The translations under genes and the position numbers were made by a program. From assembly GCA_013816585.1 (NCBI GenBank), contig JACDEE010000003.1, forward strand, positions 62,001-126,000: a stretch of DNA of 64,000 nucleotides. The letters are read 5' to 3'. This stretch comes from Sphingosinicella sp. GTDB taxonomy: Bacteria; Pseudomonadota; Alphaproteobacteria; Sphingomonadales; Sphingomonadaceae. The notes beneath the pieces were generated by a model, which ran no database searches, was not told the origin of the DNA, and saw only the letters and a list, made by a program, of their open reading frames with translations. Shown one piece after another: positions 1 through 64,000 of this stretch. Positions within the stretch are counted from its first letter, which is position 1. Every line of letters begins with the position of its first letter.

Positions 1-2
1 AG

Positions 3-803
3 GCCGACTGCAAGAATGATCGGCTGCGCATCGTAAGCATCACGGCGTTAGGGGAAAATCTGCAGCCGACACGCACCGAACAGATCGATTCCGAATGGGT
101 GGAGGTTTATTATCCGAATTCGCGAGTCACCACTTTTGCCTGTGGCTCTGCGGAAAAGAAGGCTCAGCTGGAAAAGCGACGCTTCGCGGACCTAGCAAGC
201 CTGGCCCCGGCGGCGCTCGACATCATGGATGCCAAGAAGAGCGCTGATGCGGCGCATCAAGCCGCAGCCAGCAGCAGCGCATCCTCATCCGCCGGGATGG
301 AACCCACTCTCGACGGGATCAGCGTGTCCGATTGTGCGACGCCCGCCGGCAGGGCCGCCGCCGCGCATCGGGTATCGCCGGACAAGGTGCGATATGCCGG
401 GAACATGAACGATGCGATGCTTAAGGAAGCCTCGCTCGCTTCTGTGCAGGAAAGCTGTGCCCTCTGGGTCATCCTCAGCCGCGAAGATCCGTTCGAAAAG
501 CCGGAACTGATCCCCATGCGCTATTGGTATGCCCTGGACTTCGCCGATTGCCAGGCCGCGTGGAACGGATCCTGCGAAAGGGCCTTCAACATCGAGATTC
601 CCAAGGGGTTTCAAATGTGCCGCGCGGATTTCCAGCAGGATGGCCGCGGCGACAAGGCTGAAATCCTCGTTACGCCGGAAGGATGGCTTCCGGGCGGAGG
701 CCAGACGCCGCGCTTCACCAAATACAGGATCTTGCTGCATTCGGATGGCGGCTATCACATTCTGGATAAGCAGAGCGCCAACATAAAAATCCAGGATCTG
801 TAG
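3..803 (+). CDS. Hypothetical protein, 5' end cut by window edge
   Basis: The reading frame is open from the first bases of the window to a TAG at 801-803, so this is the C-terminal 266 residues of a longer protein; the in-frame GTG at 99 is not a credible start because the frame continues upstream without a stop. The visible part has a Ser/Ala-rich low-complexity linker around window residues 85-100 and scattered cysteines, followed by a globular-looking segment. I do not recognise the family. It is followed 57 bases later by another unassigned gene on the same strand. Function unknown. Confidence 0.6.
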   Translation, partial: ADCKNDRLRIVSITALGENLQPTRTEQIDSEWVEVYYPNSRVTTFACGSAEKKAQLEKRRFADLASLAPAALDIMDAKKSADAAHQAAASSSASSSAGMEPTLDGISVSDCATPAGRAAAAHRVSPDKVRYAGNMNDAMLKEASLASVQESCALWVILSREDPFEKPELIPMRYWYALDFADCQAAWNGSCERAFNIEIPKGFQMCRADFQQDGRGDKAEILVTPEGWLPGGGQTPRFTKYRILLHSDGGYHILDKQSANIKIQDL

Positions 804-860
804 ATCCGGTATATCAGCGACAGGCTGGGAAATGACGAGCGCCAGAAACGAGGCTGCGCA

Positions 861-1229
861 ATGCCAGTTAAGCCTCCTCCGCCGCTTCCCAAGCCGCCCG
901 TACCCACGCCCAACATGGTGGCTGCAAAAATCTATATGGGGCAGCACAATGCGACGCGGCTGAGCTTCGTCATATCCAATACGGGCAGCGGCCCCAGCCA
1001 GACGCAAATCGTGGTCGACGGCTATGATACTTTCTTCAAGCGCTGGATGCCGCATTGGGCAGAAACCATCATTCCGTTGCAGCCGAATGAATCCTATAAT
1101 TTCGACCAGCCCACATCGGACAAGGCATGCTGGCGGATCCGATCGGCGCACATGACGGCGTCGGGCAATTGGCAGATCGGCAACACCTGGAACTACCCCG
1201 GAAGCTGCCCCCACGGGCCGGCGCCGTAA
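861..1229 (+). CDS. Hypothetical protein with proline-rich N-terminus
   Basis: A 122-residue protein whose N-terminus is a Pro/Lys-rich stretch (residues 2-17) before a globular part rich in Trp, Tyr and Asn. The alternation of short hydrophobic stretches with Gly/Ser/Asn turns (for example LSFVISNTGSGPSQTQIVVD) looks like a small beta-sandwich domain of the kind found in surface or extracellular proteins, but this is only an impression. No signal peptide is evident. There is no strong Shine-Dalgarno sequence before the ATG. It probably belongs with the partial gene upstream. Function not assigned. Confidence 0.5.
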   Translation: MPVKPPPPLPKPPVPTPNMVAAKIYMGQHNATRLSFVISNTGSGPSQTQIVVDGYDTFFKRWMPHWAETIIPLQPNESYNFDQPTSDKACWRIRSAHMTASGNWQIGNTWNYPGSCPHGPAP

Positions 1230-1452
1230 TGCACTTCCCGAGGGAAGCAGGATAGCCGCCTGCCGGCCCGTAGCGGATACGCTCAACCTGGCTGGGCGGC
1301 ATCCAGCCAGGCCCAAGCGATCTGAATCTTGCGGAAGAATATCTCCAGCCGATGCCTGGTAGCGCTAGCGCGCCGCTCTTACAGCCGACGCCCGGCCGCC
1401 ATTCATCGGTAACGCGGCAACTCGCCTAAGCCGCGCGCCGCATCTTCTATTT

Positions 1453-1728
1453 TCAACAGGCCTGACATTCGACCCAGTCGGGCTGCGAGCCGCCGCTGCT
1501 GCTGCAATAATATTCGACGCGAGCGCCGCCATCGTCGCACGACCCGCAGCCAAAATAGACGATGGTGCACTCTTCGCTTTCGGACAGCTTCGAAGCAATG
1601 TCGCCGCCCCTGGCGTTCGCGGTGGCCAGAAGTTGATCGACGAGTGGCTGGAGCGGGCCGGCGCCCGAAATTTTCGTGCCGCTTTGGACTTCGCGAAGCT
1701 TGACCGTGAAACGCGCAACTTCATTCAT
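1453..1728 (-). CDS. Small cysteine-rich protein, possible peptide precursor
   Basis: I chose the ATG at 1728 because an AGGGAG-like ribosome binding site lies about 8 bases before it; the upstream ATG at 1776 has none. The product is 91 residues. The first 50 are a charged, amphipathic, leader-like segment (LREVQ, PLVDQLLATANA). The last 40 contain six cysteines, including GCGSC and ECQAC at the very end, plus clustered Gly, Ser, Tyr and Asp. That split is seen in some ribosomally made modified peptides and in small metal-binding proteins. No modification enzyme or exporter is encoded next to it, so the role is open. Confidence 0.5.
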   Translation of the reverse strand: MNEVARFTVKLREVQSGTKISGAGPLQPLVDQLLATANARGGDIASKLSESEECTIVYFGCGSCDDGGARVEYYCSSSGGSQPDWVECQAC

Positions 1729-1970
1729 CTTCTGTCTCCCTGTTTCCCCATTAATGTCTGATCCTGCCATAGCCATTCACCATCGCAACCTGAAAATTGG
1801 TGCCTGAACAGGAATGAAGTTGAATAGGAACAGGCTTGACCGCCAGCTCTCGCGATTTTCCGCTGAAGGCGCTCGTCGCAATGTAGGAAAATGCTTGTCC
1901 CCGGGCGCGACCTCCTCGGCGCCTCGGACGGGTTTTCGTATCGGCGTCGGCCTGCGCCGTCGCGGGAGTA

Positions 1971-2507
1971 TCACAAGGCGGTCGGCCAGCCGGCGCGCGC
2001 GGCCCGATCGAGATAGGCAGGCACAATCGCACGGTGAAAGGGCGTGATCGCGGCCAGATAGGTACGGCCGAGCCGATTGCGGCAGTGTACGACCGTGGTC
2101 CACGAAAGTTCGCGGCGGCCGTCGACACGGCTGAGCATCATCGAGGTCCGGAAATCCAGGTGCCTGTCGTCCTCGCCCATGACGATTTCGGTGACAGTTT
2201 GGCTCTGCACGGGGAAGCTTCCGATCACTCCGTCGCGGCGACCGGCTCCCGCGCGCCTGATCTGGCCCGACGTCTTCACGCCGACTGCGCCCATGATGCG
2301 ATCACGCAGGAACATCAGCGGCCGAACCGAGCGCGGCGGATTGGCGAGGATCGCGCGCGCCAGGACGGTGAGGTCCGCGCTCGCCGTCTCGGGCAATTGC
2401 ACCGCATAGGCGTCGACCAGGTCGGCATTCGCGTATGTCGACGCGAGCGAGCCGCCGGGCGGCGGGGTGATAGGACGGGCAGCAGCCCAGGTGTCGGACG
2501 TTTTCAT
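1971..2507 (-). CDS. DUF2867 domain-containing protein
   Basis: The start at ATG 2507 is supported by an AGGAT box a few bases upstream; the longer frame to 2576 would run into the upstream gene. The 178-residue product carries the DUF2867 pattern: a charged mid-part, the GEDDRHLDFRTS segment, then TTVVHCRNRLGRTYL and a C-terminal ITPFHR block. DUF2867 also occurs as the C-terminal part of some NAD(P)-binding proteins, but here it stands alone. Biochemical role is unknown in the family. It lies 37 bases downstream of an Lrp-type regulator on the same strand and is probably cotranscribed with and controlled by it. Confidence 0.75.
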   Translation of the reverse strand: MKTSDTWAAARPITPPPGGSLASTYANADLVDAYAVQLPETASADLTVLARAILANPPRSVRPLMFLRDRIMGAVGVKTSGQIRRAGAGRRDGVIGSFPVQSQTVTEIVMGEDDRHLDFRTSMMLSRVDGRRELSWTTVVHCRNRLGRTYLAAITPFHRAIVPAYLDRAARAGWPTAL

Positions 2508-2544
2508 GCGCGATCCTTTCGCCAACGGGCACTCGGCCCCGCGG

Positions 2545-2994
2545 TCAAAGTTTGATCCCCAAAAGAACCGGGGCAATCGTAATGCGGCGCACCGAGGCGA
2601 GGTCCGCGATCACTTCTCGCAGCTCAGAAATGCGCTCAAGGGATGCCGCTTCAATCAGAACGAGCATATCGGTGGGGCCGGACAGGGCATAGCATTGGCG
2701 TATCTCGTCCATCGCACGCAATGCCGGGATCACGCTGTCGCAGCTGAAGCTGTCATGGAGCTCAATCGATGCCCAGGCGGACACCAAAATGCCTTCGCGG
2801 ATTTGCGCCGTATAGCCCTGGATAATGCCATCGCGTTCCAGTCGATTGAGCCTTTCCTGGGTCGCGCTCCGAGAAAGGCCAAGGTCCCTTGCCAGTTTGA
2901 CCAGGGGCTGACGGGCGTTGCGGCACAGGGCTGCGATCAGCTTCTGATCCTGGTCGTCGAGCCTTCGGCCGGTCATATTGCGGGTTGTTTCCAT
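2545..2994 (-). CDS. Lrp/AsnC family transcriptional regulator
   Basis: 149 residues with the standard two-domain layout. An N-terminal winged helix-turn-helix spans residues about 10-60 (LDDQDQKLIAALCRNARQP, then LARDLGLSRSATQERLNRLE). A C-terminal ligand-binding RAM domain spans about 70-145, with the usual ALSGPTDMLV core. Such proteins sense amino acids or related small molecules and often regulate an adjacent gene; the obvious candidate is the DUF2867 gene immediately downstream. Its 5' end lies 67 bases from the divergent PD40-protein start, so a shared promoter region is likely. Confidence 0.88.
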   Translation of the reverse strand: METTRNMTGRRLDDQDQKLIAALCRNARQPLVKLARDLGLSRSATQERLNRLERDGIIQGYTAQIREGILVSAWASIELHDSFSCDSVIPALRAMDEIRQCYALSGPTDMLVLIEAASLERISELREVIADLASVRRITIAPVLLGIKL

Positions 2995-3061
2995 TCAGAA
3001 TGCCGGGTTGAGACCAGCGCTTGTTCGACACTATCGCATTTCCCTCGGTCAGGGAGTGGAT

Positions 3062-3994
3062 ATGTTCACGATTGCTTTATTGTCGCTCGCGCTTTCTCAT
3101 TTGCCCGCAACCGAGCCGGAAATCTATCTGCCCGGAATCGTGTCTACAGGGTTCGACGATGCTCATGTCTCGTTCGCGCCCGACGGCAATCGCTACTTCT
3201 TCATTCGGAACACCCCCGACTTCAGGCATTGGACTGTCCTTATGCGGGAGCGCGAAGGCACAGGATGGGGGCCAGTAGAGGTAGCGCCGTTCAGCGGCCG
3301 TTGGTCAGACGCCGACGTCTTCGTAACGCGTGACGGCAAGCAGTTATTCTTCATCTCAAATCGGCCCGTAAAGGGTGAAGTTGCGCGAGAAGATAGCGAC
3401 ATCTGGACGATCGACTTGTCGCGGAACGATTTTGGCGAGCCCCGGCACGTGGCAGAGCTTTCCAGCGAAGGCTTCGAATGGTTTCCAACGCTGACGGACA
3501 GCGGAACGATTTATTTTGGGTCAGAGCGTAAGGGCGGGCTCGGCCAGACCGATTTGTGGCGCGCGCATTGGCTGGGCGATCGCTTTTCGGAGCCTGAAAA
3601 TCTGGGCCCGGAAATCAACAGCGCGCTACAAGAAATCGAGCCTCTGATTGCCCGCGACGAAAGCTGGCTGATTTTTGCCGCGAAGGGGCGTCCGGATAGC
3701 GTCGGCGATTACGACCTGTATGTGTCCTATAATTGCTCGGGCGGCTGGACGACACCGGTGCCGTTGCCAGGGCCAATCAATTCTCCAGGATGGGACTTTG
3801 GGCCGCAACTCTCGCCTGACGCGAAGAAATTCTACTTCACGAGCAATCGCACCAAGGAAATTCCCACTGGGCAGCGGTTGAACCTGGGACAATATGAAAA
3901 AATGCTTTCCTCCCCCGGAAACGGCCTTCGCGACGTGTACGAAATAGACGCCAGCAAGCTCAGTATTGGGCGTACATGTCCTGCACCGAAATGA
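3062..3994 (+). CDS. PD40/TolB-like beta-propeller protein, exported
   Basis: Start ATG 3062 has a good AGGGAG site six bases upstream and opens with a signal peptide (MFTIALLSLALSHLPA). An ATG at 2978 in the same frame would overlap the divergent Lrp gene and bury the signal sequence. The 310-residue mature part contains repeated WD40-like PD40 blades, for example PDGNRYFFIR, RDGKQLFFISNRP, SGTIYFGSERKGG and PDAKKFYFTSNRT. The likely location is periplasmic. PD40 propellers are protein- or glycan-binding modules or inactive relatives of peptidases; nothing here identifies a catalytic domain or substrate. Confidence 0.8.
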   Translation: MFTIALLSLALSHLPATEPEIYLPGIVSTGFDDAHVSFAPDGNRYFFIRNTPDFRHWTVLMREREGTGWGPVEVAPFSGRWSDADVFVTRDGKQLFFISNRPVKGEVAREDSDIWTIDLSRNDFGEPRHVAELSSEGFEWFPTLTDSGTIYFGSERKGGLGQTDLWRAHWLGDRFSEPENLGPEINSALQEIEPLIARDESWLIFAAKGRPDSVGDYDLYVSYNCSGGWTTPVPLPGPINSPGWDFGPQLSPDAKKFYFTSNRTKEIPTGQRLNLGQYEKMLSSPGNGLRDVYEIDASKLSIGRTCPAPK

Positions 3995-4242
3995 GCGTGA
4001 AATCCGTCTTTTCGCGGCGGCCGTAACAATGCGCTGACAAATCGGTTGTGTCCCCGGAACTGAAACTTCGGTCGTAGGGAGTGACGCGAACGGTGGACAC
4101 GTCGATCGCACCTCACGAAAATCAAATCTCAACCTTTTCCGATCACTCGTTACCTCACGGGCCGCGGCCTTTCAGTTGCCGTAGGGAATCCCGCGATTGC
4201 CAAGTTGGTCAGGTTCGAGAGCCAGGCCGTGAAGGATGTATC

Positions 4243-4587
4243 ATGGCGGACAAGGTTGAAAAGGTCAGACGCTCCGCGGATTCATCGCCTCCCGCCAGTG
4301 CGGAGGAATTCGCCCAGAGCCTGAGGCGGCGGAGCAAAGCAGCAAAGGGTCTTGAGCAAGATCTGCTCACCGCGGTGCCGATGCTATACGGATCGCCCAC
4401 CCTCGGAGACGTGCTTCCCAAAGACCCTGGAATCGTCCTTGCGCACGTTCACCGGGACGAACTGGTGCGGCGAAACGGGGGTGGCGTCTTCCATAGGGAT
4501 GTCAAACGATCCGATGTCGCCCTTCCGTTCGAGCGAATGATGATCGCAGCGTCAATCCTGATGTTCCTGTTCGCCCTTTTTTCATAG
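4243..4587 (+). CDS. Hypothetical small protein with C-terminal membrane anchor
   Basis: Start ATG 4243 is preceded by AAGGATG; the frame extends further 5' but without a good site. The 114-residue product is highly charged at first, then has a mixed middle section and ends in one hydrophobic helix (MMIAASILMFLFALFS), suggesting a tail-anchored inner-membrane protein. I do not recognise a family and there is no functional context: the PD40 gene lies upstream and the convergent efflux operon downstream. It may be real but lineage-specific. Confidence 0.45.
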   Translation: MADKVEKVRRSADSSPPASAEEFAQSLRRRSKAAKGLEQDLLTAVPMLYGSPTLGDVLPKDPGIVLAHVHRDELVRRNGGGVFHRDVKRSDVALPFERMMIAASILMFLFALFS

Positions 4588-4843
4588 CAGGCCGCACCGT
4601 GATCGACTTGGTCTACGGACCTCGTCCAGTATGTTTCAGCCCTTTGGACGTTGGTGACAAGGCGATCATGTCAAACAACGAGCTCGGGTAACCGGGCGAA
4701 CGCCTTGGGTACTAAATGCATATGTATGCAGCGCCCACCCCAGGTGCAGGGCCACGATTTGATCGAACGTCCAGACGGGTTTCATATCGCTCCTACGAAA
4801 ACGCCCGGGACATCAAGACTCTCCACGGCCAGGGGTCAATCCG

Positions 4844-6265
4844 TCACTCGCTGGCGTCCGGCATTGGATCCCAGCCGCCGCCCAGCGATTTATTCAGTGC
4901 CACCGCAGCATTAGAATAAGCGGCGAGCGCATCCTTTTGGCGTCGTTCGGCCTGGGCCAGTCGGAGTCGCGAGCGCTCGAGGGTTAGCCGATCGTCTTCG
5001 CCGCGCGCGAACCGCAACGAGGAAAGTCGAAGGGCGCGCCTTTCTTCGTCAAACGCTTCCTGGGCGGCATCGGCGGCGGCAGCGGCATTAGCCAAGCGAT
5101 TGGCGGCGCTTTCACTATCCGAAAGCGCGCCGACCACGGCTTTCTCATATCGGGCGGCGGCTGCGCTCGCCCTGGCATCGACGCCTCTGATCTGAGCGCG
5201 GATACGGCCCGCCGAGAAGATCGGCCAGCTGAAGGTCGGGCCGATGCTAAGGTTCGTACTGGCGCTGGACAAGAGGTCGCCGGGCCTGCGGGCCTGCTGC
5301 CCCAGGCTACCTATCAGACTGAACCGCGGGAACAGGTCGGCCGTGGCCACGCCAATTTCGGCGCTTGCCGCCGCAAGTTCACGCTCGGCGCGGCGGATAT
5401 CGGGACGGCGCCGAAGGAGGTCCGACCGAACGCCGCTGGCGATAATTGCCGGCGGAGGCGGTATCGGACCCGTCGAGGCTCGCAATGCGGAAACGATTTC
5501 TTCCGGTGAAGTGCCGACCAGCGTGGCGATGCGGTAGGCTGCGGCTGCGGTCGCCGATCGTGCCTGGTTCAGCGCGGCCTGGCTGGTCGCGCGGTCGGCA
5601 CCTGCCCGATCGGCCTGCTGCCGAGTGTCCTCGCCTGCCCAAAAACGTAGGGCGGCAAGGTTCGCGAGTTCGGCGTTGGCGGCCAGCTCCTCGACGGCGA
5701 TGGCCTCGCGCGACTGGGCGTGGCGAAAATCGATATAATTGCGTGCGACCTCCGCAATCAGCGTGACCATGACGTCGCGGCGGCTCCATTCGGCCGCCTC
5801 TCCGCGCGCGGCGGCGGCCTCGACCTCGCGTCGATTGCGGCCCCAAAGATCGACTTCCCAGCTGGCGTCGAATCCGATGTCGTAGAGCGAAAAGCTGCGA
5901 TCGAAACCAGGGATGTTGGCGACGGGCAACTGGCCATTCTCGCTGATCACATTCCTGGTCGCCGACCCGTTAGCCTCGACCTGCGGCAATCGGCCGCCCG
6001 CCGCTGCGTCGCGATTGGCCCGCGCTTCGGCGACCCGCGCCTCGGCTTCCCTGAGGTCGGGACTGGACCGAAGCGCGCGATCGACCAGCCCCATTAAGGT
6101 TGCGTCGCCGAAACTTGCCCACCAGCGCGTATCGACCTCACCAGCGGCCGCTGGCTCCAGCCAGCGATCGGACACCGCAATCGGCGGCTTGCGGTAATCG
6201 GGACCGACCGTACAGCCCGCGACCAATGCGATGGCCGAGACGGCCAAAAGACGGAAAACGGTCAT
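4844..6265 (-). CDS. NodT-family RND-type outer-membrane efflux lipoprotein
   Basis: 473 residues. The N-terminus is a lipoprotein signal with lipobox VAGC at about 15-18, followed by the family hallmark TVGPDYRKPP. The rest shows the duplicated TolC/OEP coiled-coil pattern with many Ala/Arg/Glu heptads. It would form the trimeric outer-membrane channel. It is the last gene of the minus-strand exporter operon, starting 3 bases after the stop of the second permease, so it presumably serves the HlyD-type adaptor and ABC permeases upstream rather than an RND pump. No RND pump gene is present in the window. Confidence 0.92.
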   Translation of the reverse strand: MTVFRLLAVSAIALVAGCTVGPDYRKPPIAVSDRWLEPAAAGEVDTRWWASFGDATLMGLVDRALRSSPDLREAEARVAEARANRDAAAGGRLPQVEANGSATRNVISENGQLPVANIPGFDRSFSLYDIGFDASWEVDLWGRNRREVEAAAARGEAAEWSRRDVMVTLIAEVARNYIDFRHAQSREAIAVEELAANAELANLAALRFWAGEDTRQQADRAGADRATSQAALNQARSATAAAAYRIATLVGTSPEEIVSALRASTGPIPPPPAIIASGVRSDLLRRRPDIRRAERELAAASAEIGVATADLFPRFSLIGSLGQQARRPGDLLSSASTNLSIGPTFSWPIFSAGRIRAQIRGVDARASAAAARYEKAVVGALSDSESAANRLANAAAAADAAQEAFDEERRALRLSSLRFARGEDDRLTLERSRLRLAQAERRQKDALAAYSNAAVALNKSLGGGWDPMPDASE

Positions 6266-6268
6266 GAT

Positions 6269-7363
6269 TCACTCCATGCGGGCGCGGAACAGCCACGCCG
6301 AGGCGGACAAGGTGACAATGGCAATCAGGGCGAGCGGCCAAAGCTGGTCGAATACCGCGCCCATCGGCATCGCCTTCAAAAACTGCCCCTGGACGATGAT
6401 CAGGAAATAGCGGGCCGGATTGGCGTAAGTGACCACCTGCAACCAGCCGGGCATGTTGTCGATCGGGCTGGCATAGCCCGACAGGAGAATGAGCGGCACG
6501 GTCGCGAGAAAGCTGCCGAGGAACGCCTGTTGCTGGGTTTGCGATATCGACGAGACCAGCATTCCGACCCCGATCAACGCGATGATGTAGATGATAAGCG
6601 CCGGATAGAGGAGAAATAGCGACCCGGTGAACGGCACGCCGAAAACCAGAGTGGCCACGATCAGGTAAAGCGTCGCATTGAACAGGCCGGCCAGCAGCGG
6701 CGGGACCATCTTGCCGATCAGGATTTCGTGGATCCGCATTGGGGACACTAAAAGCTGGTCGAAGGTGCCCAATTCCCGCTCTCGCGCAACGGACTGGCTG
6801 GTGATCGACAGTCCTGCAACGGACACCACGATGGCAATCAGCGACGGCAAAGTGAACCAGATATAATCGAGGCTCGGATTGAACCAGTTGGTGACGATCG
6901 TTCCGCCTTCGGTATCCTCGATCGTCGGATCGGCGCCGATCCCGGCGGTGACCCGACCGATATAGCCGGCGACAATCTGCGCCGCGTTGGAGCGCCGACC
7001 ATCGAGGACGATCCCGACGGTCGCGGGTCGATGGGCGGCGACATCGCGGTCGAAGTCCTGCTCGATGACCAAAGCGGCGATGACCTCCTGCCGGTCGATC
7101 GCCCGCTTCAGGTCGGCGGAAGATTCAAGCCTGATGATATGGCGGAAGTTCGGGCTTCCGGCGATTTGCGAGACCAACTCGGACGAATGCACTCCGCTCG
7201 ACCGATCGAGCACGCCGATGTCGACATTGCGCACGTCGAGTGTGGTCGCGAAGGTGAAGATGAATAATTGCAGCAGTGGCGGCATGATCAGCACGATCCG
7301 CGCCTTGGGATCGCGCAGCAGCGCCCAGCTTTCCTTGACGATCATGGCTAGCAGGCGGCGCAT
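6269..7363 (-). CDS. ABC-2 type exporter permease, YbhR-like
   Basis: The start ATG at 7363 overlaps the previous stop in a TGATG junction; the longer open frame upstream has no homology-like content and overlaps the neighbouring permease. The 364-residue protein has an N-terminal transmembrane helix (ARIVLIMPPLLQLFIFTFATTLDV), a large periplasmic loop, then five hydrophobic segments, including an ABC-2 signature region around VARERELGTFDQLLVSP. It should pair with the next permease as a heterodimer powered by the YbhF-like ATPase. Substrate unknown; the E. coli homologue ybhR belongs to an operon linked to drug sensitivity and cation export. Confidence 0.88.
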   Translation of the reverse strand: MRRLLAMIVKESWALLRDPKARIVLIMPPLLQLFIFTFATTLDVRNVDIGVLDRSSGVHSSELVSQIAGSPNFRHIIRLESSADLKRAIDRQEVIAALVIEQDFDRDVAAHRPATVGIVLDGRRSNAAQIVAGYIGRVTAGIGADPTIEDTEGGTIVTNWFNPSLDYIWFTLPSLIAIVVSVAGLSITSQSVARERELGTFDQLLVSPMRIHEILIGKMVPPLLAGLFNATLYLIVATLVFGVPFTGSLFLLYPALIIYIIALIGVGMLVSSISQTQQQAFLGSFLATVPLILLSGYASPIDNMPGWLQVVTYANPARYFLIIVQGQFLKAMPMGAVFDQLWPLALIAIVTLSASAWLFRARME

Positions 7364-8490
7364 CAGTCGAGACTGCGCCGAGTCACGCGGAACGAAAGCA
7401 GAAAGAATCCGAGGCCGAATGCCAGCATGATCGCGATGTTGGGCAGGATCAGCGGCCAAATGTCTCCGACCAGGAATACGGTCTGCAAGGAAGGGATGAG
7501 GTAGCGCGCCGGGACCGCATAGGTGATCAATTGAATCCAGCGCGGCATCGACGAAATTTCGAACAGGAATCCGGACAATAGAAATGTCGGCAGGAAGGCC
7601 GCGAGAAGCGCGATCTGGCTGGCAACGAACTGGTTCTTGGTCGCCGAAGAAATGAACAATCCAAGGCCGAGCGCGGGCATAAGGAAGGCTGCGGAGATCG
7701 CCAGCAGGGCCAGGACCGAGCCACGAAACGGCAGGCCGAATGGACCGACGGCGATCGCCGTGCACAGCGCCATCGAAGCCAGAGCGAGGATGAAATAGGG
7801 GATAACCTTGCTGACGATGAACTCGGCCATCGATACCGGCGTCGCCATCAGCGCCTCCATCGTCCCGCGCTCCCACTCTCGCGCAACGACGAGCGCGGTG
7901 AGCAGCGTTCCGATCATCGTCATGACGATCGCGATCGACCCGGGAATGAGAAAGAAGCGGCTGCGCAAGGCGGGGTTGTACCAGAACCGCGGACTGGTGG
8001 TTACAGCGGGCGCCCGTGCCCCCAGACCTTCCGCGGCGGCCCAGGACTGAAAAACGCCATCGGCATAAGCGGCGGCGAAGCTAGCGGTATTGGGCTGCGA
8101 TCCATCGGTTGCGACCTGAATATTCGGCAGGCGCCCAAGTTTCGCCATGCGTCCGAAGTCCTGCGGGATCACAATCATTGCGCGCACCGACCCGTCGACC
8201 ATCTTCGAGCGTACATCGCGCACCGAGCGGGCCACCGTCACGTCGAAATAGGGGGAATTGATAAACGATTGGCTGAGCGCGAGCGCCGGCGCGCTCGAAT
8301 CCTCAAGCACCAACGCTATCCTGGTGCGGCTCGTGTCGAGCGATACCGCGTAGCCGAAGAGGAACAGGAGCACGAGCGGGAACACCAATGCGATGAGGAA
8401 GGTCGACGGATCGCGCACGATCTGGGCCGCCTCCTTGGCCATCAACGCCGTCAACCTCCGTCGGTCGAAGCGGATTGCGGGCATGGTCAT
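7363..8490 (-). CDS. ABC-2 type exporter permease, YbhS-like
   Basis: 375 residues. Residues about 30-50 form the first membrane helix (FLIALVFPLVLLFLFGYAV), followed by a periplasmic loop of roughly 140 residues and five more helices. The family motif VVAREWERGTMEALMATPVS sits near the start of the core. The start ATG overlaps the stop of the ATPase gene by 4 bases (ATGA), indicating translational coupling. It matches E. coli YbhS in position and layout. The similarity to the following permease suggests an ancient duplication. Confidence 0.9.
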   Translation of the reverse strand: MTMPAIRFDRRRLTALMAKEAAQIVRDPSTFLIALVFPLVLLFLFGYAVSLDTSRTRIALVLEDSSAPALALSQSFINSPYFDVTVARSVRDVRSKMVDGSVRAMIVIPQDFGRMAKLGRLPNIQVATDGSQPNTASFAAAYADGVFQSWAAAEGLGARAPAVTTSPRFWYNPALRSRFFLIPGSIAIVMTMIGTLLTALVVAREWERGTMEALMATPVSMAEFIVSKVIPYFILALASMALCTAIAVGPFGLPFRGSVLALLAISAAFLMPALGLGLFISSATKNQFVASQIALLAAFLPTFLLSGFLFEISSMPRWIQLITYAVPARYLIPSLQTVFLVGDIWPLILPNIAIMLAFGLGFFLLSFRVTRRSLD

Positions 8491-10229
8491 GCGGCCTCCC
8501 GCCCGGCGGTATCGCGGCGGCGGTCGCTATCTTCGACCAGCGCAATGAAGGCGTCTTCCATGGTCGGATCATCGAGGTTGGCGAGTCTAGCGGCCTCAGC
8601 CTTCAACTCGTCGGGCGTACCCGTCGCGATCTGTTCGGCGCGATATATGAGCGAGACCGCGTCGCAATATTCGGCCTCGTCCATGAAATGGGTGGTGACC
8701 AGCACCGTCACGCCTTTGTCGACCAGCCCGTTAATATGGGTCCAGAAGACACGGCGCGTGACCGGATCGACCCCTGAGGTCGGCTCGTCGAGGAACAGGA
8801 CCGGCGGCTCATGCATCACCGCGCAGGCGAGTGCGAGGCGCTGCTTATATCCGAGCGGCAGCGCGCCGGCATTCTGGCCAACTACTTTGCCCAGTTCGAA
8901 TATCTCGATCATCGCCGCGATCGACCGGCGGGCCTCGGCGCGGTCGAGGCCATAAGCGCCCGCGAAAAAATCGAGGTTCTGGCGGACGCTCAAATCACCG
9001 TAGAGCGAAAATTTCTGCGCCATATAGCCAAGCGACGCTCGCGCTTCGGCCGCCGCCGTGCGCAGGTCGTTGCCAGCCACCGATCCGCTGCCCGACGTCG
9101 GGGTCAACAGGCCGCACAGCATCTTGAACGTTGTGGACTTTCCCGCGCCATTTGGGCCGAGCAGGCCGAAAATCTGTCCGCGCCCGATGCTGAACTTCAT
9201 GTCCTTGGCGGCGGTGAACTCCCCGAACCGCTTGGTCAGGCCATGCGCCTCGATCACGGCGCCGTCGCCGGCCGGGATCGTGCGATAGCTTTCGGCTAGG
9301 CGGCTGGTCCCTTTAGGGCCGCCGCCCAATATCTCGATGAACCCATCTTCGAAGCGGGGATCGGCAGGCGTGACGACGACCGGCTTATCGCCACCAAGAT
9401 CGCGCCCGGTCGGGATGGCCTGTCCGTCGCGCACCAGCAGCCGCACCGCGCGACCCTGTATCGTGCCATCGATGATATTGTCGCGATCCAGGACATGGGT
9501 CAGGAAATGGCGGCGGCTGCCCTCGAACTCCGTGATCCGGATCACGCGATTCTTGATCCGGTCGGTCAGGTCGCTCGGCGGCCCGTCGAAGAGCAGCCGC
9601 CCTTCGTTGAACAGATATACGCGGTCGCATTTCTCGGCTTCGTCGAGGTAGGCGGTCGACCACAGAATACCGATGCCCTCGCCCTTCAGGTCGGCAACCA
9701 TCGCCCACAGCTCTCGCCGCGAAATGGGATCGACGCCCACGCCGGGTTCATCGAGCAGCAACAGGCGCGGCGTGCGGACGAGCGAGCACGCCAGGCCGAG
9801 TTTCTGCTTCATGCCCCCCGACAGCTTGCCCGCCAGCCGATCCTGGAAACGGGCGAGGTCCGTAAAGTCGAGCAATCGCGCATAGGTGGTGTCGCGCTCG
9901 TCCGGCGGAAGGGCGCGCAGGTCGGCGTAGAGATCGAGGTTCTGGCGCACGGTCAGATCCTCGTAGAGGCCGAAGCGCTGCGGCATGTAACCGATCTGGT
10001 CGAGCATTTCGCCTGGCGGCTGGCCGAGGATCGCGATATCGCCCCCGGTCGGGGCCATCAGTCCGGCGAGGATGCGGATGAGCGTCGTCTTGCCCGCGCC
10101 GTCGGGGCCGACCAGTCCGGTAATCTGCCCGGCAATGATGGCGATATCGACCCCGTCGAGCGCGGGCGCGGTGTCGGCGGCACCGAAGCGCTTGACCACC
10201 TTGCTCGCGTTGGCGACCGTTTCGGCCAA
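8487..10229 (-). CDS. Tandem ABC transporter ATPase, YbhF-like
   Basis: Two ABC nucleotide-binding domains in one 580-residue chain. The first has Walker A GPDGAGKTT, signature LSGGMKQK and Walker B LLLLDEPGVGVDP. The second has GPNGAGKST, a degenerate signature LPLGYKQR and VLFLDEPTSGVDP. No ATG exists near the expected N-terminus. I chose TTG 10229 because it gives 37 residues before GLVGPDG, the spacing I recall for E. coli YbhF, and lies just 5 bases after the adaptor gene stop. The open frame continues to 10796 but that part overlaps the adaptor gene and is noise. It drives the two downstream permeases. Confidence 0.9.
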   Translation of the reverse strand: MAETVANASKVVKRFGAADTAPALDGVDIAIIAGQITGLVGPDGAGKTTLIRILAGLMAPTGGDIAILGQPPGEMLDQIGYMPQRFGLYEDLTVRQNLDLYADLRALPPDERDTTYARLLDFTDLARFQDRLAGKLSGGMKQKLGLACSLVRTPRLLLLDEPGVGVDPISRRELWAMVADLKGEGIGILWSTAYLDEAEKCDRVYLFNEGRLLFDGPPSDLTDRIKNRVIRITEFEGSRRHFLTHVLDRDNIIDGTIQGRAVRLLVRDGQAIPTGRDLGGDKPVVVTPADPRFEDGFIEILGGGPKGTSRLAESYRTIPAGDGAVIEAHGLTKRFGEFTAAKDMKFSIGRGQIFGLLGPNGAGKSTTFKMLCGLLTPTSGSGSVAGNDLRTAAAEARASLGYMAQKFSLYGDLSVRQNLDFFAGAYGLDRAEARRSIAAMIEIFELGKVVGQNAGALPLGYKQRLALACAVMHEPPVLFLDEPTSGVDPVTRRVFWTHINGLVDKGVTVLVTTHFMDEAEYCDAVSLIYRAEQIATGTPDELKAEAARLANLDDPTMEDAFIALVEDSDRRRDTAGREAA

Positions 10230-10234
10230 GTCGT

Positions 10235-11242
10235 TCAGCTTTTCGCTGGAGGGCGAGCGCCCGTGACAATGACCGTCACCGGCTGGCCCTGCCGCAACGC
10301 ATTGTCGGGGTTCTCGACGATGATCCGCAACCGGTAAACGAGGTCGGTGCGCAAATTTTCGGTTTCTACCGATTTGGGCGTAAATTCCGCGCGTGGGCTG
10401 ATGTGGCCGATCGTCCCGCGATAGGTCCGCGGATTGCCATCGGCAGTGACCTGGACCTTCATCCCTGGCGCGATGCGCGACAGGTCGGTTTCGGCGACAT
10501 AGGCGCGCACCCGTAGCGGCCGGTCGATGGACAGAGAGAGAATGGTCTCGCCGGCCTGGACGATGGCGCCGGGTTCCCGCGCGCGGGTGACGACGGTGCC
10601 CGCGGCCGCGGCGACAAGGCGTGCGTCGCCCCGATCGGTAGAAACGCTTTGCTTGGCGGCTTCGGCGGATTGGAGTTGCGCCTCGGCGGCGGCGATATCC
10701 TCGCCACGCGAGCCCGCGGTGAGGAGCGATAGTGCCTGCTGCGCCTCGGACAATTGAGCACGGGCACGATCTCGCGTCGCCAGCGTCTGCTGCCACAGAT
10801 CGCGGCTGATCGCGCCGGGACCGACCAGCGGTTGACGGCGCGCCACATCCTGTTCGGCCTCGCGCAGCGTCGCCTGCGCCGCCGCGGCCCGGGCCCGTGC
10901 CTGGCCGATATCCTGGCGGCGATTGCCATTCCGCAGCTTGGCAAGCTGGGCGCGGGCCTGTGCCACGCCAGCTTCGGCTTCATTAACCCGGGCGTCGATC
11001 GACGCGGTGTCGAGAATGGCGAGTTCTTCGCCCTGGGCGACCTTTTCGCCTTCCTCGGCGGCGATGCTGATGATCCGGCCGCCGACACGAAACGCCATGT
11101 CGACTTCGCGGATATCGACATTGCCGTAGAGTTTAAGCGGGCCGGCAACCCCGCCCCCCAGCAAACCGAAGCCTTTGGTTGTGAAGGCGGCAATTAGCAG
11201 CGCCACCAGCGCGCCCATGCCGATAAGGCGCTTTCGATTCAT
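10235..11242 (-). CDS. HlyD/EmrA-type membrane fusion protein, YbhG-like
   Basis: The ATG at 11242 has an AAGGGGGAAAG ribosome site and overlaps the TetR stop by 4 bases; an upstream in-frame ATG (11266) lacks one. The 335-residue protein has an N-terminal signal-anchor (LIGMGALVALLIAAF), a lipoyl/barrel-sandwich half (GGRIISIAAEEGEKVAQGEE), an alpha-helical hairpin of about 100 residues with Ala/Gln/Arg heptads, the second lipoyl half (AAGTVVTRAREPGAIVQAGE) and a beta-barrel. It links the inner-membrane permeases to the NodT-like channel encoded at the end of the operon. Confidence 0.92.
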   Translation of the reverse strand: MNRKRLIGMGALVALLIAAFTTKGFGLLGGGVAGPLKLYGNVDIREVDMAFRVGGRIISIAAEEGEKVAQGEELAILDTASIDARVNEAEAGVAQARAQLAKLRNGNRRQDIGQARARAAAAQATLREAEQDVARRQPLVGPGAISRDLWQQTLATRDRARAQLSEAQQALSLLTAGSRGEDIAAAEAQLQSAEAAKQSVSTDRGDARLVAAAAGTVVTRAREPGAIVQAGETILSLSIDRPLRVRAYVAETDLSRIAPGMKVQVTADGNPRTYRGTIGHISPRAEFTPKSVETENLRTDLVYRLRIIVENPDNALRQGQPVTVIVTGARPPAKS

Positions 11243-11880
11243 TCTTTCCCCCTTGTGAGAGCGCATCGGGCGGTGGCGCGGAGCTGGTCGCGGAGCAGCT
11301 TGGCTTCGGACTCCCCGATATCAGTAGCCTCGAGGATCCGGCAAACCGCGGCGCGAGCTGTGCGCATGATCAGTGCCTGTCCCACCAGCATGACCGTCAG
11401 CGCCCTGCGCTCAGGCGGATCGAGATCCGCGCGAGCGATGGCGAGCAGGGCCGACATCGCCTCAACCATGAAGCGCATGGCGCCCTTGTAGAGCCGTTCG
11501 AACGCCTCGGTCGGCTGCTGCTGCTCGCGCACGATGAAGCGCGCCCAGCCTTCGGATTCGGGGTGCAGCATCACCTGGGCGAAGCCGTCGAGGATCAACA
11601 GAATCTGTTCGACCGCTTCCTTGGGCGCGATCCCGTCTTCGCTTTCCAGCGCCGCGCGCATCGCTGCATAAGGTGCGGCCTGTCGCTCGCGGATGCAGGC
11701 GGCGATATGGTCGGCGGCGGCGAGATAAAGCTCTCCCTTGCCGCCAAAATGATAGGTAATCGATGACATCGCCGTGTTCGACACGCGCGCGATCTCGCGC
11801 GTACTCGCCCCATCGAAGCCATGGCGTCCAAATTGGTCGATCGCGGTCTCGAGGAGTCGGGTCTGAACCATATTTTTCAT
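11239..11880 (-). CDS. TetR-family regulator, CecR-like
   Basis: 213 residues. The N-terminal helix-turn-helix (FGRHGFDGASTREIARVSNT, then SSITYHFGGKGELYLAAADH) closely resembles E. coli CecR (YbiH), which controls ybhGFSR. The C-terminal part is an all-helical ligand-binding domain of the DUF1956 type. Start codons ATG 11880 and ATG 11871 are both possible. It heads the exporter operon and overlaps the adaptor gene by 4 bases. A perfect 20-bp palindrome directly abuts the upstream start and is the likely autoregulatory operator. Confidence 0.9.
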   Translation of the reverse strand: MKNMVQTRLLETAIDQFGRHGFDGASTREIARVSNTAMSSITYHFGGKGELYLAAADHIAACIRERQAAPYAAMRAALESEDGIAPKEAVEQILLILDGFAQVMLHPESEGWARFIVREQQQPTEAFERLYKGAMRFMVEAMSALLAIARADLDPPERRALTVMLVGQALIMRTARAAVCRILEATDIGESEAKLLRDQLRATARCALTRGKE

Positions 11881-11900
11881 TTGTTCGTTCGAACGAACAA
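11881..11900. promoter_or_regulatory. Perfect 20-bp palindrome, probable CecR-like operator
   Basis: TTGTTCGTTCGAACGAACAA is its own reverse complement over all 20 bases and lies immediately upstream of the ATG of the TetR-family gene. TetR-family proteins bind such palindromes as dimers or dimer pairs. The position, touching the start codon, would block transcription or initiation of the whole exporter operon. Assignment to this regulator is an inference from position. Confidence 0.75.
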
Positions 11901-12117
11901 GTCAACCGGAATCTTGGCGCCATAAGCCCGCGGGAAGCGAGCGAGGCCATGATCGTTGCCGTGCATCGTCTGTGGTTTTGCTCTGGCCGATCACACGCCA
12001 ATGAGATTATGGAGCCCGAAGATGCGACGCCGATCCGGGCTGGGGTCAAATCGGGTTGCCTCTCAATTGTAGCCCCCGGATCCAGCAGATTCCTTCCCTC
12101 ATGAGGATAAAGAAGCG

Positions 12118-12528
12118 ATGACTGAGACCGCTGCCAACGGAACATTCGATGTGAAGCTGACACCGATGGGCGCTGCCGCTGCGCCGGTCGGCGCTTTGGC
12201 GATCGCAAAGACTTTCCAGGGCGACCTAGAGGGCACCAGCGTCGGGCAGATGCTGGCGATTGGGACGGCGGTCGAAGGATCCGCCGGCTATGTTGCGATG
12301 GAACGGGTGACCGCCACCCTTTCGGGCCGCGAAGGGTCATTCGCCCTTCAACATAGCGGTTCGATGGACAGAGGAACGCCATCTTTGCTCGTATCCGTGG
12401 TTCCGGATTCAGGGACCGGTCATCTAACTGGGCTGAAGGGGGAAATGGACATCGAGATCGAGGGCGGAAAGCATTTCTACACGTTTCGCTACTCCCTTTC
12501 TTATAGGCACTGCCAAGGATCCGATTGA
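12118..12528 (+). CDS. DUF3224 domain-containing protein
   Basis: 136 residues with the DUF3224 pattern: an N-terminal strand (GTFDVKLTPM), GDLEGTSVGQML, the central block YVAMERVTATLSGREGSFAL followed by QHSG, then VVPDSGTGHLTGLKGEM and a C-terminal YTFRYSL strand. The family folds as a small beta-barrel related to allene-oxide-cyclase-like proteins; its function is not established. The ATG has an AGGA site about 10 bases upstream. The stop TGA overlaps the ATG of the acetyltransferase gene (TGATG), so the two are coupled. Confidence 0.8.
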   Translation: MTETAANGTFDVKLTPMGAAAAPVGALAIAKTFQGDLEGTSVGQMLAIGTAVEGSAGYVAMERVTATLSGREGSFALQHSGSMDRGTPSLLVSVVPDSGTGHLTGLKGEMDIEIEGGKHFYTFRYSLSYRHCQGSD

Positions 12529-13061
12529 TGCCTCTCCGTTCAGAAAAATTTGATGCCGAGGCGACGGATGGGGCCAGCATTGGCGAACTTGGCGCCGCCT
12601 CACCCGCCGCCATGGACAAGGTGCTGAGCCTCAATCAGCAGAATGTCACCTTATTGTCCGATCTTGACGAAAGACGGCTTGGCGCGCTCGTCGCTGGTGC
12701 TTTCCGCGCGTCGGTGGTCGCCGGCGGCGAGGCGTTCCTGATCTCGTTCGACGAGACGGCAGACTATGACAGCCCAAATTTCGAGTGGTTCAAATCCCGA
12801 TACCCGCGCTTTGTGTATGTCGATCGCGTGGCGGTGGATCCTTCCGCGCGCGGCAAGGGCCTGGCGAGCCTGCTTTATCTGGACCTGTTCACGCGCGCCC
12901 GCGCGGCCGGCCATCGGGCAGTGACCTGCGAAGTCAATATCGATCCGCCCAACCCCGGATCCGATTTGTTTCATTCCAAACTGGGCTTCGATGAAGTGGG
13001 CCGCGCCACGCTCGCTTCGGGCAAGATCGTTCGCTATTTGCACAAACTCATAAGCGACTGA
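12528..13061 (+). CDS. GNAT-family N-acetyltransferase
   Basis: 177 residues. The acetyl-CoA-binding core is clear: strand RFVYVDRVAVDPSARGKGLA (motif A, R/Q-x-x-G-x-A type loop RGKGLAS), helix LLYLDLFTRARAAG, strand TCEVNIDPPNPGSD and the terminal F-H-x-K-L-G-F-x-E-V-G block. An N-terminal region of about 90 residues resembles proteins that acetylate small amines. The start is ATG 12528, overlapping the DUF3224 stop by one base; the TTG three bases earlier is less likely. Substrate unknown. Confidence 0.85.
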   Translation: MPLRSEKFDAEATDGASIGELGAASPAAMDKVLSLNQQNVTLLSDLDERRLGALVAGAFRASVVAGGEAFLISFDETADYDSPNFEWFKSRYPRFVYVDRVAVDPSARGKGLASLLYLDLFTRARAAGHRAVTCEVNIDPPNPGSDLFHSKLGFDEVGRATLASGKIVRYLHKLISD

Positions 13062-13071
13062 CACGCGCTAT

Positions 13072-13469
13072 TCACTCGATGCGGACCCCAAGCATTTCCC
13101 TCCTGTAGCGCATCGGGGAAACGCCGATCTCGCGTTTGAAGGCGCGCGAGAAGTTGTGGAGGTTTTGCTGAAGCCCAGTTCGTCGGCGATCCTGGTCATG
13201 CTCCAGCCGGAATGCAGGCCGATCTCGCATGCTTTCTGCATCAGCGCGCGGTTCTGCATCGCATGCCAGGTCTCGCCATGCGTTTCACGAAACAATTTTC
13301 GAAAATGGGATTCGCTGAGGCGCGCCTTTTGGGCCAGTTGCGCCAGATTGCGCTGCGCCTCCGGCCGGCTCACAATCTCTTCCGCCGCCTGCCGGATGGC
13401 AGGCCAGTGGGCGCCGGCGCTGGTGACGGATGCGGACAGGCCGGCCGCTATCTCGCCGATGGAGGTCAG
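13072..13469 (-). pseudogene. Frameshifted AraC-family regulator
   Basis: The frame from 13469 encodes an AraC/XylS double helix-turn-helix (LAQKARLSESHFRKLFRETH, then GWSMTRIADELGFSKTS) but is broken near 13153-13160. After SKTS the expected NFSRAFKREIGVSPMRYRRE continues in another frame, ending at TGA 13072. The pattern fits a 2-base insertion (CCACAAC where CCAAC is expected). The 5' side also lacks a clean start: a TGA at 13470-13472 cuts the frame. Either a decayed gene or a sequence error. It is divergent from the GFA gene. Confidence 0.7.
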
Positions 13470-13558
13470 TCAGCGCTGAAGGTGCAGGGTCGGCGCTTCC
13501 GCCCCGCGCGTGCGCGCCTTCCTGTTCCGGCCCCATTGCTGGCGTAACCTCTGTGCTG

Positions 13559-13571
13559 CATCTTGCAGATG
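13559..13571. promoter_or_regulatory. Short inverted repeat upstream of GFA gene
   Basis: CATCT-TGC-AGATG lies 25 bases before the GFA start codon, flanked by two GTAACC copies (13544-13549 and 13571-13576). It sits between the broken AraC gene and the GFA gene and could be a relic operator. Position is the only support. Confidence 0.25.
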
Positions 13572-13595
13572 TAACCCGCAAATTGAGGACTCGGT

Positions 13596-14009
13596 GTGGC
13601 CCTGAGTGAGAAAAGTTTACGCGGCGAATGCATGTGCGGAGCCGTCGAGTACGCAGTTCGAGACGATTTCGAATATGCGTTGAACTGTCACTGCTCGCAG
13701 TGCCGGCGGACTACCGGCTCCGCATTCAAGCCTCTGGCGGGAATTGCCCGATCCCATCTGGCAGTCGTTCGCGGCGAGCATGAGACAATGACCTATGGAG
13801 AAAAGAACGCTTACGACCTCCATTGTCGGATCTGCGGCTCGCTTCTATTTTCGATCGTGCGCGAGGGAAGCTACGTCCACGTTCCTTTGGGGACGCTCAA
13901 GGACGAGCCGTCCATCAGACCTTCGATGCATATTTTCGTGGGCTCGAAAGCCCAATGGTTCGATATCACGGATGACCTCCCTCAGCATGAGAGCTTCCCT
14001 CGCGAGTGA
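13596..14009 (+). CDS. GFA/CENP-V family zinc-binding protein
   Basis: 137 residues from a GTG start with GAGGA about 9 bases upstream. It carries the GFA (glutathione-dependent formaldehyde-activating) zinc signature: CMCGAV near residue 12, then CHCSQCRRTTGSAF, and CRICGS in the middle of the protein. These cysteines bind one structural and one catalytic-type zinc. Family members bind thiol adducts such as S-hydroxymethylglutathione, but most are of unknown substrate, so the enzyme activity is not established here. Confidence 0.87.
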   Translation: MALSEKSLRGECMCGAVEYAVRDDFEYALNCHCSQCRRTTGSAFKPLAGIARSHLAVVRGEHETMTYGEKNAYDLHCRICGSLLFSIVREGSYVHVPLGTLKDEPSIRPSMHIFVGSKAQWFDITDDLPQHESFPRE

Positions 14010-14189
14010 ATTTCGGCGTCCCAATAACGGCTTCAGCGAACGTCTGCTCAAGTTGGGAAGCGGTATCGAGGCGTTGAAAGTATTACTATTGCGGTATGCG
14101 CCCTGCCCCACCCCAGCCAATGGCGTCCCGTGGCGCTCTGCAATTCGAGCATCGAAGAACTGGAAAGTGAGTTAGTGCCGACTGGAAAA

Positions 14190-14717
14190 ATGCAGAGCGG
14201 CGCAACTTCGTGCTTCGTGATGATCTCCGGCTGCTCGGGCGGCGGCAAATCGACCCTCCTCGCGGAGATTGCGCGGCGCAATAATGTAGTGGTGGAGGAG
14301 CCCGGTCGACGCATTCTTGCAGAGGAACGAGCCGGAGACGGGAGAGCGCTTCCCTGGGTTGATGCCGGCGCCTTCGCGCGCCGCGCCCTTGCGATGTCTG
14401 TTGCGGACCATGAAGCGGCGCGGGGGTTGACCTTCTTCGACCGGGGCGTCGTGGACGCCGCAGTCGCCATCGCAGCTACCTCCGGTAAACCACCCTCTTC
14501 CATCCTGGCGCGCTACCGCTACGACATGGTGTTTCTCGCGCCGGCATGGCCCGAAATCTATGTGAACGACGCGGACCGCCGCCACAGCCTGGAAACGGCG
14601 CTGCTCGATTATGAACGCGTGCGACAGGCTTATATCGACGCCGACTATGATCCCATCTTGCTGCCGCGCGAGACCGTCGCGGCTCGCGCCGACTTCATCC
14701 TGGCGCGATTACCTTAA
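14190..14717 (+). CDS. AAA family ATPase / P-loop kinase-like protein
   Basis: About 175 residues from ATG 14190; an upstream in-frame ATG at 14130 and a downstream one are alternatives, none with a strong ribosome site. Walker A GCSGGGKST is near residue 14. A later segment (VVVEEPGRRILAEE) and TFFDRGVVDAAVA match the AAA_28 group of P-loop proteins, which look like nucleoside or small-molecule kinases. The C-terminus has the R-x-R-Y-D helix region and VFLAPAWPEIYVND. Substrate unknown. It is not obviously tied to its neighbours. Confidence 0.8.
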   Translation: MQSGATSCFVMISGCSGGGKSTLLAEIARRNNVVVEEPGRRILAEERAGDGRALPWVDAGAFARRALAMSVADHEAARGLTFFDRGVVDAAVAIAATSGKPPSSILARYRYDMVFLAPAWPEIYVNDADRRHSLETALLDYERVRQAYIDADYDPILLPRETVAARADFILARLP

Positions 14718-15009
14718 ACCCGGAGATGAAAAGCTCTCCTGTCCGACGTGTCGCAGGAAAGGCCCGGGCGTCGGGCAGAAGCCCGGTATAGAATTGGATG
14801 ATATGTCTGATCTCATCTCTGTAAGATCAAACAGATTTCTTCCGCCCGAACGGTCGCGGTCCGAACGGATTAGAACCCGAATTTGCGCCTCCAGATCGAA
14901 CGATCCCCTAACGAACCCGCACTGGCGCAAGCCGCTCCCGGAGCCGGAACGGGTGCACTTGTCGGTTCGTCCCCCGGTTATCTACACAGGTTAGTGGAAG
15001 GAATTTGAG
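14718..15009. other. Intergenic region, 292 bases, nothing recognised
   Basis: This gap separates the AAA ATPase from the esterase gene. I see no convincing ORF, RNA gene or strong hairpin. A ribosome site for the esterase (GGAAGGAA) lies at its right end, so a promoter for that gene is expected here. Confidence 0.4.
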
Positions 15010-16035
15010 ATGGGGCTATTTGGCTCAAGCGATAATGATGCCGGCCAGCCGGATAGCAGCATGAAAGAAGTGCTGGATGAGATGCAGGCTCTGGGCCTAA
15101 CTCCTCCGTGGACCATTTCAGCCCAGGAAGCGCGGAAACAGCCCACGCCGGCTGACGGCGCCAAGCAGGTCATGCGAAAGCGGGGCTTGGATCCATCGGA
15201 TGATATGGGTATCGCTACAAAGGACTTCGAAATTCCTGGGCCAGGGGGTCCCATCAAGGCGCGCCTCTACGGTAAGCAGGATGACCAGAGCTCGAAACCG
15301 GTGGTTGTTTATTACCACGGCGGCGGCTGGGTAATCGCCGATTTGGACGTTTACGATTCCAGTCCCCGAGCCCTTGCCAAGGCCACTGACTGCATCTTCG
15401 TTTCCTGCCACTATCGGCAAGCGCCCGAGGACAAGTTTCCGGCCGCGCACGAAGATGCCTGGGCGGCGTACCAATGGGTGGTGCAGAATGCTGGCAGCTT
15501 CGGCGGCGACCCGACCAAAATCGCTGTCATGGGCGAGAGCGCAGGAGGAAACCGTGCCGCTAACGTGTCCATAAGGGCGCGGGATGAAGGCATTTACCAG
15601 CCGCTGTCCCAGATCCTGGTATACCCCATTGCCGATAATGATACGAACAGCCCCTCCTATCTGGAAAATGCTGACGCCAAGCCGCTCAACAAGCCTTTCA
15701 TGGAGTGGTTCATCGAAAACGTGTTCGATGATGCAAGCCAGACGAACGATCCCAGGATCAAGCTCGTCAGTGCAGATCTGAGAGGTTTACCGCCAACCAC
15801 CATTATCGCCGCTGAGATCGATCCACTGAGATCCGAAGGGCATCTGCTGGCGGACCGCCTGGAGGCAGCGGGCGTGGACGTAACCTACGCCTGCTACGAG
15901 GGCGTTACTCATGAATTCTTTGGCATGGGCCTTGTCGTAAAAGACGCAGCTGCTGCCCAGGCGAAAGTGGCTACCCGGGTCAAGAACGCACTTGGATTAG
16001 GCGTGATGGCGAAACTGGTGGACGCTGTGAGCTGA
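15010..16035 (+). CDS. Alpha/beta hydrolase, HSL-type esterase
   Basis: 341 residues. The hormone-sensitive-lipase oxyanion motif HGGGW is at residue 103, the nucleophile motif GESAGG puts the catalytic Ser at 177, and the later E-I-D-P-L-R and GVTHEFFGM segments supply the Asp and His. About 85 N-terminal residues (rich in Asp/Ser/Lys) precede the hydrolase fold. No signal peptide, so probably cytoplasmic. It should hydrolyse short-chain esters; the natural substrate is not indicated by the neighbours. Good AAGGAA ribosome site before ATG 15010. Confidence 0.9.
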   Translation: MGLFGSSDNDAGQPDSSMKEVLDEMQALGLTPPWTISAQEARKQPTPADGAKQVMRKRGLDPSDDMGIATKDFEIPGPGGPIKARLYGKQDDQSSKPVVVYYHGGGWVIADLDVYDSSPRALAKATDCIFVSCHYRQAPEDKFPAAHEDAWAAYQWVVQNAGSFGGDPTKIAVMGESAGGNRAANVSIRARDEGIYQPLSQILVYPIADNDTNSPSYLENADAKPLNKPFMEWFIENVFDDASQTNDPRIKLVSADLRGLPPTTIIAAEIDPLRSEGHLLADRLEAAGVDVTYACYEGVTHEFFGMGLVVKDAAAAQAKVATRVKNALGLGVMAKLVDAVS

Positions 16036-16334
16036 TATTCCCGGGCCGCTGCTGACGATCCCTATTCGTGGATCGCGCTCCCGCGCCATTGGAACAGTGG
16101 CCGCGACACTATTTCGATGCGCGGGAGCGGCAAGGGCAAGAATATTCCGGTCGTCAGTCAACCGTAACCGGAGGCCCACCCGCAGGCGGCGCCTGCGGCT
16201 TTCGAAGAATTGTGGACCGAACTGAGGCTGAGGTCGGCTGCAACCCTCGCCCTGCGTCCAGCCCCCATGCAGCGAAATGCACGAAGCCGACGCGGCCGGT
16301 TGCGCCTGGCCTGCCTTTCTGGTGAAGAACGGAA
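16036..16334. other. Intergenic region, 299 bases, nothing recognised
   Basis: Between the esterase and two small unassigned genes. Short ORFs occur on both strands but none has a ribosome site or protein-like composition. No tRNA-like or strong terminator hairpin seen. Confidence 0.4.
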
Positions 16335-16565
16335 ATGAGATGGAACCAGCGAACCAGGGTTGAACGACCAGAATATCCGAAACTGCTGGCAATGGCCGCG
16401 ACAGCTGACGAGGCCCTTAAACTCCTTCCGAATATCCTGCAGCACGATCCGGACGCCGAGATCGTTAGCGCGGGCGGTCGGGGCGTCTATGTCCGAGTCC
16501 ATAACGAAGCCGCCGAGGTCGCGGCCAAACAATATTCGGAAAGCCGAAGCTTTCCCTTAACCTGA
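16335..16565 (+). CDS. Hypothetical small protein
   Basis: 76 residues. From about residue 20 on it looks like a compact alpha/beta protein (ATADEALKLLPNILQHDPDA, then IVSAGGRGVYVRVHNEAAE). The start is uncertain: ATG 16335 lacks a clear ribosome site and ATG 16392 would remove the basic N-terminus. It lies 17 bases before another small gene and may be cotranscribed. Function unknown; it could also be spurious. Confidence 0.35.
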   Translation: MRWNQRTRVERPEYPKLLAMAATADEALKLLPNILQHDPDAEIVSAGGRGVYVRVHNEAAEVAAKQYSESRSFPLT

Positions 16566-16582
16566 AAGAATAAGGATCCAAG

Positions 16583-16867
16583 ATGAGCAAGCAACCCGCC
16601 GCCGCCGCCACGGAATTCAGCGCCGAACAGAATTTTCTCAGGCGGATCGACATGCGTATCAAGACGCTGTCGGCCCAAGAGCCCGGTTCTCCGGAGCTGA
16701 CCCGGCTGCAAGCTGCGCGCAAAGACGTGCTGACCCGGGTCTCTGCCAAGGAACTTGCGGCCTATGAGAAAGCGATGAATCCCGCGAAAACGCGTGAGCA
16801 GCTCGCGGCGGAAGCTGAAAGTGAACGCGTGGCGACGGAGGCGAACCGGGACAAACCTGCTATTTGA
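16583..16867 (+). CDS. Hypothetical small helical protein
   Basis: 94 residues, with AAGGAT about 7 bases before the ATG. The sequence is strongly helical and charged (RIDMRIKTLSAQ, ARKDVLTRVSAKELAAYEKA, then KTREQLAAEAESERVATEA), without cysteines or membrane segments. I do not recognise it. The clear ribosome site and composition make it more credible than its upstream neighbour. Confidence 0.5.
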   Translation: MSKQPAAAATEFSAEQNFLRRIDMRIKTLSAQEPGSPELTRLQAARKDVLTRVSAKELAAYEKAMNPAKTREQLAAEAESERVATEANRDKPAI

Positions 16868-17006
16868 ACCGTGAGGCGCTGCTCTGCCGTCCCGGCTACA
16901 CAATCAAGTATAGCCGCCATCGACTCGTGGGCGCAGGAAGAAATCTCAGGAGGGTGCCGGTGGACGAAATTCGTGCGCGACACCCTCCCGCAAATATTCT
17001 CGGCTC

Positions 17007-17510
17007 TCAGTTTCTTCCGGCGCTCGCGCCCAGGCTGGCAAGAAGTTCGTCCAGTTGTTCGAACTGCTCGGGCATTCCACCGCCCATTCCGGCGTCCAGA
17101 GCTTCCTTCGAGGGATAGAGTTCGCTGTAGATCAGGAGGGTCTTGTCCCCCTTTTCTTCGAACGTCACCGTGGTCACGGCGCCGCCCTCCTCTTCCTCAT
17201 TGGTCCAGACGATCCGCGAATCCGGCACCACCTCGATATAGGTGCCGAAGAATGCCATCGAGTCCGACGCGTCCTTCCCGAACTCGATCCGGTATTGGCC
17301 GCCGGTACGAACATCCATCTCGCAGGAAAGGATGCGCATTCCCATCGACTTCGGTGCCCACCATTGCATAAACAATTCGGGCTTCGACCAGGCCTCGAAC
17401 ACGATGCGCACAGGGCCATCAAAGGTTCGCGTAACGACTATTTCCCGGTCGGACTTGCGTTCCGTCACCGTGCCGCTCCGCATGCCGGGGTCACTATTCT
17501 GTTCGTTCAA
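17007..17510 (-). CDS. SRPBCC/AHSA1 domain protein
   Basis: 167 residues. The AHSA1 (activator of Hsp90 homologue) START-like fold is clear: TRTFDGPVRIVFEAWSKPEL, then WWAPKSMGMRILSCEMDVR, GGQYRIEF and a C-terminal helix. Such proteins bind hydrophobic ligands. The start is probably TTG 17510: an AAGGAG box is 7 bases upstream and it overlaps the ArsR gene by 17 bases; ATG 17483 is the alternative. ArsR/SRPBCC pairs are a common two-gene unit, and the ligand bound is generally unknown. Confidence 0.88.
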   Translation of the reverse strand: MNEQNSDPGMRSGTVTERKSDREIVVTRTFDGPVRIVFEAWSKPELFMQWWAPKSMGMRILSCEMDVRTGGQYRIEFGKDASDSMAFFGTYIEVVPDSRIVWTNEEEEGGAVTTVTFEEKGDKTLLIYSELYPSKEALDAGMGGGMPEQFEQLDELLASLGASAGRN

Positions 17511-17853
17511 CCTGTCTCTCCTTCAGTTTCAAATCTTCGATCACATCATCCAGCGCTTCGAAACGTGCGCTCCAAAGCTGGCGGTAGCTTTCCATCCACG
17601 CCGCTTCCGCCTTCAGAGCGCCAAGGCCGAGCCTGCAGGTGCGCACGCGCCCGACCTTTTCCGTCGTGACGAGGCCCGCCTGCTCCAGCACGACGACGTG
17701 CTTCTTCATGCCCGTGAGGGTCATGTGGAATTTCTCGGCAAGGTCGGTGATCGAGGCATTGGTCCGCCCCAGCTGCTCCAGAACGCCACGCCGGGTGGCA
17801 TCGGAGAGCGCGGCGAACGAGGCATCGAGGTGGGCGCTTGCATACTGAACCAT
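17494..17853 (-). CDS. ArsR-family winged-helix regulator
   Basis: 119 residues. Helix-turn-helix pattern FAALSDATRRGVLEQL, then ITDLAEKFHMTLTGMKKHVV and the beta-wing VVLEQAGLVTTEKVGRVRTC. It lacks a cluster of metal-binding cysteines, so it is of the non-metal type usually paired with SRPBCC proteins. Its ATG lies inside a perfect 20-bp palindrome, suggesting very tight self-repression. The downstream SRPBCC gene overlaps it and must be cotranscribed. Confidence 0.88.
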   Translation of the reverse strand: MVQYASAHLDASFAALSDATRRGVLEQLGRTNASITDLAEKFHMTLTGMKKHVVVLEQAGLVTTEKVGRVRTCRLGLGALKAEAAWMESYRQLWSARFEALDDVIEDLKLKERQVERTE

Positions 17854-17863
17854 ATGGTTCAGT
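17844..17863. promoter_or_regulatory. Perfect 20-bp palindrome over the ArsR start codon
   Basis: ACTGAACCATATGGTTCAGT equals its reverse complement. The ATG of the ArsR gene (17853-17851 on the minus strand) lies in its centre. A TATACT -10-like box is on the minus strand at 17873-17868, so transcription would begin within or just before the palindrome and give a leader of only about 8 bases. A bound dimer would cover both the transcription start and the start codon. Confidence 0.7.
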
Positions 17864-18127
17864 GTTTAGTATAAGCCTTTGCAGCATGCAGGGGGCCTTC
17901 GCACGGGCCGGGCATGATAAGCAGAGGATAGCGATAGATACCGAGGCGCGTCGGACTTGAACTGGCGCGCCCTCTACCGTAACCCAGCCGCGCGGACCGG
18001 GCCCCTCTGGCGACCATCCTCATATGGTTGTGATGTCGGACCGCATCGGGTTAGCCCGGTGCAGTTCCTGTAGCCTATCCTGCATCTGACTCCCCGATCC
18101 TTGAAAGCCAAGACGGAGGAGATTTCA

Positions 18128-18910
18128 ATGGACGGCATCCTTACCTTATTCAGCGATCCGGCGGTGTGGGCGGCGCTTGCTACCTTGTTGGTGATGGAGG
18201 TGGTGCTGGGCATCGACAACCTGATCTTCATCTCGATCCTGTCCAACAAATTGCCGGAACATCAACGGCAAAAGGCCCGCCGGGTCGGCATCGGCCTCGC
18301 CCTGTTCATGCGCCTCGCTTTGCTGTCGACCATCGCGTGGCTGGTGGGACTCACCGCAACCGTGTTCGACCTGGGTCTCCAGGGTGCGCCAGGGCCGCAT
18401 GGCGAACCTTCGTTCGAAACCCTGTTTTCCTGGCGAGACCTGATCCTGATCGCAGGCGGGCTCTTCCTGGTCTGGAAGGCCACCAAGGAAATTCATCATA
18501 GCGTCGATCCCACCCCCAATCAGGATATGTTCGACACCAGCCGGAAGGCGCTCACCTTCGGCGCGGCGATCGTCCAGATCCTGCTGCTGGACGTGGTATT
18601 TTCGATCGATTCGATCCTCACCGCCGTCGGAATGACCGAGCATTTGCCGATCATGGTCATCGCCGTGATTTTCGCCGTGGTCGTAATGCTGGTGGCGGCG
18701 GATCCGCTGGCCAATTTCATCAATCGAAATCCGACCGTCGTCATGCTTGCCCTGGGCTTCCTGTTGATGATCGGGGCGGTGCTGATCGCGGACGGTTTCG
18801 GCGTCCACGTTCCCAAGGGCTATATCTATACCGCCATGGCCTTTTCGGCCGGAGTGGAAGCGCTGAACATCTGGAGCCGCAAGCGGCGGGAACGTCTTGG
18901 CGAAAGCTAA
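18128..18910 (+). CDS. TerC family integral membrane protein
   Basis: 260 residues from ATG 18128, which has GGAGGAGA 6-7 bases upstream (the frame opens at 18101). About seven transmembrane helices. The TerC signatures are [17 protein letters not shown] in helix 2 with acidic GIDN, and [18 protein letters not shown], whose paired acidic residues could bind a cation. TerC proteins are implicated in metal export (manganese in some bacteria) and tellurite resistance. The gene is monocistronic and converges with a TetR gene, overlapping it by 3 bases at the stop codons. Confidence 0.9.
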
Positions 18911-19509
18911 AGCCGGCTGACCGCCAATTGGGCCCTCATCATATCGATGAGGATTTCCGCCGGGTTTTCGTCTGCGAGGAGCTGCGCGCTCAGGAAAGCG
19001 CCATTGATGATGATCGCCAGCTGAAGCGCCAGCTCGTCGGGGCGGGGAATATCCATCCGCTCGATAATGGTCTTCAAACGACGGCGAAGTTCAATCTTGT
19101 GCGCGAATGCAACCGCCCGGGCGGGATGGTCAAGGTCAGGGAATTCGGCGGCGACGTTGAGTTGGGGACAGCCGCGATAATGCGGTCTCGCAACTCTTTC
19201 GCCGATCCATTGGAAATGCGCTTCCAGCTCGGCCGCCGGATATTGGGCGTTGGCGACTGCAACCTGGTCCCATTTGCGCCAGAAATCCTCATCTTCCCGT
19301 TCCAGGAAGGCCCGGATCAGATCGTCCTTGGCGGGGAAGTGGCGGTAGAGGCTGGTCTTGGCAACACCCGCTTGCTCGACGATCAGATCGACCCCGACCG
19401 CCCTCACCCCCTGACGGTAAAAGAGGTCGGACGCCGTCGCCAATATGCGTTCGCGCACATCGCCAGCGCCGCTTTGCGAAGAAACATTGCTGGTTTCCGG
19501 CTTGATCAT
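18907..19509 (-). CDS. TetR-family regulator
   Basis: About 200 residues from ATG 19509 (ATG 19527 is an alternative). Helix-turn-helix: [20 protein letters not shown], then [21 protein letters not shown]-terminal ligand domain of about 130 residues with [18 protein letters not shown]. It is divergent from the saccharopine-dehydrogenase-like gene; an inverted repeat (19544-19578) lies between them, so that gene and the following RidA gene are the likely targets. Confidence 0.87.
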
Positions 19510-19543
19510 CGATCCACGCACTAGCACCTATGTGTTGACAACG

Positions 19544-19578
19544 CTACAGATCTGTCTTGGGAACAGACAGGTCTGTAG
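19544..19578. promoter_or_regulatory. Inverted repeat between divergent TetR and oxidoreductase genes
   Basis: Arms CTACAGATCTGTC (19544-19556) and GACAGGTCTGTAG (19566-19578) match at 12 of 13 positions around a 9-base centre. A TTGACA box at 19535-19540 reads towards the oxidoreductase gene, so binding here would cover its promoter. Probable operator of the adjacent TetR protein. Confidence 0.6.
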
Positions 19579-19595
19579 CGCGATTGGAATCAAGA

Positions 19596-20645
19596 ATGAG
19601 AATTGCACCTTCAAGCCGGCCGGTCTCCGTCTATGGCGCCGGCGGTCATACCGGACGATTCGTAGTCTCGGAGCTGGAACGTCGAGGGCAGCCGGCCATT
19701 CTGGTCGGTCGCAACAGTCCTGGATTGCGCGCTTTTGCGGGCGAGAAGCCGGGCCGCGATCTCCGTATCGCCTCGCTCGACGACCCGCGCGCGCTCGACC
19801 GGGCCTTTGAGGGCGCGTCAGCAGTAATAAATTGCGCCGGGTCCTTTCTCGACACCGCCGCGCCCGTAGTGGAGGCAGCGCTGCGGGCCAATATCCATTA
19901 TGTGGACGTCGCCCCCGAGCAGGCGGCGGCCCAGGCCGTGTTCGACGAATATGACGAGGCGGCAAAGGCGGCCGGTATCGTGATCGTCCCCGCTTTTGGT
20001 TTCTACGGCGGCCTGGCGGACCTGCTGGCAACGGCGGCAATGGGCGATTGGGAACGTGCCGACGAGATCCGTATCGGAATCGTACTCGACAGCTGGAAGC
20101 CCACTTTGGGCACAAGACTGACCGGCGAGCGCAATAATGGCCCGCGTTATGTGATTTCCAATGGTAAGCTGGCACCGCTTTCAGAGCCGCGCGCTCGTTT
20201 GAATTGGAACTTCCCGGAGCCCTTCGGTAATCTGGAAATGACCGAACTGGCTCTGTCGGAAATCATCACCATTTCGCGCCATTTGCAGGCGTCCGAAATC
20301 CATCCCTTCATGAACGATACTCCGCTCGCCGATCTTCACGACCCGGACACGCCGCCCCCGATTGCGACGGACGAAAGCGGCCGGTCGGACCAGTTGTTCA
20401 TCATGGAAGTTCTGGTGCGCAAAGAGAGCGATGAGCGCCGCGCCACCGCGAAGGGCCGGGACATTTACGCCACTTCCGCGCCGATGGTGGTGGAAGCGGT
20501 CGAGCGGATGCTGGCACCCGGCTTTGACGCGGTCGGCGCCAAGGCAGCGGGCGAGATCTTCGACGCGGGCGATTTTCTGAATTCGCTGTGCGATGAATAT
20601 TTCTCGGTCGAATATGCTGCCGCACCGGCAGACCTTGCACTTTGA
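19596..20645 (+). CDS. Saccharopine dehydrogenase-like NAD(P)-binding protein
   Basis: 349 residues from ATG 19596. Rossmann nucleotide-binding motif at the N-terminus: VSVYGAGGHTGRFVVSELER, then VLVGRNS- and SAVINCAGSF-type strands. This matches the saccharopine dehydrogenase NADP-binding domain (trans-acting enoyl reductase-like group). The C-terminal 200 residues are not diagnostic. It is followed 12 bases later by a RidA gene and preceded by a divergent TetR gene, suggesting an inducible two-gene catabolic or detoxification unit. The substrate is not known. Confidence 0.78.
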   Translation: MRIAPSSRPVSVYGAGGHTGRFVVSELERRGQPAILVGRNSPGLRAFAGEKPGRDLRIASLDDPRALDRAFEGASAVINCAGSFLDTAAPVVEAALRANIHYVDVAPEQAAAQAVFDEYDEAAKAAGIVIVPAFGFYGGLADLLATAAMGDWERADEIRIGIVLDSWKPTLGTRLTGERNNGPRYVISNGKLAPLSEPRARLNWNFPEPFGNLEMTELALSEIITISRHLQASEIHPFMNDTPLADLHDPDTPPPIATDESGRSDQLFIMEVLVRKESDERRATAKGRDIYATSAPMVVEAVERMLAPGFDAVGAKAAGEIFDAGDFLNSLCDEYFSVEYAAAPADLAL

Positions 20646-20657
20646 AAGGCCCCCTCA

Positions 20658-21053
20658 TTGACCCTGCAATGCATTAATCCGGACGGAATACCGACGCCCG
20701 AACATTATAGCCATGTCGTGGTGGCGCAAGGCAGCCGCCTGGTGTTCGTCGCCGGCCAGACGGCGGAGGAGGATGAAGGCAATCTGGTCGGACCGGGCGA
20801 TATGGTAAAGCAGGCCAGGCAGGTCTTTGCCAATATCGGACGCGCTCTCGCCGCCGCGGGCGCAAGGCCGTCGCAAGTGACCAAGCTCAATATCTTTGTC
20901 GCGGGCTATAAACGCGAGCATCTGGAAATGATCGAGCAAGGCAGGATCTCGCTATTCGCCGATCACAAGCCCGCCGACACTCTGATCGGCGTAGCCGCCT
21001 TGTCGCACGGTGATTATATGCTGGAAGTCGATGCGGTGGCGGTGATCGGCTAA
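20658..21053 (+). CDS. RidA/YjgF/YER057c family protein
   Basis: 131 residues from a TTG start with GAAAGG about 8 bases upstream. Typical Rid fold: SHVVVAQGSRLVFVAGQTA near the N-terminus, QARQVFANIGRALAAAGA in the long helix, and KLNIFVAGY- and DYMLEVDAVAVIG strands at the C-terminus. The canonical Arg of the deaminase active site is not evident in the usual C-R-position, so it may not be a classical 2-iminobutanoate deaminase but one of the Rid subfamilies linked to other catabolic pathways. Cotranscribed with the upstream oxidoreductase. Confidence 0.85.
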   Translation: MTLQCINPDGIPTPEHYSHVVVAQGSRLVFVAGQTAEEDEGNLVGPGDMVKQARQVFANIGRALAAAGARPSQVTKLNIFVAGYKREHLEMIEQGRISLFADHKPADTLIGVAALSHGDYMLEVDAVAVIG

Positions 21054-22240
21054 AGTGCCGGCCATTCACGGGCAAAAGTCGAAGGTACGTCTTCACCGGG
21101 GATGGCCTGCCCGAAATAGTAGCCCTGGGCGGTGTCGCAGCCATTCTGCTTCAGGAACGCGACCTGTTCCTTTGTCTCCACACCCTCGGCGATTACTTCC
21201 TTGTCGAGCCCCTTGGCGAGGCCGATCATCGCCCTGACGATCGAGGCCGAAGATTTTTCGCCCAAAGTCGATACGAAGCTGCGGTCGATCTTGATCGTAT
21301 CCACAGGCAAGGCCCGCAAATGAGTGAGTGAGGCATAGCCGGTTCCGAAATCATCGAGCGCGATCGAGATATTGGCGTTGGAAAGCCGTTCCAGCGTCCT
21401 GCGCACATGGGTGTGCGGGTCGAAAGCGACCGTTTCCAACACCTCGATCTGAATCGAATCCGGTCGCACGCCGGCTCGCGCCAATTGCTGCAGCACCTCT
21501 TCCGCATAATTGGGGTTTTCGAGGTCCCGGCCAGAGGCGTTGAACGAGATGCGGCCAAAGGGAATATCGCTCTTCAGCCACCCCGCCACATCCAAAAGTA
21601 TGCATTCCAACATTCGTCGGCTGAGCTTTTCCCCCAGGGCCGGATCGGCAAAGGCATCCCGGATCGCGTTGGCGGTGTCAGCCCGGCTGTCCGCCCCATC
21701 CCACCGCAGCAAGGCTTCGAATCCGTTGGGCCGTCCTGTGCGGAGATCAACCTTCGGCTGATAATGCGGAACCACCCTGTCGCCCTTCAGCGCGCCCCGG
21801 ATGGCGAGATTGTCGGTCGGCCCGGCCGACTTGAGGGATCGGAAGCCGGAATGGAGCACGGCCAGAAGCTGGTCGTCGGTAAACGGCTTCTGCAGATATT
21901 CGACCGCGCCCTTCTTGATCGCCTCGACAGCCACGGGAATGTCGCCTTGGCCCGACATCAGAATGAACGGCCATTCGATCGCCTGGCTGAGAAGTTTCTG
22001 CTGAAGCTTCAGCCCCGACATTCCCGGCATGTTGAAATCGCACAATATGCAGCCGGGCTCCAGCGAGTCAGCCGAATGGAGGAAGCTTTCGGCACCGGAA
22101 AAAGTGCGGTTGGGAATACCCAGCGACTGGAGCAGGAAGGCTGCGGAGGCGAGCACATCGCCGTCATCATCGATGATGTAGACGAAAGAATCCGGGGCGA
22201 GCGCAGTGGCGGACCTGTTGGAGACACTGTTCTCCGACAT
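21050..22240 (-). CDS. Response regulator with EAL cyclic-di-GMP phosphodiesterase domain
   Basis: 396 residues. The receiver domain is at 19-130 with phospho-acceptor Asp68 (CDFNMPG), acidic pocket DDD and conserved Lys in QKPF. The EAL domain is at about 145-390 with the catalytic residues present: FEALLRW (Glu), NASGRDL (Asn), EVLET (Glu), DDFGTG (Asp-Asp), KIDRSF (Lys), EGVE (Glu) and QGYYFG (Gln). It should hydrolyse cyclic-di-GMP when the receiver is phosphorylated. No GGDEF domain. It lies 149 bases after the type I secretion operon with a (CATTC)n repeat in its upstream region. No cognate kinase nearby. Confidence 0.93.
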   Translation of the reverse strand: MSENSVSNRSATALAPDSFVYIIDDDGDVLASAAFLLQSLGIPNRTFSGAESFLHSADSLEPGCILCDFNMPGMSGLKLQQKLLSQAIEWPFILMSGQGDIPVAVEAIKKGAVEYLQKPFTDDQLLAVLHSGFRSLKSAGPTDNLAIRGALKGDRVVPHYQPKVDLRTGRPNGFEALLRWDGADSRADTANAIRDAFADPALGEKLSRRMLECILLDVAGWLKSDIPFGRISFNASGRDLENPNYAEEVLQQLARAGVRPDSIQIEVLETVAFDPHTHVRRTLERLSNANISIALDDFGTGYASLTHLRALPVDTIKIDRSFVSTLGEKSSASIVRAMIGLAKGLDKEVIAEGVETKEQVAFLKQNGCDTAQGYYFGQAIPGEDVPSTFAREWPAL

Positions 22241-22290
22241 CTAGGCCGCCACCGCGGGGCTCATATTCTCACCGCATTCACTTCAATTCC

Positions 22291-22333
22291 CATTCCATTC
22301 CATTCCATTCCATTCCATTCCATTCCATTCCAT
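22291..22333. repeat. (CATTC)8 pentanucleotide microsatellite
   Basis: Eight uninterrupted CATTC units at 22291-22330 plus a partial CAT, and one degenerate copy on the left. It lies between the stop of the HlyD gene and the start of the REC-EAL gene, 51-93 bases upstream of the latter ATG. Because the unit is five bases and lies outside coding sequence, copy number changes would alter spacing in the promoter or leader of the phosphodiesterase gene. Confidence 0.95.
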
Positions 22334-22389
22334 CGGACAACCAGCGACTGGCTGTTTCAGGTCCCTAGACCATCGGGGTGAAGCTATTC

Positions 22390-23691
22390 TTACTGTTCCC
22401 GGAACGCGGTTTGCCCAAGCTTGCGGATCGGGCTGAAAATATAGTCGAGTACGGAGCGCTTGTCGCCCAGCAGGCTGACGTCGGCGACCATGCCAGGGCC
22501 GATCGGGAGCGGCTTGCCGGCGGCGTCGGTCAGCCGGTCGGCCGTGGCGACGCGGACCGTATAGAAGCTTTCGCCGGTCCGCTCGACCACCGTCGCATCC
22601 GGAGAGATTGCGACCACCTTGCCGTCCAGCTGTCCATAGATCGAGGAATCATACGCAGTGACGCTGATCCGCGCATTCTGGTCCAGCCGCACCCAGCCGA
22701 TATCGGCCGGCCGGACCTGGACTTCGACCAGCATGCTGTCTTCGCTTGGCACGATTTCCACTAGCGGCGCGCCCGGCGCCACCGTTCCGCCCACGGTCGT
22801 CACCAGCACGCGGTTGACCCGGCCCGGCAAGGGCGATCGAACTTCGGTCCGGTCGACCCGCGCCGACAGTGCCGGCAGCGATCGGCGAAGCGCCACCATT
22901 TCGGCCTGGGCCGCGGCCAGATCCTGTGCGGCGCGTGACCGCCAATCCTGGCGCTGCTGGGCAAGGGTTGCCTGCCCTTCCGCCACTTGCGATTGCGCGC
23001 GCGTGACGGCGGCGGCCGCAGCTGCGACCTCGCTGCCGGCCACCGAAGCCGCATTTTCCGCCTGGATCAGCGAAAGGCGGGGTTCGATGCCCCGTTCGAC
23101 CAGGGGGCGGATCAGATTGAGTTCGGTCTGCGCCGCGCGAAAGGCGGACCGGCGCGCGTTGAGCGCGGCTTCGGATTCCGCGACGCTGCGCCGCGCCTGA
23201 GTAATCCGCGCCGAGGCTGCGGCCAGCAGGCTGTTCAGATCGGCGATGCGCGAGGCGTGGAGCGCCCGTTCAATCGCGATCTGCTCGGCCAGCGCAGGGT
23301 CGGAAGCGGCGGGAAAGGTGGGAACGCGGCCGGACACTTCGGCTTCGAGCCGGGCGATCCGCGCCCTGAGTGCATTGAATTGCGACTGGTTGCTGGAAAA
23401 ATCAGATCCGGTAGCGGTCTGGTCCATCCGAACGAGCGGCTGGCCGCGGCCCACCATGTCGCCCGTCTTGACCAATATCTGCTCGACGATCCCGCCCTCG
23501 AGGTTCGACACGATCTGGAGCTGCGAACTGGGAACCACCCGTCCCTGCCCCCGCACCGTCCGGTCGAGCTCGGTCAGTGCAGCCCAGATGAAGAAAATGA
23601 CGATGAAGCCCAATATTCCCCAAAGGAGCCAATTGGACGCGCGTGCCGGGCGGACGCGGGAGATATATTCGTCGAGGGACATGTTGTTCAT
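22390..23691 (-). CDS. HlyD-family type I secretion adaptor
   Basis: 433 residues. One transmembrane helix at about 21-40 (WLLWGILGFIVIFFIWAALT), then the family motif ELDRTVRGQGRVVPSSQLQI, SNLEGGIVEQILVKTGDMV (first lipoyl half), a long coiled-coil with Ala/Arg/Gln heptads at about 100-270 and the second lipoyl and beta-barrel part ending near SVLDYIFSPIRKLGQTAF. It is the periplasmic adaptor linking the ABC exporter to the TolC-like channel. ATG overlaps the ABC gene stop by 4 bases. Confidence 0.93.
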   Translation of the reverse strand: MNNMSLDEYISRVRPARASNWLLWGILGFIVIFFIWAALTELDRTVRGQGRVVPSSQLQIVSNLEGGIVEQILVKTGDMVGRGQPLVRMDQTATGSDFSSNQSQFNALRARIARLEAEVSGRVPTFPAASDPALAEQIAIERALHASRIADLNSLLAAASARITQARRSVAESEAALNARRSAFRAAQTELNLIRPLVERGIEPRLSLIQAENAASVAGSEVAAAAAAVTRAQSQVAEGQATLAQQRQDWRSRAAQDLAAAQAEMVALRRSLPALSARVDRTEVRSPLPGRVNRVLVTTVGGTVAPGAPLVEIVPSEDSMLVEVQVRPADIGWVRLDQNARISVTAYDSSIYGQLDGKVVAISPDATVVERTGESFYTVRVATADRLTDAAGKPLPIGPGMVADVSLLGDKRSVLDYIFSPIRKLGQTAFREQ

Positions 23692-25421
23692 TCGGCCGCG
23701 GCCCTCGGACGGTTGAGTTGCGCCAATATCTTGTCGCGGGGTCCGTCGGCGATGATCTTGCCCTTGTCGACGATGATGACCCGGCTCGCCAGGCGCAGGA
23801 AGGGCGTACGGTGGGTGATGACGATGAAGGTTCGGCCCGCCAGATCCTTTTCGAGCCGAAGCAGCAATCCGTTTTCGGTCTGCTGGTCCATCGCGCTGGA
23901 AGGTTCGTCGAACAACAGGACCGGCGGCCGGCCCGCCAAGGCGCGAGCGATCGCAATCGACTGGCGCTGGCCACCGGACAATCCCTCGCCCCGATCAGCC
24001 AACTTCAGATCATAACCGTTGACGATCTGGCCCATGAATTGATGCGTGCCCGAAAGCTCGGTCGCGCGGAGCATTTCCGCATCGTCTATACCTTCGCGGT
24101 CCAGCACGATGTTTTCGCGCACCGAACCCGACAGGAGCAGGCTTTCCTGCATCGCGCTTCCGATCCGCCGGCGGAGATCGATCGGATCGAATTGCCGGAT
24201 GTCGGTCCCGTCAAGCAGGATGACGCCTTCTTCCTGCTCGTAAAGTCCCAGCAGCAGCCGCGCGATCGTCGATTTTCCTGAACCAACGCGTCCCAGCAAC
24301 GCCAGATGTTCGCCGGGTTCGAGGGTAAAGCTGATACCCTCCAGCGCCTTTTCGGATGCGCCGGGATAGCGGAAATGGACATTGCGGAATTCGATCTTAC
24401 CCTTGGTGACGGCGGGTCTCAGGGCCTCGCCGCTCGGCCCTTCGGGCTTCGATTCCATCAAGGCGTTGATCTGCCGGTAGGCGGTGCGGGTGGAGGTAAC
24501 ACGCGACAGCAGCACCGCAATCTGACCCAGCGGCGCCACCGCGCGCCCGCCGAGGATCGAGCAGGCGATAAGACCGCCCATGGTGAGATGCTGGGCGGCG
24601 ATCATGCCGACACCCGCGACGACTACGCCGGCATAGGAAATCATCTGCGCGCTGCCGGCCACCGTTACGGCGAAATTGGACACGAGGCGCTGGCGAAGCG
24701 AGACGTCGCTATGGGATTCGATAGCCCCGATCCAGCGTTTGGAAAGGATCGGCGCGGCGCCCGAAGTCTTGACGGTCTCGAGGGCCCCGATCGTTTCGAC
24801 CAGCACCGATTGCTTGAGCAAACCCTGCGACATGGCCTGCGACGACAGGCGGTCCATGAGCGGCTGCGTAACCGCGCCGGCGATGATCACCAGGGGGATC
24901 ATCGCCATCGGCACGAACACCAAAGGTCCGCCGATAATCGCTATCACGGTCAGCGTGATCAGGATGAAGGGAACATCCACGATCGCGGTCAGCGTCGCCG
25001 ATGCGAAGAATTCGCGGAGCGTCTCCAGCTCGCGCACCACGCCGGCCAGCGCGCCGGTCGAGCCCCTTTTCTCGTCCAGGCGAAGCAGCAGTAATTTGTT
25101 GAAGACGCTTTCGCCCACCTCGCGGTCGATCCGCGCGCCGGCCACGTCGACGAAATAAGCGCGCAACGTCTTGAGCGCGAAATCAAAGATCAGGACGATC
25201 GCCAGGCCGATGGTCAAGGCGACGAGCGATGACGTCGCATTGTTCGGCAGCACCATGTCGTAGACGACCATGGTGAAAAGCGAGCTGACGAGGGCGAAGA
25301 TGTTGATCACTACCGCCGCCAAAGCAACGCGCGTGTAGATCGAGCGATTGCGGCGCATCGGCTCCATCAGCCAGGGCGCGAACCTCCGCTTGGGAGGTTC
25401 TATCAATGTTTCGTCGCTCAT
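23688..25421 (-). CDS. Type I secretion ABC transporter (membrane + ATPase)
   Basis: 577 residues. The N-terminal half is a six-helix transmembrane domain (about 30-310), the C-terminal half an ATPase: Walker A GRVGSGKST, Q-loop region AMQESLLLSG, signature GLSGGQRQS and Walker B VLLFDEPSSAMD with the H-loop THRT. It lacks the roughly 120-residue N-terminal C39 or C39-like domain found in HlyB and LapB-type exporters, so it resembles the PrtD/short form. With the TolC-like and HlyD-like genes it forms a complete type I secretion machine. No obvious RTX substrate gene is in the window. Confidence 0.92.
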   Translation of the reverse strand: MSDETLIEPPKRRFAPWLMEPMRRNRSIYTRVALAAVVINIFALVSSLFTMVVYDMVLPNNATSSLVALTIGLAIVLIFDFALKTLRAYFVDVAGARIDREVGESVFNKLLLLRLDEKRGSTGALAGVVRELETLREFFASATLTAIVDVPFILITLTVIAIIGGPLVFVPMAMIPLVIIAGAVTQPLMDRLSSQAMSQGLLKQSVLVETIGALETVKTSGAAPILSKRWIGAIESHSDVSLRQRLVSNFAVTVAGSAQMISYAGVVVAGVGMIAAQHLTMGGLIACSILGGRAVAPLGQIAVLLSRVTSTRTAYRQINALMESKPEGPSGEALRPAVTKGKIEFRNVHFRYPGASEKALEGISFTLEPGEHLALLGRVGSGKSTIARLLLGLYEQEEGVILLDGTDIRQFDPIDLRRRIGSAMQESLLLSGSVRENIVLDREGIDDAEMLRATELSGTHQFMGQIVNGYDLKLADRGEGLSGGQRQSIAIARALAGRPPVLLFDEPSSAMDQQTENGLLLRLEKDLAGRTFIVITHRTPFLRLASRVIIVDKGKIIADGPRDKILAQLNRPRAAAE

Positions 25422-26935
25422 CCGTCGTCCAATGTGGGCGGGTCGATATCCAGCCTGTCGAGCAACTGCCCGGTTCGGGACAACAGGACATAGCGCGCCG
25501 CGTCACGTTCGGTGATCGCGCGGATATAGGAGGCCGCGACGTTGAAATAGGCGCTCTCCGATTCGAGCAGGTCGAACAAGGTACCGCGGGCGACGCGGAA
25601 ACGCTCGGCCAGGACATCGCGCGATTGCCGGCTGGCGACATAGCTGTTTTCGAGCGCGGCAAGTTGCTGTTCCAGGGCGCGGACATCCGACCAGGCGATC
25701 GCCGCCTCGCGTTCGGATTCGCTGCGGATGCGCGATGCCCGCGCGGCTGCGGAAGCCGCGCGGGCCCTGGCCTGGTCGGCCCGGGCATCGACTCCGCCGA
25801 AGATCCGGTGGTTGAGCGTGACTCGGCCGCGAACGTCATAATCCTTCTCGTAAACACCATATTTGCCAGCATCGATTCCCGCCGTGACGCGCGGCAGGGT
25901 TTCGGCCCGTTGAGCGCGGGCATCCTGGCGGGCGGCACGCGCCATCGCGTCAGCGCTCAGCGCTTCGGGGGTGGAACGGGCCAAAAGCTGGGCCATCTCC
26001 TTGCTGATCGACGGAACCCTGGTCCCCGGAGCGCGCCCCAGGCCAACGGGCGCAGGAATACCGAACATCTCCTCGAAACGCGCCTCCGCATTGGCCAACT
26101 GCCGCCGGTAGCGGGCGAGATCGGCCTGTGACGAGGCGATATAGGATTCGACCCGCGGCAGATCGCCCGGAGCCGAAACCCCCGACTCAATCCGGACTTG
26201 CACCGCGCCGCGCAGACCCTGCTGGTTTTCGGCAAAGGCGGTGCCCAGCGTCACCAGGGCGCGATAGGTAAAGACGTCATACCAGGCGGCGATCGCCCGG
26301 AGCGCGGCCTGATCGGCCGCATCCTCGGCGCGAAGACTGGCGGCACGCAACCTTGCGCCTGCAGCGGCGATGCGGGCGGTCGTGGCGCCGAAATCGAACA
26401 AGGTCTGCTGGACGCTGAGGGTCGCATCGGTCCGGCCGGCGGGACGCGAGCGTTCAATGATATTGTCGAGGGCGCTGCCTTCGAACTCCCGCGCGATCGT
26501 CCGGTTGGAATTCACGCCGATATCGACGGTGGGGTAAAGGCCCGCTTTCGCCTCATCCTCCGCCGCTTCGGCTTCTGCGATGCCCGCCGCAGTCTCGTCG
26601 ACGCCTGGATATCGATCGACCGCATTCCTCACCAATGCGACGAATTCGGCCTCGTCGACATTGCCGCTCGCCAGGGCGAGGATGGGATCCGAACCCATAT
26701 CATCAGCCAAAGGATTGGCCACAGGCGGGGCCAGGCGCACTTCGGCCGTCGCGGGAATCGCGCCTTGAGCGAGCGCGGCCAGGGCCATGAGTAATGGATG
26801 ATGGAGTGCCAACGCCCGTCCCTTCGACAAAAAAAGCGGCACCGGCCCTCGCAGGGCTTCTCCGCTCACCCTGCCGGCATCGCTGCGGGGCGGCATTCTG
26901 CTACGATGTTTCTGGCTGGAAATCAAAGGCTTCAA
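25418..26935 (-). CDS. TolC-family outer-membrane channel of type I secretion
   Basis: Up to 505 residues in this frame, but the start is uncertain: the hydrophobic signal (MALAALAQGAIPATA) begins around ATG 26788, and the TTG at 26812 or a position further upstream could also serve; a start near 26788-26812 gives about 456-464 residues, close to the family size. The mature part has two OEP repeats with FDFGATTARIA and WYDVFTYRALV patterns. It is the first gene of the operon and overlaps the ABC gene by 4 bases. It completes the export channel. Confidence 0.85.
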   Translation of the reverse strand: MKPLISSQKHRSRMPPRSDAGRVSGEALRGPVPLFLSKGRALALHHPLLMALAALAQGAIPATAEVRLAPPVANPLADDMGSDPILALASGNVDEAEFVALVRNAVDRYPGVDETAAGIAEAEAAEDEAKAGLYPTVDIGVNSNRTIAREFEGSALDNIIERSRPAGRTDATLSVQQTLFDFGATTARIAAAGARLRAASLRAEDAADQAALRAIAAWYDVFTYRALVTLGTAFAENQQGLRGAVQVRIESGVSAPGDLPRVESYIASSQADLARYRRQLANAEARFEEMFGIPAPVGLGRAPGTRVPSISKEMAQLLARSTPEALSADAMARAARQDARAQRAETLPRVTAGIDAGKYGVYEKDYDVRGRVTLNHRIFGGVDARADQARARAASAAARASRIRSESEREAAIAWSDVRALEQQLAALENSYVASRQSRDVLAERFRVARGTLFDLLESESAYFNVAASYIRAITERDAARYVLLSRTGQLLDRLDIDPPTLDDG

Positions 26936-27010
26936 GCGCGCTATCCCGAGACGGCCGACTTGACGTCCTCCGCAACCATTTGCGCCGGGATGCGGCAGTC
27001 ATGCGACGAA

Positions 27011-27038
27011 TGCGTGTTGTGATATTATATCACACGCA
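27011..27038. promoter_or_regulatory. AT-rich palindrome upstream of TonB receptor, Zur/Fur-like
   Basis: The 17-base core TGTGATATTATATCACA (27018-27034) is symmetric around a single central T, and outer arms TGCGTGT (27011-27017) and ACACGCA (27032-27038) also pair. It lies 42-69 bases before the receptor start codon. The shape (TG-TATATTATA-CA type) resembles the AT-rich boxes bound by Fur-family regulators such as Zur; identity is inferred, since the half-site spacing is slightly longer than the usual 15 bases. Confidence 0.55.
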
Positions 27039-27079
27039 TTAATAAGCGGCCTGGCCTTGCTTCCGGGCCTTGTGGAGAC

Positions 27080-29188
27080 ATGCCCTTGCTTCGTTATACC
27101 TTGCTCGCAGGCGCCGCCCTGCTCGTTCCGTCGCACGCACTCGCACAATCGACTGGCGCGACTCCGCCACCCGGGGAAGCCCGGGTTCCCGCGTCGCAAT
27201 CCGACTATCATCAGACGGATGGATCCGAAATCGTCATCACCGGATTTCGCCGGAACCGGGAAGACATATTGTCCGGCACGTCGGTGGTGACGAGCAGCGA
27301 ACTCACCCGCGAGCTTCGGCCCACCATCGGCGAGACGCTGGCGCGCCAGCCGGGCGTTTCGGCCACCTCGTTCGGCCCCAACGCGTCACGGCCCGTATTG
27401 CGGGGATTCCAGGGAGAGCGTGTGCGGGTCCTGACCGACGGCATTGGAAGCCTGGATGCGTCCAGCACCAGCGTCGATCATGCCGTCGCGATCAATCCGC
27501 TAACCGCCGACAGGATCGAGATATTGCGCGGACCCGCCGCCTTGCTGTTCGGATCGGCCGCCATTGGCGGCGTGGTGAATGTTATCGACGCGCGTATCCC
27601 TCGGGACGTTCCGGACGAAGCGGCTCATGTTGAGGGTATCGCCACCTACGGCTCGGCAGCCGACGAGCGCTCAATCAACACCGCAGTGGACATTCCGCTG
27701 TCGAGCAAGTTCGTGCTCCATTTCGACGGCAATTACAGCAAGACCGACGATCTCGAAATCGGCGGTTTCGTCCTGTCGCGCGATTTGCGTGAGGAAGCCG
27801 CCGCCAGCGCCGACCCTGAAATAAGGGCGCTTGCGGACCTCAAGGGCAAGCTTCCCAATACGGCCGCCCGCACCTGGGACGTGGCCGGGGGCGCTGCCTA
27901 TGTGGACGGCGACACCAATGTCGGTTTCTCGGTCAACCGCTATGACAGCCTGTACGGCATTCCGGTCCGCTACTCGCTGGAACCGGGCGGCGAAACCGAA
28001 GCGCCGCGGATCGACATCAAGCAGACGCGGGCGGATTATCGTGCCGAAGTGGACGCTGGAAGCGGCTTTATCGACACCGTCCGCGTGCGCGGCGGTTATT
28101 CCGATTACAAACATAACGAACTGGAAGAGAGCGGAGAGATCGGGACCACTTTCCTCAACAAGGGGTTCGAAAACCGCCTGGAATTTGTCCAGTCGGTACG
28201 CAACGGCTGGGGCGGCGGTTTCGGTGCGCAATATTTCCACCGCAAATTCGACGTTATCGGCGAAGAGAAATTCCTGCCTAAAAACGCAACCCAGCAGATC
28301 GGGCTGTTCGCCCTTCAGACCTTCGATCTCGGCCCGTTCAAGGCCGAAGCCGGTGCGCGCTACGAACATCAGACCGTCCGGGCCGGAGCGGATGCGGACC
28401 TTGGCAATCCGCGCCTGAAGCGATCGTTCGACGCTTATTCCGGCTCGGTCGGGGGCAGCTATGAATTGTCGGACGCGATGCGCGTCGGCCTCAACCTGTC
28501 GCACAGCCAGCGGGCTCCGTCCGCAGAGGAATTGTTCGCCAACGGTCCCCATGCGGGGACGCAAGCGTTCGAGATCGGCGATCCGGATTTAGCCAAGGAA
28601 AAGAGCTGGGGACTGGAGGGCACGCTGCGGGGCGAGGGCGAAGGCTATAGCTTCGGCGCCTCAATCTATCACAGCTGGTTCAAGGACTATATCTTCCAGG
28701 CCCTTACCGGCGATATCGAAGACGATCTTCCGGTGTTCCAGATCCTCCAGGACGATGCCGATTATTGGGGCTTCGAGATGGAAGGGTCTGTTCGCATCGC
28801 GAAGGTCGGCGATTATGCGATCAACTTGGACGCGGTCGCCGATTATACGCGCGCTACCATCCACAGCGAAGGTCCGGCCCCGCGTATCCCGCCGTTCCGA
28901 ATGCTTGGCGGCCTGGAGGCGCAATCCGATCGAGTTCAAGGGCGGCTGGAGGCTGAGTGGGTCGACGGTCAGGACCGGTTGGCGTCGTTCGAAACGCCGA
29001 CCGACAGCTTCACTCTGGTGAATGCCTCCATCGCCTATCAGCCGTTCAAGGATAACAAGCATAGCAGCCTCAGCCTGTCCGTGAACAATATCTTCGACGT
29101 GGATGCGCGGCGCCATGCCAGCGTGCTCAAGGATTTCGCGCCGCTTGCGGGCCGCGACATCCGCCTTACCGCCCGGTTCAGCCTGTAG
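27080..29188 (+). CDS. TonB-dependent outer-membrane receptor, ZnuD-like
   Basis: 702 residues with signal peptide (about 1-22). The plug domain, residues about 50-170, has the sequence RPTIGETLARQPGVSATSFG, SRPVLRGFQGERVRVLTDG and DRIEILRGPAALLFGS followed by the GGVVNV motif. The beta-barrel ends in FSL, with the C-terminal aromatic typical of outer-membrane proteins. DHAV-INPL in the plug and the LARQPGVSAT segment resemble ZnuD zinc receptors as I recall them, so zinc uptake is the best guess. An AT-rich palindrome upstream fits metal control. No exbBD-tonB genes nearby. Confidence 0.9.
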   Translation: MPLLRYTLLAGAALLVPSHALAQSTGATPPPGEARVPASQSDYHQTDGSEIVITGFRRNREDILSGTSVVTSSELTRELRPTIGETLARQPGVSATSFGPNASRPVLRGFQGERVRVLTDGIGSLDASSTSVDHAVAINPLTADRIEILRGPAALLFGSAAIGGVVNVIDARIPRDVPDEAAHVEGIATYGSAADERSINTAVDIPLSSKFVLHFDGNYSKTDDLEIGGFVLSRDLREEAAASADPEIRALADLKGKLPNTAARTWDVAGGAAYVDGDTNVGFSVNRYDSLYGIPVRYSLEPGGETEAPRIDIKQTRADYRAEVDAGSGFIDTVRVRGGYSDYKHNELEESGEIGTTFLNKGFENRLEFVQSVRNGWGGGFGAQYFHRKFDVIGEEKFLPKNATQQIGLFALQTFDLGPFKAEAGARYEHQTVRAGADADLGNPRLKRSFDAYSGSVGGSYELSDAMRVGLNLSHSQRAPSAEELFANGPHAGTQAFEIGDPDLAKEKSWGLEGTLRGEGEGYSFGASIYHSWFKDYIFQALTGDIEDDLPVFQILQDDADYWGFEMEGSVRIAKVGDYAINLDAVADYTRATIHSEGPAPRIPPFRMLGGLEAQSDRVQGRLEAEWVDGQDRLASFETPTDSFTLVNASIAYQPFKDNKHSSLSLSVNNIFDVDARRHASVLKDFAPLAGRDIRLTARFSL

Positions 29189-29291
29189 CGCCTCGCCTGC
29201 TGCGGGAAGCGGGAAGCGTCATTGGGAGCGCGGCCCTCGACAGCGGCGGCCCGTATGACTTAGGCAATGCCTCCAAATTGGGGGAATGTGC

Positions 29292-31736
29292 ATGAAGCGT
29301 GTCGCCGTCTGCCTTTCGCTCCTGCTGGCCGGAGCCGCGTTCCCGGCGATGGCCGCGGAAACGGCCCCCTCCTCCCTGCAGGGCACTGTCACGCAGACCG
29401 GCCTGTTGCCGGTCCACGTCGATAATAAGGGCGGGCGCATCCTGCTTTCGCTACCGGCCCCCGACCGTGAGGGTATTTCGGGACGCTTCCTCTACGTGAC
29501 CGCGCTGAAGACTGGCCTCGGTTCGGCTCCGGCAGGGCTCGACCGCGCGCTAAGCGGCGGGTCAAAGCTGATCATCTTCCGCCGCATCGGCAAGAAAGTG
29601 GCGATCGAGGTCGAAAATCCTCGCTTCCGCGCGACCGGCGCCCCCTTACCCGAGCAGGCGGCTGCGCGCGACAGCTTCGCTTATTCGACCTTGTGGATGG
29701 GCGATGTCACGGATGCCGCCGATAGCCGCCAGTTGGTCGACATCTCCAGCTTCTTGACGCTCGACAGCATTGGCATCGCCCGAGCCCTTAAAGGCGCCGG
29801 TGAAAAGGGCTTTGCCCTGTCCAAGGACCTGACAGTCGCCGACCCTTCGTCGGTGAAGGTTTTCCCGGAAAATATCGAACTGGAGGCACGCCAGACCTAC
29901 GTTTCGACAGAACCGGGCGGAGAGGTGAACAATATCGCGCCGGCCAGCGGCAATCTCAGCTTCGTCGTGCGCCATTCGTTCGTGAAGCTGCCCGATGCCG
30001 GCTACGTCCCTCGCCGCTTCGATCCGCGCACCGGAAGCTTCGCCACGCAAGTGCTCGATTATGCGGCGCCGCTGGGTCAGCCCATTGTCTACGAACTCGC
30101 CAACCGGTTCCGGCTGGAGAAAGTCGATCCGGCGGCGCCCCGGTCGCGCGTAAGAAAGCCGATCATATTCTATATCGACCGATCCGCGCCGGAACCGATC
30201 CGAACCGCGCTTTACGAGGGTGCCAGCTGGTGGAAGCAGGCCTTCGAAGACGCCGGTTATATCGACGCCTTCCAAGTGGAAATGCTGCCCGACGGGGTGG
30301 ATCCGCTCGATGTGCGCTACAATGTCGTGAACTGGGTCAATCGCGCCACCCGGGGCTGGTCCTATGGACAGGTTATCGAAGATCCGCGTACCGGCGAAAT
30401 CATCAAGGGTCAGGTCCTGCTGGGATCGCTTCGCGTCCGCCAGGACATGCTGATCTTCGAGGGCCTGGTCGGTGCCGACAAGGTCGGCAAGGGCGGGCCC
30501 AATGATCCCATCCTCGCCTCGCTGGCACGTCTGCGGCAGCTCTCCGCGCATGAAGTCGGCCATGCCTTGGGCCTTGCCCATAATTTTGCCGCGAGCACGC
30601 AGGGCCGTTATTCGGTCATGGATTATCCCGCTCCGCGCGTGACCCTGGTCGATGGCGCGCCTGACCTCAGCGACGCCTATGGCGCCGGGATGGGCCGCTG
30701 GGACAAATTCGCGATCGACTGGCTCTACGGCACCGACAGCGAAGCCGAAGCTCAGGTGAAGGCAGCCGCGGGGATGACCGAGGGCCTTCGCTATACCGGC
30801 GACAGCGATGCTCGTCCGGTCGGCACGGCCCAGCCATGGGGTGCCATCTGGGACGATCATTCCGACCCCGCCGCCGAGCTTGAGCGGGTGCTTGCCGTCC
30901 GCCGCGCCGCGGTCGATCGCTTCGGGCTCAATGCCCTGGCGGCCGGCGAACCGGTGTCCAACCTGCGCCGCAAGTTCGTGCCGATCTGGCTGCTGCATCG
31001 CTATCAGGTCGAAGGGGCGGCGAAGCTGGTCGGTGGGGTCGATTTCAATTATTCGCTGCGCGGCGACGGCCGCGAGGCTTCGCCGGTTGTGAACGAAGCG
31101 GCGCAGCGCCGGGCTCTCGACGCCTTACTCCGCACCCTGGCCCCGGAGCAACTGGAAGTGCCGCGGGCCTTGCTTCCCCATTTATCATCGGGCTGGTCGG
31201 GCAATGACGACCGCCAGTTCGAGATCGAGATTTTCCGCACCGCCGGCGGCCCGGTTTTCGACCCGCTGGTGGCAAGCGAAGTCGCCGCATCAGTCACCCT
31301 GAATGCGCTGCTGGCGCCCGATCGGCTCAATCGCCTTGCCGAACAGAATAGGGTCGATGGTGCACAGCCTGGCGCGCAGGAAGTGATAGACCGACTGATC
31401 ATGACCGTCTTTGCCGGCGGCAATTCGGATAATGGCCGCGAAACGGTGCGCCGCCGCGTCGCAACCACGACTGCTTTGGCCCTCGCTCGGGTGCAGCGTG
31501 ATCCGGCGTTGTCGCCCACGCTCGCTTTGGGTCTAGACGAGCGGCTGCGCCGCCTGGCCGCCCAGCTCGAACGGCGGTCCGGCAATGAAGCGGAGCGAGA
31601 TTGGAGCCGCGGCCTTGGCCGGCTGCTGACCGATCGCGAAGCGCTCGACAAGGCCGTTTCGGAGACGCGTCGCGCCCCCGCGATCCCGCCGGGAATGCCG
31701 ATCGGTAGCGGCGAAGAGGCTCATATCTCCGACTAG
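29292..31736 (+). CDS. Exported zinc-dependent metalloprotease (DUF5117/DUF4953 type)
   Basis: 814 residues from ATG 29292, chosen over ATG 29286 because GGGGGA is 7 bases upstream. Signal peptide VAVCLSLLLAGAAFPAMAAE. The active-site motif is HEVGHALGLAHN starting at residue 420, i.e. HExxHxxxxxH, with the family pattern of an N-terminal DUF5117-like region and a large C-terminal part. The third metal ligand is the second His of the motif. It is probably periplasmic or outer-membrane associated. It follows the ZnuD-like receptor by about 100 bases and may share its zinc-related regulation, although a separate promoter is possible. Confidence 0.88.
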   Translation: MKRVAVCLSLLLAGAAFPAMAAETAPSSLQGTVTQTGLLPVHVDNKGGRILLSLPAPDREGISGRFLYVTALKTGLGSAPAGLDRALSGGSKLIIFRRIGKKVAIEVENPRFRATGAPLPEQAAARDSFAYSTLWMGDVTDAADSRQLVDISSFLTLDSIGIARALKGAGEKGFALSKDLTVADPSSVKVFPENIELEARQTYVSTEPGGEVNNIAPASGNLSFVVRHSFVKLPDAGYVPRRFDPRTGSFATQVLDYAAPLGQPIVYELANRFRLEKVDPAAPRSRVRKPIIFYIDRSAPEPIRTALYEGASWWKQAFEDAGYIDAFQVEMLPDGVDPLDVRYNVVNWVNRATRGWSYGQVIEDPRTGEIIKGQVLLGSLRVRQDMLIFEGLVGADKVGKGGPNDPILASLARLRQLSAHEVGHALGLAHNFAASTQGRYSVMDYPAPRVTLVDGAPDLSDAYGAGMGRWDKFAIDWLYGTDSEAEAQVKAAAGMTEGLRYTGDSDARPVGTAQPWGAIWDDHSDPAAELERVLAVRRAAVDRFGLNALAAGEPVSNLRRKFVPIWLLHRYQVEGAAKLVGGVDFNYSLRGDGREASPVVNEAAQRRALDALLRTLAPEQLEVPRALLPHLSSGWSGNDDRQFEIEIFRTAGGPVFDPLVASEVAASVTLNALLAPDRLNRLAEQNRVDGAQPGAQEVIDRLIMTVFAGGNSDNGRETVRRRVATTTALALARVQRDPALSPTLALGLDERLRRLAAQLERRSGNEAERDWSRGLGRLLTDREALDKAVSETRRAPAIPPGMPIGSGEEAHISD

Positions 31737-31868
31737 ACTGATTCAGTCCGATTCGACTCGGCCCGTCCGCCGAACGCTTCACCTTTTCCCACGCTGATTA
31801 AGCTGACAGTCACGCTTGCTCCTGTATGAGCAAACCCCTGGTGCAAAAGGCTATTCGGAGGGGTCCAA

Positions 31869-33152
31869 GTGGCGAACGACAGACTAGGACATAAAGGCTT
31901 GGGTGGAACCAAAGCCGTCGCCCTGATCGGGGTCGGCCTGACTGCCATATTGGGGGTTTCAATTTCGCAGAGCGCTGCCAAAGAGGCCCCGGCCCGACCG
32001 GCCAGAATCCTGCAACAATCGATCGCTTCGCCGGGGATCACGCCTGCGGCCAAGCCGCCGGTCGCGCCACCGGCCAATTCCGCCGAACAGATGCTGGCAG
32101 CCCGAATTCGCGATCTCGGTAGCAATTTCAACGGGGATATCGGCATCGCCGTGAAGGACATACAGACCGGTTTCGTCACCTCCTATGATGGCAACACCTT
32201 CTTCCCGCAGCAGAGCGTCAGCAAATTCTGGGTCGCGCTGACCGCGCTGGATCGCGCCGACCGCGGACATCTCAACCTCAATTCGCCCGTGACGCTCACC
32301 CGGAACGACCTTACGCTCTTTCACCAGCCGATAGCCCAGCAGATCGGGCCGAACGGATATACCAGCAATCTTTCCAGCCTGATGCAGCGGGCGCTGCAGC
32401 AGAGCGACAATACGTGCAACGACTTCGTCCTCTGGAAAGCTGGCGGCCCTGAAGCGGTGCGCAGCTTCCTTGCCGACAAGAGGATCAGCGGTATCCGTTT
32501 CGGGCCCGGTGAGCGGATCATGCAAAGCCGCATCGCCGGAATGGAATGGAGGCCTTCTTATGTGGGGGGAAATTTCTATGCCGCCCGCGATGCGGTGCCG
32601 ACGAACGTGCGCCGCGCGGCGTTTGAGAATTACATCAGGGACCCGATCGATGGCGCCACTCCGCTGGGTGTGGTCGATGCCCTCACGCGTCTGAAGAAAG
32701 GCGAATTGCTGTCGCCGCAATCCACCCAGCGCCTGCTGGGCATCATGTCCAATACCAAGACAGGCCCGCAGCGGCTGAAGGGCGGTCTCTCCGCCGGATG
32801 GAAGCTGGCGCACAAGACCGGCACCGGCCAGGTGCTCGGCGGAACCCAGGCAGGCTATAACGATATCGGAATCGTCACGGCGCCCGACGGACGTTCCTAT
32901 GCCGTCGCGGTGTTGATCCGGCGGACATCCTCTCCGCTTTCGCATCGCATGCAGGCGATGCAGAATAGTGTACGGGCGATCATCTCCTATTCGCAATATG
33001 TGCCCGCGCAGCGTTTCGTGGCCGCCCAACCTCAGCACCAGATCCAGCCCCAGCACCAGATCCAGCCGATCAGGCCGGCCGGACCGATCAACCGGATGGA
33101 GGCGATCACGGCGACCGTCGCGGCGCTCGATGATGAAGGCGAAGGCGAATAA
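31869..33152 (+). CDS. Class A beta-lactamase-like serine hydrolase
   Basis: 427 residues from GTG 31869 with GGAGGGG about 8 bases upstream. N-terminal helix (AVALIGVGLTAILGV) acts as signal or anchor, followed by a Pro/Ala linker. The three class A motifs are SVSK at 116-119, SDN at 179-181 and KTG at 316-318. The region between SDN and KTG is longer than usual and I cannot place the catalytic Glu166 or the ExxLN box; the omega loop looks rebuilt. A C-terminal tail of about 70 residues includes a QHQIQP duplication. Could be a beta-lactamase or a penicillin-binding relative; no regulator or transporter context. Confidence 0.8.
   Translation: MANDRLGHKGLGGTKAVALIGVGLTAILGVSISQSAAKEAPARPARILQQSIASPGITPAAKPPVAPPANSAEQMLAARIRDLGSNFNGDIGIAVKDIQTGFVTSYDGNTFFPQQSVSKFWVALTALDRADRGHLNLNSPVTLTRNDLTLFHQPIAQQIGPNGYTSNLSSLMQRALQQSDNTCNDFVLWKAGGPEAVRSFLADKRISGIRFGPGERIMQSRIAGMEWRPSYVGGNFYAARDAVPTNVRRAAFENYIRDPIDGATPLGVVDALTRLKKGELLSPQSTQRLLGIMSNTKTGPQRLKGGLSAGWKLAHKTGTGQVLGGTQAGYNDIGIVTAPDGRSYAVAVLIRRTSSPLSHRMQAMQNSVRAIISYSQYVPAQRFVAAQPQHQIQPQHQIQPIRPAGPINRMEAITATVAALDDEGEGE
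33033..33068 (+). repeat. 18-base tandem repeat inside beta-lactamase-like gene
   Basis: Two tandem copies of an 18-base unit (33033-33050 and 33051-33068), differing only in the last base, each encoding QHQIQP. In-frame, so copy number change would only alter the length of the C-terminal tail of the beta-lactamase-like protein. Confidence 0.9.
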
Positions 33153-33205
33153 CCGCTTGCCACGTTAGGCTGGAAGATATTCCGCCCCGCCCTTAATGTG
33201 CGGTC

Positions 33206-33796
33206 ATGGCACGCCCGCAATCACCCGATTATGACAAGCGCCGCGAGGCTCTCGTGGCGACGGCGGCGCATCTGTTTGCCCGCCAGGGATTTCAGGGGGC
33301 GTCGGTGTCCGATCTTGCCCTGCAATGCGGAACCTCCAAATCGCTCATCTATCACTATTTCCCGTCGAAGGATGACATTCTCTACGAGGTCATGGCAGCC
33401 CATCTCGACGCCCTGGTCGACGCTGCCGACGATGTCATGCGGACGGGCGGCGCGCGGGAACGGCTCCATGCCCTGACCCTCGCCTTCATGCGGCTCTATG
33501 TCGGCGCGCAAGACAGCCAAAAAGTGCTGCTCAACGAACTGGACAATCTTCCCTCGCCTAGGCGAGTCGAAGTGGTCGCCAAGCAACGGCGCATCATCGC
33601 GGTGGTCGAGACTCTGGTGCTGGAGATACGGCCCGACGCCAACCCGCTGACCCTTCCGCTCACCATGCTGTTCTTCGGCATGATCAACTGGACCCACACC
33701 TGGTTCAGGCCGGACGGAGAAATTGATGCCGACGCCATGGCCGGCATAGCAGTCGACCTGATGCTGAACGGCCTGGAGCGGCTTCAGGCGTCGTAA
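33206..33796 (+). CDS. paaR: TetR-family regulator, PaaR-like
   Basis: 196 residues. N-terminal TetR helix-turn-helix: LVATAAHLFARQGFQGASVS, then LALQCGTSKSLIYHYFPSKD. The C-terminal domain has the TMLFFGMINWTHTWFRPDG motif typical of the PaaR group that senses phenylacetyl-CoA. It is convergent with paaE (33784) and overlaps it by 13 bases. The two GACCG-N2-CGGTC sites before paaA and paaG are candidate operators. It probably represses the phenylacetate genes in the absence of phenylacetyl-CoA; this is inference from position and family. Confidence 0.85.
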   Translation: MARPQSPDYDKRREALVATAAHLFARQGFQGASVSDLALQCGTSKSLIYHYFPSKDDILYEVMAAHLDALVDAADDVMRTGGARERLHALTLAFMRLYVGAQDSQKVLLNELDNLPSPRRVEVVAKQRRIIAVVETLVLEIRPDANPLTLPLTMLFFGMINWTHTWFRPDGEIDADAMAGIAVDLMLNGLERLQAS

Positions 33797-34860
33797 TCGA
33801 CCTCGACGCCCTCGCCTTTAGGTACCGACTGACAAGTGAGGACATAGCCCGACGCCACTTCCTCGTCGCTAAGGCCGTAGCGCGCCGCCATTTCGACGTC
33901 GCCCGACACTATGCGCGCGCGGCAGGTCGCACAGACGCCGGCCTTGCAGGCATAAGGCGCCGGAAGGCCGGAGGCGCGAGCGCTGTCCAGGATATTTCCC
34001 GCCGCCACATCGAACGCCACCCGCCGCGTGCGCCCGTCCAGGGTCACCATCATGGTCAGTCCTTCGGCATGCTTCTGCAAAGCGTGCATCTGCGCTTCCA
34101 CGGCGGCGGAAGGCCTGTCGGCCACAAAGCGCTCGATGAAGATCTTCGCTTCATCCACTCCGGCGGCGCGGAGCGAACCTTCCGCCGCGTCCATCATCGG
34201 CCCGGGGCCGCAGATGAAGGCCGCATCGATTCCGTGCACGTCGACAAGCATTTCCAGAATGAGGTCGCATTTCCCGCGGTCCAGAATACCGTTGAACAGG
34301 TCGATATCCTCTGCCTCTTCGGCAAGGAAATGGTGGACCTGCAGCCGGTTCATGAACCGGTTCTTCAGCCTCGCCAATTCTTCCAGAAAGATGACCGACG
34401 AGCTGTCGCGATTGCCGTAGAAGAGGGTGAAGCGGCTTTCGGGCTCGGTCATAAGCGCGGTCTTGAGCAACGAGATTATTGGAGTAATTCCCGACCCCCC
34501 GGCAAAGGCCACATAATGATGGCGCGCCTCGGCGGCGAACTCCCAGGTGAAAGATCCATGCGGCGGCATCACTTCGATTGCGTCGCCGGCCGCCAGATTG
34601 TCGTTGGCCCAATTAGAAAAGACACCGCCGGCAATCCGCTTCACGGTGACGATGATCTCGCCATCCTGAGGAGCGACGCAAAGCGAATAATTCCGGCGCA
34701 TATCCTCGCCATCAATGTCGGCTTTCAGTGTCAGATGCTGTCCAGGCTTGAAGGCGAACGCCTGTTTGAGTTCAGGCGGGAGCTCAAATCGGATCGATTT
34801 CGCCTCGCGCGTCTCATCTATGATTTCAGCGATGCGAAGGGTGTGGAAATTGACGCTCAT
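33784..34860 (-). CDS. paaE: Phenylacetyl-CoA epoxidase reductase subunit PaaE
   Basis: 358 residues from ATG 34860 with GAGGGG upstream; the open frame to 35130 overlaps paaD and is noise. The N-terminal half is a ferredoxin-NADP reductase fold with FAD motif RRNYSLCV and FCP-like GGSGITPIISLL; the C-terminal [2Fe-2S] domain has C-x4-C-x2-C...C in CKAGVCATCRA, with the last Cys in YVLTCQSVP. It passes electrons from NADPH to the PaaABC(D) complex that forms the ring 1,2-epoxide. Terminal gene of the paaABCDE operon. Confidence 0.95.
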   Translation of the reverse strand: MSVNFHTLRIAEIIDETREAKSIRFELPPELKQAFAFKPGQHLTLKADIDGEDMRRNYSLCVAPQDGEIIVTVKRIAGGVFSNWANDNLAAGDAIEVMPPHGSFTWEFAAEARHHYVAFAGGSGITPIISLLKTALMTEPESRFTLFYGNRDSSSVIFLEELARLKNRFMNRLQVHHFLAEEAEDIDLFNGILDRGKCDLILEMLVDVHGIDAAFICGPGPMMDAAEGSLRAAGVDEAKIFIERFVADRPSAAVEAQMHALQKHAEGLTMMVTLDGRTRRVAFDVAAGNILDSARASGLPAPYACKAGVCATCRARIVSGDVEMAARYGLSDEEVASGYVLTCQSVPKGEGVEVDYDA

Positions 34861-34867
34861 TCGCCCC

Positions 34868-35347
34868 TCAATGACATTTGAACAGGTCGAACGGCTCAAG
34901 GCAGTCGGTACATCGCCATTGCGCCTTGCAGGGCGTTGACCCGAACCGGCTGATTTCCTCGGTCCGAATCGATCCGCATTGGGGACAGCCGACCTCCCGG
35001 CTTCCCGCCGGCACCGGCGGTGCAATCCCATAGGCCAGTAATTTGGCTTTTCCTTCTTCGCTGATCCAGTCCGTGGTCCATGGCGGCGAAAGAATTGTCC
35101 TGATTTCAACCTCGCCGAAACCCGCTTCATCGAGGGCGGCGCGAACCATCTGTTCGATCACCAAAGTGGCCGGGCAGCCCGTATAGGTCGGCGTCAGCGT
35201 CACTTGGCGCGTGGTCACATCGCGCACGATCCCGAGATCGACGATCGAGACAGCGGGTATCTCCGGGTCAGGTACGGAAAATAGAGCGGACCAGATCGCC
35301 TGCTCACCCAAATGCTCCGCGCTGTGATGGGCCCTCGCGGCTACCAT
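34868..35347 (-). CDS. paaD: Phenylacetyl-CoA epoxidase assembly protein PaaD
   Basis: 159 residues. N-terminal DUF59/MIP18-like domain: IWSALFSVPDPEIPAVSIVD and TPTYTGCPATLVIEQMVRAA. C-terminal zinc-finger-like part with CPQCGS, then CKAQWRCTDCLEPF and CH at the end. PaaD is needed to mature the iron centres of the epoxidase. It overlaps paaC by 7 bases and is 7 bases from paaE, consistent with one operon. Confidence 0.95.
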   Translation of the reverse strand: MVAARAHHSAEHLGEQAIWSALFSVPDPEIPAVSIVDLGIVRDVTTRQVTLTPTYTGCPATLVIEQMVRAALDEAGFGEVEIRTILSPPWTTDWISEEGKAKLLAYGIAPPVPAGSREVGCPQCGSIRTEEISRFGSTPCKAQWRCTDCLEPFDLFKCH

Positions 35348-36186
35348 GTCGCATCCGGATAGGTGCGCTGCAGATATTGCATCGGCGCCAATATGTGGCC
35401 GAGATTTTCGCTATGGTGGCCCCGCCGGCCGCCGAGGATCGGCCGCTGGTCACTGGGCACTTCGAGCGTCGCCTGTTCGATCACTGCGCGAACCTTGCGA
35501 TCATATTCCTCGCGGAACGAGCCCACGTCGGCCCCGATTCCGCGCGATGTCATTTCGGCCGCTATTTCGTCCATCTCGAACAATTCCGGGATGAAGCGCC
35601 AGTTCCAGTCCAGCCCCTCCTTCATTCGCCGGCGGCTTTCGTCGGTTCCATCGCCCAGACGGATCACCCATTCTGCCGAAAGCTCCTCATGATAAGTGAC
35701 CTCCTTGACCGCCTTCGCGGCGATCGCGGCGATCATTTCGTCCGCCGATGCCGTCAACTGCCCAAACAGCAATTTCTGCCAGGTGGAAAACAGGAATTGC
35801 CGCGCCATGGTCTGCGCGAAATCGCCATTGGGCTGTTCGACCAGCCAGCAATTACGGAAATCCAGAACGTCGCGGCGAAATGCCAACGCGTCGCCATCGC
35901 GTCCCGCGCCTTCGACCTTGCTCGCATATTCGAGGAAATGAGTGGCCTGACCGATCAGGTCTAGCCCCATATTGGCGAGGCTCAAATCGACCTCGACGCT
36001 GGGGGCATGGCCGCAATATTCCGACAATCGCTGGCCGAGGATCAGGGAATCGTCGCCAAGCCGCAGCAAATAGTCGAACCGGACGCGGTCTTCCTCAGCG
36101 ACCGGCGGAGCGTCGAACGCGCCCGTATTCCCGCGAACCTTGGCAACAGCCTCGTCTTCGGGACGGATCGGGGGGAGCGAAGGCAT
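35341..36186 (-). CDS. paaC: Phenylacetyl-CoA epoxidase subunit PaaC
   Basis: 281 residues from ATG 36186, which overlaps the stop of the DUF3291 gene in TGATG; the ATG at 36204 would extend into it. It is the structural ferritin-like partner of PaaA: DYLLRLGDDSLILGQRLSEY, then ANMGLDLIGQATHFLEYASK, EVTYHEELSAEWVIRLGDGT and C-terminal RRGHHSENLGHILAPMQYLQ. PaaC binds PaaA but lacks a full active diiron site. PaaAC and PaaB form the epoxidase that converts phenylacetyl-CoA into the ring-1,2-epoxide. Confidence 0.95.
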   Translation of the reverse strand: MPSLPPIRPEDEAVAKVRGNTGAFDAPPVAEEDRVRFDYLLRLGDDSLILGQRLSEYCGHAPSVEVDLSLANMGLDLIGQATHFLEYASKVEGAGRDGDALAFRRDVLDFRNCWLVEQPNGDFAQTMARQFLFSTWQKLLFGQLTASADEMIAAIAAKAVKEVTYHEELSAEWVIRLGDGTDESRRRMKEGLDWNWRFIPELFEMDEIAAEMTSRGIGADVGSFREEYDRKVRAVIEQATLEVPSDQRPILGGRRGHHSENLGHILAPMQYLQRTYPDATW

Positions 36187-36692
36187 CAGGCGCGCCCGAC
36201 GCACCAGGGATCGGGCTGCATGTCGACCGGAGGTCCGGAAATCCCGGCGGCCGGATAACGAGCCTTGAAGGTGAAGGCGTGCGGGCTGGGGCCAAAGCGA
36301 TCAAGATACCAGAGGCGGGAAAGGCCGTCGTTGATCGTCGGTGTCGTTCCTTCCGGGATCCACCAAAGGGCTTGATAGGCACTCTGGAATGGCGTGAAAT
36401 ATTCGCGCCGCCGGGCCATTTCTGGCGTGTGCGCGCTGCGGTAGACGTAGGCGAACAGCGCGTCCGCGTCCGTCCAGACCGACATGTTGAGGATGAACAA
36501 AGGGTCCGGCGTGACCTGGATGGCGGTGGCATTGCCCGCATCATCCTTTAGCCGCCAGACGAACCCAGGGCTGGCATCAGCGAGCGCGTTGACGCGGTCC
36601 AGCGCGTCGAAGAACGGCTGCACCGCAGGGTCCCCCTTCGGCGCTGCGAGGCGCCCAACATTGATCTGCGCCAGATGCCAGTTTTCCGCCAT
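36186..36692 (-). CDS. DUF3291 domain protein inside the paa operon
   Basis: 168 residues spanning the full DUF3291 pattern: LAQINVGRLAAPKGDP, SPGFVWRLKDDAGNATAI, ILNMSVWTDADALFAYVYRS, then YFTPFQSAYQALWWIPEGTT and the FGPSPHAFTFKARYP ending. The fold is a ferredoxin-like monooxygenase relative; the function is unknown. It sits exactly between paaB (14 bases away) and paaC (one-base overlap), where the canonical operon has nothing, so it is translationally coupled to the epoxidase genes and may modify or protect the complex. Confidence 0.88.
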   Translation of the reverse strand: MAENWHLAQINVGRLAAPKGDPAVQPFFDALDRVNALADASPGFVWRLKDDAGNATAIQVTPDPLFILNMSVWTDADALFAYVYRSAHTPEMARRREYFTPFQSAYQALWWIPEGTTPTINDGLSRLWYLDRFGPSPHAFTFKARYPAAGISGPPVDMQPDPWCVGRA

Positions 36693-36706
36693 GAGCCTCC
36701 CTCTCC

Positions 36707-36991
36707 TTAGATGTGCGATATGCCGTCGGGAATATTGTAGAAGGTCGGGTGCCGGTAGATCTTATCTTCAGCCGGCTCGAACATCGGGCCATCTTCAGCC
36801 GGATCTGACGCGATGATCTGAGCCGAGGGCACCACCCAGAGGCTGACCCCTTCCATCCGGCGCGTATAGGTGTCGCGGGCATGGCGCACGGCAATTTCCG
36901 CGTCCGGCGCGTGGACGCTTCCGACATGACGGTGCGACAGCCCGCCCTTGGACCGGACGAAGACTTCCCAGAGCGGCCAATCTTTCGACAT
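36707..36991 (-). CDS. paaB: Phenylacetyl-CoA epoxidase subunit PaaB
   Basis: 94 residues. WPLWEVFVRSKGGLSHRHVG at the start and DKIYRHPTFYNIPDGISHI at the end match PaaB throughout. PaaB is the small subunit bridging PaaAC to the reductase PaaE. Its ATG overlaps the PaaA stop by one base (TGATG), the usual coupling for this operon. Confidence 0.95.
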   Translation of the reverse strand: MSKDWPLWEVFVRSKGGLSHRHVGSVHAPDAEIAVRHARDTYTRRMEGVSLWVVPSAQIIASDPAEDGPMFEPAEDKIYRHPTFYNIPDGISHI

Positions 36992-37974
36992 CAGGCCGCT
37001 TCCCTCTTCCGGATCTGCTTTTGGGCGTAGGCGTCGGCCGCTTCGCGGACCCAGGCATTCTGCTCCCAGGCGTCGCGGCGGGCCTTCATCCGTTCCTTGG
37101 CGACCGGGCCCTCGCCTTTTACCACCGCGTAAAATTCGTCCCAGTCGACCTCGCCGAAATCATGGCCGCCTTTTTCCTCATTCCAGCGAAGATCGGGATC
37201 GGGAACATTAAGGCCGATCGCGTCGGCCTGCGGTTTGGTGATGTCGACGAATTTCTGGCGAAGGTCGTCATTGGTGTCGCGCTTGATCCTCCAGCGCATC
37301 GATTGTTCGGTATTGGGCGAATTTTCATCGGGCGGTCCAAACATCATCAGCGACGGCCACCACCAGCGGTTAAGCGCATCCTGCGCCATTCTTTTCTGTT
37401 CGACGGTCCCGGCGGCAAGATGCATCATGATCTCATAGCCCTGACGCTGATGGAAACTTTCTTCCTTGCACACCCGCACCATGGCGCGGGCATAGGGTCC
37501 GTAGGATGTCCGCTGGAGGGGCACCTGATTCATGATCGCGGCTCCGTCGACCAGCCAGCCGATCGCACCGATATCCGCCCAGGTGAGCGTCGGATAATTG
37601 AAGATCGTGCTATATTTGGCTTTGCCCGAGTGCAGCGCCTCGATCATTTCTTGGCGAGATGTGCCGAGCGTCTCCGCCGCGGAGTAGAGATAGAGTCCGT
37701 GTCCCGCCTCGTCCTGCACTTTGGCCAGCAATATCGCCTTGCGCCGGAGCGAAGGCGCCCGCGAAATCCAATTACCCTCCGGCAACATGCCAACGATCTC
37801 GCTATGCGCGTGCTGGGAGATCTGGCGGGTCAGCGTGCGCCGATAGGCCTCCGGCATCCAGTCCTTGGGCTCGATGAACTCATCGGCCGCAACGCGCGCC
37901 TCGAACGCGGCGAGTTTGTCGGGATCCTCGGTGGAAGCGATCCTGGCCGTCTTCTGCAATTCGGCGGTATACAT
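36991..37974 (-). CDS. paaA: Phenylacetyl-CoA epoxidase catalytic subunit PaaA
   Basis: 327 residues. Ferritin-like diiron monooxygenase: both ExxH motifs are present, [20 protein letters not shown] and [20 protein letters not shown]. Other PaaA features: [20 protein letters not shown], then the [20 protein letters not shown] stretch. It epoxidises the ring of phenylacetyl-CoA. First gene of the paaABxCDE operon; a GACCGATCGGTC palindrome lies 36 bases before its start codon. Confidence 0.96.
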
Positions 37975-38009
37975 TTCGGGCTCCTGCGATCAGCCTTCTA
38001 CCATTAATC

Positions 38010-38021
38010 GACCGATCGGTC
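38010..38021. promoter_or_regulatory. Palindromic operator before paaA (PaaR-box candidate)
   Basis: GACCGATCGGTC is a perfect 12-bp palindrome 36-47 bases upstream of the paaA start codon. Both arms also occur in the site before paaG (GACCG-N2-CGGTC), so a common regulator, most likely the PaaR-like protein of this cluster, is inferred. Confidence 0.7.
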
Positions 38022-38120
38022 AACGAACTAGCCGATCGTCGTCAAGTCAACGCGTGTTACCCCGCAGAGTCGCATTTCATGCGATAGATAAGGAACCGCG
38101 AATGAAGGTCGTGACGGTTA

Positions 38121-39323
38121 TCAAACCCGCTCGATCACCGTTGCAATGCCCTGCCCAACGCCGATGCACATGGTGCACAGGGCATATCGGCCGCCTGCTC
38201 GGTGAAGCTCTTCGGTAGCGGTGAGGATCAGGCGGGCGCCGGACATTCCAAGCGGATGGCCGAGCGCGATGGCGCCGCCGTTCGGATTGACATGGGGCGC
38301 ATCGTCCGGGATTCCGAGCTGACGCATCACGGCCAGACCCTGCGCGGCGAAGGCCTCGTTCAATTCGATGACATGCATGTCGGCGATCGTGAGGCCAAGA
38401 CGCTTGAGTAGTTTCTCCGAGGCGGGAGCCGGACCGATCCCCATGATGCGGGGCTCCACCCCGGCGACAGCGCCCCCGAGGATCCGTGCGCGGGGCACAA
38501 GCCCAAAGCGCTTGGCAGCCTCTTCGGTCGCCACGATCATGGCGGCCGCACCGTCATTCACGCCTGAAGCATTGCCCGCCGTCACGCTGCCGTCGGGCCG
38601 GACGATGGGCCGCAATTTGGCCAACGCCTCGACGCTGGTCTGGCGCGGATGTTCGTCGCGGTCGACCATGATCGGTTCGCCCTTGCGCTGCGGAATCCCG
38701 ACCGGGACGATCTCTGCAGCAAACCGACCATTTTCCTGCGCACGCGACGCCTTTTCCTGGCTGCGGACCGCGAACAGGTCCTGATCTTCGCGGCTTACCT
38801 GAAACTCCTGCGCCACATTTTCGGCGGTCGAGGGCATGGTGTCGTCGCCATAGGCGCCCTTCATTTTGGGATTGACGAAGCGCCAGCCGATCGTGGTGTC
38901 ATAGATTTCGGCATTGCGGTCGAAGGCGCTGGTGGCCTTGGCCATCACGAACGGAGCCCGGCTCATGCTTTCGGACCCGCCAGCAATGATGAGATCCGCC
39001 TCGCTGCCGCGGATCACACGCGCCGCCATCAGCACCGCGTCCATCCCCGATCCGCAGAGCCGATTGAGGGTCACCCCGCCCGATTGGTGCGGCAGGCCGG
39101 CCAGGAGCCCGGCCATGCGGGCGAGGTTGCGATTATCCTCGCCTGCCTGGTTGGCGCAGCCGAGGATAACATCGTCTACCGCCTGCCAATCCACTCCTGG
39201 ATTACGGTCGATCAGCGCCTTGATCGGAATCGCGGCCAGATCGTCGGCCCGGACAGGGGCAAGCGCTCCGCCATAGCGGCCGATCGGAGTGCGCACCGCG
39301 TCGCAGATAAAGGCGTCAGTCAT
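38121..39323 (-). CDS. pcaF: 3-oxoadipyl-CoA thiolase
   Basis: 400 residues. Thiolase active sites: LNRLCGSGMDAVLMAARVIR holds the acyl Cys, GGAIALGHPLGMSGAR the catalytic His, and CTMCIGVGQG the second Cys. Length and the LIIAGGSESMSRAPF block fit the PcaF/PaaJ subgroup that cleaves 3-oxoadipyl-CoA to acetyl-CoA and succinyl-CoA, the last step of both phenylacetate and beta-ketoadipate pathways. It overlaps paaI by 8 bases and reads toward paaA, 146 bases away. Confidence 0.93.
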   Translation of the reverse strand: MTDAFICDAVRTPIGRYGGALAPVRADDLAAIPIKALIDRNPGVDWQAVDDVILGCANQAGEDNRNLARMAGLLAGLPHQSGGVTLNRLCGSGMDAVLMAARVIRGSEADLIIAGGSESMSRAPFVMAKATSAFDRNAEIYDTTIGWRFVNPKMKGAYGDDTMPSTAENVAQEFQVSREDQDLFAVRSQEKASRAQENGRFAAEIVPVGIPQRKGEPIMVDRDEHPRQTSVEALAKLRPIVRPDGSVTAGNASGVNDGAAAMIVATEEAAKRFGLVPRARILGGAVAGVEPRIMGIGPAPASEKLLKRLGLTIADMHVIELNEAFAAQGLAVMRQLGIPDDAPHVNPNGGAIALGHPLGMSGARLILTATEELHRAGGRYALCTMCIGVGQGIATVIERV

Positions 39324-39768
39324 TTATGTCCTCTTTGATTAGGCCACTTTCGATCACCGGGCCCCCGAGGCTACGCGAATAACCCTGAAATTCGGCAATG
39401 GCACGCCCTGCTTCGCCGCGCACCGAGACGGCATAGACTCCGGCACGCCCCGCCACCGCTTGCTCCCTGGCCTCGGCGATCAACGTCTCACCTTCCCTCG
39501 CCGCATCCAGAAAGACGATCGAGGCCTGCGCAGCCACATTCTTCACGTTGCGGCTGTTGCAGGCATAAGCGAAGGCGGTGTCGGCCAGCGCGAACAGCAT
39601 CCCACCATGGGCGATGCCGTGCCCATTGAGCATGTCGGACCGCAAGACCATGCGAATACGCGCATAGCCTTCGCCAGCCTCCTCAATCTCGACGCCCCAA
39701 AAAGGGCCGGTGCCTTCGCGGGCGAGCATCGTCGATGCCACTTGCCGCGCCGTTTCGTCAGCGCCCAT
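39316..39768 (-). CDS. paaI: Hydroxyphenylacetyl-CoA thioesterase PaaI
   Basis: 150 residues, hotdog fold. MLNGHGIAHGGMLFALADTA carries the catalytic pattern with HGG and Asp of the family; the remaining strands (NVAAQASIVFLDAAREG, VYAVSVRGEAGRAIAE) fit. PaaI hydrolyses dead-end CoA esters that block the pathway. It heads the paaI-pcaF pair and is divergent from paaG across 45 bases that contain a PaaR-box candidate. Confidence 0.93.
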   Translation of the reverse strand: MGADETARQVASTMLAREGTGPFWGVEIEEAGEGYARIRMVLRSDMLNGHGIAHGGMLFALADTAFAYACNSRNVKNVAAQASIVFLDAAREGETLIAEAREQAVAGRAGVYAVSVRGEAGRAIAEFQGYSRSLGGPVIESGLIKEDIND

Positions 39769-39787
39769 GATGCTCCTTCAGTTTCCC

Positions 39788-39799
39788 GACCGAGCGGTC
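39788..39799. promoter_or_regulatory. GACCG-N2-CGGTC site between paaI and paaG
   Basis: GACCGAGCGGTC has the same arms as the site before paaA with a centre of AG. It lies 14 bases before the paaG ATG and 19 bases from the paaI ATG, so a bound repressor would cover both divergent promoters or starts. Confidence 0.7.
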
Positions 39800-39813
39800 T
39801 ATCAGGTGCGGCC

Positions 39814-40593
39814 ATGGCGTATGAGACTATAGACTTCAAGCTGCAGGAGGGCATTGCCCGCCTCATTCTCAACCGGCCCGATCGGCTCAACAGCTTCACC
39901 GCGCAAATGCATGAGGAAGTCGCCGACGCCCTGTCCCGACTGGACGAGGCCCGCGTGCTGGTGCTGACCGGAGCGGGCCGCGGTTTTTGTGCCGGCCAGG
40001 ATCTGAACGACCGCGCCGTGGCGCCCGGCGAAAGCGTGGATCTCGGCCATTCGGTGGAAAGCTATTATAATCCGCTGATCCGAAAGCTCAACGGCCTGCC
40101 GATGCCGGTCATCGCCCGGGTCAACGGCGTTGCCGCCGGAGCGGGCGCGAATATTGCTTTGGCCTGCGACATCGTCATCGCGTCCAAATCGGCCAAGTTT
40201 ATCCAATCTTTCGCCAATATCGGACTGATTCCGGACAGCGGCGGTACCTGGGTGCTACCGCGGCTGGTCGGACAGGCGCGGGCGCTTGGGCTGGCGCTGA
40301 CTGCCGAGCTGCTGCCCGCCGAGAAAGCTGCCGAATGGGGCCTGATCTGGAAGGCGGTTGATGACGAGGCGCTCGATGTGGAAGTGGACGCGCTCGCTGC
40401 CCGGTTTGCCGCCGCCCCGACACGAGGGCTTGCCGCGATCAAACGGATGATCCGGGAGAGCTGGGGTCACGATCTGGAGCAGGAGCTGGAACTGCAGCGC
40501 GACATGATGCGCGAGCTCGGGATGAGCAAAGATTATAAGGAAGGCGTCGCCGCCTTCATGGAAAAACGAACGCCGAAATTCACGGGAAATTGA
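39814..40593 (+). CDS. paaG: 2-(1,2-epoxy-1,2-dihydrophenyl)acetyl-CoA isomerase PaaG
   Basis: 259 residues from ATG 39814 (AGGTG upstream); a frame extension to 39460 overlaps paaI. Crotonase fold: IARLILNRPDRLNSFTAQMH, then ALSRLDEARVLVLTGAGRGF and CAGQDLNDRA, with the oxyanion NGVAAGAGANIALACDIVIA, and DSGGTWVLPRLVGQARALGL. PaaG isomerises the ring epoxide to the oxepin. It is coupled to paaZ, whose ATG follows the stop by 1 base. Confidence 0.95.
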   Translation: MAYETIDFKLQEGIARLILNRPDRLNSFTAQMHEEVADALSRLDEARVLVLTGAGRGFCAGQDLNDRAVAPGESVDLGHSVESYYNPLIRKLNGLPMPVIARVNGVAAGAGANIALACDIVIASKSAKFIQSFANIGLIPDSGGTWVLPRLVGQARALGLALTAELLPAEKAAEWGLIWKAVDDEALDVEVDALAARFAAAPTRGLAAIKRMIRESWGHDLEQELELQRDMMRELGMSKDYKEGVAAFMEKRTPKFTGN

Positions 40594-40594
40594 A

Positions 40595-42613
40595 ATGAAG
40601 ACCATTAGCCTCCTGAACTTTGCTCGTGACGAATGGTTCGGTGCCTCCGGCGGTCTCGCCGAGGTGCATAGCGCCGTCACCGGTGAGCTTGTCGCCACCA
40701 CAGGCAGTGACGGGTTGGATTTCAAGGCGATGCTGGACCATGCCCGTACAGTCGGTGGCCCGGCCCTGCGAGCGATGACTTTCCACGAACGCGCCTGGAT
40801 GCTGAAGGACCTCGCCAACGCCATCATGGCGCGCAAGGAAGAGTTGTACGAATTGAATTATGCCACCGGCGCGACGCGGAATGATGGCTGGATCGATATC
40901 GAAGGTGGTGCCGGAACGCTCTTTTCTTTCTCCTCCAAGGGCCGGCGCGAACTTCCCAACCAGCGCTTGCTGATCGATGGTCAGATGGAGCCTCTGTCCA
41001 AGGGCGGCACCTTCGTCGGCCAGCATGTCTGGACCTCGCTTCAGGGAGTAGCGGTCCATATCAACGCCTTCAATTTCCCGGTCTGGGGAATGCTGGAGAA
41101 ACTGGGCCCGACCTTGCTCGCCGGCGTTCCCGCGATCGTCAAACCTGCTTCTTCGACCGGCTATCTTGCCGAACATTGCGTGCGGATCATGATAGAGGCG
41201 AATATTCTACCGGCCGGAGCGCTGCAGTTGATCATGGGATCCACCGGCGACCTGCTCGACCATCTGACGTTGCAGGACGTAGTCTCTTTCACCGGCTCTG
41301 CGCAGACCGCGATGAAACTGCAATCGCACCCGGTCATGACCCGGGAATCGGTGCGCTTCATTGCCGAGCGGGACAGTCTCAACGCATCGATCCTTGGGCC
41401 AGATGCCGCGCCCGGAACGCCTGAATTCGATCTGTTCATCAAGGAAGTCGTTCGCGAGATGACGGTCAAAGCGGGGCAGAAATGTACCGCTATCCGCCGC
41501 GCCATGGCGCCCGCCGAGCATATGGACGCCGTGGAGCAAGCCATGAAGGAGCGGCTTTCCAAAGTGCGGATCGGCGACCCGCGCGAAGAAGGCGTCAATA
41601 TGGGCGCGCTTGCGAGTCAAGCACAGCTCAAGGCCGTGCGCGACAGCGTCGCCGAGCTGTCAAAATCCGCGCGCATTGTCTCGGGCGATCCCAATATTTC
41701 CCCGGTTGCCGGCAACGGCGCCTTCATGTCCCCGATCCTGCTTCGATCCGACGATCCCTGGGGTTCGCCCGAAATTCACGATGTCGAAGCGTTCGGGCCG
41801 GTTTCGACTATCATGCCCTATCGCGACCTCGCCGATGCCGTGGCGCTCGCCAATCGGGGCATGGGTTCGCTGGCGCTATCGCTCTTCACCTTCGATCCAA
41901 AGGTCGCGGAAGAATTCGTTCTGGGCGCGGGCGCCTATCATGGCCGCATGATGATCGTCGACCGAACCAGCGCCAAGGAATCGACGGGTCACGGCTCTCC
42001 CCTTCCCGTCCTGGTCCATGGCGGTCCGGGCCGCGCAGGTGGCGGCGAAGAGATGGGCGGCATACGCGGCGTCACCCATTATATGCAGCGCACCGCGCTT
42101 CAGGGCAGTCCCGCTTTGCTATCAAGCATCGTCAAGCAATGGCTGCCCGGTGCGGCTAAGCCGGAAAGCGAAATCCACCCGTTCCGCAAGCGCATTTCGG
42201 AACTGGAGGTCGGTTATACGCTCCGCACCGCCAGCCGCGTCGTGACGCTGGAAGATATCGAGCATTTCGCCCATTTCACTGGCGATAATTTCTACGCCCA
42301 CATGGACGAGGAGGCGGCCAAGGCTAACCCGATCTTCGATGGCCGGGTTGCGCACGGATATCTGATCCTGAGCTTTGCCGCCGGATTGTTCGTCGATCCG
42401 GCGCCGGGACCAGTGATCGCCAATACGGGCCTCGAAAATCTTCGCTTCCAGACGCCGCTCTACCCCGGCGACAGCATGCGGGTGGAGCTAACCGTCAAGT
42501 CGAAGAGCGTCCGCGACGAGGAAAAAGGTGAGGTCCGCTGGGCGGTTTATGTTTTCAACCAGAAGGACGAGGTGGTTGCGACCTATGACCTTTTGACGAT
42601 GAACCGGCCTTAG
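40595..42613 (+). CDS. paaZ: Bifunctional oxepin-CoA hydrolase / aldehyde dehydrogenase PaaZ
   Basis: 672 residues. The N-terminal ALDH (about 1-520) has the active-site Glu in SVRFIAERDSLNASILG and Cys in AGQKCTAIRRAMAP; the C-terminal MaoC-like hotdog domain (about 540-672) has FTGDNFYAHMDEEAA and GRVAHGYLILS. PaaZ opens the oxepin ring and oxidises the resulting aldehyde, giving 3-oxo-5,6-dehydrosuberyl-CoA. It converges with the 2-oxoacid dehydrogenase E2 gene, only 5 bases away. Confidence 0.96.
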   Translation: MKTISLLNFARDEWFGASGGLAEVHSAVTGELVATTGSDGLDFKAMLDHARTVGGPALRAMTFHERAWMLKDLANAIMARKEELYELNYATGATRNDGWIDIEGGAGTLFSFSSKGRRELPNQRLLIDGQMEPLSKGGTFVGQHVWTSLQGVAVHINAFNFPVWGMLEKLGPTLLAGVPAIVKPASSTGYLAEHCVRIMIEANILPAGALQLIMGSTGDLLDHLTLQDVVSFTGSAQTAMKLQSHPVMTRESVRFIAERDSLNASILGPDAAPGTPEFDLFIKEVVREMTVKAGQKCTAIRRAMAPAEHMDAVEQAMKERLSKVRIGDPREEGVNMGALASQAQLKAVRDSVAELSKSARIVSGDPNISPVAGNGAFMSPILLRSDDPWGSPEIHDVEAFGPVSTIMPYRDLADAVALANRGMGSLALSLFTFDPKVAEEFVLGAGAYHGRMMIVDRTSAKESTGHGSPLPVLVHGGPGRAGGGEEMGGIRGVTHYMQRTALQGSPALLSSIVKQWLPGAAKPESEIHPFRKRISELEVGYTLRTASRVVTLEDIEHFAHFTGDNFYAHMDEEAAKANPIFDGRVAHGYLILSFAAGLFVDPAPGPVIANTGLENLRFQTPLYPGDSMRVELTVKSKSVRDEEKGEVRWAVYVFNQKDEVVATYDLLTMNRP

Positions 42614-42618
42614 ACCGC

Positions 42619-43836
42619 TTAGTCCGGCGGCCAGCCTTCGATCACCTCGACGAAGCGGCTGAGCCAGCCATTGGTCTGGTGGCCGTCCACGACCCTGTGG
42701 TCGATGGTGAGCGACACATAGGCCATTGGCCGGACCTGTATCGCGTCCACGCCGCCCACTTCGCGCACCACGACGCGCTTCTCCAGCTTGCCGACGCCCA
42801 GGATCGCCGATTGCGGCTGGTTTATGATGATCGGCGTCGCAAAGAGCGAGCCCGACACACCATGGTTGGAAATCGTAAAGGTACCGCCAGAGACATCCGA
42901 TCCGGTCAATTTTTCCGCGCGAGCCTTTTCAACCAAGACATCGAGGCCAGCCGCAATCTGCTTCAGCGAAAGCGTCTGCACCTGACGAAGCACGGGGACG
43001 ATCAGGCCCTTTTCTCCAAGCGCCGTGCCCACCCCGATATTGACGTCGCCGAAAATCTCCAGCCGGTCCTCATGCCAGCGGCTGTTGATGGCCGGCGCCA
43101 CCTTCATCGCCTCGGCACAGGCGGCAACAATATAGGCGGTGTAGGTAAGCTTGGCCTTGTCGTTGGCGAACGCATCCTTGTGGCGGGCGCGATGGGCCAT
43201 GATCGCGCTGAAATCGCATTCGAACATCGCCGTCACATGCGGCGCCTGCTGGACGGAGTTCAGCATATGCTCGGCGATCTTCAGCCGCATTCGGTCGTGC
43301 GGAATGCTGTGTGAAGTCAGGGCGCCGGCAGGACGCGGTATCACGCCTTCGACCGGCTGAACCCGGGCCCCATCGTTTGCCGCATTGTCGACATCGGCGC
43401 GCGTGATACGGCCATCGCGCCCGGTGCCCTGGATCAAGCCAGGAGCGATATCATGCTGGAGCAAGGCACGCCTTACCGCGGGCGACAGCCGAAGCTCGGG
43501 ATCGCGAAGAACGTCGCGGTCGATCGACACGGGCGCTTCGGCGGGAGACGCATCCGCGGCCGGAGCCGGCGTAGAAATCGTCCCTTCATTGTCCGGCGCT
43601 TCCCCCATCGGCGCAATGCGTCCAAGCACTGCTCCCGGAAGTGCCTCGGCATCTTTATGCAGGACGATCTCGCGCAATATGCCGGCCGCAGGCGCCGGAA
43701 CTTCGACCGCCACCTTGTCGGTTTCCAGTTCGACCAGAGGGTCGTTGAGTTCGACCCGGTCGCCGACCTGCTTCAGCCAGGCGCGGACCACGGCCTGCGT
43801 GCCTTCCTGCTCGATCGGTGCAATAATATCGATCAT
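42619..43836 (-). CDS. 2-oxoacid dehydrogenase E2 (dihydrolipoyl acyltransferase)
   Basis: 405 residues from ATG 43836, which overlaps the E1 stop by one base; the longer frame is noise. N-terminal lipoyl domain with Lys in ELETDKVAVEV, a Pro/Ala linker, a peripheral-subunit-binding domain (LSPAVRRALLQHDIAPGLI) and a C-terminal acyltransferase ending in the DHRVVDGHQTNGW active-site motif. It takes the acyl group from E1 to CoA. Substrate assignment is discussed under the E1 gene. Confidence 0.93.
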   Translation of the reverse strand: MIDIIAPIEQEGTQAVVRAWLKQVGDRVELNDPLVELETDKVAVEVPAPAAGILREIVLHKDAEALPGAVLGRIAPMGEAPDNEGTISTPAPAADASPAEAPVSIDRDVLRDPELRLSPAVRRALLQHDIAPGLIQGTGRDGRITRADVDNAANDGARVQPVEGVIPRPAGALTSHSIPHDRMRLKIAEHMLNSVQQAPHVTAMFECDFSAIMAHRARHKDAFANDKAKLTYTAYIVAACAEAMKVAPAINSRWHEDRLEIFGDVNIGVGTALGEKGLIVPVLRQVQTLSLKQIAAGLDVLVEKARAEKLTGSDVSGGTFTISNHGVSGSLFATPIIINQPQSAILGVGKLEKRVVVREVGGVDAIQVRPMAYVSLTIDHRVVDGHQTNGWLSRFVEVIEGWPPD

Positions 43837-45920
43837 CAGAATCCCACCAACTGGTCGATCTTGGCCCTGATCCGTTCCACCGAGGGCACGGCCCAATCGA
43901 GCAGGACCGGATTATGCGGGCTTGGAATGTCGGGCATGGTAAGCCGTGACACGGGCGCGTCCAGGTCGAGGAAAGCTTCGTCGGCCACCACCGCTGCGAT
44001 TTCGGCGCCGAAGCCGCCCGTCAGCAGATCTTCGTGGACGATCAGGCATCGCCGGGTCCGGCGAACCGATTCCAGCACCATTTCCCGATCCCACGGCAAC
44101 AGCGTCCGAAGGTCGATCACATCGGCCGAAAAATCCTTGGCCGCCTCCTCGCAGCGGGGGACCATCGCTCCCCAGGTGACGATGCTGATATCGCTGCCCT
44201 GGCGCGTCTTCTTTGCCCGCCCGAACGGCAGGACATATTCGTCGCCCGGATAAGGCCGGCGCGCCCAGGCATCGTCCAGCATGGCCCGATGTTCGAAGAA
44301 CACCACGGGATCGTTGCCACGTAGCCCGGCGCGAAGAAGCCCCACGGCATCCTCGGCATTGGAAGGCACCGCCACCTTCCAGCCCGGATTATGGACGAAC
44401 TGAACTTCGTTGGTCTGGCTGTGCCAGGGATCCCCGCATTTGAAGAAACCCCCGGGAATGCGAAGCACCATCGGCGCCGCGAACCGGTTGTTGGTCCGCC
44501 AGCGCATCGTGCCGCAATCGTTGATCTGCTCCAGCGCCGGCTCGGCATATTTGCGGAACTGGATTTCGGGCACCGGCATCAGCCCCGCCATCGCCATCCC
44601 GACCGCGCGGCCGATTATGCCCTCTTCCGAAAGGCTGGTGTCGAATACCCGTTCGATCCCGAACTTATCCTGAAGACCAAGCGTCACCGCATGGACGCCG
44701 CCCTTGGGGCCGATATCCTCGCCGAACAGCAGCACCCGGGGATTGATTTCCAGCTCGTGATCGAGCGTGCGGCGGATCGCCGTCACCATGTTGATGCGTT
44801 GACCCTCGGGCCGGGGCGTGTCATCCGAAGGCGGTGCCTCATATCCGTGCGACCATTGGCCGCCGAGCAGCTGCATTTCGCCTTCGTAAAAGACGTTGTT
44901 CATCACCGTCGCCGGATCGGCAACGCCGCGTGCCTCGGCGGCTTCGCGCGCTTTCTCCACCTCGGCCTCGGCCTCCGCCTCGATCCCCGCCCATTCCTGC
45001 TCGTTCAGAACCGAGCCCAGCAGATAGGATTTAAGCTTCGGAAGCGGATCTCGTGCCCATTCGGACGCGACGAAATCCTCGGATTTGTAGGTCTGCGTAT
45101 CCTGATAACTGTGGCCCTGCAGTCTCGGCACGCTGAGCCTCAACAATGCCGGACCCTTGCGCCCGCGCACATGGGCGATGGCCCTGCTCATCAGACTGGC
45201 GGCTTCGGCCGGTTCGGTCCCGTCGCCGGAAAAGATTTCGAGACCCGTAAAGCTGCCAAGGTTACGGGCAATGTCGCCGCCGGGCGTCTGGTAGGTGGAG
45301 GGCACGGAAATCCCGTATTGATTGTCCTCGATGTAGAACAGCATCGGCAATTTCTGCGTGGTCGCGATCGTCAGCGCGGACCAGAACCCGTTGGTCGCGA
45401 CCGAGGCATCGCCCCCCAGAACGACGGCCATGGCATTTTCATAAGCCGGGTCGTTGAGCACGCCGCGATAATATTCGATCGCCTGCGCCCAGCCGGCGGT
45501 CGGCGTATATTGGGCTCCTACCCCGCCCGACATCGGCAAGGCCGGGGCGCCTTTCGGATTAGGATAATTGAACACGACGCCGATGTCGCGTCCGTCGGAG
45601 TAACCGCCGGCCCGGCCCATTCCCGAACTCAGCGCGTCTTCGAGCGGCACCCCCAAGGCGACCAGCAAGGGCCGCGACCGATAATAGCCGCAAGCCGCAT
45701 CCTTGGCCCCGTCCAGCTTCTGGCCCAGCATCACCTGCGCCATGTCGTGGCCGCGCGCCGAAAATTGGTACAGCACCTTCTTTTCTGGGACGAGCCGCTC
45801 TTCCTCCAGCCGGTCCATAGCCCGGCTGACAAGCATATCTCGCGCAACCTTATGCCAGTCGAAGCTAGGATCGGGCGAATTGGTCTTCGTCCGTTCCTGC
45901 GTCAGCAGGTCGTCAGCCAT
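43836..45920 (-). CDS. Fused alpha-beta E1 of branched-chain-type 2-oxoacid dehydrogenase
   Basis: 694 residues from ATG 45920; the frame extending to 46118 overlaps the aminotransferase. The alpha half (about 20-340) has the thiamine diphosphate motif GGDASVATNGFWSALTIAT followed by EDNQYGISVP; the beta half (about 360-694) is a transketolase-like pyrimidine domain (LLFGEDIGPKGGVH, SLSEEGIIGRAVGMAMAGL). Family members oxidatively decarboxylate branched-chain 2-oxoacids. No E3 is encoded here. Coupling to an aromatic aminotransferase upstream, next to the paa cluster, suggests phenylpyruvate as a substrate (inference). Confidence 0.9.
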   Translation of the reverse strand: MADDLLTQERTKTNSPDPSFDWHKVARDMLVSRAMDRLEEERLVPEKKVLYQFSARGHDMAQVMLGQKLDGAKDAACGYYRSRPLLVALGVPLEDALSSGMGRAGGYSDGRDIGVVFNYPNPKGAPALPMSGGVGAQYTPTAGWAQAIEYYRGVLNDPAYENAMAVVLGGDASVATNGFWSALTIATTQKLPMLFYIEDNQYGISVPSTYQTPGGDIARNLGSFTGLEIFSGDGTEPAEAASLMSRAIAHVRGRKGPALLRLSVPRLQGHSYQDTQTYKSEDFVASEWARDPLPKLKSYLLGSVLNEQEWAGIEAEAEAEVEKAREAAEARGVADPATVMNNVFYEGEMQLLGGQWSHGYEAPPSDDTPRPEGQRINMVTAIRRTLDHELEINPRVLLFGEDIGPKGGVHAVTLGLQDKFGIERVFDTSLSEEGIIGRAVGMAMAGLMPVPEIQFRKYAEPALEQINDCGTMRWRTNNRFAAPMVLRIPGGFFKCGDPWHSQTNEVQFVHNPGWKVAVPSNAEDAVGLLRAGLRGNDPVVFFEHRAMLDDAWARRPYPGDEYVLPFGRAKKTRQGSDISIVTWGAMVPRCEEAAKDFSADVIDLRTLLPWDREMVLESVRRTRRCLIVHEDLLTGGFGAEIAAVVADEAFLDLDAPVSRLTMPDIPSPHNPVLLDWAVPSVERIRAKIDQLVGF

Positions 45921-47109
45921 CCATCTTCTCCACGACAGCGGCGGCAAAGCGGCCGACATTTTCGTCGGACAAGCCCACCACGTTGAACCGGCCGCTTCCG
46001 GCCATGTAGATGCCATGGCTGGCGCGAAGGTCGAGCACCGCCTGGGGCGACAATGGCAACATGGAAAACATGCCGTTCTGGCCTTCGATATAGGCGAGGC
46101 GCTCGTCATAGCCGGCAAGGCGCGCGCGCAAGTTCCTGATGCGGGCGCACATCTCGGTCACTTCAGCGTTCCAGTCGGCTCGAAGCTCCGCATCGTCCAG
46201 GATGATGCGCACGACGGCGGCGCCATGGTCGGGCGGCATCGACCACATGGTCCGCGCCCGCGATTGCAGATGCCCAAGGATGATCTCGGCGGTGCGCCGG
46301 TTGCTTCCCTTGACGAACAAGGATCCCGTCCGTTCGCGATAGATGCCGAAATTCTTGTCGCAACTCTGCGCGACCAGGGCCTGGTCGGCAGCCTCGACCA
46401 CAAGCCGCGTTCCGGCCGCATCCGCTTCGAACCCGTTGCCCAGCCCTTGATAGGCAAGGTCGACGAACGGGATGATCCCCCGCTTTGCGACGGCATCCGC
46501 GATTGCCCGCCACTGATCGGGATTCAAGTCGGCGCCCGTGGGGTTATGGCAGCATCCGTGCAGCAGGATCAGGTCGCCGCTACGTGCCTTGCCAATCGCG
46601 CCCATCATTTCATCGAACAGGATCGTGCGGCTCTTCGCGTCATAATAAGGATGGCCGACCATCTCGACGCCGGCACATTCGATCAAAGGTCCGTGATTGG
46701 GCCAGGTAGGCTGGCCAACAAGAACGCGGGCCTGACGATCCGCCGCCTCGATCAGCTCCGCACCCAGCCGGAGCGCGCCGCAGCCTCCCGGAGTCTGGAT
46801 TCCGACGATGCGGTCGTCGGCGGCGCCCGCTTCACCGAAGACGATCGGCTTGATCAACTCGATGAAGCGAATGTCACCCTGGGACCCAAGATAGGCTTTG
46901 GTCTGCTGCGTTTCGATCAGGATGGCTTCGGCCTTCTTGACCGCGCGCGGGATCGGGGTGCCGCCCGTCGCGTCCCGATATACGCCAACCCCGACATCGA
47001 TTTTTTCCGGCCGGGGATCGGCATTGGCGAGCGCGATAAGCTGAAGAAGGGAATCCGAAGGCTGCTCGTCCAGCCGGTCGAACAATTTCACTGCGCTCGC
47101 CTCGGCCAT
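45913..47109 (-). CDS. Aromatic amino acid aminotransferase (class I)
   Basis: 398 residues of the aspartate/tyrosine aminotransferase I-alpha fold. The PLP lysine is in SCDKNFGIYRERTG, the substrate-carboxylate Arg in GIYMAGSGRFNVVGL, and LLHGCCHNPTGADLNPDQWR is the family cofactor segment. The family converts Phe, Tyr (and Asp/Glu) to 2-oxoacids. It overlaps the E1 gene by 8 bases and is divergent from an Lrp-type regulator. With E1/E2 and paa it could form a Phe degradation route. Confidence 0.9.
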   Translation of the reverse strand: MAEASAVKLFDRLDEQPSDSLLQLIALANADPRPEKIDVGVGVYRDATGGTPIPRAVKKAEAILIETQQTKAYLGSQGDIRFIELIKPIVFGEAGAADDRIVGIQTPGGCGALRLGAELIEAADRQARVLVGQPTWPNHGPLIECAGVEMVGHPYYDAKSRTILFDEMMGAIGKARSGDLILLHGCCHNPTGADLNPDQWRAIADAVAKRGIIPFVDLAYQGLGNGFEADAAGTRLVVEAADQALVAQSCDKNFGIYRERTGSLFVKGSNRRTAEIILGHLQSRARTMWSMPPDHGAAVVRIILDDAELRADWNAEVTEMCARIRNLRARLAGYDERLAYIEGQNGMFSMLPLSPQAVLDLRASHGIYMAGSGRFNVVGLSDENVGRFAAAVVEKMDG

Positions 47110-47197
47110 ATGTCCCTCTTATCCATCTATTGCAGCGGTACATCTGCCTCAGTCCGCCGCCAAGTGGGTATCAGAATGGCAGTTATCCACCCTGGAA

Positions 47198-47698
47198 ATG
47201 AGACAATTTTTCAGTTATGATCGACAGATGAAAGAAATTGGTCAAATCGACGGCATAGACCGGCGAATCGTCCGCGAATTGCAGCGTGACGCAAGCATCA
47301 GTCATGCGACGTTGGGGGAGAAGGTAGGTGCTTCGGCCGCCTCCACCTGGCGACGTGTCCGTAATCTCGAGAAAATGGGTGTCATCGGTAAGGTCATCCG
47401 CCTTGCCGACCCGAAATTCCTCGATCGCTCGGTCAATGTCCTGTGCCAGGTACGAATGGCGCGGCAGACAATTTCCGCCCGCACGGAGTTTGAGGAATTC
47501 ATCCAGTCGCGCGAAGAAATCGTCGAATGCTACGCCATGTCGGGCGAATGGGATTACCTGCTGCGAATCGCCGTTCGGGACGTTGCCGATTATGACCGGT
47601 TCATCATGCGGGGCGTGCTGGCGCACCCGTCCGTCGCCAATGCGGCGTCCAATTTTGCGCTTCGCCAGGTCAAATATACCACCGAAATCCCGGTTTGA
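47198..47698 (+). CDS. Lrp/AsnC-family regulator
   Basis: 166 residues from ATG 47198, or 156 from ATG 47228; neither has a clear ribosome site. Helix-turn-helix: IDGIDRRIVRELQRDASISH, then LGEKVGASAASTWRRVRNLE, and a RAM domain with CYAMSGEWDYLLRIAVRDVA. It is divergent from the aminotransferase-E1-E2 operon with about 90-120 bases between. The arrangement is the classical one for autoregulation and control of an amino-acid degradation operon, with Phe or a related amino acid as a plausible effector. Confidence 0.88.
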   Translation: MRQFFSYDRQMKEIGQIDGIDRRIVRELQRDASISHATLGEKVGASAASTWRRVRNLEKMGVIGKVIRLADPKFLDRSVNVLCQVRMARQTISARTEFEEFIQSREEIVECYAMSGEWDYLLRIAVRDVADYDRFIMRGVLAHPSVANAASNFALRQVKYTTEIPV

Positions 47699-47778
47699 TC
47701 TGACGATCCGCATCCCTGCGGGAACGACTCCCCGCCCCGTCCATTTGAAACGCCAGCGAATCGATTGGAGACATCGGC

Positions 47779-48663
47779 ATGGCGGCACGGCCCTATTGGA
47801 AGGGACAGATCAGATTGGCTTTGGTTTCCATCCCGGTGGAAATCTATTCGGCGACCAAGAGCGGTGCGACCATCGCCTTCAATCAGATCCACGAACCCAG
47901 CGGCAAACGCGTCAAATATGAAAAGGTCGTGCCCGGCATCGGGCCGGTCGATCCCGATGAGATCGTCAAAGGCTTTCAATATGAAAAAGGCAGCTATGTG
48001 CTGCTGGACGATGAAGAGCTGGAGGCGGTCAAGCTGGAAAGCAAGAAGACGCTGGAGCTGACTCAATTCGTCGATTCCAACGAGATCGACCCGCTTTATT
48101 ATGAAAAGCCTTATTATGTCGTCCCGGCCGACGACCTCGCCGAAGAAGCCTTCGTGGTGCTTCGCGAAGCGCTCCGCGACACGAAGAAAGTGGGCCTCGG
48201 CCAGCTCGCCATGCGGGGCCGTGAATATATCGTCAGCTTGAAACCCTGCGGTCGCGGCATTTTGATGGAAACGCTTCGCTATGCCGACGAGGTCAACAAG
48301 GCCCAGGGATATTTCCGCGATATTCCCGACCTGAAACCGGATGCCGAATTGCTCGATCTGGCGGAAACATTGATCGAGAAAAAGACCGCCAAATTCGATC
48401 CCAACAAATTCCATGATCGCTATATCGACGCGCTTCACGAGCTGATCGAACGCAAGCGCAAGGGCAAGACTATCACCGCCGACGAAGAACCCGCGCCCAA
48501 CCGCGGCTCCAACGTAGTGGACCTGATGGCGGCGCTGAAGAAATCGATCGATCGTCCGGGCGAGCAGACCGGCAAGGCGGGTTCGGCGAGAAAGCCCGCC
48601 GCGAAAAAGGCACCGCCCAAGAAAGCCCCTGTCAAGGCGGTTCCGGCGCGGAAGCGGGCCTGA
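47779..48663 (+). CDS. ku: Non-homologous end joining protein Ku
   Basis: 294 residues. The Ku core is complete: RPYWKGQIRLALVSIPVEIY at the start, HEPSGKRVKYEKVVPGIGPV, YYEKPYYVVPADDLAEEAFV and LGQLAMRGREYIVSLKPCGR, ending around KFHDRYIDALHELIERKRKG. A lysine/alanine-rich C-terminal tail of about 45 residues probably binds DNA or LigD. Ribosome site GGAGA about 10 bases before ATG 47779. It is followed 17 bases later by ligD, so the two form an end-joining operon. Confidence 0.97.
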   Translation: MAARPYWKGQIRLALVSIPVEIYSATKSGATIAFNQIHEPSGKRVKYEKVVPGIGPVDPDEIVKGFQYEKGSYVLLDDEELEAVKLESKKTLELTQFVDSNEIDPLYYEKPYYVVPADDLAEEAFVVLREALRDTKKVGLGQLAMRGREYIVSLKPCGRGILMETLRYADEVNKAQGYFRDIPDLKPDAELLDLAETLIEKKTAKFDPNKFHDRYIDALHELIERKRKGKTITADEEPAPNRGSNVVDLMAALKKSIDRPGEQTGKAGSARKPAAKKAPPKKAPVKAVPARKRA

Positions 48664-48680
48664 ACATGGCGGCCCGTTAA

Positions 48681-51173
48681 GTGGCGCGGAAGAAAGACCC
48701 GCTCGCCGTCTATAATAAGAAGCGCGACTTCGCGAAGACCGCCGAGCCTGCCGGAAAGGTGGGCACGGGCGAACGATTCAACTTCATGGTTCAAAAGCAC
48801 GACGCCACCCGCCTTCATTATGACTTCAGGCTGGAGCTTGAAGGGACCTTGAAAAGCTGGGCGGTGACTCGCGGCCCCAGCCTTGATCCTGCCGACAAGA
48901 GGCTGGCGGTCCGCACCGAGGACCATCCTTTAAGCTATGCGACCTTCGAAGGAACGATCCCCAAGGGCCAATATGGCGGCGGTACGGTCATGCTCTGGGA
49001 TCGCGGCACCTGGACACCTGACCCGCGCAAGGACCCAAGCAAGACACTGGAGGAAGGGCATCTGCACTTCACCCTCGACGGCGAGCGGATGAAGGGCGAA
49101 TGGATCATGATCCGCATGAAGCCGCGCCCCGGCGAGCGGAACGAGAATTGGATATTGCGCAAGATCGAGGACGAACATGCCGGAAGCTCGGCCGGCCTCA
49201 CCGAAAAATATCTGACCAGTATCAAGACCGGCCGAACGATGCTGGAAATCGCGGACGACAAGAAAGCCAGGGAACTGGAATCGTGGCGTAAGGGCCCGTC
49301 CCCACCCAAATCCACCGCCGGGAAAGCGAAGCCTGCCGCCGCCGGTGCTGGACGCAACAAGCCGCCATCATTCCGCGAACCGCAAAAAGCCATTTTGGTC
49401 GACGCCGTGCCCACCGGGTCGGGCTGGATTCACGAGATGAAATTCGACGGCTACCGCTGCCTGCTCGCGATCGGCGGCGGCCAGGCCAAGGTCTATACGC
49501 GATCGGGCCTGGACTGGTCCGACAAGTTTCCCGAGATAGTCGAGGCTGCCCGCGAACTCGAAGTCGGCTCCGCGCTTCTCGATGGCGAAATCGTGAAAGT
49601 GAACGAGGCCGGTAACACCAACTTCTCCGCGCTGCAGCAGGCGATCAGCGAAGGCGGCCGCGGCCTCACCTTGTTCCTGTTCGACGCGCTGGAGGTGGAC
49701 GGAGAAAACCTCGCCTCCCTCCCTAATATCGAGCGCAAGCAGCGGCTCGCCTCCCTGATCGGCGAAGGCCGCCCGCCCTTCATTCTCTATGCCGACCATA
49801 TTGTGGGCGCCGGAGAGAAATTATTCTCCGCCATGTGCGAGGCGGGGCAGGAAGGCATCATTTCGAAACGGGCCGACGCGCCCTATCGTGGCGCGCGCAC
49901 CAAGAATTGGCTGAAGGTCAAATGCACACTTCGGCAGGAATTCGTGATCGTCGGCTGGACGCCGAGTGACAAGAAAGCGCGGTCTTTGAGAGCCCTGATG
50001 CTTGGGGCCCATGAAGGTGGCAAGCTTCGCTATGCCGGCAAGGTCGGAACTGGGTTTTCGATGACGATGCTGCAGGATCTGCTGGCAAGCCTGCAGAAGA
50101 TCGAGATCGACAAGGCTGCCTTGCCAGTGCCTCGCGCGGAAGCGCGGGGGGCTCATTGGGTGAAGCCCCAATTGGTCGCGGAAATCGCCTTTGCCGAATT
50201 CACCGCGGAGGGGGTCGTTCGCCATGCGAGCTTCCTGGGGTTGAGAAGCGACAAGCCGGCTAAGGAGATCGTTCCCGAACTGCCCCAGCCGGTGGCCGTG
50301 GCGGAACCCGCCGACGCGGTAAGGATCAGCAATCCGGAACGGATCGTCTTTCCCGAATCAAAGATCACCAAGGGGCAGCTTGCCGAACATTATCGCCAGA
50401 TAGCCCCATTGATGCTGCCCTGGACTGCCAACCGGCCGATCAGCCTGGTTCGGTGCCCGCAGGGTCGCGCCAAGAAGTGCTTCTTCCAGAAGCATGACGC
50501 GGGAAGCTTTGGCGAACATGTCCGCAATGTTCCGATCGTCGGGAAACGGGGGGAGACGGAAGATTATTTCTACCTCACCGATGCAGCGGGGATACTCACC
50601 TGCGTGCAGATGGGAACGATCGAGTTTCACGGCTGGGGTTCGTCGGTCGAGGCGGTCGAGAAGCCCGATCGAATGGTGTTCGATATCGATCCGGACGAAG
50701 GCCTGGGATTCGATGCGGTAAAAAAGGCCGCGGTCGATCTGAAACGCCATCTCGCCGACATGGGCCTGCAGACCTTCCCGCTGCTGACCGGCGGCAAGGG
50801 ACTGCATGTGGTCGCGCCGCTCACGCCCGAAGCCGAATGGCCCGAGGTCAAGGATTTCGCCCAGCGCTTTGCCGTGGCGCTGGCGACGGCCGAGCCGGAT
50901 CGGTTCACCGCCAATATGGCCAAGGCCAAACGAACGGGACGGATATTCCTCGATTATCTTCGCAACCAGCGCGGGGCGACCGCGATCATGCCTTATTCGG
51001 CGCGGGCACGCGAAGGTGCCCCTGTCTCGGCCCCGATCAATTGGGATGAATTGGACGGATTCCAAATCGGCGCGCATTTCGGTGTCAGGGATAGCGACGA
51101 ATTGCTGGAACGTGCGTCGAGCCGAGCCTTGCAGGGGTGGGGCGAAGCCGCGCAGTCGCTTCCGGATTTATGA
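48681..51173 (+). CDS. ligD: Multifunctional DNA ligase D
   Basis: 830 residues from a GTG start. Domain order is 3'-phosphoesterase, ligase, primase/polymerase. The phosphoesterase (about 30-190) has the KHDATRLHYDFRLELEG and RTEDHPLSYATFEG histidine motifs. The ATP ligase (about 230-510) has the KFDGYR nucleophile Lys near residue 254. The polymerase (about 550-815) has MVFDIDPDEGLGFD with its catalytic Asp pair. All three active sites appear intact. With Ku it repairs double-strand breaks. Confidence 0.97.
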   Translation: MARKKDPLAVYNKKRDFAKTAEPAGKVGTGERFNFMVQKHDATRLHYDFRLELEGTLKSWAVTRGPSLDPADKRLAVRTEDHPLSYATFEGTIPKGQYGGGTVMLWDRGTWTPDPRKDPSKTLEEGHLHFTLDGERMKGEWIMIRMKPRPGERNENWILRKIEDEHAGSSAGLTEKYLTSIKTGRTMLEIADDKKARELESWRKGPSPPKSTAGKAKPAAAGAGRNKPPSFREPQKAILVDAVPTGSGWIHEMKFDGYRCLLAIGGGQAKVYTRSGLDWSDKFPEIVEAARELEVGSALLDGEIVKVNEAGNTNFSALQQAISEGGRGLTLFLFDALEVDGENLASLPNIERKQRLASLIGEGRPPFILYADHIVGAGEKLFSAMCEAGQEGIISKRADAPYRGARTKNWLKVKCTLRQEFVIVGWTPSDKKARSLRALMLGAHEGGKLRYAGKVGTGFSMTMLQDLLASLQKIEIDKAALPVPRAEARGAHWVKPQLVAEIAFAEFTAEGVVRHASFLGLRSDKPAKEIVPELPQPVAVAEPADAVRISNPERIVFPESKITKGQLAEHYRQIAPLMLPWTANRPISLVRCPQGRAKKCFFQKHDAGSFGEHVRNVPIVGKRGETEDYFYLTDAAGILTCVQMGTIEFHGWGSSVEAVEKPDRMVFDIDPDEGLGFDAVKKAAVDLKRHLADMGLQTFPLLTGGKGLHVVAPLTPEAEWPEVKDFAQRFAVALATAEPDRFTANMAKAKRTGRIFLDYLRNQRGATAIMPYSARAREGAPVSAPINWDELDGFQIGAHFGVRDSDELLERASSRALQGWGEAAQSLPDL

Positions 51174-51244
51174 GCAGCCCGATCGCCTTCAAGCAGCTTG
51201 AGTTTCCGGCGATTTCCCCTGATTAGACGGGAAGGAGGTCGGAC

Positions 51245-51871
51245 GTGAAGGATTGCTGCGCGGACAAGGGGAGCGAGCTGGAGCTGTTGGCGCAGCAAGC
51301 GGATCAGCGCCGCGTCCTAGTGGTCGTCCTGATCCTCAATGCGCTGATGTTCGTCGCCGAATTCACCGCTGGCCTGATCGCCGGCTCGGCAGCCCTGATG
51401 GCCGATAGCGTCGATATGCTGGGCGACGCCACCGTCTACGGACTCAGCCTCTACGCCATGGGCCGGAGCATGCGGTGGAAAGCGGGCGCGGCCGTCGCAA
51501 AGGGTATCTTCATCCTCGCCTTATTCGCGGGAATCCTGATTCAGATGGTCACGCGCCTCGAGACCGGCGTCCCTCCCTCCTCGACTCTGATGCTGATCTT
51601 CGGCGGGGTCGCTCTGGCCGTGAATCTCTATTGCCTGCGCCTGCTCTGGCGCTTCAGAACGCTCGACGTGAACATGTCGAGCACGGTCGAATGTTCGCGG
51701 AACGACGCCCTGGCCAATGCGGGAGTCCTGATTGCGGCTGTGGCCGTCGCTATTTCCGGATCCTTCTGGCCCGACATCATCGTTGCGGGCATGATTGCCG
51801 CCCTCTTCCTCCGTTCGGCCTTGCGAATGCTCGCCGAAGCGGTGCCCATATTGCGCCACGCGCACAGCTGA
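51245..51871 (+). CDS. CDF-like cation transporter, short form
   Basis: 208 residues from GTG 51245 with GGAGG 7 bases upstream. About six transmembrane helices. The CDF pattern is present: [20 protein letters not shown], then [20 protein letters not shown]. The second metal site reads [13 protein letters not shown]. It stops right after the last helix, so the cytoplasmic C-terminal dimerisation domain is missing. An N-terminal CC-containing segment (MKDCCADKG) may bind metal. Specificity cannot be stated. Confidence 0.8.
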
Positions 51872-51911
51872 GGCTGGCTTTTTCCAAACTAATCATTACC
51901 TGTCCCCAACG

Positions 51912-52865
51912 ATGTTACAGACCAGTCAGAACTCCGACCCGATCGTTTCGATTTCGGGCCTCAGCAAAATCTATTCCGGCGGCCATGAGGCCCTAAAGCA
52001 GGCGGACCTCGATATCCGCCGGGGCGAGATACTCGCTTTGCTTGGGCCCAATGGCGCCGGCAAGACGACTTTGATCAGCATCGTCTGCGGCATCGTCCGC
52101 CCCAGTTCGGGGACCGTGATGGTCGATGGCCATGACATCATCCGCGATTATCGCGAGACTCGAACCAGAATCGGTCTGGTTCCTCAGGAGCTGACCACCG
52201 ACGCCTTCGAAAGCGTGTGGAGCACCGTTACCTTCAGCCGAGGCCTGTTCGGCAAGCCTTCCAATCCGACCTTGATCGAGAAGATCCTCCGGGATTTGTC
52301 GCTGTGGGACAAGAAAGACGTCAAGATAAAGGAATTGTCCGGCGGCATGAAGCGGCGGGTTATGATCGCCAAGGCGCTCAGCCACGAACCCGACATTCTA
52401 TTCCTGGACGAACCGAGCGCGGGCGTGGACGTCGAACTTCGCCGCGACATGTGGGAAATGGTCCGCCGGCTTCGGGACCTGGGCGTCACCATCATCCTGA
52501 CTACGCATTATATCGAAGAAGCCGAGGAGATGGCTGACCGAATAGGCATCATCAGCAAGGGCGAGATCATCCTGGTCGAAGACAAAAAGGCGTTGATGAA
52601 GAAGCTCGGCAAGAAACAGCTAACCCTGAACCTCGCCGAGCCGATGGAAACGCTTCCGCCCGAACTCGCCGACTGGAAGCTGGAATTGAAGGCCGAAGGC
52701 AACGAATTGCAATATGTGTTCGACGCCAATGAAGACCGGACGGGTATCCCCTCGCTGCTCCGGCGGATGAGCGACCTCGGCATCGCTTTCAAGGATCTCA
52801 ACACCAGCCAGAGCTCGCTCGAGGATATTTTCGTTTCTATGGTCAGCGAAAGGGGCGGCCGATGA
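51912..52865 (+). CDS. ABC transporter ATPase, YadG-like
   Basis: 317 residues from ATG 51912 (earlier frame overlaps the upstream gene; no good ribosome site seen). ABC ATPase with Walker [10 protein letters not shown], signature ELSGGMKRR, Walker [13 protein letters not shown] and H-loop TTHYIEE. The C-terminal 80 residues are a family extension. It forms a two-gene exporter with the ABC-2 permease starting 4 bases before its stop; the pair resembles E. coli YadGH. Substrate unknown. Confidence 0.9.
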
Positions 52866-53638
52866 GCGCGCCGGCATTCAACCTCAATGGCGTCCTCGCC
52901 ATCTACAAGTTCGAAATGCACCGCTTCCTGCGGACCTTGTGGACCGGGCTCGCCGTACCCGTCATCACCACCTCGCTCTACTTCGTGGTTTTCGGTTCGG
53001 CGATCGGGTCGCGCATGACCGAGATTGACGGCATCGCTTACGGCTCGTTCATCGTGCCGGGCCTGATGATGCTATCCTTGTTCACCGAAAGCATTTTCAA
53101 TGCCTCGTTCGGTATTCACATGCCGCGCTTTACCGGCACGATTTACGAGCTGCTCTCCGCGCCGCTTTCTGCCTTCGAAACCGTGTTGGGCTATGTCGGC
53201 GCCGCCGCGACCAAGGCCATTACCGTCGCCCTGGTGATCCTCGCCACCGCGAATCTGTTCGTCGATATCCAGATCCAGCATCCGTTCCTGATGGTGGCCT
53301 TCCTGCTGCTGATCGCGGCAACATTCTGCATGTTCGGGTTCATCGTCGGGATCTGGGCCAAGGGCTTCGAGCAGCTTCAGATCATACCTTTGCTGATCGT
53401 GACCCCCCTGACCTTTCTGGGCGGTTCCTTCTACTCGATCGACATGCTGCCCCAGCCATGGCGAACCTTCACCTTGTTCAACCCGATCGTCTATCTGATC
53501 AACGGGTTCCGCTGGACCTTCTACGGCACGGCCGACGTTCGGATCGAAGTCAGCCTGGGCATCACTCTGCTGATCTTCCTCCTTTGCCTCTACACCGTCG
53601 CCTGGATCTTCCGGACGGGCTATCGGATCAAGGCCTAA
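52862..53638 (+). CDS. ABC-2 permease, YadH-like
   Basis: 258 residues, six transmembrane helices. Family motifs include [20 protein letters not shown] and the central [40 protein letters not shown] at about 180-200 is the ABC-2 transporter signature. Overlaps the ATPase gene by 4 bases (ATGA). Monomers probably dimerise for export. Confidence 0.92.
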
Positions 53639-53763
53639 CCGGCTCCGGTCGGAGAGCAGGTTGAACGCGCGACCTTCTGTCCCCTCGCATTATGTCCAGG
53701 TGCCCGAAGCTGTGCCTCTATCCACAGCCTGCATAATTCATATGCTCCAAACTTGTGCCTCAG

Positions 53764-53781
53764 TGTAATATCGATGTAATA
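53764..53781. promoter_or_regulatory. 11-base-period direct repeat upstream of telA
   Basis: TGTAATA-TCGA-TGTAATA: two identical 7-base repeats separated by 4 bases, period 11. This geometry is typical of binding sites for OmpR/PhoB-family response regulators (Pho box, CpxR box). It lies 69-86 bases before the telA start codon. The regulator is not identified and none is encoded next to it. Confidence 0.55.
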
Positions 53782-53849
53782 CACTTAAGGTCTTGCGCAA
53801 TGGCCGCCGGAGGGCCAGTTTCACGTGAGCAGAGGATAAGGATCAAGGA

Positions 53850-55037
53850 ATGGCCATCGAAACCAAGCTGAAGCTCGACGCTCCCGAAGCGCTTGCCGTA
53901 ATCCAGCCGCAGGAAGCGGCGGGACTAGTGCCGGTTCAGGAGGACGTGAAATCGAAGCTGGAAACCGTCGTCGACAAGTTCGTCGACGATCTGGTGGCGG
54001 TCGATTCCAACAGTCCAGAATTCGGCAAGAAGATCGACGAGTTGACCAATATGGGCCGCAAGGAAATTGCCGCCGCCGCCGGCCAATCCAACCGATTCCT
54101 CGACCGCCCGGTCAAGGCGATCGACAGCGATAGCGGGATCGGCGCCGATTTGACCGAGCTTCGCCGCACCGTCGAAGACCTCGATCCGTCGCGCAAAGGC
54201 AATCTGCTCGCGCCCAAGAAATTGTTCGGGATCATCCCCTTCGGATCGAAGCTGCGCAATTATTTCGACGGCTATAAATCGGCGCAAAGCCATATTTCGA
54301 CCATCCTCGCCCGCCTGGCCTCCGGCAAGGACGAGCTGCTGATGGATAATGCGGCGATCGGGGTTGAGCGTGCGAATCTGTGGAAGGCGATGGGCCAACT
54401 GGAACAGATGATCCACATTTCCAAGACGATGGATCAGAAACTAGAGGACAAGGCGAATGAGCTGGATGCCACCGATCCGGCCAAGGCCAAGGCGATCCGC
54501 GAAACCGCGCTCTTTTATACACGCCAGCGCACTACCGACCTTTTGACCCAGATGGCGGTCAGCGTTCAGGGCTATCTGGCGCTCGACCTGGTCAAGAAGA
54601 ACAATGTGGAGCTGGTGAAGGGAGTCGACCGCGCTTCGACCACTACGGTCGCCGCTTTGCGCACCGCAATCACCGTCGCCCAGGCGCTTACCAGCCAGAA
54701 ATTGGTGCTGGACCAGATCACCGCGCTCAACACGACCACCGCCAATGTGATCGAGGGCACCGGCACGATGCTCAAGAACCAGACGGGCGAAATCCACAAG
54801 CAGGCGGCGTCCGCGACCATTCCGCTGGAGACGCTGCAGCGCGCCTTTCAGAACATCTATGATACGATGGATTCGATCGACCAGTTCAAGCTGGAAGCAC
54901 TTGGAAACATGAAGGAAACGGTCAACGTTCTGACCAACGAAGTGGAAAAATCGCGCGGCTATATCGCCCGTGCCGAAGGCACCGAGCAGAACAGGCTGAG
55001 CGGCAGCACTTCGCCTTTGGCCGCGATCGAGGGCTGA
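53850..55037 (+). CDS. telA: TelA-like toxic anion resistance protein
   Basis: 395 residues with the TelA layout: LDPSRKGNLLAPKKLFGIIP in the N-terminal third, the FGSKLRNYFDGYKSAQSHIS segment, then a long helical coiled-coil core (LTQMAVSVQGYLALDLVKKN, and QALTSQKLVLDQITALNTTT). No membrane segment. TelA proteins are linked to tellurite and toxic-anion resistance and cell-envelope stress. The ATG follows AAGGA. Pairs with the XpaC-like gene one base downstream. Confidence 0.92.
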   Translation: MAIETKLKLDAPEALAVIQPQEAAGLVPVQEDVKSKLETVVDKFVDDLVAVDSNSPEFGKKIDELTNMGRKEIAAAAGQSNRFLDRPVKAIDSDSGIGADLTELRRTVEDLDPSRKGNLLAPKKLFGIIPFGSKLRNYFDGYKSAQSHISTILARLASGKDELLMDNAAIGVERANLWKAMGQLEQMIHISKTMDQKLEDKANELDATDPAKAKAIRETALFYTRQRTTDLLTQMAVSVQGYLALDLVKKNNVELVKGVDRASTTTVAALRTAITVAQALTSQKLVLDQITALNTTTANVIEGTGTMLKNQTGEIHKQAASATIPLETLQRAFQNIYDTMDSIDQFKLEALGNMKETVNVLTNEVEKSRGYIARAEGTEQNRLSGSTSPLAAIEG

Positions 55038-55038
55038 A

Positions 55039-55776
55039 ATGGCGCGCATCGCCCATGATGTCGATCAGGCCATAGCCCGCTTTGACGAATATTCGGCTCG
55101 GCTGGATGGGCATGTGCCGGCAGCGCGCGCCGCGCGAAATCGCCATCTGGCGCGGAGCGCCGCGTCGGTCGGTCGGAAGCTGGCCAATATCGGAATGGCG
55201 ATCGGCGCGCTGGTCGTGGCAACGATCGCGTTCGGCCTGCTCGTCTCTCCGATCGGCTGGACCGGGCTTTTCGCAGTGGCGGTCGCCACCCTGCTCATCC
55301 TGATATTCTTTTCGGTCTGGCCCGGCGACAAAGCCGAAAAGCCGTTCAACGAGCAGATGCCCAACGCACAAGTGGTCCGGACCCTGGACGGCTTCCTGCA
55401 CAAGCGTCGCGCCGCGCTTCCGGCCCCAGCCGCGAGGCGGATCGACGCGATCAGCGCGCAGCTTCCGTTGCTGGAATCAAAGCTTGGCGAAGTCGATCTG
55501 CTGAACCCGCTGGCGCAGGATGCCCGGCGCCTGATGGGCAAGCATTTGCCCGATCTGATCGATCGGTATGAGAAAGTACCGGCCGCCTATCGCAGGGAAC
55601 GCGACGGCGAAGGACTTACCATCGACGAGCGGCTAATCGTCAGCCTCGATGCGGCACACGAAGCGCTGAACGAGATTGGCGGGAAGCTGGCGCGCGAGGA
55701 TATGAACGCGTTTGAGACGCAGGGCCGATTCATCGAAAGCCGCTACAAGGACTCGGAAGGCATCAAGACCGAGTGA
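55039..55776 (+). CDS. XpaC-like membrane protein, partner of TelA
   Basis: 245 residues. An N-terminal helix of about 45 charged residues precedes two adjacent transmembrane helices at about 50-95 (LANIGMAIGALVVATIAFGL, then GLFAVAVATLLILIFFSVWP). The C-terminal 140 residues are helical with a DERLIVSLDAAHEALNEIGG block. This resembles the XpaC (5-bromo-4-chloroindolyl phosphate hydrolysis) group, which commonly pairs with TelA. It may anchor TelA at the membrane. Starts 1 base after the telA stop. Confidence 0.7.
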   Translation: MARIAHDVDQAIARFDEYSARLDGHVPAARAARNRHLARSAASVGRKLANIGMAIGALVVATIAFGLLVSPIGWTGLFAVAVATLLILIFFSVWPGDKAEKPFNEQMPNAQVVRTLDGFLHKRRAALPAPAARRIDAISAQLPLLESKLGEVDLLNPLAQDARRLMGKHLPDLIDRYEKVPAAYRRERDGEGLTIDERLIVSLDAAHEALNEIGGKLAREDMNAFETQGRFIESRYKDSEGIKTE

Positions 55777-55792
55777 TCGGTTAGGACGGGTT

Positions 55793-55824
55793 CGGGCGGC
55801 GCTCCTAGGGAAAAGCGTCGCCCG
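55793..55824. terminator. Possible bidirectional terminator hairpin
   Basis: Arms CGGGCGGCGCT (55793-55803) and AGCGTCGCCCG (55814-55824) pair at 10 of 11 positions, one G-U, around a 10-base loop. It lies between the convergent XpaC-like and CitE-like genes. No U-run follows on either side, so it is a hairpin rather than a proven intrinsic terminator. Confidence 0.4.
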
Positions 55825-55873
55825 AAATCAAAGCCCTAGAGGCTGGAGCCTAGATGCTCGCTGAACGCGCCAG

Positions 55874-56710
55874 TCAGACTGACGAAAGGATGCGCCGGGC
55901 CTGTACTAGATGGGGCCGGTCGATCATCCTGCCATCCAGCGATAAGGCACCCACTCCGGGATTGGCCTCGAAAGCCGCCACCACGGCGCGGGCCTGTTCG
56001 ATCTCGGCCTCGCTGGGGGTGAAAGCATCATTGATCACCGGGATCTGCGCTGGATGGATCGCCATCATCCCCATGAAGCCATCGCGCCGCGCCCGGGCCG
56101 CGTATGCGGAAAGCCCCTCCAGGTCCTTATAAGCCGGATATACAGTCTCGATCGGAGCGACCCCTGCCGCCGCCGCCCCGAACAGGCAGAGCGATCGGAC
56201 AAGCTCATAAGGCGGCGTATAAAGCCCGTCCTCTTCGCGCGATGTCGAGGCGCCGATTGCGGCCGGCAGATCTTCGGCTCCCCAGGTGAGTCCCTGAAGC
56301 CGCTTCAGACCACCATAGGTGCCGAGCTGGAAGATGGCGGCCGGAGTTTCTGTCGCGATGGCGATGATCCGGGCGGTAGCGTTCCCGCGCTCGGTAAGAC
56401 GATGGGCGAGATCGGTGACCGACGCGCCCCCTTCCGCCTTGGGCAGGATGATCCCGTCCGGATGCGCTGCCAACACGGCCTGCAGATCCCTGTCGGCCTC
56501 TATACTGTCCAGCGGGTTGATCCGTACCCAAAGCGAAGATCCTTGATGCGCGCTGAGGAACTCAGCCACGTGTCTGCGCGCGTCGGCCTTGGCAGGCGGT
56601 GCGACCGAATCCTCCAGATCCAGGATCAGGGCATCGGCGCCGGATTGAAGCGCCTTTTCCATCCGGTCGGGCCGGTCGCCCGGAACGAACAGCAAGGATC
56701 GAAGCTTCAC
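55874..56710 (-). CDS. HpcH/HpaI aldolase family, CitE-like CoA lyase
   Basis: 278 residues from GTG 56710, which overlaps the MaoC-gene stop by 4 bases (GTGA); the frame to 56746 would overlap it more. Start [20 protein letters not shown], then [19 protein letters not shown] and [18 protein letters not shown] and [14 protein letters not shown] are typical of citramalyl/malyl-CoA lyases. The Mg-binding Glu/Asp sit in LDLED and the ILPKAEGG segment. With the MaoC hydratase it suggests cleavage of a hydroxyacyl-CoA such as (S)-citramalyl-CoA, next to leucine breakdown. Substrate is not proven. Confidence 0.85.
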
Positions 56711-57159
56711 TTGGGCTTCCGCTGCATCAATGCAATGCGCTCGCAACAGCAGACCAGCTCGCCCTTTTGGTTGAGCATCCTATGTTCGAACGTCACGATC
56801 CCCGCATCGGGCCGCGAGCCCGAATCCTTGAGACCGATCACTTCGCTTTCGGCGCTGAGCGTGTCGCCGATGAAAACGGGCTTTGGCATCCGCACCTTGT
56901 CGTAGCCCAGATTGGCGACCAGAGTTCCGAGCGTTGTGTCGCCGACCGAGAGCCCCACCATCAGCGCAAAGGTGAAGGTGCCGTTGACGACGATCCGGCC
57001 GAATTCGGTGCCGGCCGCATATTCGGAATCGAGATGCAGCGGCTGAGGATTATGGGTTAATGTGGATATGAGCAGATTGTCGGTTTCGGTTACCGTCCGG
57101 TGCGGCTGATGCGAGAGCCTGTCACCAATCGTCCATTCGTCGAAATAACGTCCTGGCAT
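56707..57159 (-). CDS. MaoC-family dehydratase
   Basis: 150 residues. Hotdog fold with [20 protein letters not shown], the MaoC hydratase signature with a Pro-Leu-His variant, and [19 protein letters not shown] preceding it. The remaining strands ([20 protein letters not shown]) fit. Family members hydrate enoyl-CoAs. It sits after the biotin carboxylase gene of the leucine operon and overlaps the CitE-like gene, so the pair probably acts in sequence: hydration then C-C cleavage of a branched dicarboxylic acyl-CoA (inference). Confidence 0.85.
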
Positions 57160-57246
57160 GCGGCCCCGTCCTTAGGCTTCACGATCATTTTTAAGCTGGG
57201 GCTTTGTCGCCCGTCGAAAGCAGTCCGTCAAATCAGGAGAGCAACC

Positions 57247-59130
57247 CTAGGCTGGTGCCTCGATCCGGACCAGCAAGGTACCCTCGATTACCTGCTCCCC
57301 TACCGTAGCGTTGAGTTCGGCGACAATGCCGTCGAACGGTGCGGTAAGGCTGTGTTCCATCTTCATGGCCTCGAGCGTCAGCAATTTCTGGCCCTCCACG
57401 ACGGCATCCCCCTGCCGCGTCTCGACCGCGATCACCCTCCCAGGCATCGGCGAAACCAGGGCGCCATCCGTTGCCGCCCCGGCAGCGCTCCCGCCGGTCC
57501 CCGGGAGCGTGAAGCTGAACGCCTGCCCGTGCGCGAAGACCAGCATGTTGGCGCCATTGGCGGTGGCGACGCCCTCGATTTCATCGTCATCGCCAACCTC
57601 GATATTCCTGGTTTCGCCGCCATGACGGATGGCGACGGCAAAATCGGAATCGCAGCTGGCCCGAAAGCCCTGCAAATTACTCCAGGGATCGAAGGAGGAC
57701 GAGCCGCCAAAATCCGACACCAACATCGCATTGGCCGCCAGATTCCAGATTGCGTCCGAAGGCATGGCATCCGGTATCAAATGATCGATTTTCGAGGGGA
57801 TGAAACCGGTATCCACCTCGCCCGCCCGGAAATCCGGATCGGCAAGCGCTCGGGCCAGGAAGGCGGCGTTTGTCTTGACCGGCCAGACTTCGACCTGCTC
57901 CAGCGCGTCGGCCAGATTATCGATCGCCTCCTGACGATTGCTTCCCGCGGCAATAAGCTTGGCGATCATTGGGTCGTAATAGGGACTGATCCGGTCGCCC
58001 TCTTCGACCCCCGTATCGACACGAAGGCCGCGGCCAAGCTCGAAATGTTCAAGCGTTCCGGTCGAAGGCAGGAATTCGTGGGTCGGATCTTCGGCGTAAA
58101 GACGTGCTTCCATCGCCCAGCCGTTGATCGATAATTCATCCTGCTTGCAGGGCAATTTTTCGCCGCTGGCTATCCGCAATTGCCATTCGACCAGATCCTG
58201 GCCGGTTATCGCTTCGGTGACCGGATGTTCGACCTGCAGCCGGGTGTTCATTTCCATGAACCAGATGCGGTCGGCACGTAGGTCTTCGGATGCGTCGGCG
58301 ATGAACTCGATCGTCCCCGCGCCGACATAATCGACCGCCTTGGCCGCCTTTACCGCAGCATCGCAGACCGCCGCCCGCGTCGCCTCGTCCATTCCGGGAG
58401 CCGGAGCTTCTTCGATCACCTTCTGGTGGCGCCGCTGCAAGGAGCAGTCGCGCTCGAACAAATGGACGACATTGCCGTGGCTGTCGCCGAACACCTGCAC
58501 CTCGATATGGCGCGGCCGAAGGATATATTTCTCGATCAGCACCCGGTCCTCGCCGAAGGAAGATGCCGCCTCCCGCTTGCAGCTTTGTAGGCTGTCGGCA
58601 AATTCCTGCGAAGTATTGACCCGGCGCATCCCCTTGCCGCCGCCGCCGGCCACGGCCTTGATCAGCACCGGATAGCCGATCGCGTCCGCTTCTTCGTGCA
58701 GACGGGCCGGATCCTGATCTTCGCCCAGATAGCCGGGCGTCGTCGGCACCCCGGCCGCATCCATCAATTTCTTGGCGGCGTCCTTCAGGCCCATTGCGCG
58801 GATCGATTGCGGTTGCGGCCCGACCCAGATGAGGCCTGCATTGATTACGGCCTGTGCGAAATCGGCATTTTCAGAAAGGAAGCCATAGCCCGGATGGATC
58901 GCCTCTGCCCCGCTGTCCCTCGCCGCCGCGATGATTTTCTCGCCGACAAGATAGCTTTCGCGGGCCGGCGAAGGCCCGATATGAACCGCCTCATCGGCCT
59001 CGCGCACATGCAGCGCCTTGCGATCGGCGTCCGAATAGACGGCGATCGTTCGGACGCCCATTTGGCGCGCGGTGCGGATGATCCGGCAGGCAATTTCGCC
59101 CCGATTGGCGATGAGGAGAGATTGGATCAT
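57247..59130 (-). CDS. mccA: 3-methylcrotonyl-CoA carboxylase alpha subunit
   Basis: 627 residues from ATG 59130. The biotin carboxylase part (1-450) starts IQSLLIANRGEIACRIIRTA and has the ATP-grasp loop KAVAGGGGKGMRRV. The C-terminal biotin carrier has the canonical LEAMKMEHSLTAP motif with the biotinylated Lys, following a linker. The family also contains propionyl- and geranyl-CoA carboxylases; pairing with mccB and ivd points to 3-methylcrotonyl-CoA. It starts 10 bases after the mccB stop. Confidence 0.93.
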   Translation of the reverse strand: MIQSLLIANRGEIACRIIRTARQMGVRTIAVYSDADRKALHVREADEAVHIGPSPARESYLVGEKIIAAARDSGAEAIHPGYGFLSENADFAQAVINAGLIWVGPQPQSIRAMGLKDAAKKLMDAAGVPTTPGYLGEDQDPARLHEEADAIGYPVLIKAVAGGGGKGMRRVNTSQEFADSLQSCKREAASSFGEDRVLIEKYILRPRHIEVQVFGDSHGNVVHLFERDCSLQRRHQKVIEEAPAPGMDEATRAAVCDAAVKAAKAVDYVGAGTIEFIADASEDLRADRIWFMEMNTRLQVEHPVTEAITGQDLVEWQLRIASGEKLPCKQDELSINGWAMEARLYAEDPTHEFLPSTGTLEHFELGRGLRVDTGVEEGDRISPYYDPMIAKLIAAGSNRQEAIDNLADALEQVEVWPVKTNAAFLARALADPDFRAGEVDTGFIPSKIDHLIPDAMPSDAIWNLAANAMLVSDFGGSSSFDPWSNLQGFRASCDSDFAVAIRHGGETRNIEVGDDDEIEGVATANGANMLVFAHGQAFSFTLPGTGGSAAGAATDGALVSPMPGRVIAVETRQGDAVVEGQKLLTLEAMKMEHSLTAPFDGIVAELNATVGEQVIEGTLLVRIEAPA

Positions 59131-59140
59131 CGAGTCCTCA

Positions 59141-60736
59141 TCACATCCTGAACAGGCCGAACTGGGCCCGCTCCGGTATCGGCGCGTTAAGGCAGGCGCT
59201 GAACGCAAGCCCCAATACGTCGCGCGTTTGTGCAGGGTCGATCACGCCGTCATCCCACAGGCGCGCGGTCGCGTAATAAGGATTGCCCTCATCTTCATAG
59301 CGCTGGCGGATCGGCGCCTTGAAGGCTTCGGCCTCCTCCGGCGTCCACGTGTCGGCATCCTTGTGCACTGTGGCCAGCACTGAAGCGGCCTGTTCGCCGC
59401 CCATAACGCTGATCCGGCTATTGGGCCAGGTGAAGAGGAAGCGCGGAGAATAAGCGCGTCCGGCCATCCCATAATTACCGGCGCCGAAGCTGCCGCCGAT
59501 CAAAATGGTGATCTTGGGCACTTGCGCGGTAGCGACGGCCGTGACCAGCTTGGCCCCGTCCTTGGCAATGCCGCCGGCTTCATATTTGCCGCCGACCATG
59601 AAGCCGGAGATATTCTGCAGGAACAACAAAGGCGTCCGCCGCTGGCAGGCGAGCTCGATGAAATGCGCGCCCTTCAGCGCGCTTTCGGAAAAGAGAATGC
59701 CTTCATTGGCTATGATAGCCACCGGCATCCCCCAGATACGGGCGAAGCCGCAAACCAAAGTGGTGCCGTAAAGCGCCTTGAATTCGTGGAATTCGGAACC
59801 GTCGACGATCCGCCCGATCACTTCGCGCGCATTGTAAGGCGTACGGACATCGTCGGGGATGACGCCGTACAGGTCGTCGGAGTCGAGCTTTGGCTCGACT
59901 GGCTCGGCGAGATCGAGATCGACCGACTTCACCTTATTGAGGCGCGCCACGATGTCGCGAACGATGGCGAGGGCGTGTTCGTCATCTTCGGCAAGATGGT
60001 CGACCACCCCGGATTTGCGCGCATGCAGGTCGCCGCCGCCTAGATCCTCGGCGGAAATCACTTCGCCCGTCGCCGCCTTCACCAGAGGCGGCCCACCGAG
60101 GAAGATCGTGCCCTGATTGCGAACGATCACCGTCTCGTCCGACATGGCCGGCACGTAGGCTCCGCCGGCGGTGCAGCTTCCCATCACGCAGGCAATCTGG
60201 GCGAGGCCCATGCTGCTCATCTGCGCCTGATTGTAAAAAATGCGTCCGAAATGGTCGCGGTCGGGAAACACTTCCGCCTGATGCGGCAAATTAGCGCCGC
60301 CACTATCCACCAGATAGACGCAAGGAAGGCGGTTCTGCATCGCGATTTCCTGGGCGCGCAGATGCTTCTTCACCGTCATCGGAAAATAAGCGCCGCCCTT
60401 CACGGTCGGATCGTTGGCGACGATCATCACTTCGCGGCCGGAAACGCGGCCGATGCCGGCGATCACACCGGCGCCCGGCGCCTCATCCTTATACATGCCA
60501 TTGGCCGCAAGCTGGCCGATCTCCAGAAACGGCGAGCCCGGATCGAGGAGGCGCTTGACCCGGTCGCGCGGCAGTAATTTGCCGCGGCTCACATGACGCT
60601 CGCGATGCTTTTCGGGCCCGCCACGGGCAGCCTCGGCCACCTTGGAGCGAAGTTCTTCAGCCAGCTTCCGGTTATGCGCATCGTAACGGCGATATTCTTC
60701 CGACCCGTCGTCGATCTTGCTGGCGATCACGCTCAT
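59141..60736 (-). CDS. mccB: 3-methylcrotonyl-CoA carboxylase beta subunit
   Basis: 531 residues of the carboxyltransferase fold. [20 protein letters not shown] near the start, the first oxyanion region [20 protein letters not shown] and the second, [20 protein letters not shown], are diagnostic for MccB. It carboxylates 3-methylcrotonyl-CoA with MccA. Its 5' end overlaps the small membrane protein gene by 4 bases. Confidence 0.95.
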
Positions 60737-61011
60737 GCTGGCTGCCCCGGCGACTTCTTGCGGATGAGATAGCGGTAGACGCCGTTCAGGTTGATCAGCA
60801 GCAGCACGAAATTGAGCGAGGCAATCGCCCCTTCCGGCTCCGGATCCATCAGCCCGTAGGCGATGAAGCAGATCGACGAGAAGGTGAACAGGATGAAGGC
60901 GAAGCCGGTTATCCGACGTCCAAGATCAAGCGACACGATCAACGCGGCGACCGCCGCAAAGATGGCCGCGGACCATTCGATGATGTCGAGGCCCGGAAGC
61001 GTCAGGTTCAT
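60733..61011 (-). CDS. Small membrane protein inside the leucine operon
   Basis: 92 residues with three hydrophobic segments: [38 protein letters not shown] and [20 protein letters not shown]. The fold may be a half-size bundle with a basic C-terminus ([11 protein letters not shown]). It overlaps ivd upstream and mccB downstream by 4 bases each, so it is translationally coupled to both enzymes. I do not recognise a transport or regulatory family. Its role in the isovalerate operon is unknown. Confidence 0.75.
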
Positions 61012-62156
61012 GCGCCGATCAACTCCCGCCCGATCAGCATTCGGCGGATCTCGTTGGTCCCCGCGCCGATATCCAGCAATTTAGCGTCGCGCATATAGCG
61101 TTCGACCGGCCAATCCTTGGTATAGCCTGCACCGCCCAGAGCCTGGATCGCCTCAAGCGAAGTCTTCACCGCATTCTCGGAGGCAAGCAGGATCGCGCCT
61201 GCGGCATCGAACCGCGTCGTCTTTCCCGCATCGCAGGCCCTGGCCACCGCATAGACATAGGCGCGCGCCGAATTGAGCGCGACATACATGTCCGCGACCT
61301 TGGCCTGGATCAGCTGGAAGCTGCCAATCGCCTTTCCGAACTGCTTGCGCTCGCGCACGAAGGGAATGACCACGTCCAGGCAGGCCTGCATGATCCCGAG
61401 CTGGATCCCAGCAAGCACCGTCCGCTCATAATCGAGGCCGGACATCAGCACGCCGACGCCGCCATTTTCAGGGCCCATCACATTGGCCTCCGGAACTTCG
61501 CAATCATCGAACACCAATTCCGCCGTCGGGCTACCGCGCATTCCCATCTTGTCGATTTTCTGCCCGATCGAAAATCCAGCCATGTCCTTTTCGATGATGA
61601 AGGTGGTGATGCCTTTCGAACCCTCGCCCGTCTTGGCGTAGACGACCAGGGTGTCGGCGCAGGCAGCGTTGGTGATCCAGAATTTGGTGCCGTTCAGGAC
61701 ATAGCGGTCGCTTTTCTTTTCCGCTCGCATCTTCATGCCCACGACGTCCGATCCGGCGCCTGCTTCAGACATGGCGAGCGAACCAACATGCTCGCCCGAA
61801 ATCAGCTTTGGCAGATATTTCGCTTTCTGTTCGGCATTCGCCCAGCGGCGGATCTGGTTGACGCATAAATTGGAATGCGCCCCATAACTGAGGCCGATCG
61901 AGGCCGAGGCGCGCGCTACTTCCTCCTGCGCCACGACATGTTCCAGATAGCCAAGGCCAAGGCCGCCATCCTCTTCGCCGACCGTAATTCCGTGAAGTCC
62001 GAGGGCGCCCATTTCGGGCCATAATTCTACGGGAAACCAATCCTCCGCGTCGATCCGGGCGGCCAGCGGCGCAATCCGGTCAGAGGCGAAGCGGCGCGTA
62101 GTCTCGCGAATGGCGTCCGCCATATCGCCAAGGGCGAAATCGAGCCCGGAATCCAT
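61008..62156 (-). CDS. ivd: Isovaleryl-CoA dehydrogenase
   Basis: 382 residues from ATG 62156; the frame to 62264 is noise. Acyl-CoA dehydrogenase with the active-site Glu in GLDYERTVLAGIQLGIMQAC, in helix G as in isovaleryl-CoA dehydrogenases. Other landmarks are AMSEAGAGSDVVGMKMRAEK and the C-terminal RYMRDAKLLDIGAGTNEIRR. It oxidises isovaleryl-CoA to 3-methylcrotonyl-CoA, the substrate of MccAB. First gene of the minus-strand operon. Confidence 0.93.
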   Translation of the reverse strand: MDSGLDFALGDMADAIRETTRRFASDRIAPLAARIDAEDWFPVELWPEMGALGLHGITVGEEDGGLGLGYLEHVVAQEEVARASASIGLSYGAHSNLCVNQIRRWANAEQKAKYLPKLISGEHVGSLAMSEAGAGSDVVGMKMRAEKKSDRYVLNGTKFWITNAACADTLVVYAKTGEGSKGITTFIIEKDMAGFSIGQKIDKMGMRGSPTAELVFDDCEVPEANVMGPENGGVGVLMSGLDYERTVLAGIQLGIMQACLDVVIPFVRERKQFGKAIGSFQLIQAKVADMYVALNSARAYVYAVARACDAGKTTRFDAAGAILLASENAVKTSLEAIQALGGAGYTKDWPVERYMRDAKLLDIGAGTNEIRRMLIGRELIGA

Positions 62157-62226
62157 TGACGTCCCTCCTATCGATCGAGGCACTAGCAGAGCAGGAACGA
62201 TTTGAACAAGGCGCGGCAGATGACTA

Positions 62227-62239
62227 TGTGCAGTGCACA
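62227..62239. promoter_or_regulatory. TGTGCA-N-TGCACA palindrome between ivd and thiolase
   Basis: A 13-base palindrome with a single central base, located 71 bases before the ivd ATG and 61 bases before the thiolase ATG. It is the only notable symmetry in the divergent 143-base region, so it may be an operator controlling both directions. No regulator gene lies next to it. Confidence 0.4.
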
Positions 62240-62299
62240 ATATTCCATCGCTGCGGGTCTCCAAACTCCCGGAAGGCTCAAAATGTGCAAGGACCTTCG

Positions 62300-63490
62300 A
62301 TGAACAACGCCGATCCTATCGTCATCCTTTCCTACGCCCGCACGCCGATGGGCAGCTTCCAGGGGGCTCTGTCGGGCGCAAGCGCGACCCAACTTGGCAC
62401 CAGCGCCGTCGGCGCTGCGGTGGAACGGGCCGGTGTGGCTCCCGATGCGATCGAGAAAATATTCATGGGCTGCGTACTTCCGGCCGGCCTCGGCCAGGCG
62501 CCGGCGCGCCAAGCGGCGCTGGGCGCCGGACTTCCCAAATCGGTCGAAGCCACCACGGTCAACAAGGTATGCGGATCGGGCATGCAGGCCGCGATTTTCG
62601 CCCATGACATGCTCACGGCCGGATCGGCCGACTTGATCGTTGCGGGCGGCATGGAATCGATGTCGAACTCCCCCTACCTCATGAAGAAGCATCGCGCCGG
62701 CGCTCGCATCGGCCATGACACGGCCTACGATCATATGATGCTCGACGGGCTGGAAGACGCCTATGAAGCGGGCCGGGCTATGGGCACTTTCGCCGAAGAT
62801 GCCGCACGCGAATATCAATTCACCCGTCAGGCCCAGGACGATTATGCGATCGAATCGCTCCGCCGCGCCACGGCGGCCATCGCCAGCGGCGCCTTTGAAC
62901 GCGAGATCGCTCCGGTTACCGTCGCGACCCGCAAGGGCGAGGAACTGGTCAGCATCGACGAGCAGCCGGGCAAGTCCAACCCGGAAAAGATCCCGGGTCT
63001 GAAACCCGCCTTCGCCAAGGACGGTACGATCACCGCCGCTAACGCCTCATCCATCTCGGACGGCGCCGCTGCCCTGGTGCTGACACGGATGAGCATCGCA
63101 GACAAATTGGGCATCAAGCCGGTCGCCCGGATCGTCTCGCACGCGGCGCACGCGCAGGAACCGAACAAATTCACCAGCGCGCCCGTGCCGGCCGTCCAAA
63201 AGGCGCTGGAACGCGCAGGCTGGAATATCGGCGATGTCGACCTGTTCGAAGTGAACGAAGCCTTTGCCTGCGTGGCGATGATCGCGATGCGGGACCTCGG
63301 CATCTCCCATGAGAGCCTCAATGTTCATGGCGGCGCGACGGCTTTGGGCCATCCGATTGGAGCCAGCGGGGCGCGCTTGCTGGCGACTTTGCTCTCGGCG
63401 CTGGAAACCCACGGCCAGCGGCGAGGCCTAGCCACGCTCTGCATCGGCGGCGGCGAAGCCACCGCGATGGCGGTCGAGCTGCTCGATTGA
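62300..63490 (+). CDS. Acetyl-CoA C-acetyltransferase (thiolase)
   Basis: 396 residues from ATG 62300 with AAGGAC upstream. Thiolase residues: VNKVCGSGMQAAIFAHDML holds the acyl Cys, GGATALGHPIGASGARLLAT the His, and CIGGGEATAM the second Cys region. It lacks markers of the 3-oxoadipyl group, so acetoacetyl-CoA cleavage or formation is the likely job. In leucine breakdown, acetoacetate is the end product and this enzyme could convert acetoacetyl-CoA to acetyl-CoA. It is divergent from the ivd operon. Confidence 0.92.
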   Translation: MNNADPIVILSYARTPMGSFQGALSGASATQLGTSAVGAAVERAGVAPDAIEKIFMGCVLPAGLGQAPARQAALGAGLPKSVEATTVNKVCGSGMQAAIFAHDMLTAGSADLIVAGGMESMSNSPYLMKKHRAGARIGHDTAYDHMMLDGLEDAYEAGRAMGTFAEDAAREYQFTRQAQDDYAIESLRRATAAIASGAFEREIAPVTVATRKGEELVSIDEQPGKSNPEKIPGLKPAFAKDGTITAANASSISDGAAALVLTRMSIADKLGIKPVARIVSHAAHAQEPNKFTSAPVPAVQKALERAGWNIGDVDLFEVNEAFACVAMIAMRDLGISHESLNVHGGATALGHPIGASGARLLATLLSALETHGQRRGLATLCIGGGEATAMAVELLD

Positions 63491-63523
63491 TCGTGTCGAG
63501 TTGCAGATCACCCGCCGGGAGCG

Positions 63524-63997
63524 TTAGAAGCTTTCACCTGAATCGGTACCCCAGAAATGGGCTTTCTGGATATAACCGCGTTTCCCCCGGACATCGAGCA
63601 GACACCAATCCCCCTTGCATTTGGTCAGCCGCCCAACCACTCCGGGCGCCGCACGATAGGCAATCCGCGAACCCGCATTGGGTTCCTCGTACATTGGTCG
63701 GGCTTCGCTTCCAGTGACCAGGGCAGTCCTGGCCTCACTCAAAAGATGAACCAGCATCCATCCGGTCGCGCCGTCCGGATCCTGAACGCGCCGCCAATTG
63801 GGGTAAACCTCGATCACTTTGATCGGAAGGTCGGCGCGCCGGTAAAGCCAGGTGGCGGGATAATTCTTGCCTGGCCCCGTCCGCATCATCGCTTCGCCGG
63901 CGCTGATCGACGCCCAATAAGGGGTCTTGCGATCCTTTTGCGCACTGGCGGAGGCGGCCGTCAGGAGCATCATCGCTGCAAAAAACGGTCTCAACAT
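63524..63997 (-). CDS. Exported SH3-domain protein at right edge
   Basis: 157 residues from ATG 63997, 3 bases from the window end, so its upstream region cannot be seen. Signal peptide of about 19 residues (FFAAMMLLTAASASAQ). Two bacterial SH3-like repeats: WASISAGEAMMRTGPGKNYP with RRVQDPDGATGWMLVHLL, and ARPMYEEPNAGSRIAYRA with CKGDWCLLDVRGKRGYI. It is probably periplasmic and binds peptidoglycan peptides or protein partners. No catalytic domain. Confidence 0.85.
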   Translation of the reverse strand: MLRPFFAAMMLLTAASASAQKDRKTPYWASISAGEAMMRTGPGKNYPATWLYRRADLPIKVIEVYPNWRRVQDPDGATGWMLVHLLSEARTALVTGSEARPMYEEPNAGSRIAYRAAPGVVGRLTKCKGDWCLLDVRGKRGYIQKAHFWGTDSGESF

Positions 63998-64000
63998 CTG

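Follow-up and report, generated by a model that had tools for sequence, protein, structure and literature searches.

How does phenylacetyl-CoA reach PaaABCDE in a Sphingosinicella genome that carries paa genes but no recognisable phenylacetate-CoA ligase (PaaK)? The question arises from the window analysed here, a stretch of 64,000 nucleotides in which a paa cluster lies next to an operon for an aminotransferase and the E1 and E2 components of a 2-oxoacid dehydrogenase. The gene content advanced in a preliminary description (paaABCDE, paaI, pcaF, paaG, paaZ and a PaaR-like regulator) was confirmed by NCBIfam and Pfam matches; PaaA, B, C, D, E, G, I, Z and PcaF all score above their NCBIfam cut-offs, PaaE by a margin of 0.1 bit. 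An additional gene for a DUF3291 protein, absent from that initial gene list, sits between paaB and paaC. The cluster is organised as follows:

33206 to 33796, plus strand: TetR-family regulator, PaaR-like (TetR_N and TetR_C_24)
33784 to 34860, minus strand: paaE, reductase of the phenylacetyl-CoA epoxidase (TIGR02160, 420.9 versus a cut-off of 420.8 bits)
34868 to 35347, minus strand: paaD (TIGR02159, 172 versus 108 bits)
35341 to 36204, minus strand: paaC, start uncertain (TIGR02158, 285 versus 133 bits, match from residue 49)
36186 to 36692, minus strand: DUF3291 protein, within the paa operon (PF11695, 177 bits)
36707 to 36991, minus strand: paaB (TIGR02157, 136 versus 85 bits)
36991 to 37974, minus strand: paaA (TIGR02156, 521 versus 280 bits)
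38121 to 39323, minus strand: pcaF/paaJ thiolase (TIGR02430, 693 versus 597 bits)
39316 to 39768, minus strand: paaI thioesterase (TIGR02286, 137 versus 119 bits)
39814 to 40593, plus strand: paaG isomerase (TIGR02280, 397 versus 345 bits)
40595 to 42613, plus strand: paaZ, bifunctional aldehyde dehydrogenase and MaoC-like hydratase (TIGR02278, 1002 versus 563 bits, both domains matched)

The TetR-family regulator reaches no NCBIfam cut-off, and its PaaR-like name comes from the context (paaE as a neighbour and the presence of GACCGNNCGGTC boxes). As in the canonical phenylacetate catabolon (paaABCDEFGHIJK), PaaABCDE, G, I, Z and the thiolase are all found in the window, whereas PaaK is missing from the genome, and PaaF and PaaH lie outside the cluster. 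In this regard, the initial claim that paaF and paaH were missing stands for the cluster, but at the level of the whole genome a 3HCDH search retrieved a single ORF, located elsewhere and FadB/FadJ-like, which could carry out the PaaF/PaaH steps. The case of PaaK is clearer. The genome (2.82 Mb, 99.99% complete) contains no match over the cut-off of the PaaK model TIGR02155, the best one reaching 28 bits against a cut-off of 646, and the ORFs scanned from 27 to 51 kb of the window include no paaK, so that the absence first noticed in the cluster extends to the genome, where a paaK gene that would have spoken against a ligase-free entry was searched for and not found. For the indolepyruvate oxidoreductase Ior, this genome gave nothing beyond partial matches, none above 25 bits, and no long Ior-like match. 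The E1-E2 system is the one feeder of PaaABCDE that could be recognised in it, from which we predict that the organism uses phenylalanine through Paa, and not external phenylacetate.

The operon in question and its divergent regulator comprise four genes:

42619 to 43836, minus strand: E2, with lipoyl, E3-binding and acyltransferase domains (PF00364, PF02817, PF00198)
43836 to 45920, minus strand: fused E1-alpha/E1-beta of a ThDP 2-oxoacid dehydrogenase, proposed phenylpyruvate dehydrogenase (PF00676, PF02779 and PF02780)
45913 to 47109, minus strand: aromatic amino acid aminotransferase, first gene of the operon (PRK09257, 477 versus 377 bits)
47198 to 47698, plus strand: divergent Lrp/AsnC regulator (PF01037, PF13404)

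The divergent Lrp regulator had been correctly described, but two details of the earlier picture had to be amended. The aminotransferase is not fused to E1: it is encoded by its own gene, which overlaps that of E1 by 8 bases, and the fusion joins E1-alpha and E1-beta in a single protein of 694 aa (Pfam E1_dh, Transket_pyr and Transketolase_C). Likewise, paaZ and the operon do not share 5 bases; a 5-bp gap separates the end of paaZ (42613) from the E2 stop (42619), and this convergent arrangement indicates that paaZ and E1-E2 belong to separate transcripts in this genome. The domain set of the dehydrogenase is complete, with all E1 and E2 Pfam domains over their gathering scores, and E2 falls short of the curated cut-off in all NCBIfam models that it matches. 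The best solved relative of the aminotransferase is the aromatic aminotransferase 1ay4, with aspartate aminotransferases close behind.

Taken with the distribution described below, this gene content suggests that the operon most likely encodes a phenylpyruvate dehydrogenase system that would deliver phenylacetyl-CoA to PaaABCDE and offer phenylalanine a ligase-free entry. The aminotransferase would convert phenylalanine into phenylpyruvate, which the ThDP-dependent fused E1 would decarboxylate, loading the phenylacetyl group onto the E2 lipoyl arm. From there E2 would move this group to CoA, and an E3 presumably encoded elsewhere would restore the lipoate with NAD. The resulting phenylacetyl-CoA would be taken by PaaABCDE, with PaaG, PaaZ, PcaF and the FadB-like enzyme finishing the pathway. 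Such a route would need neither ATP nor a ligase, and free phenylacetate would be bypassed. We infer the substrate and product of the E1-E2 system, as well as its flux, regulation and E3, and the proposed name of phenylpyruvate dehydrogenase for the fused E1 rests on its distribution and neighbourhood across genomes.

Very similar E1-E2 genes accompany the paa pathway in many other bacteria. In a sample of 396 genomes of the same order, the fused E1 was found in 41 and a paaA over the cut-off in 77 (83 genomes had any paaA match, six of them below the cut-off), and all 41 E1 carriers have paaA (Fisher p 1e-34 by genome, and 1.5e-7 to 8e-7 by genus, 12/84 genera). In the class sample, where paaA occurs in 40 of 337 genomes, the four genomes with E1 also carry paaA, as do 3/3 carriers once the order of the window is removed. 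Moreover, of 44 named carriers whose titles do not mark them as sphingomonads, 41 have paaA, often at a distance from E1; at least two of these carriers (the genomes of L117 and L141) also belong to the class sample, as their identical paaA places indicate. These 44 result from 80 named loci, the best 80 of at least 580 relatives, minus L107 and 35 loci taken as sphingomonad, 31 of them by title or genus and four with broader or different titles (L079, L081, L082 and L092) from their E1 and its gene surroundings. Three carriers have no paaA: two MAGs (L098 and, from Sinorhizobium, L133) and Methylobacterium sp. Leaf123 (L111), in which E1 also has no E2 beside it. This association (41/41, 4/4 and 41/44 carriers) strongly supports the link between the E1-E2 operon and the Paa pathway initially suggested from a single locus.

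The arrangement of the genes points in the same direction. In several genera, E1-E2 are co-directional and lie inside or beside paa operons: paaABCE-AT-E1-E2 in a single direction in the genus g13 (L061, L062) and in two Sphingomicrobium loci (L106 and L116), where AT is the aminotransferase gene; paaABCDE-E1-E2 in Sphingorhabdus soli (L150, same contig as L063); E1-E2-paaABCDE in locus L100 and E1-E2-paaG-paaZ in L064. A core paa gene occurs at 10 kb or less from E1 in 43 of the 80 named loci (30/54 of those with both 10-kb flanks present), and the other 37, including Pseudomonas and many Rhizobiales loci, have none in the available flanks. An adjacent co-directional aminotransferase was found in 28 of the 80 loci, nearly all of them sphingomonads. 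In Sinorhizobium meliloti, a large plasmid carries the E1-E2 genes together with an Lrp gene. Sphingomicrobium lutaoense and Sphingosinicella microcystinivorans are cultured relatives with E1 and E2.

A simple replacement of PaaK by E1-E2 was considered and rejected. By genome, PaaK in the order occurs in 7/41 E1 carriers versus 28/36 genomes that have paaA and no E1 (p 8e-8), but counted by genus (majority count) the ratios are 5:6 versus 10:6 (p 0.45). For these counts, at most four best candidates were scored per genome, four matches of 551-638 bits, under the cut-off, were counted as PaaK, and the six genomes with a below-cut-off paaA were dropped; one genome counted as lacking PaaK (G033) has a contig-end fragment of 124 bits beside paaA, and setting it aside as unclear leaves 33/41 E1 carriers without PaaK. 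On the other hand, PaaK is present in 36 of the 44 carriers not titled as sphingomonads (E <= 1e-80; 31 over the cut-off). Because of this count and the non-significant exclusion among genera, we claim a replacement of PaaK for particular lineages only. The best reading is that E1-E2 is the only recognisable entry into Paa in several sphingomonads, and elsewhere usually stands alongside PaaK.

Eight genomes of the order have paaA with neither E1 nor PaaK. Two of them are incomplete (G104 at 69% and G113 at 62%); the Ior comparison covered the other six, four of which (G009, G014, G034 and G038) contain a long Ior-like match of 121-155 bits. No Ior match reaches the curated cut-off of 651. In another genome (G024), paa lies among NRPS-like ORFs, named by eye, and for the last (G179) no explanation for the entry was found. 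Among 15 of the 41 E1 carriers examined for Ior, 11 lack a long match and four (G003, G007, G010 and G262) have one. A rule by which each genome would hold Ior, E1 or PaaK runs against the long Ior-like matches also seen in G015, G027 and G046, the three genomes with PaaK and no E1 that were examined, which indicate that such matches occur widely in the order, whether or not a genome needs them.

Other readings of the operon have to be weighed. The fused E1-E2 could be a paralogous branched-chain 2-oxoacid dehydrogenase placed near paa by chance: its beta half shares 42% identity with the branched-chain E1-beta of the same genome and 35% with the pyruvate dehydrogenase E1-beta, and in other bacteria Lrp-type regulators control branched-chain operons as well. 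This reading, which we regard as unlikely, is weakened by a separate branched-chain E1-alpha/E1-beta/E2 set elsewhere in the genome, whose E1-beta matches the solved 2-oxoisovalerate dehydrogenases (2bp7, 1qs0) with 567 bits versus 227 for the fused E1, the latter having about 42% identity to the branched-chain E1-beta and about 26% to the branched-chain E1-alpha. The fused E1 is thus neither the closest to known branched-chain E1s nor the only such E1 in the genome, and a branched-chain role gives no reason for its confinement to paaA-bearing genomes (41/41 and 41/44) or its placement inside paa operons. The active site does not help here. Gly131-Gly132 of the fused E1 are invariant in 95/95 sequences and align with the Ser-Pro of a 2-oxoacid dehydrogenase that we take to be from Thermus, at positions presumably lining the substrate pocket; the branched-chain E1-alpha of the same genome has Gly-Asn there (Gly131 is Gly in both), so that this alignment does not separate the two enzymes and the pocket argument was dropped.

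A preference of the complex for 4-hydroxyphenylpyruvate or indolepyruvate, with an indirect link to Paa, would agree with the acceptance of Tyr and Trp by aromatic aminotransferases and with the lack of any sequence feature fixing the substrate; yet PaaABCDE acts on phenylacetyl-CoA and E1 follows paaA with few exceptions. We regard this reading, too, as unlikely. Finally, an AMP-forming ligase other than PaaK might activate phenylacetate, E1-E2 then not being the Paa entry in this genome. Nine AMP-binding ORFs resembling other ligases do occur, one of them (L008) benzoate-CoA-ligase-like with 344 bits versus a cut-off of 375, but none is located in the paa cluster, the PaaK model gives nothing beyond its 28-bit match, and the tracking of paaA by E1 would be left unexplained. 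This reading is likewise considered unlikely. Both a ligase and an E1-E2 entry could coexist.

The phenylpyruvate dehydrogenase we favour has a proposed precedent in PglB/C, from the phenylglycine branch of pristinamycin biosynthesis in Streptomyces pristinaespiralis, which PMC10685826 calls a phenylpyruvate dehydrogenase and for which the conversion of phenylpyruvate into phenylacetyl-CoA is described as suggested in PMC7089894. Judged from descriptions, both systems share a pyruvate-dehydrogenase-like E1; PglB/PglC come from separate alpha and beta genes within an operon for an antibiotic, and the pgl genes named in PMC7089894 include no E2, whereas the system of the window has a fused E1, its own E2 and a predicted catabolic role. 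The branched-chain complex Bkd offers a similar likeness (E1-alpha/beta, an E2 with lipoyl and E3-binding domains and the same chemistry), but the E1 of the window is fused and tied to paa genes. The principle of the bypass is already known from Ior1 of Phaeobacter, which converts phenylpyruvate directly into phenylacetyl-CoA and thereby avoids PaaK (PMC5577590; for the bypass also PMC7497051). With the bypass itself known, the surprise lies in the enzyme and in the breadth of its tracking of Paa. Ior1 belongs to a different enzyme family and has no long match in the genome of the window. Among the open-licence PMC papers listed, we recognised none on this E1-E2 as a catabolic phenylpyruvate dehydrogenase of Proteobacteria, and the annotated public records examined name these genes 'pyruvate dehydrogenase', 'transketolase C-terminal domain-containing protein' or 'dihydrolipoamide succinyltransferase'.

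Altogether, the fused E1 and its E2 probably form a separate and widespread class of 2-oxoacid dehydrogenase complexes, catabolic phenylpyruvate dehydrogenases that are near-obligate partners of PaaABCDE in Alphaproteobacteria and in some Gammaproteobacteria (Pseudomonas). For several sphingomonad genera, such a complex would be the sole recognisable entrance to a Paa pathway serving phenylalanine rather than phenylacetate and missed by PaaK-based surveys; a 2026 survey of the phenylacetate pathway, which takes PaaK as the starting point (PMC13186573), would miss pathways such as that of the window. If true, this would add an unrecognised step to aerobic phenylalanine breakdown, dependent on lipoate and NAD and yielding phenylacetyl-CoA without ATP cost, and would give a specific, testable function to genes publicly annotated under other names.

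With respect to regulation, a box search revealed two putative operators within the cluster:

38010 to 38021, no strand assigned: putative PaaR-like operator GACCGATCGGTC, upstream of paaA
39788 to 39799, no strand assigned: putative PaaR-like operator GACCGAGCGGTC, between paaI and paaG

The window contains three such boxes, versus 0.57 in shuffles preserving single-base content; the third one, at 54102, is unrelated. A box common to paa and the E1 operon of the window was rejected, as none lies upstream of the latter. In a single lineage, Sphingomonas jejuensis (L060/L114), a PaaR-like box precedes the E1 match by about 50 nt, at a place where about 0.1-0.2 are expected by chance (58 such boxes in 1.90 Mb), which lends weak support to the link between E1 and Paa. 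The GACCGNNCGGTC box upstream of paaA is also found in several relatives.

The Paa cluster, the module adjoining it and the genes on either side are arranged in the window as follows:

27080-29188: ZnuD-like TonB receptor, upstream of the next gene
29286-31736, + strand: DUF5117 + DUF4953 (met-zincin) protein
31869-33152, + strand: class A beta-lactamase-like protein of 427 aa, adjoining the TetR gene; its score of 199.1 bits is below the cut-off of 200
+ strand: TetR regulator of the Paa cluster
minus strand: paaE, paaD, paaC, paaB, paaA, PcaF-type thiolase, paaI
36186-36692, - strand: DUF3291 gene (PF11695), between paaB and paaC
+ strand: paaG, paaZ
minus strand, beyond paaZ and opposite to it: acyltransferase E2, fused E1-alpha/E1-beta (E1), aromatic aminotransferase
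47779-51173, + strand: Ku and LigD, next after the Lrp gene

The gene list of the preliminary description was correct for both cluster and module, although the 5 bases it regarded as shared with paaZ are a gap between paaZ and E2, on opposite strands, and the fusion lies within E1, not between aminotransferase and E1. Transcription runs aminotransferase-E1-E2 with overlapping gene ends, followed by a divergent Lrp-type regulator. Ku and LigD also adjoin E1 in loci L050, L080-L082, L084 and L146. The DUF3291 protein may have an accessory role in the epoxidase operon; its sole relative (E <= 1e-3) among 159 fetched loci lies between paaA and paaB of a Marinicaulis MAG (L157, 1924-2328).

In the genomes sampled, the fused E1 occurs almost exclusively together with paaA. 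Among 396 genomes of Sphingomonadales, paaA passed its cut-off in 77, and E1, counted present at E <= 1e-100, was found in 41, every one of them among those 77; at the genus level, E1 occurs in 12 of 84 genera, all inside the 27-30 genera with paaA (p ~1.5e-7 to 8e-7). In a class-wide sample of 337 genomes, paaA was present in 40 and E1 in 4, all four with paaA. Moreover, a profile of 12 sequences gave at least 580 confirmed relatives, whose best 80 are the named loci; genome-wide searches covered the 44 of these without a sphingomonad title and found paaA in 41. Of the three carriers lacking paaA, two are MAGs and the third is Methylobacterium sp. Leaf123 (L111), whose fused E1 shows 76% identity and has no E2 match beside it. 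These samples overlap and cannot be treated as independent: the class sample includes the genomes of L117 and L141, and some contigs of the order sample carry several of the named sphingomonad loci.

Among the same best 80 of at least 580 relatives, E2 lies directly 3' of E1 in 77 (two of the three others stop at a contig end), a co-directional aminotransferase adjoins in 28, an Lrp match occurs in 41, and a core paa gene stands within 10 kb of E1 in 43 (30 of the 54 with full flanks). All 27 genomes of genus g13 in the order sample carry E1 and paaA, and two stretches read there show paaABCE-aminotransferase-E1-E2 in one direction, an order shared by Sphingomicrobium loci L106 and L116. Other loci have paaABCDE-E1-E2 (L063/L150), E1-E2-paaABCDE (L100) or E1-E2-paaG-paaZ (L064), and in L120, L153 and L154 a PaaR-like regulator divergent from E1 replaces Lrp. 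Such a linkage, repeated in differing arrangements, is hard to explain by inheritance of a single gene order alone.

The simplest reading is a route from phenylalanine through phenylpyruvate and phenylacetyl-CoA to PaaABCDE, in which the aminotransferase would produce phenylpyruvate, E1-E2 with a dihydrolipoyl dehydrogenase (E3) would convert it into phenylacetyl-CoA, and PaaABCDE would use the latter. The reaction steps derive from protein families; phenylpyruvate as substrate does not, and aligned active-site regions did not set the fused E1 apart from the branched-chain enzyme. That E1-E2 is a phenylpyruvate dehydrogenase, which we consider very probable, follows from the genomes in which it occurs, from the genes around it and from the lack of any other recognised feeder. 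The initial observation was sound, and the phenylalanine-to-phenylacetyl-CoA reading proposed with it now has support beyond what sequence alone could give.

The reported absence of paaK extends to the whole genome (2.82 Mb, 62 contigs, completeness rated 99.99%), where the PaaK model (cut-off 646) found nothing above a partial 28-bit match, which lies in a fatty acyl-AMP ligase. The genome's nine AMP-binding ORFs include this protein, fatty-acid-type and related acyl-CoA ligases, an acetate-CoA ligase, an exosortase-associated ligase, a methylthiopropionyl-CoA-ligase-like protein and one benzoate-CoA-ligase-like ORF under its cut-off. The genome search gave no long match to indolepyruvate oxidoreductase (Ior). 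The sole 3HCDH protein is a FadB/FadJ-like hydratase-dehydrogenase fusion and could catalyse the reactions of PaaF and PaaH. Pyruvate dehydrogenase E1 genes are found on contig C47, a 2-oxoglutarate dehydrogenase E1 (named by eye) on C45, and branched-chain E1-alpha/E1-beta/E2 genes, separate from the paa-linked set, on C40, close to a transketolase-like ORF of 772 aa (L070, 15518-17833).

PaaK is absent from 33 of the 41 E1 carriers of the order, present in 7 and unclear in 1. As just two genera, g1 and g13, supply 30 of the 33, counting by genus fails to prove exclusion. Since, in addition, 36 of the 44 carriers without a sphingomonad title have PaaK, E1-E2 and PaaK seem to provide two distinct entrances, for phenylalanine and phenylacetate respectively, only E1-E2 being kept by some sphingomonads. 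Badly incomplete genomes aside, six with paaA lack both E1 and PaaK, and four of them have a long Ior-like match; Ior as a third entrance would fit, if weakly, because all three PaaK-bearing genomes without E1 in the same comparison carry such matches too. A divergent paaA set in L073 (G024:C9) lies between NRPS-module-like ORFs (judged by eye), possibly a cluster for a phenylacetyl-CoA-derived natural product.

The palindrome GACCGNNCGGTC occurs in the window upstream of paaA (38010), as in several relatives, and between paaI and paaG (39788). None was found at the window's own E1 operon, which the Lrp-type regulator more probably controls. Sphingomonas jejuensis has one such box ~50 nt upstream of its E1 match, little above chance given that the loci, 1.90 Mb in all, contain 58 of them.

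Ior1 of Phaeobacter is described as converting phenylpyruvate into phenylacetyl-CoA, bypassing PaaK (PMC5577590; bypass also in PMC7497051). Like the fused E1 as read here, PglB/C of the pristinamycin cluster has been called phenylpyruvate dehydrogenase (PMC10685826); it has been described as pyruvate-dehydrogenase-like, with phenylacetyl-CoA as suggested intermediate (PMC7089894). A 2026 survey uses PaaK for its selection (PMC13186573), and 'phenylpyruv' is absent from the main text of the GapMind catabolism paper (PMC9007349). In several records the E1 match lies near 26 kb. Because of this position, and because SMb20020 of Sinorhizobium meliloti lies near the start of pSymB, we infer that the matched gene and SMb20020 are the same. 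An annotated S. meliloti plasmid shows Lrp, then 'pyruvate dehydrogenase', then 'dihydrolipoamide succinyltransferase', and in a 2025 paper on this species SMb20020 carries the label 'pdh, 2-oxoglutarate dehydrogenase E1 component' (PMC12542648).
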